This document shows, piece by piece, positions 1-25,296 of a DNA stretch of 25,296 bases (the first letter of the stretch is position 1; every line of letters starts with the position of its first letter). The stretch lies in IMG/VR virus record IMGVR_UViG_3300025151_000274, positions 1 through 25,296 of that record, one strand, 5' to 3'. The position numbers and the translations under genes are program-made. This DNA is from a virus. The notes beneath the pieces are model-generated. The model saw nothing but the letters and a program-made list of their open reading frames with translations. It was not told the DNA's origin and searched no databases.

Positions 1-56
1 CCATTTATGTAGGCTATTACCAATTGTGATAGTAAATACCTTGATACTGTTTGCAT
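1..56 (-). CDS. Possible 5' end of a late (structural?) gene, cut by the left edge
   Basis: On the minus strand an ATG at 56 opens a frame that stays open to the window edge (begins MQTVSRYLLS). It lies about 17 bases downstream of a perfect T4-type late promoter (73-80), giving a leader of roughly 10 nt. A competing ATG at 63 in another frame is also open to the edge, so the frame is not certain. No good Shine-Dalgarno sequence is visible for either. That this is a late structural gene is inference from the promoter only; the fragment is too short to classify. Confidence 0.3.
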   Translation of the reverse strand, partial: MQTVSRYLLSQLVIAYIN

Positions 57-72
57 AATACATATTTAACAG

Positions 73-80
73 TATTTATA
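73..80 (-). promoter_or_regulatory. T4-type late promoter, TATAAATA, reading left
   Basis: The plus strand reads TATTTATA here, so the minus strand carries an exact match to the T4 late promoter octamer TATAAATA (context CTATAAATAC). In T4 such boxes are read by host RNA polymerase carrying gp55 and gp33 bound to the gp45 clamp, and need no -35 element. It is the only exact copy I found in the window. It points away from all genes here except the partial frame at the left edge, and marks a boundary between late genes to the left and early/middle genes to the right. Confidence 0.55.
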
Positions 81-88
81 GATATAGA

Positions 89-463
89 ATGAACGAAATT
101 TTTAACACACTCAGGGATAAGTTTCCCTTTCTAAGCCTCATAAGAAAAGGCGATTTAGAGTATGTTGGCATCGTGCAGAACGAAGACACCAATGTGATCA
201 GTTTTTATGATTATGGTAGGCTGATGTTACCACAAGATAAGATGAAGTTTCTCAAGTGTGGGGAAATTTGGTGGCATGAGTCAAATCGTAAACTGCCGAT
301 CAATATATTCCTAAAAGGTGATTTCCGTTATTTCAGAACTGCTTTAGTAACATTAAATTCTAAAGATGTGGAGATAGTGCATGGACCAACTGTGAAACTG
401 TCTGATATTTCAAAGAAGCGAGTAAAACGTAGAACAATCCAATTAGTACGAAGACCTGTTTAA
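89..463 (+). CDS. Conserved-type hypothetical protein, 124 aa
   Basis: This 124-residue basic protein (C-terminal KKRVKRR cluster near residue 110) has no catalytic motif I recognise. The sequence looks like a compact globular domain with several aromatics (FYDYG near residue 40, IWWHESNR near 60). From memory, proteins with similar FYDYG and WWxESNR elements occur as hypotheticals in marine T4-like phages; no function is known to me. It stands alone on the plus strand, starts 9 bp from a minus-strand late promoter, and its TAA stop (461-463) shares the palindrome TTAA with the stop of the convergent 51-aa ORF. No convincing Shine-Dalgarno sequence precedes the ATG. Confidence 0.75.
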   Translation: MNEIFNTLRDKFPFLSLIRKGDLEYVGIVQNEDTNVISFYDYGRLMLPQDKMKFLKCGEIWWHESNRKLPINIFLKGDFRYFRTALVTLNSKDVEIVHGPTVKLSDISKKRVKRRTIQLVRRPV

Positions 464-615
464 TTTTCTTTCTTTTCAGGAAGTATGGCACCTGTTGTAA
501 GATAGTGTTGTGTTAACGGACTATCTGGCTGATAACCATATGGTTCCTTTTTAGAAGAAGTGGATTTTTTAATACGTTTTTTTCTTGAAGTTTTTTTATT
601 TCTTTGATGGTGCAT
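460..615 (-). CDS. Small Lys-rich protein, 51 aa
   Basis: An ATG at 615 opens a 52-codon frame that ends at TAA 460-462. The N-terminal half is very basic (NKKTSRKKRIKK), the C-terminal half is a polar, Pro/Tyr-containing segment (EPYGYQPDSP). It overlaps the end of the DnaE-like gene by 20 bp, the same packing style as the neighbouring genes, and its stop overlaps the stop of the convergent plus-strand gene. It fills what would otherwise be the only gap of more than 100 bp in this operon. An alternative is that it is reached by a +1 frameshift from the DnaE-like gene as a basic C-terminal extension, because the two frames overlap in an A-rich stretch. Function unknown. Confidence 0.55.
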   Translation of the reverse strand: MHHQRNKKTSRKKRIKKSTSSKKEPYGYQPDSPLTQHYLTTGAILPEKKEN

Positions 616-1186
616 CAAAACTATATTTAGCTCTACTCATCAAATTCATCTGAACAACAATTGCCTGAGCATACGCAACAGCGTGTGATTTCTTAAAGAA
701 GTAACTGCCATCTGTTGGTCTTGTCCATACTTCTTTCATTATATCAGTCCAGTCCTTGTACATCAGTCCTCTTTTAGCAGGACGTATTATGGCCAACACA
801 GCCGCAAGTTGTTCTATAGTTCGTGGTTCTAGTTTGGACACTATGTTGAAATGACCATTTAGATGAAAAAGGTTTTCAACTACTTTTGGATCTTTTAACA
901 TATCCCAATCAGGTTCCTGGATCATCAGTTCCACAAGTTCTTGTTCTGATTTAACATCCTTGTAGATGTTTACATTAAGACAATCTATTTTGAAGTAACC
1001 CCTGTCCTCCGCCTGTTTGTAATCTAAACTTGCGTGTCCAGTCACAGGATGTTCAGGCACAGCATGGAAGTATACTCCTGTCTTGTGCTTCTCACTCTTG
1101 CCGTCTTTGATCATGGAAGCAGGTGTGTGTTTGAAAAGTTTTAATGTGTTATCTCTATCAAAGAAATCTATGTCTACGTCAGGCAT
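596..1186 (-). CDS. Miniature DnaE-like (DNA polymerase III alpha) protein, 196 aa
   Basis: The protein begins with PDVDIDF at residues 2-8, matching the PDxDxDF palm motif of bacterial DnaE that carries two catalytic aspartates. Residues 63-71 (GYFKIDCLN) match the DnaE segment around the third catalytic Asp (GLVKFDFLG), here Asp68. IIRPAKRGLM (133-142) resembles the DnaE (L/Y)RPGPxxSGM element, and FFKKSHAVAYA (163-173) matches FNKSHAVAYG. So scattered DnaE landmarks appear in the right order in about 200 residues, against about 1100 in real DnaE; the PHP domain, most of the fingers, the beta-binding and OB domains are absent. The start overlaps the upstream stop as TAATG. Whether it polymerises, binds nucleotide, or acts as a decoy or regulator is not known. 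The DnaE relationship is strong by motif order; the function is inference. Confidence 0.8.
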   Translation of the reverse strand: MPDVDIDFFDRDNTLKLFKHTPASMIKDGKSEKHKTGVYFHAVPEHPVTGHASLDYKQAEDRGYFKIDCLNVNIYKDVKSEQELVELMIQEPDWDMLKDPKVVENLFHLNGHFNIVSKLEPRTIEQLAAVLAIIRPAKRGLMYKDWTDIMKEVWTRPTDGSYFFKKSHAVAYAQAIVVQMNLMSRAKYSFDAPSKK

Positions 1187-1419
1187 TAGTGTACACTCCC
1201 TTTGTCTTTCTCTGAGTGTTGTATCATCTTATCACGTGATCCTGGTTGCAACACCTCTAACACATCAAGAAGTTTTCTGTAACCTTCTGTTTTTATTATT
1301 TCTTTGTCAACTTTTGGCATTATAACTCTTCCTATTGATCCGTCCTCTTTGATTATCACTGCACAATCTCCTTCATCAAACTCTAAGTTATCTGAAACTT
1401 CTAAATCGATCTTAGACAA
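1186..1419 (-). CDS. Small acidic hypothetical protein, 77 aa, TTG start
   Basis: The reading frame starts at TTG (1419), and this unusual start is well supported by the strongest Shine-Dalgarno sequence seen in the window (AAAGGAGG, 1434-1427), six bases upstream. The product is acidic in its N-terminal half (NLEFDEGD) with a beta-rich look (CAVIIKEDGSIGRVIMP, residues 19-35) and a helical C-terminal half. It overlaps the upstream gene by 8 bp and the DnaE-like gene downstream as TAATG, so translation of the three is probably coupled. I do not recognise a family; a partner role for the DnaE-like protein is possible only by context. Confidence 0.75.
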   Translation of the reverse strand: MSKIDLEVSDNLEFDEGDCAVIIKEDGSIGRVIMPKVDKEIIKTEGYRKLLDVLEVLQPGSRDKMIQHSEKDKGSVH

Positions 1420-2095
1420 TCTTGGCCTCCTTTGCTGTGTCCTGCACCAACATATGATCGGCAGGATAGCTCTTCAGTTTAGATGGCCAGAAACTTGGGT
1501 TGATAAATCTTTCTATCATTTGTAATTGTTCGTCGTTAAATGATTTTAACATCCTTTTGCCTGCGTTGCAACCTAACAACAGCCATGGACTTATCTTACC
1601 TTGCTGAATGTGTTGAACGGCTCTATTTGTGTTGACCAATCTAAAGTAATCACTCCATTGTGCATTTTGTTCTGTGGCCCAGTCCATCATTGTTGCAATA
1701 CTTCTTTGCAGTGCCGCCTCAACAGGTTCAGTCTTGACTGCCTCTATAAGATATGTTTCATACAAATCATCTCTTGCCCAATGATCTAGTTTTATTTTTG
1801 ATCTTAGGACAAAGTCAATGTATTTGTCTGGGTACAAAGGATCGATATGCATGATGTATCTACCAAACTTAACAAAAGCATTGTAGTATGCACTTTTCAC
1901 AAAGTCGTCATATGTCTTAGGTTTACTGTTGTGTTGATGTATCTGATAGAATCGCTGAAACACCATGAATGCGTTTACTACCCATTTTTCGTCACGTTGT
2001 AAGTAACGTCTTTTAGGTTCGCACAAATGAACTTGTAGTGTTCTTGCTTTTGCAAATTCTTTGCCACAGTATGTGCATTTATTTGTTGATGCCAT
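1412..2095 (-). CDS. Zinc-finger-containing hypothetical protein, 227 aa
   Basis: The N terminus holds a C2HC-type finger: Cys7-x2-Cys10, followed by His23 and Cys25 (CTYCGKEF, then LQVHLCEP). The rest (residues 35-220) is predicted mostly alpha-helical by eye, with many aromatics and no catalytic motif that I recognise. It overlaps the upstream gene by 17 bp and the downstream one by 8 bp, within the uvsW operon. The finger and the replication/recombination context suggest nucleic-acid binding, but this is inference. I believe similar proteins are annotated as hypothetical in marine T4-like phages. Confidence 0.75.
   Translation of the reverse strand: MASTNKCTYCGKEFAKARTLQVHLCEPKRRYLQRDEKWVVNAFMVFQRFYQIHQHNSKPKTYDDFVKSAYYNAFVKFGRYIMHIDPLYPDKYIDFVLRSKIKLDHWARDDLYETYLIEAVKTEPVEAALQRSIATMMDWATEQNAQWSDYFRLVNTNRAVQHIQQGKISPWLLLGCNAGKRMLKSFNDEQLQMIERFINPSFWPSKLKSYPADHMLVQDTAKEAKIV
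1427..1434 (-). promoter_or_regulatory. Perfect Shine-Dalgarno deciding a TTG start
   Basis: On the minus strand the sequence AAAGGAGG ends six bases before TTG at 1419. It lies inside the 3' end of the upstream gene. Most genes in this window have weak or no Shine-Dalgarno sequence, so this one stands out and supports the TTG start. Confidence 0.65.
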
Positions 2096-2531
2096 GTGCT
2101 TCTAGTAACTCCTCTAATTCTCGGTCAGTGATGACTTTGTCAAGTGTCTCCAAATCCGATTCTTTCCAGGTTGGATAAATTTGTTGTAGTTGTTTCAAAC
2201 TCTTGTTGGGAACTCTCTTCATTGGTTTTATCCATGGATGAAACTGTTGCTGTAATGTTCCACACATTGCGGTCAGTATCCATAATAATTTTTTATGTTT
2301 GCCAAGTGTAAAGCAATGTTTGTTAACACATTCATTTACCATTTCTACGTAGTGTTCCACGAAGAATGGATCTTTCGATGAACAACCAGAAACATATCTC
2401 ATCAACATGTATGGCGAGTACAAAGATTTTTCTTTGTCGTCGATCCTATCGAAATAGTCTTTGTTTCGAAAGTCTACTGCTTTCAATCCATTTCTCAGAT
2501 CAAAAAATTTTCTATTTTTTTCTGCTGGCAT
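2079..2531 (-). CDS. Possible gp62-like clamp-loader small subunit, 150 aa
   Basis: T4 gp62 and its marine-phage relatives have a short all-helical domain containing a (D/E)Y(S/V)xFMxxxALS-type motif, an Asn-containing helix, a KW-type segment and a C-terminal helix. Here SLYSPYMLMRYVSG (residues 36-49), FVEHYVEMVNE (57-67), HPWIKP (98-103) and a C-terminal pair of helices with DRELEELLEAHG follow the same order. Length is 150 aa against 187 for T4 gp62. The match is by pattern only, and no gp44 or gp45 gene lies in this window, so it could instead be a diverged homolog or an unrelated helical protein. It overlaps the genes on both sides (20 and 17 bp). Confidence 0.45.
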   Translation of the reverse strand: MPAEKNRKFFDLRNGLKAVDFRNKDYFDRIDDKEKSLYSPYMLMRYVSGCSSKDPFFVEHYVEMVNECVNKHCFTLGKHKKLLWILTAMCGTLQQQFHPWIKPMKRVPNKSLKQLQQIYPTWKESDLETLDKVITDRELEELLEAHGINK

Positions 2532-2754
2532 ATTTTAATCCAAACATTGTACAGTCCTTTGCTGTAACAAAAGTTAATTTTATTTTATTGTGCATGTGTT
2601 GTAAACCTGTTAGTTTCTTGTTAAGTTTTTGTTTTTGTAACCAATCAAAGAAATCCATAGCCCATTCTCCTTGATCCATCCAGACAGCAATCTTGTCGCT
2701 TGTAAGCATTATTGGTGCGTCAATTTTGATTGTTCTTCTACCAGACGGAGCCAT
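2512..2754 (-). CDS. Small basic hypothetical protein, 80 aa
   Basis: An 80-residue basic protein (ends YASRKK) with no motif I can name. A Trp-rich middle (VWMDQGEWAMDFFDWLQ, residues 24-40) looks like an amphipathic helix, followed by a beta-like stretch (NKIKLTFVTAKD). It overlaps the upstream gene by 17 bp and the downstream gene by 20 bp, which strongly supports that it is translated. Position in the uvsW operon suggests a replication or recombination accessory role, by context only. Confidence 0.7.
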   Translation of the reverse strand: MAPSGRRTIKIDAPIMLTSDKIAVWMDQGEWAMDFFDWLQKQKLNKKLTGLQHMHNKIKLTFVTAKDCTMFGLKYASRKK

Positions 2755-3241
2755 AGTCTACCTGTTCGCATTGACGAGATATGTCCTTAACAAAGTAAGC
2801 ACACACAGGATTACGTCCGTCGGTCAAAGGCACCGCCAGCATTTGTCCTGTTTTAATTTTAGGAAAGTACCATTTTACTTCTGTGTAGATGTCTACAACA
2901 TCTATAGGTAAAAAGTCAGGCTTAGGACTAGACAATGGATTGAACGTGAATGCGTCAAATCCTCTGTCGTTTAAACTTGTGATCGGTAGTACATGCATCT
3001 CGGATTGTCCTGCTTCTCCTATCAGCATCTTCCAATCCAACGGCATTTTAATTTTATGATTGCCAATCTCCAACACCGCCGCTGGTGAATTAAAACTCTC
3101 TAAGAATATTAAGGGTATGTAAAAGAAGTCAGGATTGGCAGGATCTGAATTATCCAAGACCGCAAATCGCAGTTTCTCATCAACCCATTCCGGAATTTTT
3201 TCCAGGGTGTATGTTTTATCATCAAGTGTAAGGATTTTCAT
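2738..3241 (-). CDS. Conserved-type hypothetical protein after uvsW, 167 aa
   Basis: This 167-residue protein overlaps the 3' end of uvsW by 20 bp. Its C-terminal half holds the distinctive run LPITSLNDRGFDAF (residues 85-98), VKWYFPKIKTGQMLAVPL (122-139) and CAYFVKDISRQCE (147-159). From memory these segments recur in hypothetical proteins of large T4-type phages, but I know of no assigned function. It appears to be a soluble mixed alpha/beta protein without signal peptide or membrane segment. Its coupling to uvsW suggests a role in recombination or replication. Confidence 0.75.
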   Translation of the reverse strand: MKILTLDDKTYTLEKIPEWVDEKLRFAVLDNSDPANPDFFYIPLIFLESFNSPAAVLEIGNHKIKMPLDWKMLIGEAGQSEMHVLPITSLNDRGFDAFTFNPLSSPKPDFLPIDVVDIYTEVKWYFPKIKTGQMLAVPLTDGRNPVCAYFVKDISRQCEQVDYGSVW

Positions 3242-4685
3242 AATTTATCTTTTCTATATTATACGGATAATTTGCCTCTTTGTAAAACTTTTTCCTTGCA
3301 CCTAAATGTCTTTTTGCAAATTTGCAACTGCTGGTAATGTCCCATATTTGTACACTGTCTTTGTCTTCTGCTTTTCGTATTCCACGTCCGATACTTTGGA
3401 TTACCCTTACAAAAGACTTTCCAGGCTCTATAAGGACAAGATTAAAAATCCTAGGAATATTAATGCCAACAGCGGCAACTCCATATGTGGCAATAATAAC
3501 TTTATTCGTTGCAGTAGATATTTCATCGTATTGTTCCTTTCTATCCATGTTTTTTGTTGACCCTGAAACAAAGACTGAGTCCTTAATCTTCTTTTCTAAA
3601 AGTTCTCCTGCGGAGATCCTGTCTACTAGTATCAGGGTGTTTCCTGAAGTCGCAATGTCTTTTATCGTATTTGCTATCCAGGACATTCTTGTAGTGTCTG
3701 TAGTCAGCCACTTTAGTTCTTCCGCATAGGTCTTGAACTGTGGATGATCCTGTGTCTGCAGAACATTTACATGACAGTTTGCTAGTACACCTTTGTCTTG
3801 TAGTTCGCTTGCCTGTATCCTGTTTGCCACTTCACCTATGCTACATTTCAATCCCATGAATTCATAATCTGCTTTTGGTACAGTGCCCGTCAGCCCCCAT
3901 CTTATTCCGCAGTGTGCGAATGGGCCAGTCAATAATCGCTTCAAGACATCTGCTTTGGCCATGTGTACTTCATCTATAATGATAGTGTTTATTCCCTCAC
4001 AAAATTCTTTGAACTCTGTGCTGTGTTCGTTTTTTGCTTTCTTTTCAAGCACGTTCAAACTTTGCCATGTTGCTATTGTGTTATACCTTCCTACTTCTTT
4101 ACGGTCACCGTAGTACACGCCTGTGTCTAAGTTACAAGCAAGAAAGTCTTCTTCCGTTTGTGTCACAAGGCTCTTATTTGGCACAATGGTCATGGTCCTT
4201 CCGTATGGCTCAACCAGTTGGCAAAGTGCCGCAGTGATAATTGTCTTTCCTGCTCCTGTGGCTATCTCCTGTATGCTTTGCGGGTTCTCGATAAATTTAT
4301 TGATTGTCTCAACTTGATAATCTCTTAGTTCAATTGGCTGTCCTGCACACGGATGATTGCTTGGCCATTTGATGTGCGACATGTAATTTTTATCCACCGC
4401 TTTGAATTCATAATCGTGTTTTTCTCTTTGATCTTCGACGTCTATGTAAACTCCTCCCTCGTCTAGTATTGGTATGATTTGGTCAACGAGGTTAAGATAC
4501 GTAGTACCACCTAAGCCAAAGAAACTGACCTTACCGTCCCATCTTCCTAACTTTACCGCCGGGAGATGTCTTGCGTAAGGTATTTCGTATTTGAATTTAT
4601 TGGATAATCTTTTCCTCCATTCGAGAGATAGGTTCTCAAATTTTACATTCACTTCATCTTTTATTACTAATTTACAACTGCTCAT
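3222..4685 (-). CDS. uvsW: UvsW-type superfamily 2 DNA helicase, 487 aa
   Basis: In T4, UvsW is a 3'-5' SF2 helicase that unwinds R-loops and branch-migrates recombination intermediates, moving replication from origin-dependent to recombination-dependent initiation. This protein (487 aa; T4 503 aa) has an N-terminal UvsW-type domain (about 1-110), a Q-motif region (ELRDYQ, 119-124), Walker A GAGKT (144-148), the DEVH box (238-241), motif III LTGT (265-268), and C-terminal RecA-like motifs ending in QSIGRGIRKA (motif VI). It starts 1 bp after the 452-aa gene and its 3' end overlaps the 167-aa gene by 20 bp. Full length with all main motifs present. Confidence 0.93.
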   Translation of the reverse strand: MSSCKLVIKDEVNVKFENLSLEWRKRLSNKFKYEIPYARHLPAVKLGRWDGKVSFFGLGGTTYLNLVDQIIPILDEGGVYIDVEDQREKHDYEFKAVDKNYMSHIKWPSNHPCAGQPIELRDYQVETINKFIENPQSIQEIATGAGKTIITAALCQLVEPYGRTMTIVPNKSLVTQTEEDFLACNLDTGVYYGDRKEVGRYNTIATWQSLNVLEKKAKNEHSTEFKEFCEGINTIIIDEVHMAKADVLKRLLTGPFAHCGIRWGLTGTVPKADYEFMGLKCSIGEVANRIQASELQDKGVLANCHVNVLQTQDHPQFKTYAEELKWLTTDTTRMSWIANTIKDIATSGNTLILVDRISAGELLEKKIKDSVFVSGSTKNMDRKEQYDEISTATNKVIIATYGVAAVGINIPRIFNLVLIEPGKSFVRVIQSIGRGIRKAEDKDSVQIWDITSSCKFAKRHLGARKKFYKEANYPYNIEKINYENPYT

Positions 4686-4686
4686 T

Positions 4687-6045
4687 TTAAAGTTTTACTA
4701 CAATATGATCGTGCCAATCCCAACTGCTTGGTCTATGATCATTATAATACAACTTTTTTGGAAGATTTTCAAGAAGTCTTTTTAGATTGTCAGTGCCTGT
4801 GGCATAATAACCACCTCCAAGGGCAACCAGCGATGCTTTTGGTTTTATTTTACTTTTTATAAGAGCCCTTGGTATTCTGTTTCTAACAAATATGATTTTG
4901 GTATTTTCAGATATTAATTTAAACTGTTTACTCATTTGATGTAACTCATATAAATTTTCAAAGAACTCGTGTGACTTTTGGTTATCTAGAAGATATGTTC
5001 TGTCGCTGTGATGACGATCAATATCTTTTTTGAAGATAGGTTCCTTTACATCAAACCCCCAAGAGCAATCTTTTAAAATATCTATACCATGTAATTTAAA
5101 AGCGTTCATCCATTCCCAGAATTCTTTAACATCTGCCTCCATGTGTATATCTCCACTTACTGGTATGATGAGTGGAAAACAATCAAGTTCTTTCAACCCT
5201 CTCACAACATCGTTCTTGCTGTACGCTTTTGAATCTATCCATAATTTGTGATAATGATTGTGTGCAATCTTCCTTCCAATTTCTGTTTCTGCTGGCACAT
5301 TAAGACCGTTAGTCGGAATACTAAAATTTTTTAAACTATCTATCTGTTTGATTAATTTCAAAGGTTTGATGTATTTTTCCCAATACTCTTGTAACGACTC
5401 TGGAGCATTTTGCAATACAATTTCTCCTCCTATCATTGTGGCTGTTGGCTGTTTGTGTGTAATGATATTTTGTTTAATTAATTCATAATCATCTAACAAG
5501 GATTCGTCGACAAATTTAAAATCATACCTTACGGCAATCAAAGTTAGATAATAAGCAGTAACATCTGTGTGTAAGAAAGTCCACTTCTTGGCCTCACCGT
5601 CATATTGACTGTATCCTGCTGGCATATCTCTTTTGTCTTTTAAACATCTTATCAACTGAATTACTTTTTTGTTGTATGGGAAACGCATTTCTATCCTATC
5701 AACATTATCCTCTCCTGTGTATTTTTCTATGCTTTTGTCAAAACTGATTACCCTGAATTCGTCCTCGTATACTGGATTGTCTAGCAATCCTTTGATGTCC
5801 ATGCCATATGCTTGAAACTTTGTAAGGTACCTTTTTAAAATTACCAATGCTAATCTGGCCTGCTTCTCAGTCCACGGATACTGTGACTCTGCCAGTGACT
5901 TCACGGTTTCATGATCTTTTGGGTGCGGCTTAATTACGCCTGTATTTCCTATCATTGACGGATTTGCCCAAAAATAATCATTATATGCTAGTATTTTAAG
6001 GGCTTCGTTAACTGTTTTTGGCAAATCTGTGTGCATATTGTCCAT
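4687..6045 (-). CDS. Unknown protein with HARP-like segment, 452 aa, upstream of uvsW
   Basis: First gene of the operon that includes uvsW, behind a good sigma70-type promoter. Residues about 120-175 (MRFPYNKK, then AKKWTFLHTD, then YYLTLIAVRYDFKFVD) have the pattern of HARP-like domains, which in SMARCAL1-type annealing helicases bind DNA: hydrophobic-K-x-x-L followed by a KKW-F strand. The remaining 275 residues contain alternating alpha/beta segments (IIFVRNRIPRALI near 397, SLVALGGGYYATG near 417) but I see no Walker A or DExH box, so if it derives from a helicase the motor is lost. A working pair with UvsW is plausible from the 1-bp spacing. The HARP assignment is a by-eye inference. Confidence 0.7.
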   Translation of the reverse strand: MDNMHTDLPKTVNEALKILAYNDYFWANPSMIGNTGVIKPHPKDHETVKSLAESQYPWTEKQARLALVILKRYLTKFQAYGMDIKGLLDNPVYEDEFRVISFDKSIEKYTGEDNVDRIEMRFPYNKKVIQLIRCLKDKRDMPAGYSQYDGEAKKWTFLHTDVTAYYLTLIAVRYDFKFVDESLLDDYELIKQNIITHKQPTATMIGGEIVLQNAPESLQEYWEKYIKPLKLIKQIDSLKNFSIPTNGLNVPAETEIGRKIAHNHYHKLWIDSKAYSKNDVVRGLKELDCFPLIIPVSGDIHMEADVKEFWEWMNAFKLHGIDILKDCSWGFDVKEPIFKKDIDRHHSDRTYLLDNQKSHEFFENLYELHQMSKQFKLISENTKIIFVRNRIPRALIKSKIKPKASLVALGGGYYATGTDNLKRLLENLPKKLYYNDHRPSSWDWHDHIVVKL

Positions 6046-6069
6046 GGTATTTTAGATAATTATTAATAT

Positions 6070-6097
6070 AGTATAACATAATTGGTAAAATAGTCAA
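6070..6097 (-). promoter_or_regulatory. Sigma70-type early promoter for the 452-aa/uvsW operon
   Basis: On the minus strand TTGACT (6097-6092) is separated by 16 bp from TATACT (6075-6070); each hexamer matches the consensus at five of six positions. Transcription would start near 6063, about 18 nt before the ATG at 6045, and would read leftward through uvsW. The -35 together with the next bases (TTGACTATT) is identical to that upstream of the uvsX operon. The rest of the 54-bp divergent gap is AT-rich; I see only a weak candidate for the plus-strand SprT gene (TAAAT near 6086). Confidence 0.6.
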
Positions 6098-6099
6098 CC

Positions 6100-6576
6100 A
6101 TGAAAAAAACAAAAAATAAAAAGGTAAATGTAAGGAAACAACTTAAAATTAAGTTAGAAAATACTCTTACCAGACACAAGAATAAAATTGGTTATAAGCC
6201 AACATCAGATCAGGCATATCAGTGGTTCAGGGTAATAAACAGAGGCTTGTTCAATGGCAGATTACCGATGGTTGAAATACAAGTCAAGAAATTGCACAAG
6301 GACTGGGGTAGATGTGTTGCCAATTGGGACAATAGAAAAACTCCTAAAGGAAAGTTCGACCAGAGGGTTATTCCTTATCATATCGATGTTGAATACTATA
6401 TTGAATTACATTGTAAGTTTCCAACATGGAAAGATTTTATTGAAACTTTAGCACACGAAATGGTACATCTGTATCAAATGGCTTGGATAAAAGATCCATA
6501 CGCTAACCACAATTCAAATTTCTATGCTTGGAAAAATAAATTTAAATTGGCTGGCCTCGGCCTATCAAGGTGTTAA
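6100..6576 (+). CDS. SprT-like zinc metallopeptidase, 158 aa
   Basis: SprT-family proteins (eukaryotic SPRTN/Spartan, bacterial SprT) are HExxH metalloproteases; SPRTN cuts DNA-protein crosslinks at forks. Here HEMVH is at residues 119-123, with the likely third ligand His137 in a NHNSNFYAW segment that matches the family H-x3-F-x2-W pattern. The first 35 residues are strongly basic, which would suit DNA binding. The typical C-terminal zinc-binding finger is absent, as is usual for phage versions. It is a lone plus-strand gene, divergent from the uvsW operon and overlapping the next convergent gene by 12 bp. A role in clearing proteins from phage DNA is inference. Confidence 0.8.
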   Translation: MKKTKNKKVNVRKQLKIKLENTLTRHKNKIGYKPTSDQAYQWFRVINRGLFNGRLPMVEIQVKKLHKDWGRCVANWDNRKTPKGKFDQRVIPYHIDVEYYIELHCKFPTWKDFIETLAHEMVHLYQMAWIKDPYANHNSNFYAWKNKFKLAGLGLSRC

Positions 6577-7290
6577 TACCTTTTCAAATTCAGCGTAACT
6601 AATAACTTTGCTATTGCCGTAATCGTGACCTGTCTGTAGGTAGTTCAATCCTTCGGGCGGATTGTCATGTACAACAATGTAGTTGACGTAAGGCCGCATT
6701 TTTATCATGTCACGCAACTGTTTGAGCCAACCATCGAACACAGTATCGCCGTCCCTTGGTCCATAATTTTCTGTGTCCTGGTATATGTTGTTGAGTTGAT
6801 CCTTACCGTATTCCCTGAAGTCGTATCCAATGAGATATATGTTTTTGTGTCCATGCACCCCTGCTGTCCAAAATGCCTGGTTGCCTGATATCCAGTGCGG
6901 ATTATTTGGTATGAGATGTAACATACCTTTGGAGTATCTTCTGTTTACTTCTAGTGATGGAGCATAGTGTATAGTTTTCCTTCCCACTTCGTCCTTGATC
7001 ATTTGTGCGGTCATTTTCGTATCTACACTAAAAATGAAATCTGGCCAGAAGTCTCTGTATAATGCATTACAACCATAAGTTTGCCCTGTCTCTTTCAATC
7101 TATTTAGATCAAAGCCTTTACGTGAAGGTCCGTTTCCTATGCAGTATGCATTGCCTCGAGGCACACACTTTACCTTGTCTTCGTAAAATGCAGTCTCTTG
7201 AATCTTCTGTCCTTTACGGATAATGGTGTTGACAACGACAGTTTCGCCTTCGTATTTTTCCCACGGTATTTCTTTTATTGGTGTCTGCAT
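6565..7290 (-). CDS. MptE/DUF115-like protein (GNGPS motif), possible sugar transferase, 241 aa
   Basis: The motif CIGNGPSRK (residues 50-58), followed by YGCNALYRDF and DFIFSVDTKM, is the signature of the DUF115/MptE-like fold shared with sialyltransferase-like enzymes such as the GT42 family, which bind a nucleotide at the GNGPS loop. Later SGNQAFWTAG (near 134) and YLIGYDFREYG (near 151) fit the same fold. In phages and surface-glycan clusters such proteins are generally taken to be glycosyltransferases; the substrate cannot be read here. It overlaps the upstream oxygenase gene as TAATG and the SprT gene tail-to-tail by 12 bp, so it is the last gene of the 13075-6565 block. Confidence 0.65.
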   Translation of the reverse strand: MQTPIKEIPWEKYEGETVVVNTIIRKGQKIQETAFYEDKVKCVPRGNAYCIGNGPSRKGFDLNRLKETGQTYGCNALYRDFWPDFIFSVDTKMTAQMIKDEVGRKTIHYAPSLEVNRRYSKGMLHLIPNNPHWISGNQAFWTAGVHGHKNIYLIGYDFREYGKDQLNNIYQDTENYGPRDGDTVFDGWLKQLRDMIKMRPYVNYIVVHDNPPEGLNYLQTGHDYGNSKVISYAEFEKVLTP

Positions 7291-7781
7291 TAAAAATAGT
7301 TTAAGTTGAACACTATCCTGTACGGAGCGTCACATGAATTGGTTGTTCCGCTGTGTTTTGTTTTTGCATCAAAGATTACTAGAGTATTTTCTTTGCTAGT
7401 TATTTTTTCTCCTGTCTCAAATTTTGTGTAACCATTATTGGTATTCAGATATAAAATTGCTGTTTTAAGGTTGCTAGGAGGGTTTGGAATGTCTATGTGA
7501 GCATCGTGTTCAATGACTTCAGTTGCTCTTGGAAGCAGATTTACTTTGGCTCTTACTAAGGAAACTATACCTAGTTTTTCTTTGAATATATCAAGGCCAC
7601 CCAATGTGAATGTGCTTTTGAATTCGTCGTCCCTATAGATGGTATGGGTAAATTGAATGTGTCCGTCTTGTGGATAACTGACTCCATGATTCAGTGCCCA
7701 GGCAAAACTAGGATCAAGCAGAATATCTTTGAGATCCTTTAGATCACTCTGTGCTAAGAAATTTTCTTTTACTTCAATCAT
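7290..7781 (-). CDS. 2OG-Fe(II) oxygenase, 163 aa
   Basis: A small double-stranded beta-helix oxygenase of the 2-oxoglutarate/Fe(II) superfamily. The iron ligands can be read as His95-x-Asp97 (HDAHIDIP) and distal His143 (KTKHSGTTN), with Arg155 (PYRIVFNLNYF) as the 2-oxoglutarate anchor. Length is at the short end for the family. Such enzymes are frequent in T4-like marine phages, where substrates (protein, nucleobase or sugar) are mostly unknown. Its position between glycan genes, with ATGA and TAATG overlaps on either side, suggests it hydroxylates a sugar or a glycosylated protein; this is inference. Confidence 0.78.
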   Translation of the reverse strand: MIEVKENFLAQSDLKDLKDILLDPSFAWALNHGVSYPQDGHIQFTHTIYRDDEFKSTFTLGGLDIFKEKLGIVSLVRAKVNLLPRATEVIEHDAHIDIPNPPSNLKTAILYLNTNNGYTKFETGEKITSKENTLVIFDAKTKHSGTTNSCDAPYRIVFNLNYF

Positions 7782-8650
7782 AGATATTTTTCTTTCAACC
7801 TATTTTTAATTCTTTCCCATGGTAGTCCTTCTTCAATTTCGCTTGTCCACCATTCAGTGTATGCTAACTTATTTGCCCAATTTTGTCTATCTGGCATCTC
7901 CGGATTGTTTATGTTTTGGTAGTTTTTATTACCAACATCGTAACTGAGACTGGCCTCTGAAACATAAACAGGTATACCGGCAATGGCGGCAGTCATCGCA
8001 GGATTGCTTGAGTGGTTCACAACCGCCCATGCAGACTTCAATCTATCTGCAAGATCTGTATCATCATATGTGCTACGATCTCTTTGCGGTCCTACCATTC
8101 TCACATTTTGATACTTACGCACGTCGATGCTGACATTGTTCCTTGGGTGCGGCCTTATAACGATAGGCCTATCAGTGTACTTTCGTATCTCTGTCACTTG
8201 CTGATCAAACCATTTGGACATCGGAGGATTGTTTCTCCATTGGTGACTGCTATGGTGCTGTCCACAGATAATAATATCGTTGCCTGTTTGGTTCCATGGC
8301 TTTAGTTCTAATTTAAATTTTTTCCAACGGGCACCGTCTACTTGTTCGTTTGCGAAATCTGCCTCACGATTGATTCCATTGATGCCAATTTTCCAAGTTT
8401 CGTTACGTTTTATTCCACCTACTTCGACCACTATAACTGGTTTGTTTTTTTGCTGATATGTGTTCCATATGTTTTTATATTTGGCCATCCTGCCTTGCCA
8501 TAACACTGACCATATCACTGACACATCACATTGCCCGTCATCGTTGTTGACAAGTACTGTATCGCCAGAACGTTTCATACTATTCAACAATGCAGTAAAG
8601 ACGGGCTTCGAATTCAAAGGCCCGTAATCTGTGAAACAACTTATTTTCAT
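7778..8650 (-). CDS. GT-B-like/capsule-synthesis-type protein, paralog 1 of 4, 290 aa
   Basis: I place the start at ATG 8650, which overlaps the upstream stop as ATGA; an in-frame ATG at 8674 would give eight more residues. The C-terminal half has RPIVIRPHPR (about 167-176), AWAVVNHSS (about 208) and AAIAGIPVYV (about 221), then a tail with NNPEMPDRQNW and LAYTEWW. RPHPR followed by a Ser-rich loop and a GIPV strand is typical of the nucleotide-sugar side of GT-B-like capsule-synthesis proteins (KpsC/KpsS-like). The tail signature is shared with three other proteins in this window. The donor and acceptor are unknown. Confidence 0.65.
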   Translation of the reverse strand: MKISCFTDYGPLNSKPVFTALLNSMKRSGDTVLVNNDDGQCDVSVIWSVLWQGRMAKYKNIWNTYQQKNKPVIVVEVGGIKRNETWKIGINGINREADFANEQVDGARWKKFKLELKPWNQTGNDIIICGQHHSSHQWRNNPPMSKWFDQQVTEIRKYTDRPIVIRPHPRNNVSIDVRKYQNVRMVGPQRDRSTYDDTDLADRLKSAWAVVNHSSNPAMTAAIAGIPVYVSEASLSYDVGNKNYQNINNPEMPDRQNWANKLAYTEWWTSEIEEGLPWERIKNRLKEKYL

Positions 8651-9549
8651 GTCGTGGGTGGTGCTTTTTTCCAATAATCAACAGAGAAAACATCTACAGG
8701 AGCATTAGGATTAGCACGAAGATCATTACGTCCACTAGTACCGGTCTTCTTACGTTTACCCTTCATGTGATCCATGTACAGTCCCAATTCACTGTTTACA
8801 AACACATGGTGTCCTTTGACACCAATCCAATATCCAATATCGTTTACTTCTATATTTTTTTGCTCTCTGTACTTCTTTGTTAGATGCCAAAATACGTAAC
8901 TGTCGTGCCACTCCAGTAATTTGAAAACCTCATCTGTGACGTATAGTTGTTCCCATTCATTAACAAAGTTTTGTATTTCAGGATGGTTCATATTGTAACC
9001 AACAAATCCACATTCTGGATATTTGCCACCATCATTTAATTTTGGATTTTCTCTACCAAGGTAGGTAACCATAGTGTTGCTTGGCAATAATTTTTTGAAA
9101 AAGTCAAAAGGTATTGGTCTAAAACTGAATGTATCTGCGTCGATCCAAACGACATAATCATACTCTTGTGAATTCCTGACTCCGTTGACTACGCAGAAAA
9201 CTTTGTTGGCAAAACGTACCGCCGCCCAGAGATATGATCCTTTGTTTTTATCTTTACCGCCCTTTGTCTGTAGAGCGGCAGGCCTTCTTACCCCACCAGG
9301 AATCTCAGTTAGTTCTCCGTTTGCAACAGGGTCATTTTGATGTTTATTCTTAAATTTAAACAGTTCGGGTTCTGCTGAGTTAAGATCTATCCATGTTATT
9401 CGATCAAAGTTGCACTGAGGTTTAGGCTCTTCTGCATACACGACTATATCTATTTCCTTGGGAAATTGCTGTGCCATCGACTCTATTCCTTTTTTGGCGT
9501 ATGCGTCCCAAGTGCCTGGTTTGTATGATGTTATTACTTTAATTTTCAT
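8647..9549 (-). CDS. GT-A-type glycosyltransferase, 300 aa
   Basis: The N terminus (MKIKVITSYK) begins a Rossmann-like strand, and VVWIDADTFSF near residues 133-143 carries the metal-binding DxD (Asp137, Asp139) of GT-A enzymes. RPAALQTKGGK and SYLWAAVRFANK precede it, similar to GT8/capsule-type nucleotide-sugar transferases; VGYNMNHPE and WHDSYVFWHL follow. Substrate unknown. It lies 4 bp after asnB and overlaps the next gene as ATGA, so it belongs to the same translational unit. Confidence 0.72.
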   Translation of the reverse strand: MKIKVITSYKPGTWDAYAKKGIESMAQQFPKEIDIVVYAEEPKPQCNFDRITWIDLNSAEPELFKFKNKHQNDPVANGELTEIPGGVRRPAALQTKGGKDKNKGSYLWAAVRFANKVFCVVNGVRNSQEYDYVVWIDADTFSFRPIPFDFFKKLLPSNTMVTYLGRENPKLNDGGKYPECGFVGYNMNHPEIQNFVNEWEQLYVTDEVFKLLEWHDSYVFWHLTKKYREQKNIEVNDIGYWIGVKGHHVFVNSELGLYMDHMKGKRKKTGTSGRNDLRANPNAPVDVFSVDYWKKAPPTT

Positions 9550-9553
9550 TCTG

Positions 9554-11290
9554 CTAATATTTACTTGTGAAATTCATGTTGAATTTATTTGCCCATTCTC
9601 TCATTATCCATGCTGGTATCGCCGCTTTTGTGGTCTCGTTACTTCTGACAACCACATTTTTTAAACAATCATCTTGATTTATTTGTTTTTGGTAATAGTC
9701 TTTTGCGACATTTTCATCCTGTATCCAACCTTTAATAGGTGCAGTCCAACCAGTTTTGTGTTTGTTTACAATAGTATCAGGGAATATTTTAGCATAGGCT
9801 TTTTTACTTAGAAGTTTTGTATCTGATTTGTTCCTTCCAATCTTTTGGTTAGATGGAATACTCAAACCGTACTTCATGAATTTTTTAGTTGCTAGAGGAA
9901 AACGCCCCTCCATACTAAAGGCCATGCCGTAGGTATCGTTACGTATAAAAAATTCTTCCGGAACCTGTGTTACGCAATCCAGTGCCATGTAAGAATTAAC
10001 AGGGTCGTCTGAGTTGTACAGTTCGCTAGGTAAATTATTCACTAGATAGTTTGTTAATTCATTTCTGTCAATTGGGTAATTCGAAACAGCAATAGGACGC
10101 TTGATTCTGTTCATCCATGCCGCGACTAGTTCCTCCCAAGACTTTACGGATTTATTTCTTAGTTTCCAGTATTTTGGATATCCGCCCAGTACCTCGTCTC
10201 CCATGTCTCCGGCCAATGTTACAACAATGCCATCTTCAGACAGCACCTTATTTGTGTAATAATACATCACCATTGAAGGATTGTATACAGGTTGTTCCAT
10301 GTAATAGATACTGTCTTGCCAAAACTGCTTCAGCAGTTGCGGAGTCATCGTTACTATTTTGTGATTGAAATTAAACTGGTTTGCAAGTTCAAGAGCCTTG
10401 TTATGGTCGTCATTATGATCGTCTTCTCTCCATATTATGTTTGGCTCCATTTTGTTTGTGTAGGTGTTTGTTTCTTTGTGCAGTTGACTGTGTTCATATG
10501 CTATCATTCCACTGTCTAGTCCACCACTTAAAAATATACCTATCTTTCTTCTCCCAATGCTACACATCTTTACACTGTCTCTGGTTACGGCACGAAACTC
10601 TTCTGGGTCGAACTTACTGTTGTTTGTTGGTATTATTAGATTTCTTTTTTTATGTTTGATACGTTTGTTTGCGAGGTCATATATGATTGTTTCTCCGCTC
10701 AATAATTTTTTAATATTTGAAAAAAATGTGTTTTCGGTAACGTTGACTCCAACGTGTGCCATACAACTAAATGCCAACGGATCTATGTTCCTGCTACCTT
10801 GCACGTGATCTAACATTCCTTTGATTTCACTGCCAAATATTAATCCTTGTTTAATTTCAGCATAGTACAAAGGTTTGATCCCAGCATGGTCTCTACTAAT
10901 CCATAGTTCATTTGAATTTACTTTGTAGTACGCAAAGGCGTGCATAGAATCAATCTCGTCTAAGAAATCCAGACCGTATGTGTCCAAACCCCAGGCTAAC
11001 AATTCTGTATCACAACCTGTGATGCCAGCAAAGTCTGAATATTTTTCTTTTAATTCATAATAGTTGAATATTTCGCCGTTGTAGATCAACCAATTACCTG
11101 CGGGCGTTTTCCATGGTTGTACTGATAATTTTGGATCACTCATTATACTCAGTAGATTATGTCCCAATGTGAGTTTGTGATTTGGATCCCACCATACCTT
11201 CTCACCATCTGGTCCTCTGTGACTACAAGTGCGGATGTAGTTTTGTATTAGTGTTGGGTCGTGATCAGTGATGCCGTATATACCACACAT
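9554..11290 (-). CDS. asnB: Asparagine synthetase B-type amidotransferase, 578 aa
   Basis: Class II glutamine amidotransferase fused to an ATP-pyrophosphatase synthetase domain: aspartate (or an acid on another molecule) plus ATP and an amide nitrogen gives asparagine. The start must be ATG 11290, because Cys2 of MCGIYG is the N-terminal nucleophile; this ATG overlaps the upstream stop as TAATG. NGEI (71-74) and TGCD (91-94) of the glutaminase site, the PP-loop SGGLDS (255-260), GDMGDEVLGGYPKYW and EGRFP are present. The Arg that binds the glutamine carboxylate (HxRLSI in usual AsnB, Arg49 in E. coli) is replaced: the segment reads HNLLSI, with Leu46. Length fits the family (E. coli 554). In surface-glycan clusters AsnB-like enzymes can amidate sugar acids, so the substrate need not be aspartate. 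Confidence 0.9.
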   Translation of the reverse strand: MCGIYGITDHDPTLIQNYIRTCSHRGPDGEKVWWDPNHKLTLGHNLLSIMSDPKLSVQPWKTPAGNWLIYNGEIFNYYELKEKYSDFAGITGCDTELLAWGLDTYGLDFLDEIDSMHAFAYYKVNSNELWISRDHAGIKPLYYAEIKQGLIFGSEIKGMLDHVQGSRNIDPLAFSCMAHVGVNVTENTFFSNIKKLLSGETIIYDLANKRIKHKKRNLIIPTNNSKFDPEEFRAVTRDSVKMCSIGRRKIGIFLSGGLDSGMIAYEHSQLHKETNTYTNKMEPNIIWREDDHNDDHNKALELANQFNFNHKIVTMTPQLLKQFWQDSIYYMEQPVYNPSMVMYYYTNKVLSEDGIVVTLAGDMGDEVLGGYPKYWKLRNKSVKSWEELVAAWMNRIKRPIAVSNYPIDRNELTNYLVNNLPSELYNSDDPVNSYMALDCVTQVPEEFFIRNDTYGMAFSMEGRFPLATKKFMKYGLSIPSNQKIGRNKSDTKLLSKKAYAKIFPDTIVNKHKTGWTAPIKGWIQDENVAKDYYQKQINQDDCLKNVVVRSNETTKAAIPAWIMREWANKFNMNFTSKY

Positions 11291-12273
11291 TATAATCCCA
11301 ACTTCTGTTTGAAACGTTGAAACACTGTCCCGTCTTTGATTTCTTGTTCTGTCCATTGCTTATATCCAAGATCATGCAACCACTGAGTTCTATCGGGGTA
11401 TTCGGGTGTTTCAATATTATTTAGATTATGATTTGCTACTGGCCAACAAAGTGCAAGATCTGAGGTAACAAAGGTAGGGATTCCACGAACGCAAGAGTCG
11501 ATACTGGCAGTAGAATTGTGAGTAACAACAGCATGTACATTAGTTATTGCTTCTTGGAAGTTGAATCTGTAATACTTTTTCTCATCTCCAACCCAATGGG
11601 CCTTGCCCTCGAGTAATTCACAGTCTTCTGGAAATTCATTTTTCCTGTTAATCATTTGCGCCATGTGATTAGGATGCGGTCTAATCAGAAACTTACGTTC
11701 GGTTATAGGCCTTAACTTTTCATACACTCCCATAAACCAATCTATAGGATCCAATTCATTCATGCTCCAGTTGTCTTTTGGTTGTAGAACAAAAAGTATT
11801 GGGTCGTCCTGGTTGGATTTCCTCCATGGTTCGTGTTTAACATTCCATAAAGACTTCATCATATCCCATCTATCACTAGGACTGTTATCACTTAAAAAGT
11901 CTCCATTGTTCATTGGTGAATATAAACTTACACGCCAATGGTGTTTAGGATGTGTAATGGTGTTACCAAAACTTGATAATATTCCTCCATCAAATGTAAT
12001 AATGTATATGCCTTTTTTCTTTGCACGTTCGACTAAATCTCTTCTTCTTCCTTTTGTGTGGTGCATTTGATTTGAACCGCCATAACCAAACATACAGCCT
12101 ACTTTAGCGGTAGGTTCCATTTCGTTTGAAGTCCACTCGCCGGTCTTGTGTTCATTGACCATTACAGGATTGTCTCCACATGCACGAATGCCTTCTGCCA
12201 TATGTTGCAACAGTTCGTAACTTGCACCTCGCCTACGATCCTTGACAGTTCTTCTAAAAATTTCAACGTCCAT
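11290..12273 (-). CDS. GT-B-like/capsule-synthesis-type protein, paralog 2 of 4, 327 aa
   Basis: Largest member of the paralog family. KFLIRPHPN (about 194-202), AVVTHNSTASIDSCVRGIPTFV (around 249-270) and the tail ETPEYPDRTQW, LGYKQWTEQEI, match paralog 1 closely. The N-terminal half has its own GYGGSNQMHH and ITFDGGILSS segments, which in such proteins form the acceptor-side Rossmann domain. The start at 12273 overlaps the upstream paralog by 11 bp. Likely a nucleotide-sugar-dependent transferase; the function is inferred from fold-level motifs only. Confidence 0.62.
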   Translation of the reverse strand: MDVEIFRRTVKDRRRGASYELLQHMAEGIRACGDNPVMVNEHKTGEWTSNEMEPTAKVGCMFGYGGSNQMHHTKGRRRDLVERAKKKGIYIITFDGGILSSFGNTITHPKHHWRVSLYSPMNNGDFLSDNSPSDRWDMMKSLWNVKHEPWRKSNQDDPILFVLQPKDNWSMNELDPIDWFMGVYEKLRPITERKFLIRPHPNHMAQMINRKNEFPEDCELLEGKAHWVGDEKKYYRFNFQEAITNVHAVVTHNSTASIDSCVRGIPTFVTSDLALCWPVANHNLNNIETPEYPDRTQWLHDLGYKQWTEQEIKDGTVFQRFKQKLGL

Positions 12274-13075
12274 CTAGTATCCTTAATGCGTAGCCGTTCC
12301 GGAATTCCTCCTGTGTAAACTGACCGTAAGCAAGGCTATTAAATATGGGCTCTCTGTCAGCGTACATTGGAGTTTCTATTTTACTAAAATCTGATTCGCA
12401 AATCTGTCCACAAGGATTTTCAAAATTGCTGTAACATGGCACTCCGTTGTGTAATGCTTTTATTGTTATAGAACTGTTGAAAGTAACCACAGCATGTACT
12501 TGATCCCATTCAAAAGGTTTCTCTGGTTGTTTGTTTTCGCTAGGCCCTGGCAACATCCTACCTTGCTCATCTATATAACTTTTTGGATTGTAAGGTTTTT
12601 CTCTTACTATTATTTCTCTGTCTGTGTTTGCTTTTAATATTGCCAAGGTTGCATCTAACCAATCTGGGGCATTAAAATGTAGTGCCATGCTATGACTAGG
12701 CGGCACAACTAATATGTATTTTCCGTTTTTATGATATGGTCTTATTGGATCACCTTTGTAAAATTTTTTATACCTGTCGTCTGGAGTTTCCGCGTGTGTT
12801 GTCTTTACATGTTCATTTTTAACACATCTCATCCAATAGGGTGTGCCTCTACTTTCTCCCCAATAAGGTCGGTCTATGTAGTAAAAATCTTTTTTGTTTT
12901 GTTTTGCCCAGTTGTAGACTATGTTAGTCCCACGTAGCACTCCCATGAATGCAACCTTTGTGCAGTCTTCCTTCATGGCTTCTTGGTAACTTACTATTTG
13001 ACCTCCGGCCCCTCTAGCCATTGATTCTATGTATTTTTCGGTGTTGGCTCTTTCTGTTCGTACACAATAAAACAT
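12263..13075 (-). CDS. GT-B-like/capsule-synthesis-type protein, paralog 3 of 4, 270 aa
   Basis: First gene of the block 13075-6565. YYIDRPYWGES (about 85-95) and YWMRCVKNEHV (about 100) align with paralog 4 (FTDTPYFGRF, YWRLCKNAIHV), and HAVVTFNSSITIKALHNGVPCY with the shared GIPV segment; the tail IETPMYADREP, LAYGQFTQEEFRNG is the family signature. The RPHP of paralogs 1 and 2 is replaced by VREKP, as in paralog 4 (LRHKP), so 3 and 4 form a subgroup. It diverges from the plus-strand gene at 13094 across only 18 bp, in which I see no clear promoter. Confidence 0.62.
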   Translation of the reverse strand: MFYCVRTERANTEKYIESMARGAGGQIVSYQEAMKEDCTKVAFMGVLRGTNIVYNWAKQNKKDFYYIDRPYWGESRGTPYWMRCVKNEHVKTTHAETPDDRYKKFYKGDPIRPYHKNGKYILVVPPSHSMALHFNAPDWLDATLAILKANTDREIIVREKPYNPKSYIDEQGRMLPGPSENKQPEKPFEWDQVHAVVTFNSSITIKALHNGVPCYSNFENPCGQICESDFSKIETPMYADREPIFNSLAYGQFTQEEFRNGYALRILDGR

Positions 13076-13093
13076 AATCGTAAATAGTTATCG

Positions 13094-13849
13094 ATGAGAA
13101 ACTTGGTTATACAATATTATATAGACATTAGAAAGTATTCGCAACCGGAGTTCAATAATTTGAAACCAAGTCCAATGGAAGAATACAGCAGGCACAGTTT
13201 TAAACTCTACTGCAAGAGACACGACCTAGAATATTTAAGAATTACCGAACCAAAGTTAGGATTTAAACATCCAACATGGGAACGATTCGACTTATGGATG
13301 GATAGATCTTGGTGGGACAAGTACGATCAAATAATGTACGTAGACAGTGATGTGATTGCGTTACCACACGCACCAAATATATTTGCAGAATATCCATCAA
13401 TAGATACCAATCTAAAAACTTGTTACTATCCAAAATTCAGAGAGGCCTCACCAGCGGATGCAAAATTTAACCAACGGGTTAATCCTATAGCAGACAGATA
13501 CACAGGCGAAGTGATATCAAAAAGGTTCGTGCAACCTGGAGTAATGATTCTTAATAAACAAAACACGCAATTCATGTTGCCATGGATAGAAAAGTATAAA
13601 GATGTAACGGACGATAGGATTGACGATGGAATGTTCTTAAACTCCTGCATAGTTGACAGTGAAGTTCCATTGTTGGATATGAATAGGATGTACAACTTCA
13701 AAAATAATGGTGAAAGGTTTAACTACGATAGAGTTAATTTCTTACACTGTGCTGGAGGAAAGAAACACAAGAAAGGTGTTGCCATATGGCCTAAATTGAA
13801 AGGCATCTTTCCAGAAGTAATAGTTGACTTAGAACATTTGCCTGACTAA
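13094..13849 (+). CDS. GT-A-type glycosyltransferase (GT8-like), 251 aa
   Basis: QIMYVDSDVIAL (79-90) carries the DxD metal-binding motif (Asp84, Asp86) in the GT8-like context; the preceding HPTWERFDLWMDR and the later RFVQPGVMIL (a typical GT8 'N/G-GVM-hydrophobic' element) and FLHCAGGKKHKKG (terminal His/Gly-Lys element binding the diphosphate) agree with that. It is a single plus-strand gene between two minus-strand blocks: 18 bp from the divergent paralog 3 and overlapping the convergent GT61-like gene by 4 bp. No Shine-Dalgarno sequence is evident. Sugar donor unknown. Confidence 0.75.
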   Translation: MRNLVIQYYIDIRKYSQPEFNNLKPSPMEEYSRHSFKLYCKRHDLEYLRITEPKLGFKHPTWERFDLWMDRSWWDKYDQIMYVDSDVIALPHAPNIFAEYPSIDTNLKTCYYPKFREASPADAKFNQRVNPIADRYTGEVISKRFVQPGVMILNKQNTQFMLPWIEKYKDVTDDRIDDGMFLNSCIVDSEVPLLDMNRMYNFKNNGERFNYDRVNFLHCAGGKKHKKGVAIWPKLKGIFPEVIVDLEHLPD

Positions 13850-14928
13850 TCAAGCATTTCGATTAATTTAGTAATATCGATCTTAAGATCTACCATATCT
13901 TTTAATTTTTTATTTTTAGGTTTTTTGCCTGCTATCTTTACTGTATCGCAAAGTAAGACACTATGTTCTAGTTTAAGATGATGTGACAGTACCGGATAAA
14001 CTTTCTTGCCAAAAAATGCTTCATGTGTTAATTCTATCACTTTGGTTCCTGGTTCACACCATAACAAATTAGTGAGACCTGCACCGTGTGGTGAAACAAT
14101 ATGAGTTGCTTCAGCAAACAGTTGCACTTGTTCTTTGATATTGAGTGTTTCGAGATCTATTGTTTCCCATCCTTTTAGTGCCATTAACATTTGCTCTTTA
14201 TTTTTAATGTTTCTGTTAGATGCATTTTCTCTTGTGATGATGATTTTTCTATGAGGCTTTGTGTCTTTCTCTTTGACTAAATTGGAAAGATGTTTGATCC
14301 ACAATGGCATATGAGGAGTAAGTATTCCGTCATTGTAGTTGCTCATTGACGGCACTATCAAATGTTGAAAACGCCAGGTTTCATTTTTAGGCATCACGAG
14401 ATATCTTAAATCAGGAAAGAAAGTCTTGCAAACTTTGTCAAAATAATCACTCTTGTTAGCAAGTATGAATACATATTTTTCAAAATTAGTGCTCCAACGT
14501 TTTTCAATCAGTCTAAATTTAGATATGATGTCCATCCAAATATGCCATGGATTCTCAGAACTATACTCATCGATTGGTAACCATACGTACTTCCAACTAC
14601 CATTAAACTGTTGTGTGATAGGTGGCATGTTTATGTCTACTTGGTTGCCCCATTCCTTGAACATGTCATGGACTTTGTGAGGCCTGTCACGATATTTTGA
14701 AATAAGTGGCCATGCATGGTTAGTGATTAATTTCCTATCTTCGGTTACCAACACAGGCAAAGAATTGACGCTACAATTACTGAAGTCGGCTACGAAGGTT
14801 GGTAAACTGGTGTAAGTATTTTTAATGCCAAATTTATCCCACTGTATGCTGTAGTCGAAACTTTGGTCAACAATGTCCCATTGGCTGGTGAAATATTTGA
14901 TGTCCTGAATGTTTTGAACTGTTTGCAT
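13846..14928 (-). CDS. GT61-family-like glycosyltransferase, 360 aa
   Basis: The C-terminal part holds ATHIVSPHGAGLTNLLW (near residue 290), the hallmark of GT61 (DUF563) transferases, where HGAGLTN forms the nucleotide-sugar site, followed by EPGTKVIEL. The upstream KIIITRENASNRNIKN matches the family's R-x-x-x-x-R-x-hydrophobic-x-N region. GT61 members include xylosyl-, arabinosyl- and GlcNAc-transferases, so the donor cannot be told. It is transcribed alone on the minus strand, divergent from the SGNH gene through a palindromic AT box, and its stop overlaps that of the preceding plus-strand gene. Confidence 0.8.
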   Translation of the reverse strand: MQTVQNIQDIKYFTSQWDIVDQSFDYSIQWDKFGIKNTYTSLPTFVADFSNCSVNSLPVLVTEDRKLITNHAWPLISKYRDRPHKVHDMFKEWGNQVDINMPPITQQFNGSWKYVWLPIDEYSSENPWHIWMDIISKFRLIEKRWSTNFEKYVFILANKSDYFDKVCKTFFPDLRYLVMPKNETWRFQHLIVPSMSNYNDGILTPHMPLWIKHLSNLVKEKDTKPHRKIIITRENASNRNIKNKEQMLMALKGWETIDLETLNIKEQVQLFAEATHIVSPHGAGLTNLLWCEPGTKVIELTHEAFFGKKVYPVLSHHLKLEHSVLLCDTVKIAGKKPKNKKLKDMVDLKIDITKLIEMLD

Positions 14929-14945
14929 ATTACCTATAACTAGTG

Positions 14946-14955
14946 TATAATTATA
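14946..14955. promoter_or_regulatory. Palindromic TATAATTATA between divergent genes
   Basis: The 29-bp divergent gap contains the perfect palindrome TATAATTATA, so both strands carry a TATAAT -10 hexamer. For the plus strand TTGCAT (14923-14928) lies 17 bp upstream, a weak -35. The plus-strand start would then fall at or a few bases from ATG 14958, giving an almost leaderless message. For the minus strand no good -35 is seen. It could also be a variant late box (TATAATTA). Low certainty on the mechanism. Confidence 0.4.
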
Positions 14956-14957
14956 TC

Positions 14958-15650
14958 ATGACTGTGTCCAAATTGTTCCTAAATGGTTGTTCGTTTTTGA
15001 CTTTTCGTCCTAAGCAGGGTGTTGATACACATTGTGGCGTTGAACTGGCAAAGAAGATGGATTTGGAGATTGCTGTTAATCTTGCAGGTGGAGGCCGAGG
15101 TAACAAGAGGACAAGTTTCACAACAAAAGTATGGTGTGAAAAGTATCCAGACATTGCTGAAAAATGTTTTTTCCTGATAGGGTCTAGTTCAGGCACCAGG
15201 ATCGATTATCCAACGAGTGATGGGTACAAGAGGCACAAATTTCCAAGTATGGCCACCACGTGGAGAACTTACAGTCCAAACAAGGACCCTGAATGTAAGA
15301 CTTTTTGGAAGTACTTGATGCGTACTGGTGCGGACGTAGATCAGATGACGCAGATTGAATCAATTGATAACATTTTAAATTTACAATATTATTTTGAGAA
15401 GAAAAAATATCCATATCTGATTTACCATACAATCTCTGACGCAAAAATTAAAAATGAGGACATTAAATTGTTGTATAGCAAAATAAACAAAGATAGATTT
15501 TTTAGGCCAGACTCGAGCCATATAGATTATGTTTTAGAAAATAAACTTACTATCAGTAATGATGATCCTCATCCAAGCACACAAGGACACGAACAATGGG
15601 CAACGCTCTTAAAGGAATACATAGATGCTAACAATCTACGCACCATTTAG
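14958..15650 (+). CDS. SGNH/GDSL-like hydrolase, 230 aa
   Basis: Residues 9-13 (NGCSF) match block I of phage SGNH hydrolases, making Ser12 the nucleophile. Gly-rich AGGGRGNKR (43-51) fits block II, and DDPHPSTQGHEQWA (202-215) gives the catalytic Asp202-x-x-His205 of block V. Such enzymes remove acyl (often O-acetyl) groups from sugars or polysaccharide. I use ATG 14958; a GTG at 14943 would add five residues but lies upstream of the likely transcription start. It leads the plus-strand block 14958-20113 and overlaps the next gene by 26 bp. Confidence 0.75.
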   Translation: MTVSKLFLNGCSFLTFRPKQGVDTHCGVELAKKMDLEIAVNLAGGGRGNKRTSFTTKVWCEKYPDIAEKCFFLIGSSSGTRIDYPTSDGYKRHKFPSMATTWRTYSPNKDPECKTFWKYLMRTGADVDQMTQIESIDNILNLQYYFEKKKYPYLIYHTISDAKIKNEDIKLLYSKINKDRFFRPDSSHIDYVLENKLTISNDDPHPSTQGHEQWATLLKEYIDANNLRTI

Positions 15651-16437
15651 TAATACAAAAAGCAAAGCATGGGAAGTTTTCAACGGCGTACAAAAGTCAT
15701 GGCCTGATCAAATAACAAAACTTGATAACGCAGTTGAATCGGAGCCTGTAAGCAACAGCATGTTCTGGGGATTTGTCAATAACAACTTAGAAATGGTTAA
15801 AAAATTAGAGGCACGTAATCATAACTTCTGGTTTACTGATACTCCGTACTTTGGAAGATTTGATAATGAGAATCTCAAACCTCATAATCATTATTGGCGT
15901 CTATGCAAAAATGCAATACACGTTCCTTATATAAAAGACTGTAAGGCTGACAGATTTGAAAAATTTGGAATGAAAATTAAAGCACCAAACTTTGCTGGAA
16001 AGCACGTGTTAGTATGTCCTAGTTCTCCTGGCATCAATCATTATTTGGACAAACCTAATTGGACTAACGACATTATAGAGCAGATTAAAAGGTACACAGA
16101 CAGACCTATCAAACTTCGACACAAGCCTAGGGGCAGGGGTACATCAGGACCGAGTGAGGCCAAGGTACCCCTATCCGAGGACCTAAAAGAGGCATGGTGT
16201 GTTGTCACTAGTTGCTCGATAGCGGCTGTGGAAGCCATATGTGAAGGAATACCTGTTTTTTGTGACAATAAGAGTTTTGCTGTGGATGTTGGTAACGTAG
16301 AACTGTCAGATATAGAAAATCCGTATTACGGCGGCCCTGAACCTTGGTTGTACAGTTTAGCATACCAGCAGTTCACTCCAGAAGAGTTTGAGAACGGACG
16401 GGCAGTAGAGATACTGATGGACAAAGGAATATTGTAA
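15625..16437 (+). CDS. GT-B-like/capsule-synthesis-type protein, paralog 4 of 4, 270 aa
   Basis: Same length as paralog 3 and the closest to it: FTDTPYFGRF (about 73), YWRLCKNAIHV (about 92), DRPIKLRHKPRGRG (about 160), AWCVVTSCSIAAVEAICEGIPVF (about 190), then IENPYYGGPEPW and LAYQQFTPEEFENG. The start is supported by a Shine-Dalgarno AAAGGA (15611-15616) eight bases upstream; it overlaps the SGNH gene by 26 bp. It is the only member on the plus strand, so the family has been moved or inverted as well as duplicated. Probable nucleotide-sugar-dependent transferase; substrate unknown. Confidence 0.65.
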   Translation: MLTIYAPFSNTKSKAWEVFNGVQKSWPDQITKLDNAVESEPVSNSMFWGFVNNNLEMVKKLEARNHNFWFTDTPYFGRFDNENLKPHNHYWRLCKNAIHVPYIKDCKADRFEKFGMKIKAPNFAGKHVLVCPSSPGINHYLDKPNWTNDIIEQIKRYTDRPIKLRHKPRGRGTSGPSEAKVPLSEDLKEAWCVVTSCSIAAVEAICEGIPVFCDNKSFAVDVGNVELSDIENPYYGGPEPWLYSLAYQQFTPEEFENGRAVEILMDKGIL

Positions 16438-17138
16438 TGCCTAAATTAAAATTTTATGATTCAGAATCATTTTCATTTCCCATTGGAAATAAAAAAATTA
16501 TTTTTGCAAACAATAAGGGACAGCAAACATATATTAAAAATAGGATGGACAGGATGTTGACCAAAGAACCAGAAACTATAAAATGGATCAACAACTTTGA
16601 AACAGACAGTGTTTTTTTTGACATTGGTGCAAACATAGGTATCTATTCATTATACAGTTCAGTGATAAAAGGCAACACTGTGTATGCGTTTGAACCACAC
16701 GCCTCCAGTTACAAAAATCTACTAGATAGCATTAATCTTAACAACTTGACAAAATGTCATGCGTACAGTATTGCAATTAGTGATAAGGTCGACCTTTCTA
16801 CAATCAATGTTAAGAACATGCACGAAGGTGTGGCCGATAACAAGGTTGGTGAGCAAGGAGAATATTACCATGGATGCACACAAATGCCATTGAATTTTTT
16901 AGTAGAAAGGAAAATACTACCCCAACCGGATTATATCAAGATAGACGTGGACGGTTTCGAAGACAAAGTTATAGAAGGATCGATGCAGGTATTTAGAAAT
17001 TGTAAAGGACTTCTAGTTGAAATCGAAAACAAGCACATCAATTATGTAGACATGATTTGTGCTTTGGGATTCAAACTAGAATCAAAACACAAGCGTAACG
17101 AAGAAGAACACAACTATATTTTTGTAAATGAAAATTGA
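16437..17138 (+). CDS. FkbM-family SAM methyltransferase (1), 233 aa
   Basis: Rossmann SAM-binding motif FDIGANIGIY (61-70), acidic ribose-binding EPH (86-88), and the FkbM signature IKIDVDGFEDKVIEG (around 165-180) followed by LLVEIENKH. FkbM-type enzymes usually methylate sugar hydroxyls in secondary metabolites and surface glycans. The start overlaps the previous stop as TAATG; the end overlaps the second FkbM gene by 11 bp. The two methyltransferases are only distantly alike, so they probably differ in target rather than being a fresh duplication. Confidence 0.85.
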   Translation: MPKLKFYDSESFSFPIGNKKIIFANNKGQQTYIKNRMDRMLTKEPETIKWINNFETDSVFFDIGANIGIYSLYSSVIKGNTVYAFEPHASSYKNLLDSINLNNLTKCHAYSIAISDKVDLSTINVKNMHEGVADNKVGEQGEYYHGCTQMPLNFLVERKILPQPDYIKIDVDGFEDKVIEGSMQVFRNCKGLLVEIENKHINYVDMICALGFKLESKHKRNEEEHNYIFVNEN

Positions 17139-17757
17139 AAAAGTAAATAATTTTTGGGTGCCAAGCAATGATGTGCATATAAATGACTGGAAGTCTGGTC
17201 AACCTTTTACGCAGAATAAATGTTTGGAAAAATTTATTGCATACTGCGAAGCAAACAACAAAAAATTCAATCACATACTAGACATAGGTGCCTGGGTAGG
17301 CACTTGGAGTATGGCTATGAATCCATATTGTGGCAGAGTGGTGGCATTCGAACCTGATCCAGTTCACTATACCTGTCTTGTGAAAAACGTTGCTGATGAC
17401 ATCGAAACACATCAACTAGCAGTTGGATCTGATACCAAGATGATATCACTGTCCGATGACGACTTCACTCAGGCAAAGAGAGTAATTGGCGACGGTGAAA
17501 TACCTATGATCACAGTAGACAGTCTTAATCTTAGCGATGTAGATGTAATCAAAATAGATGTTGAGGGGTATGAGATGGAAGTGCTGAAAGGTGCTGAAAA
17601 AACTTTACAAACAAACACATATGTGATGATCGAACTGAATAGCAACACCGGAAAGTATGGCAGTAGCAATCAAGAGTGTATGGATCTATTACACAAAAAC
17701 GGCTATAAACTTTTGCTAGAACATTGGCCAGATAAGGTATACTATCGTGCAGATTGA
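17128..17757 (+). CDS. FkbM-family SAM methyltransferase (2), 209 aa
   Basis: SAM motif ILDIGAWVGTW (50-60), EPD (76-78), and VDVIKIDVEGYEMEVLKGAEK (around 140-160), the typical FkbM C-terminal signature, then YVMIELN. It is shorter at the N terminus than its neighbour. It follows with an 11-bp overlap and in turn overlaps the sulfotransferase gene by 11 bp, so methylation and sulfation enzymes are translated as one unit. Target inferred to be a glycan hydroxyl. Confidence 0.85.
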   Translation: MKIEKVNNFWVPSNDVHINDWKSGQPFTQNKCLEKFIAYCEANNKKFNHILDIGAWVGTWSMAMNPYCGRVVAFEPDPVHYTCLVKNVADDIETHQLAVGSDTKMISLSDDDFTQAKRVIGDGEIPMITVDSLNLSDVDVIKIDVEGYEMEVLKGAEKTLQTNTYVMIELNSNTGKYGSSNQECMDLLHKNGYKLLLEHWPDKVYYRAD

Positions 17758-18388
17758 CGGAGAATCAAAAATAATATTCGTGCATATACCAAGGACAGGC
17801 GGTAGTTGGTTCAGTTATGCGTGGAATAGTGCTAAGGGAATAGGCCCTTGTGTACTACGTGGGGAAAAATTGTTAAACAAATCTAATAACAAAAGTGTTC
17901 AGTGTGGTAAGCATGGAAGACTGTCCGGAATACTAGAGAAACTAGAAAAGATAGAATACGATCACCGGGGTCATAAGATTGTTACAATGGTTAGGCATCC
18001 AGTGGATAGGGCACTCAGCAGTTGGGTGTGGTTCAGTGAGGTTAAGGACACTGCAAAAAAACATGGTTGGAAAAGCATAGATGACATGCTTGATGAGTTT
18101 GAAGGTGGCAACCACAGATCTAATTACTTGCCACAGGTATATTGGCTAGAAGAACAGAATGCTAAATTTGACCATATCTACAAATTTGAAGATGTACTCT
18201 CAAACAATAAAATAGTTCAAAAGGATTTTCCATTATTTAATAGAGGGTACGCCAATAAAAATCATCTAAGAAGAGGCAGAAAAGTAACAGGTAACGAATA
18301 TTTTGATCAAAAACAAATCGAAAGAATCAAACACTTGTACAGAGATGACATTAATTTTTTAAGCGAACATTACAAGGATCTTAAATAA
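17747..18388 (+). CDS. Sulfotransferase-family protein, 213 aa, GTG start
   Basis: PAPS-dependent sulfotransferase fold. The 5'-phosphosulfate loop reads FVHIPRTGGSWF (11-22) with Arg16 and Ser20, and the 3'-phosphate site reads VRHPVDRALSS (82-92) with Arg83 and Ser91. YKFEDV near 150 matches the family's 'R/KYEDL' element. The N-terminal loop with GG in place of GKT is common in carbohydrate sulfotransferases. GTG at 17747 is the start: AAGG (17734-17737) lies nine bases upstream, and the frame overlaps the methyltransferase by 11 bp. No PAPS-making genes lie in this window, so PAPS would come from the host. Likely adds sulfate to a sugar. Confidence 0.83.
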   Translation: MQIDGESKIIFVHIPRTGGSWFSYAWNSAKGIGPCVLRGEKLLNKSNNKSVQCGKHGRLSGILEKLEKIEYDHRGHKIVTMVRHPVDRALSSWVWFSEVKDTAKKHGWKSIDDMLDEFEGGNHRSNYLPQVYWLEEQNAKFDHIYKFEDVLSNNKIVQKDFPLFNRGYANKNHLRRGRKVTGNEYFDQKQIERIKHLYRDDINFLSEHYKDLK

Positions 18389-18392
18389 AATT

Positions 18393-19397
18393 ATGAAAAT
18401 TTTCATTACCGGAGTTGCCGGCTTCCTAGGTAGTCATTTAGCAGATTTAATGTTATCGCAAGGTCACACTGTGGCCGGGAACGACAACATGATAGGTGGT
18501 TACACGGACAATGTGCCTCAAGATGTTGAGTTCCATCAAGTTGACTGTTGTGATTTAGAAAACTTGACTAAGGCAATGGAAGGCTGTGACATAGTGTATC
18601 ACACAGCGGCTACGGCTTATGAAGGATTGAGTGTATTCTCTCCTGTACTTGTTACAAGAAATATATTTGAAGCGTCAGTAACAACTATTACTGCGGCAAT
18701 AAGAAATAAAGTTAAACGTATTGTGTATTGTTCAAGCATGGCAAGATATGGACATCATGATAAGATGCCATACAAAGAAACTTACGAGTGTCGTCCCCAA
18801 GATCCATACGGTATTGCCAAGAAGGCCGGGGAAGATGTTCTTAGAAATTTATGTGAAACCCACGGAGTTGAGTATGTAATCGCTGTTCCACACAACATTG
18901 TTGGACCAAGACAAAAGTATGATGACCCTTTTAGAAACGTTATGTCTATAATGTTGAACAGAATGTTACAAGGTAAGCAACCAATCATATACGGAGACGG
19001 AGAGCAACAAAGATGTTTTAGTTACATAGATGATTGTTTATATTGTTTGAATGCACTCGCGTTCCAAGACAATGTAGTTGGGGAAGTAATTAATATTGGT
19101 CCAGATGAAGAACCTATTACAATCAATGAGTTGGCGGAGGCCTGTGCAAACGAAACTGGAGTCAATCTTGATCCTATACATCACAAAGACAGGCCCAAAG
19201 AGGTCAAACTAGCAGTATGTTCATCAGACAAAGCAAGAGAATTATTAGGTTATAACACAGCAACCAATATGCGACAGTCGGTTAAAAAGACAGCAGAGTA
19301 TATCAGAACAAGAGGCACAAAAAAATTCCAATACCACCTACCATTAGAAATTATAAATGATCAAACACCAGATACTTGGAAGAAGAAATTGATATGA
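18393..19397 (+). CDS. NAD-dependent epimerase/dehydratase (extended SDR), 334 aa
   Basis: Dinucleotide-binding TGVAGFLG (6-13), Tyr139-x3-Lys143 (PYGIAKKAGE) and the SSMARYG strand (114-120) before it mark an extended short-chain dehydrogenase of the UDP-sugar 4-epimerase/dehydratase type. Later NIVGPRQKYDDPFRNV and EQQRCFSYIDDC are the usual substrate-domain elements of this family. It changes the stereochemistry or oxidation of an NDP-sugar, supplying the transferases around it. Full length for the family. It follows the sulfotransferase by 4 bp and its end overlaps the next gene as ATGA. Confidence 0.88.
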   Translation: MKIFITGVAGFLGSHLADLMLSQGHTVAGNDNMIGGYTDNVPQDVEFHQVDCCDLENLTKAMEGCDIVYHTAATAYEGLSVFSPVLVTRNIFEASVTTITAAIRNKVKRIVYCSSMARYGHHDKMPYKETYECRPQDPYGIAKKAGEDVLRNLCETHGVEYVIAVPHNIVGPRQKYDDPFRNVMSIMLNRMLQGKQPIIYGDGEQQRCFSYIDDCLYCLNALAFQDNVVGEVINIGPDEEPITINELAEACANETGVNLDPIHHKDRPKEVKLAVCSSDKARELLGYNTATNMRQSVKKTAEYIRTRGTKKFQYHLPLEIINDQTPDTWKKKLI

Positions 19398-20113
19398 TTT
19401 CTTTCTGTTGTCCATCAAGAGGCAGACCTGAACTAGCAAAAAGATTAGTTGATACTGCCACTGCCACACAAAAACATGACACAGAATTTTTATTTTATCT
19501 CAATGACGATGATGAGAAACTTGAACAATATAGAGACCTACTCGATGAGAAACATTACACAATAGGTCCAAATCAGTCCACATGTTTTAGTTGGAATTTG
19601 ATGTGTGAGAAGGCATCTAATGATGTTGTGATGTTAATGGGCGATGATGTTCAAGTCAACACAAAGGATTGGGATCAACTGATCGTAGACGAAATAGATA
19701 AGTTTGACGATAAAATCCTAATGGTTGTTCCCTCGGATGGCCGTAAAAAGAATGTAGAAAGGCTGGGCGATAAAACAAGATTATGGGGCGATGAGCCGTT
19801 GGGAGCGGCACACTTTGCAGTGCATAAAAATTGGACAAACACTTTAGGTTATCTCGCACCGGTTTTTTTTTGGCACTGGTACGTAGATTCCTATACACAA
19901 AAAGTTGCAAGGAAAATTAATAGATGCCTTTACTTGCCAACAGTCGAGTTCAAAGTTAAGAAAATCACCAATGACAATGCAGGTAAACAAATAAGGTCTA
20001 ACCTCAACATCAATCTGAGAGACAACTATGTTTGGGAGAGAGTACGAGGTACGCACTTGTATACAGATGTGGATAGACTTGCAAAGTTTATAAAGGAAAA
20101 AAGCACTTCTTAG
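19394..20113 (+). CDS. GT2-like glycosyltransferase, 239 aa
   Basis: MISFCCPSRGRP (1-12) resembles the first strand and loop of GT2 enzymes (usually VS-hydrophobic-x-x-x-NR); FLFYLNDDDEKL (33-44) and VVMLMGDDVQV (78-88) give two acidic strands, of which GDD (83-85) is the likely DxD equivalent. The ATG at 19394 overlaps the epimerase stop as ATGA; a TTG at 19376 upstream is less likely. The gene closes the plus-strand block and its last 26 bp overlap the convergent oxygenase gene. Sugar unknown. Confidence 0.68.
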   Translation: MISFCCPSRGRPELAKRLVDTATATQKHDTEFLFYLNDDDEKLEQYRDLLDEKHYTIGPNQSTCFSWNLMCEKASNDVVMLMGDDVQVNTKDWDQLIVDEIDKFDDKILMVVPSDGRKKNVERLGDKTRLWGDEPLGAAHFAVHKNWTNTLGYLAPVFFWHWYVDSYTQKVARKINRCLYLPTVEFKVKKITNDNAGKQIRSNLNINLRDNYVWERVRGTHLYTDVDRLAKFIKEKSTS

Positions 20114-20699
20114 ATCTGTGCTTCATTACAAATAAATTAAAAGTTATTCTATTGGTATTTTGATTGCTTTCATATGAATGCCAAGTTTTACCTTGTTGTC
20201 CACAGAATATAAAACTTGAGTTTGGTTCCCATTTTGCTTCTTTAACAAAACTATCTTCGGTCTTAGCATTGTACATTTTAGTTCCAACATTGTCTTTGGG
20301 TGTGATATAAGTTACCGAGCTCCAAGTTTTTTCAAGACCTTCTTGATGTATATGAAATTTGTATGGCAACGGAGGAGTAACACTGATGTGTGCATTGATA
20401 CCAAGATTTGAATATTGTCTATAATTTGGATACACGCCCTGTATCTGTTGGATGTTGTCGTAAAGATTTTGACATATATCAACAGTTTCATCATAAAACT
20501 CTATGCCATGGTCTTCAAATTGATCAGGAAATATATGAATAAGTTCTCCGGTCACATCCATTAGATTGTCTTGACATTGTTGCCTTAGTTTTTCAAAAAC
20601 AGATTCGTCAAACGTCTGCTGTATAATTTGATGTGGCCACGGATCAGTTTGCACTGGTGAACTAACACATTGATCTAAAAACCTTTTACCCTGCGTCAT
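20088..20699 (-). CDS. Probable 2OG-Fe(II) oxygenase, HxE variant, 203 aa
   Basis: The C-terminal half has the double-stranded beta-helix pattern of 2OG oxygenases: FHIHQEG (115-121), WSSVTYITPKD (126-136), SSFIFCG (161-167), KTWHSYE (171-177) and NRITFNLFV (183-191). The metal ligands read as His118-x-Glu120 and His174, with Arg184 for 2-oxoglutarate. A Glu in place of the usual Asp is a known but less common variant. It is unlike the other oxygenase in this window. Last gene of the long block that begins at uvsX; overlaps the preceding gene as ATGA. Confidence 0.6.
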   Translation of the reverse strand: MTQGKRFLDQCVSSPVQTDPWPHQIIQQTFDESVFEKLRQQCQDNLMDVTGELIHIFPDQFEDHGIEFYDETVDICQNLYDNIQQIQGVYPNYRQYSNLGINAHISVTPPLPYKFHIHQEGLEKTWSSVTYITPKDNVGTKMYNAKTEDSFVKEAKWEPNSSFIFCGQQGKTWHSYESNQNTNRITFNLFVMKHRSKKCFFPL

Positions 20700-21124
20700 T
20701 TCAATCTCTCACAAATTTCATCAAATTTTTCAGTAGTCATTTCTATCTGAAACATTGGATTCCTGTTGTATGTTCTTTTTGTCTTAACAAATTTTATGTC
20801 TTTGGATTTAGTTATGAAAAAAGTGTTAGGGGCATATTTTAGTTGTTTACCATTTACAGAGATGTAGGAAATGGTGCTGTCTGCTCTTTCTTTGAAAAAC
20901 CATAAGCAAATTACATTTTGTCCAAAATCTACGTCCTGTAGTTTTTCTCTTAATTTAAAATTTACTTGAAATTCGTCTTTAAAATTTTTCCATTCTTGGT
21001 GTGTGAGGTTGTTTTGGTTTTCATACAAGACATCATACCTTTTGACGTCAAACAGGTTTGCAGTGTATATGTGTGCAACCGGCGTGTCAAAATAGTGATT
21101 CTTTATTAATTTGTTCCAATACAT
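20696..21124 (-). CDS. Hypothetical protein, 142 aa
   Basis: I choose ATG 21124, which overlaps the upstream stop as TAATG; a TTG at 21160 in the same frame would add 12 residues. The product is basic and aromatic-rich, without signal peptide or membrane segment. Segments such as NVICLWFF (near residue 70) and PNTFFITKSKDIKFV (near 99) suggest a beta-rich domain. No family recognised. It sits between a GT8-like transferase and an oxygenase, with overlaps on both sides, so it probably acts with them. Confidence 0.65.
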   Translation of the reverse strand: MYWNKLIKNHYFDTPVAHIYTANLFDVKRYDVLYENQNNLTHQEWKNFKDEFQVNFKLREKLQDVDFGQNVICLWFFKERADSTISYISVNGKQLKYAPNTFFITKSKDIKFVKTKRTYNRNPMFQIEMTTEKFDEICERLK

Positions 21125-21798
21125 TAAGAACTGAAGAGATTTATTAACTCTTTCTTCCAATCGTCTGCGTATTCACAGTCTCGGTATCCGTCAAACCACG
21201 GACCACCTTCCGTGTAGTGTAGTATTTTTGGTGTGCCATCTTGGGGTTGTTTATACCAACCAACAAGCCAGTTGTATTCCAACGGAAGCGATCCAATCTC
21301 GTTGTCATCTAGCCAACTGAATCTATGTAAAAATTTTGGAGATTCCTCGTTTAGTAGATCAGGTGTGAGGATTTTATTTTTTGGATGTTCACAGTTCCAT
21401 AAAACCATACTTGACCAATTTTTTCTTGGATACACGGTCTGAACCTGTCCATCCATTTTTGTTGTTTCCTTTGGAGTGTAGTCGTGTTGCACGACAACAA
21501 CTGCTTTCGAGTTGTCACAGTATTTTGCAAGTTCATGCGATGGGATCTTCCAGAGGAAATCACAGTCACAAAACACTGCCCAACCTTTGAAATCATTCAT
21601 GTATGGCACGAAAAATCTTGTAAAAGTAAATTCTGTCGATGCTAATTTATCCACGGGTCTTGTGTACAGTCCTGTATCTCTCATCTGTTTTTGTTTAAGG
21701 GGAATAACTTCTGCTGAAGGATCTCTACGTTTAATGCTGTGTTCACACACTTGGTATGCTATATCTTCTCTGCTATCGTGGCCTACGTAAATCTTCAT
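21124..21798 (-). CDS. GT8-like glycosyltransferase, 224 aa
   Basis: MKIYVGHDSREDIAY (1-15) is the first strand of GT8/GT-A fold proteins that act on NDP-sugars, and AVFCDCDFLW (74-83) gives the metal-binding Asp78-x-Asp80. WSSMVLWNCEH and YTEGGPWFDGY (Gly/Trp C-terminal loop) follow, as in phage glycosyltransferases of this type. ATG 21798 overlaps the upstream stop as ATGA, so the in-frame ATG at 21834 is not needed. It is linked through overlaps to uvsY and uvsX upstream. Donor and acceptor unknown. Confidence 0.75.
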   Translation of the reverse strand: MKIYVGHDSREDIAYQVCEHSIKRRDPSAEVIPLKQKQMRDTGLYTRPVDKLASTEFTFTRFFVPYMNDFKGWAVFCDCDFLWKIPSHELAKYCDNSKAVVVVQHDYTPKETTKMDGQVQTVYPRKNWSSMVLWNCEHPKNKILTPDLLNEESPKFLHRFSWLDDNEIGSLPLEYNWLVGWYKQPQDGTPKILHYTEGGPWFDGYRDCEYADDWKKELINLFSS

Positions 21799-22424
21799 GC
21801 TCTTCCTGATAATAGTTTGTGTATCTGTTGCCAATTACTTACACGTAATATTTCAGGGTGCTGTAGATCTTGATTATATGGATGGTCTATTAATATAGGC
21901 TTTAAACCGTATTTGAGCCCTGCTAAAGCGTTGGTAGGCTTGTCCTCTACCCAATATAGTCCAGTACCGTGAAACTCCGCTAACGCTGAATCTTTGTCTG
22001 CTCCTGTGCCTAATATATGGTAATTGACAAACACATGGTCGCCAAACAGTTCACCTAATCTACGCTTTCTAAGTTCCTGTGCTGGCTTGTCAGAAGTCTG
22101 AGATGTTATTGGAATGAACGTCCAACCTTCAGCGGCCAATAACTTTACCCATGTTTGTGAATCTGGCATAGGTCGTTGTGTTCCCATCCATGCACTCCTA
22201 TTGAATTCTCTGATTTGTTTTCTTATCTCTGCAACCGTAATTCCAAATCTTTCCGCCATTTCGTATGTGTTCTGTTTGTCGGGTAATAATCTATATGGAT
22301 GATATCTTGCCCCGCGTTCATCAAAAAGTGTTCTCTGCAACATCCATTTTGTGAAATGGTGTTCCCATTCCAACAAAACTCCATCAACGTCTGTGAGTAT
22401 GATTCTGTTATTTGATGTCGGCAT
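21795..22424 (-). CDS. HAD-superfamily phosphatase, 209 aa
   Basis: Motif I LTDVDGVLL (10-18) with Asp12 and Asp14, motif II ITSQTSDK (near 106), a Lys in TGADKDSAL (motif III, near 147), and motif IV WVEDKPTNA (near 162) mark a HAD phosphatase. The layout, with motif II 'hydrophobic-TSQT', resembles 5'(3')-nucleotidase-like members, so a nucleotide monophosphatase or a sugar phosphatase are both possible. It overlaps uvsY by 17 bp and the GT8-like gene as ATGA, so it bridges the recombination genes and the glycan genes. Confidence 0.8.
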   Translation of the reverse strand: MPTSNNRIILTDVDGVLLEWEHHFTKWMLQRTLFDERGARYHPYRLLPDKQNTYEMAERFGITVAEIRKQIREFNRSAWMGTQRPMPDSQTWVKLLAAEGWTFIPITSQTSDKPAQELRKRRLGELFGDHVFVNYHILGTGADKDSALAEFHGTGLYWVEDKPTNALAGLKYGLKPILIDHPYNQDLQHPEILRVSNWQQIHKLLSGRA

Positions 22425-22869
22425 CTTCCATTCCCGCTACACGCAGTTTGACAATGTTTGTAATTTGCCATTGTTTCTGGTCCAGGCCTTTGGTGATACC
22501 CAAGTATTGATTTCTTATTAGTGCAAAATCATTTACAATTTTTGTTAAGTCAACTACGTCGTCTTCTCCGTCCACATATTTCTCTGCGTCTCTGCTTGAA
22601 AGAGCCCTGTTATAGTTTTCTAAAAATTTTTTGAATGTTTTGGACCTTAGTCTTCTAAGTTCTATGTTTAGGTATTCCAGTATTGCTTCTAATTGTTGCA
22701 GTTGACCAAATCTCTCTTCAACTATGCCAGGCAATGCCGCACTTGCCCTCTCTAGATTTCCATAAATTTTACACTGCTTCTTTGCTTCTTGTAATTCTTT
22801 TTCAAAGAACGCTACACAATTAGGGATCTTGTCTAAACTTCTGCTGACTTCGTTGTACCAATTAATCAT
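22408..22869 (-). CDS. uvsY: UvsY recombination mediator, 153 aa
   Basis: UvsY loads UvsX onto gp32-coated single-stranded DNA. Although it is poorly conserved against T4 (137 aa), this protein has the marine-phage UvsY landmarks as I recall them: an N-terminal helix pair, ERFGQLQQLEAILEYLNIEL (52-71), FLENYNRALSSRDAEKYVDG (81-100) and KQWQITNIVKLRVAGMEDA (131-149). It follows uvsX with one small acidic gene between them and overlaps that gene by 8 bp. The identification rests on sequence memory and synteny together. Confidence 0.85.
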   Translation of the reverse strand: MINWYNEVSRSLDKIPNCVAFFEKELQEAKKQCKIYGNLERASAALPGIVEERFGQLQQLEAILEYLNIELRRLRSKTFKKFLENYNRALSSRDAEKYVDGEDDVVDLTKIVNDFALIRNQYLGITKGLDQKQWQITNIVKLRVAGMEDADIK

Positions 22870-23095
22870 CTTCGCCGTATCCGTCTGACTCTTCTTCGTC
22901 CTCGAACACAGTGTTAATTGCTTCTTCTAACTTAGGATCGTATTCGGCCGACGCTTTTATTTCGTCATGTTCAACACCAATGTCCTCTAAACTTTTAATA
23001 AAGTCGATGGCCGCATCAAGTTTAGATCTTTCCGGCACATAGTGAACTATAGAGTTCCATAGGCGTTCTATGTCTTCATGTGTAAAGTCTATCAT
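22862..23095 (-). CDS. Small acidic protein between uvsX and uvsY, 77 aa
   Basis: A 77-residue protein with a strongly acidic tail (EDEEESDGYGEDD) and a helical body (RSKLDAAIDFIKSLEDIGVEHDEIK). Its ATG overlaps the uvsX stop as TAATG and its end overlaps uvsY by 8 bp, so the three are translationally coupled. Function unknown; the acidic tail could mimic DNA or bind the basic surfaces of UvsX, UvsY or gp32. I believe marine T4-like phages have an equivalent small gene here. Confidence 0.75.
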   Translation of the reverse strand: MIDFTHEDIERLWNSIVHYVPERSKLDAAIDFIKSLEDIGVEHDEIKASAEYDPKLEEAINTVFEDEEESDGYGEDD

Positions 23096-24150
23096 TATTC
23101 TTTAACGTCCTCTTCTATTTCTTCTGTAGGTGCAGTTTCTTTGAACTCTGCCATTATCATATCTAATTTATCACCTACCCATGCTTTTCTGAACTCTATG
23201 TGTTCCTTGCCTTTAGAATCTATGTATTTGAGTCTGTTACCCTGTTGTACAAGCAGGCCCTTTTTCTCAAACAAGTCTACGAGTCCACTGTATGGATCCA
23301 TGCCTGTGTCATATGGAATCTTAACTTGTACGCCCTCGAAAGGTTTAGCATACCTTGTTTTCATAACTTTACAAGCGGCCCTTATACCTCTGACGTCACT
23401 TACTTTGTTGCCTTTTTCGTCTTCTTTTAGTTTTAATTTTTTCATTGCAACAACAATGCTTGATGCATAGATAAATCCTTGTCCACCTGATATCTTGTCA
23501 TCTGGATCAAACATATCTTGTGATGCGTATGTGTGGTTGGTTGCAATAAGACCTACGTTCCAACTACCAAACATATTAACACAGTTCCTTACAAGTGCTG
23601 TCAAGGCCTTAGGTTTCCTACCTAGGTCACCTTTCATCTCACCTGCTTCAAACTGATTCACATCTGTTGGTGTCAGCAACATACCCAAACTGTCTATGAC
23701 AAATAGTACCTTAGGTGCACCTTCTTTGTTGTCTGCGTGTTGTTCTTTGTAACCTTTCATGAACTCTGAAACAGTTTTTGCTACATCGTCGACCATGGAC
23801 ATACTTAATTTCATAAGTTTGTCCTCTGATGTGTCCACTTTCAATGCTTGTAGCCACTGTTCATCTAGTGCGTTCTCTGTGTCAATTAGTATAACGAATA
23901 TACCTTGATCCTGTGCGTTTTTAATAATGTTGCCTGATGCTATGTAAGATTTACCCGCACCAGACTCACCGGCAAGTACTGTTACTTTGCCTAGGGGAAT
24001 TCCTTTGTTGAAGTCACTGGTCATCAAATAGTTCAATGCGTAATTACCCGTTGATATCCAGTCTGTTGGATCACTGAAACCAATACCTAGTCCTTGTATT
24101 GATTTCGTAATACTCTTTCTAAATTTTGTCGCGTCAAACACTTTTGTCAT
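23095..24150 (-). CDS. uvsX: UvsX RecA-like recombinase, 351 aa
   Basis: UvsX forms ATP-dependent filaments on single-stranded DNA and drives strand invasion for repair and recombination-dependent replication. Walker A reads GESGAGKS (61-68), followed by the VILIDTENALDEQW strand (about 92-105; the conserved Glu activates water) and Walker B VLFVIDSLG (about 148-156). GLIATNHTYASQDMF and KISGGQGFIYASS are the usual L1/L2-region DNA-contact segments. It is 351 aa against 391 in T4, with a short acidic C terminus (EEIEEDVKE). The Shine-Dalgarno AGGA lies eight bases before the ATG, partly inside the stop of the 32-aa peptide. Confidence 0.95.
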   Translation of the reverse strand: MTKVFDATKFRKSITKSIQGLGIGFSDPTDWISTGNYALNYLMTSDFNKGIPLGKVTVLAGESGAGKSYIASGNIIKNAQDQGIFVILIDTENALDEQWLQALKVDTSEDKLMKLSMSMVDDVAKTVSEFMKGYKEQHADNKEGAPKVLFVIDSLGMLLTPTDVNQFEAGEMKGDLGRKPKALTALVRNCVNMFGSWNVGLIATNHTYASQDMFDPDDKISGGQGFIYASSIVVAMKKLKLKEDEKGNKVSDVRGIRAACKVMKTRYAKPFEGVQVKIPYDTGMDPYSGLVDLFEKKGLLVQQGNRLKYIDSKGKEHIEFRKAWVGDKLDMIMAEFKETAPTEEIEEDVKE

Positions 24151-24160
24151 TTTGTTTTTC

Positions 24161-24259
24161 CTATAATACTATCCAAAGGATAACTGCAACAATTAACACC
24201 CATGCGGGTATTTGTTTGTACAATATCCATTCGACAGCCTTTTGTATTTTCTTTTTCAT
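24161..24259 (-). CDS. 32-aa single-pass membrane peptide upstream of uvsX
   Basis: An ATG at 24259 opens a 33-codon frame ending at TAG 24161-24163, ten bases before uvsX. It encodes a basic N terminus (MKKKIQK), an amphipathic stretch (VEWILYKQIP), and a C-terminal hydrophobic run (WVLIVAVILWIVL) long enough to begin a membrane helix; the charge pattern predicts N-inside topology. The stop provides part of the uvsX ribosome-binding site, so it is placed to couple with uvsX. No Shine-Dalgarno sequence precedes its own ATG, and the promoter would make a nearly leaderless message. Function unknown. Confidence 0.6.
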   Translation of the reverse strand: MKKKIQKAVEWILYKQIPAWVLIVAVILWIVL

Positions 24260-24265
24260 TTTATT

Positions 24266-24294
24266 ATATTACTACACAAGGCCTTAATAGTCAA
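24266..24294 (-). promoter_or_regulatory. Sigma70-type promoter for the uvsX operon
   Basis: TTGACT (24294-24289) and TAATAT (24271-24266) are 17 bp apart on the minus strand; the following bases also give a TATAAT (24268-24263). The start point would be about 24259, at or next to the ATG of the 32-aa peptide. The -35 and following bases TTGACTATT are identical to the uvsW-operon promoter. The -35 lies inside the loop of the inverted repeat 24277-24307. Confidence 0.5.
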
Positions 24295-24307
24295 TATCAA
24301 GGCCTTG
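24277..24307. repeat. Inverted repeat, 9-bp arms around a 13-nt loop
   Basis: CAAGGCCTT (24277-24285) and AAGGCCTTG (24299-24307) are perfect inverted copies, and each contains the palindrome AAGGCCTT. It starts 13 bp after the gp32 stop on the minus strand. As RNA it would form a GC-containing hairpin able to protect the gp32 message 3' end or terminate weakly; no U-run follows, so an intrinsic terminator is not convincing. As DNA, the two 8-bp palindromes spaced 22 bp (two helical turns) and flanking a -35 could be an operator. Confidence 0.5.
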
Positions 24308-24319
24308 GTAAATGTCAGA

Positions 24320-25296
24320 TTATTTTGCCTGTCTTGATCTAATCAACTTCAAGATGTCTTCTGCTCTCTTGGCACTGTCACCTGCAGGAGCCGTAGCCGC
24401 CGCTGGCTGTGGAGCCGGTGCAGTTTCAGTTACAGGAGCCGCCGCTGGAGCCGCCTCTGTTACTGGCGCCGCTGGAGCCGATGCTGTTGGTACTGCTACC
24501 TGTGGTTTACCTTGGTAAGCCACGCCTGCTGGTCTGAAGTACTGTCCATACTGCTCTAGATCATAAGCCTCACCTTCAACAGATTTCTCAAATAATTCTT
24601 TGATTATTTTCACTTCTGCTTCTGTTGGTTCTTTTGGTCTAAAGTCACCTAAGTTATGTAAACCATGCTTGTCGATTGCGGCTCTCTCTGCCTCATCTAA
24701 TGCACGTTCTCTTCTTGACCATTTTGATGTAGAGTAATCAGCGTATCCACCTTTAGTTGTTTTAGTAATTCTAAAGTCAACACCTTTTACGTAGTCAGTT
24801 GGCATTTCTTCCATCTCTGGATCCATCAATGCTCCTCTGATTATGTTAAAGATCTGAGGTCCAATTATAAATCTTCTGATTGGATTCTCAGGTGTTGTGT
24901 CCTCTGCTAACGGATTTGTTGTCACAAAACCTTGGAAAATATAACTTTTCTTTTTCCAATATTTTCTACCCATGTCCTCCATGCTCTTGTCTTTGAACCA
25001 CGGTCTGACTTCTGTCAGTACTGGACAAGTTTTTCCATACATTTCCATGCACGGTACTTGCACTGTAACTGGTCTTGAATCAGTCTGACCTTTAATACCT
25101 GCGAAAGGTAGTTTGATCATGTTTCTTTCAGTCCAGAAGAATGTGTTGTTCTCGTCCCTGTCAGGTAAGAATCTGACTACTGCTTCAGAACCTTCTGATA
25201 TATTCCAGTGTGGATAGATGGCGTTGTCTCCGCCTGTTGATGAAGTGGAGCGATTCACTTCTTGAGATTTTAACTTCGCTCTTATTTCAGCCAATG
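24320..25296 (-). CDS. 32: gp32 single-stranded DNA-binding protein, 5' end just outside the window
   Basis: Coats single-stranded DNA and organises the replisome and UvsX/UvsY. The reading frame runs off the right edge; the first visible codons read ..LAEIRAKL, so only a few residues are missing and the TTG at 25294 is probably an internal Leu. TERNMIKLPFAGIKG, VQVPCMEMYGKTCPVL and RRFIIGPQIFNIIRG match the OB-fold core of marine T4-like gp32. Of the T4 zinc ligands (His64, Cys77, Cys87, Cys90) two Cys are present but the fourth is Leu (CPVL for CPVC). The acidic tail of T4 is replaced by about 35 residues of Ala/Pro-rich linker (PVTE repeats) and a C-terminal helix (EDILKLIRSRQ). Confidence 0.9.
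   Translation of the reverse strand, partial: LAEIRAKLKSQEVNRSTSSTGGDNAIYPHWNISEGSEAVVRFLPDRDENNTFFWTERNMIKLPFAGIKGQTDSRPVTVQVPCMEMYGKTCPVLTEVRPWFKDKSMEDMGRKYWKKKSYIFQGFVTTNPLAEDTTPENPIRRFIIGPQIFNIIRGALMDPEMEEMPTDYVKGVDFRITKTTKGGYADYSTSKWSRRERALDEAERAAIDKHGLHNLGDFRPKEPTEAEVKIIKELFEKSVEGEAYDLEQYGQYFRPAGVAYQGKPQVAVPTASAPAAPVTEAAPAAAPVTETAPAPQPAAATAPAGDSAKRAEDILKLIRSRQAK

Follow-up and report, generated by a model that had tools for sequence, protein, structure and literature searches.

The locus examined here raises the question of why a phage with T4-type replication genes should encode what looks like a small piece of DNA polymerase III alpha (Pol III alpha, DnaE), and whether such a piece could belong to a working enzyme. 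The window, by which we mean the whole stretch of viral DNA that was analysed (25,296 nucleotides, IMG/VR record IMGVR_UViG_3300025151_000274), carries on its minus strand an open reading frame at 596-1186 for a protein of 196 residues, whose ATG start and the preceding gene's stop codon overlap in the sequence TAATG. A sequence-only reading had described the product as a stand-alone miniature of DnaE, perhaps a minimal nucleotidyltransferase, a processivity or clamp-competing factor, or an inhibitor imitating the host enzyme. Our comparisons make it likely that the window protein is the C-terminal half (C-half) of a minimal Pol III alpha core encoded by two genes, the whole being a predicted small heterodimeric nucleotidyltransferase.

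The window protein and its motifs

The gene and its motifs are located as follows, with residues numbered in the window protein and equivalents given for E. coli DnaE.

596..1186, minus strand: probable C-terminal half of a trans-split minimal DNA polymerase III alpha (phrog_11778), 196 aa, assigned from PHROG, profile-profile and AlphaFold/Foldseek comparisons
1166..1180, minus strand: DxDxD metal-binding motif, D3/D5/D7 equivalent to D401/D403/D405 (conservation and alignment to E. coli DnaE)
983..991, minus strand: KxD motif, K66/D68 equivalent to K553/D555, with the third catalytic aspartate (invariant; hhalign)
773..787, minus strand: IRPAK motif of the fingers, R135/P136 equivalent to R639/P640 (R, P and K invariant)
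668..697, minus strand: FKKSHAVAYA motif (GFNKSHSAAYA in E. coli), K165 and H168 invariant, aligned to E. coli 753-767

Along the protein, PDVDIDF occupies residues 2-8, KIDCLN residues 66-71, IRPAKRGLM residues 134-142 and FFKKSHAVAYA residues 163-173, and the motifs DxDxD, KxD, IRPxK and FKKSHxxxYA keep the order that they have in DnaE, exactly as had been read from the translation. Profiles point to Pol III alpha and not to an unrelated family: the protein matches phrog_11778, annotated as 'DNA polymerase' in PHROGs, with an E-value of 2.8e-66, and hhalign places the C-half on DnaE residues 509-643 (E 1e-5) with D68 on D555. Reading the motifs by eye had in this case outdone plain Pfam, in which DNA_pol3_finger gives only a weak match below cut-off (E 0.05) that ends at the IRPAK motif. 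A single-sequence phmmer search of PDB chains matched nothing, DnaE included, and profiles were therefore needed for the comparison with the PDB; megablast of the window against cultured phages likewise gave no match. Homologues of the protein were found in 90 cultured-phage records and at 456 IMG/VR loci. The cultured carriers are mostly jumbo phages of the RaK2/121Q, PA5oct/Paride, Atu_ph07, XacN1 and SCTP-2 kinds, and the hosts of phages with this family include E. coli, Pseudomonas, Rhizobiales and marine bacteria.

In an alignment of 83 C-halves the residues D3, D5, D7, H34, G37, K66, D68, R135, P136, K138, K165 and H168 are invariant, and DxDxD together with [KR]xD is present in all 234 C-halves inspected. 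The three catalytic aspartates of the family C polymerase core (PDxDxDF plus KxD), claimed earlier to be in place, are thus strictly conserved, with D3, D5 and D68 lying on D401, D403 and D555. In 103 pairwise comparisons of the window gene with its relatives, the median dN/dS is 0.043. Both measures indicate that the window protein is under strong constraint, above all at the residues that hold the metal in Pol III. By size and alignment, the protein has no room for the PHP, thumb, tandem HhH/beta-binding, OB and tau-binding regions.

The partner gene and the junction

Seven cultured-type (jumbo-type) phage genomes carrying the C-half gene were searched for further pieces of Pol III. Each of the seven contains exactly one PF07733 match above cut-off, at a locus separate from the C-half, which covers profile positions of about 16-98 and lies in a short open reading frame (about 170-180 aa in most). 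The PF02811 PHP domain is absent from all seven genomes searched, and a PolB is present in all seven, in keeping with the gp43-type polymerase that had been expected in such phages. The PF07733-matching proteins, here called N-halves, correspond to phrog_11127 (proteins of ~175 aa; 171 profile positions, matched to the profile end). They contain G-x-G-R-G-S, the GxGRGSS nucleotide-binding motif, and this GRGS segment is invariant in the N-half and has no counterpart in the window protein. Most N-halves terminate in '..EFL[KNR]' or a sequence near to it, and the N-halves of more than 80 loci, most of them from viral contigs, share one end position on the profile. The N-half aligns to E. coli DnaE 321-392 in a profile search and to 297-396 in a profile-profile comparison (E 4.4e-9). 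Two longer phage families, phrog_7513 and phrog_13169 (461 and 463 positions), are matched by the N-half at their C-terminal ends, which suggests that other phages may have a longer N-terminal half divided from the rest at a similar point.

The two proteins meet at one point of the DnaE chain. In E. coli numbering the N-half ends at 392-393 and the C-half starts about 7 residues later with PDxDxDF (400-406). When the two profiles are joined in the order N+C and aligned to E. coli DnaE, one unbroken block runs over the junction from 320 to 420, followed by 606-641 and 753-767; the score is 51.3 bits for N+C, against 37.8 for C+N, 29.7 for the N-half alone and 12.8 for the C-half alone. Structural models of the single chains generated with AlphaFold have pLDDT values of 91.0 (N-half) and 91.3 (C-half), and the model of the C-half shows one strand at DxDxD (residues 4-8) and another at KxD (67-71). 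In Foldseek comparisons with the PDB, each of the 14 best matches of the C-half is either Pol III alpha or an entry described as a DNA polymerase (lowest E-value 1.1e-3, probability 1.00), the top 11 matches of the N-half are all Pol III alpha, and Pol III alpha chains are the only confident matches for either half, as expected of a Pol III-type palm; with proteins so small, the E-values reach only a modest level of about 1e-3. The notion of a stand-alone miniature has consequently to be given up, as the window protein is one half of a two-gene core whose GRGS-bearing partner occurs in essentially all cultured carriers. The statement that more than 80% of DnaE has been lost is true of the window protein taken alone (196 of 1160 aa) and fails to the extent that a second gene supplies the preceding part of the palm.

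The two genes also travel together. Among 50,697 phage records, 90 contain the C-half and 88 the N-half, with nearly identical organism tallies. Among the cultured pairs are gp56 (N-half) and gp16 (C-half) of 121Q and, in Paride, an N-half at 58.8 kb with Paride_0017 as the C-half. The records with the C-half only, among those listed, are a 109-kb Klebsiella fragment and two Alishewanella phages; in the 141-kb Alishewanella phage Slicko01 an N-half was found with the Pfam profile. Large metagenomic contigs give a mixed picture because they are fragments: 9 of 20 with the N-half also have the C-half, and even with broad profiles a single half was detected in the linear contigs G025 (359 kb, N-half), G011 (280 kb, C-half) and G012 (222 kb, C-half), which may be fragments or real exceptions.

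For the window's own clade, no true N-half was found in the first 20 large C-half contigs searched, which are close kin of the window, and the 25-kb window fragment itself contains the C-half only. An N-half cluster of 130 loci was then found, and the loci listed for it have 24 of 60 metagenome samples in common with the C-half cluster of the window, against 6 of 76 samples for the general N-half set. The possibility that this clade lacks the N-half was rejected on finding G080, a contig of 196,581 bases syntenic with the window, which carries both halves, PolB and gp44.

G080, 4571-5149: C-half, 82% identical to that of the window
G080, 152793-155462: PolB
G080, 181592-182536: clamp loader gp44
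G080, 187287-187805: N-half

G080 keeps the gene order of the window around UvsX, a 452-aa protein, UvsW and phrog_11279/11058. Since both halves and this synteny are combined in one contig, the window phage most likely carries its N-half outside the 25-kb fragment.

Gene neighbourhood and a one-piece DnaE in marine relatives

Other genes of note in the window are the following.

89..463, plus strand: phrog_11637 protein (PHROG), convergent gene downstream of the C-half
1186..1419, minus strand: small upstream gene, 77 aa, overlapping the C-half start by TAATG, with a homologue in the same place in G080
1412..2095, minus strand: phrog_11058 protein, 227 aa, with a C2H2-like N-terminus (CTYCGKEF...H), conserved upstream neighbour (PHROG; G080)
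3222..4685, minus strand: UvsW-type helicase, conserved upstream neighbour (phrog_16, E 3.9e-75), in the same order in 121Q, Paride and G080
23095..24150, minus strand: UvsX recombinase, whose closest cultured relatives are phages carrying the split polymerase

In the cultured carriers a run of small genes (after uvsW in several phages) is followed by the C-half, a small convergent gene, primase and a gp41-type helicase. The small convergent gene was seen in all carrier genomes examined, and the small gene directly before the C-half in several. The N-half has its place at another locus, some 1-4 kb upstream of gp44, the clamp loader gene. With both halves placed among replication genes, a role in the replisome is the best guess. 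Between the uvsX region and uvsW, positions 6565-22424 of the window hold open reading frames whose translations resemble glycosyltransferases, FkbM methyltransferases, asparagine synthases and sugar epimerases; in cultured carriers, 121Q for example, few additional genes are present at this place, and the segment resembles an island of variable cargo.

In the window's clade, a contiguous PHP-less DnaE of 563-576 aa follows gp41 and a gene for endonuclease III in at least 16 contigs; PF07733 (E 8e-43) and the finger domain are both recognised in it. Examples are the following.

L266:1462-3150: contiguous PHP-less DnaE, about 563 aa
L264:97-1785: contiguous PHP-less DnaE, about 563 aa
L263:1552-3240: contiguous PHP-less DnaE, about 563 aa

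These open reading frames, which give weak matches to the N-half profile, were considered as partners of the C-half and rejected in favour of a separate contiguous enzyme. Like the split enzyme, the contiguous DnaE (e.g. L266:1462-3150) belongs to family C and lacks PHP, and in some phages of the clade it lies about 5.5 kb downstream of the C-half; unlike it, it is a single chain with uninterrupted palm and fingers and a C-terminal extension. Its distribution is patchy: no contiguous DnaE is present in 13 other contigs of the clade with enough sequence past gp41, in the seven cultured-type genomes, or in G080, which breaks off at its left end a short way past gp41, and a search of 50 N-half contigs returned only three weak matches of ~80 residues, apparently the N-halves themselves. 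Not found in N-half contigs or in G080, the contiguous DnaE is better explained, on this distribution, as accessory than as the counterpart of the C-half. The megaphage LR756508 has the contiguous enzyme only. Directly downstream of the contiguous DnaE in one contig of 60-80 kb (G002, L279:4209-8809) are a substrate-binding protein, two permease-like and two ATPase open reading frames, which look like an ABC transporter of the branched-chain amino acid or urea type in a phage contig.

Probable function of the two halves and relation to known systems

The GxGRGSS segment holds the incoming nucleotide in Pol III, as it does in pol-beta-fold enzymes generally. In the arrangement that we favour, the N-half would provide the first part of the palm, including this segment, and the window protein would provide the three metal-binding aspartates, the active-site lysine and shortened fingers. 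The two chains most likely associate, and the active site would be complete only in the heterodimer, giving a small nucleotidyltransferase. Its probable place is the phage T4-type replication and recombination machinery, beside PolB (gp43), where it might serve tasks such as short gap-filling or primer extension. E. coli DnaE, a single chain of 1160 residues compared with two chains and about 370 residues here, shares with the split enzyme the motif order, the aspartate triad D401/D403/D555, K553, the RGS segment and the RP and KSH motifs; unlike E. coli DnaE, the split enzyme has no recognised PHP, thumb, beta-binding, OB or tau-binding regions. Neither the fingers helix RRAxxKK (E. coli 709-715) nor any part of the thumb is recognisable in the split enzyme, and given these losses it may synthesise DNA weakly or need other subunits.

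The same losses feed a different reading, in which the paired halves form a Pol III-like palm that does not polymerise, being instead a nucleotidyltransferase acting on another substrate or a structural or regulatory subunit of the replisome. The missing thumb, clamp-binding and tau-binding regions and the strongly shortened fingers speak for it, as does the PolB of every carrier genome examined, which already covers DNA synthesis; the three aspartates, the active-site lysine and GxGRGS are nonetheless invariant in very diverged phages, which is hard to account for without NTP catalysis, and we regard this reading as unlikely, though worth keeping in mind. Far less probable is the proposal that the window protein mimics host DnaE, blocking host Pol III or competing for the clamp. 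Its homology to DnaE and the frequency with which phages target host replication are compatible with such a role, but a decoy need not keep catalytic residues, and here the metal ligands are strictly conserved and a partner completes the active site, which favours an enzyme over a decoy; moreover, the protein is very distant from host DnaE (no DnaE match with phmmer, and E 1e-5 in profile-profile comparison only), has no clamp-binding region, and belongs to one family shared by phages whose hosts range from E. coli and Pseudomonas to Rhizobiales and marine bacteria. That the genes are decaying remnants of a once complete phage DnaE, as the survival of mere fragments in two genes might suggest, can practically be dismissed in view of the median dN/dS of 0.04, the intact reading frames in hundreds of contigs, and the fact that distant phages share one split point and keep the gene order.

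The split enzyme itself is already known. Iyer et al. 2021 (PMC7824862) reported exactly such a minimal Pol III alpha, divided between two proteins, from 'group 2.2' jumbo phages; in their proposal the two chains together restore a catalytic enzyme, which may cooperate with PolB. Their pair corresponds to phrog_11127 and phrog_11778, and their survey dealt with jumbo phages. The present data differ from it in placing the C-half also in the 141-kb phage Slicko01 and in hundreds of contigs of a marine T4-like clade (size about 200 kb or larger), and in the extra contiguous PHP-less DnaE of part of the marine clade; what is new is thus this abundant marine clade and the additional contiguous gene in many of its members. 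Genome papers before it went no further than a 172-aa 'truncated' Pol III alpha (CBB_328, PMC5259590) or 'Pol III alpha' (Atu_ph07, PMC6102473). Among the papers searched, no biochemical study of the split Pol III alpha since the 2021 proposal was found. Weinheimer and Aylward 2022 (PMC9123017) report that roughly half of one marine jumbo-phage cluster has PF07733, and these matches may be the N-half.

Returning to the two-gene enzyme, a bolder and more tentative step, which we consider possible, is that a T4-type replisome here contains a second, active polymerase of bacterial type, its active site distributed over two subunits from different operons. If so, the assembly of the nucleotide-binding and metal-binding halves could itself switch the polymerase on, and with about 370 residues it would be one of the smallest known Pol III-type enzymes. 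An active pair would be the smallest core with which the bacterial replicative polymerase family still works, would show that two chains with genes of their own can make up an active site of replicative type, and would place a bacterial-type polymerase inside an otherwise PolB-based T4-like replisome, to which some marine members add a further one-piece family C polymerase gene. The marine clade contributes hundreds of natural sequences of both halves, and the cultured carriers 121Q and Paride/PA5oct make the idea of a split enzyme directly testable.
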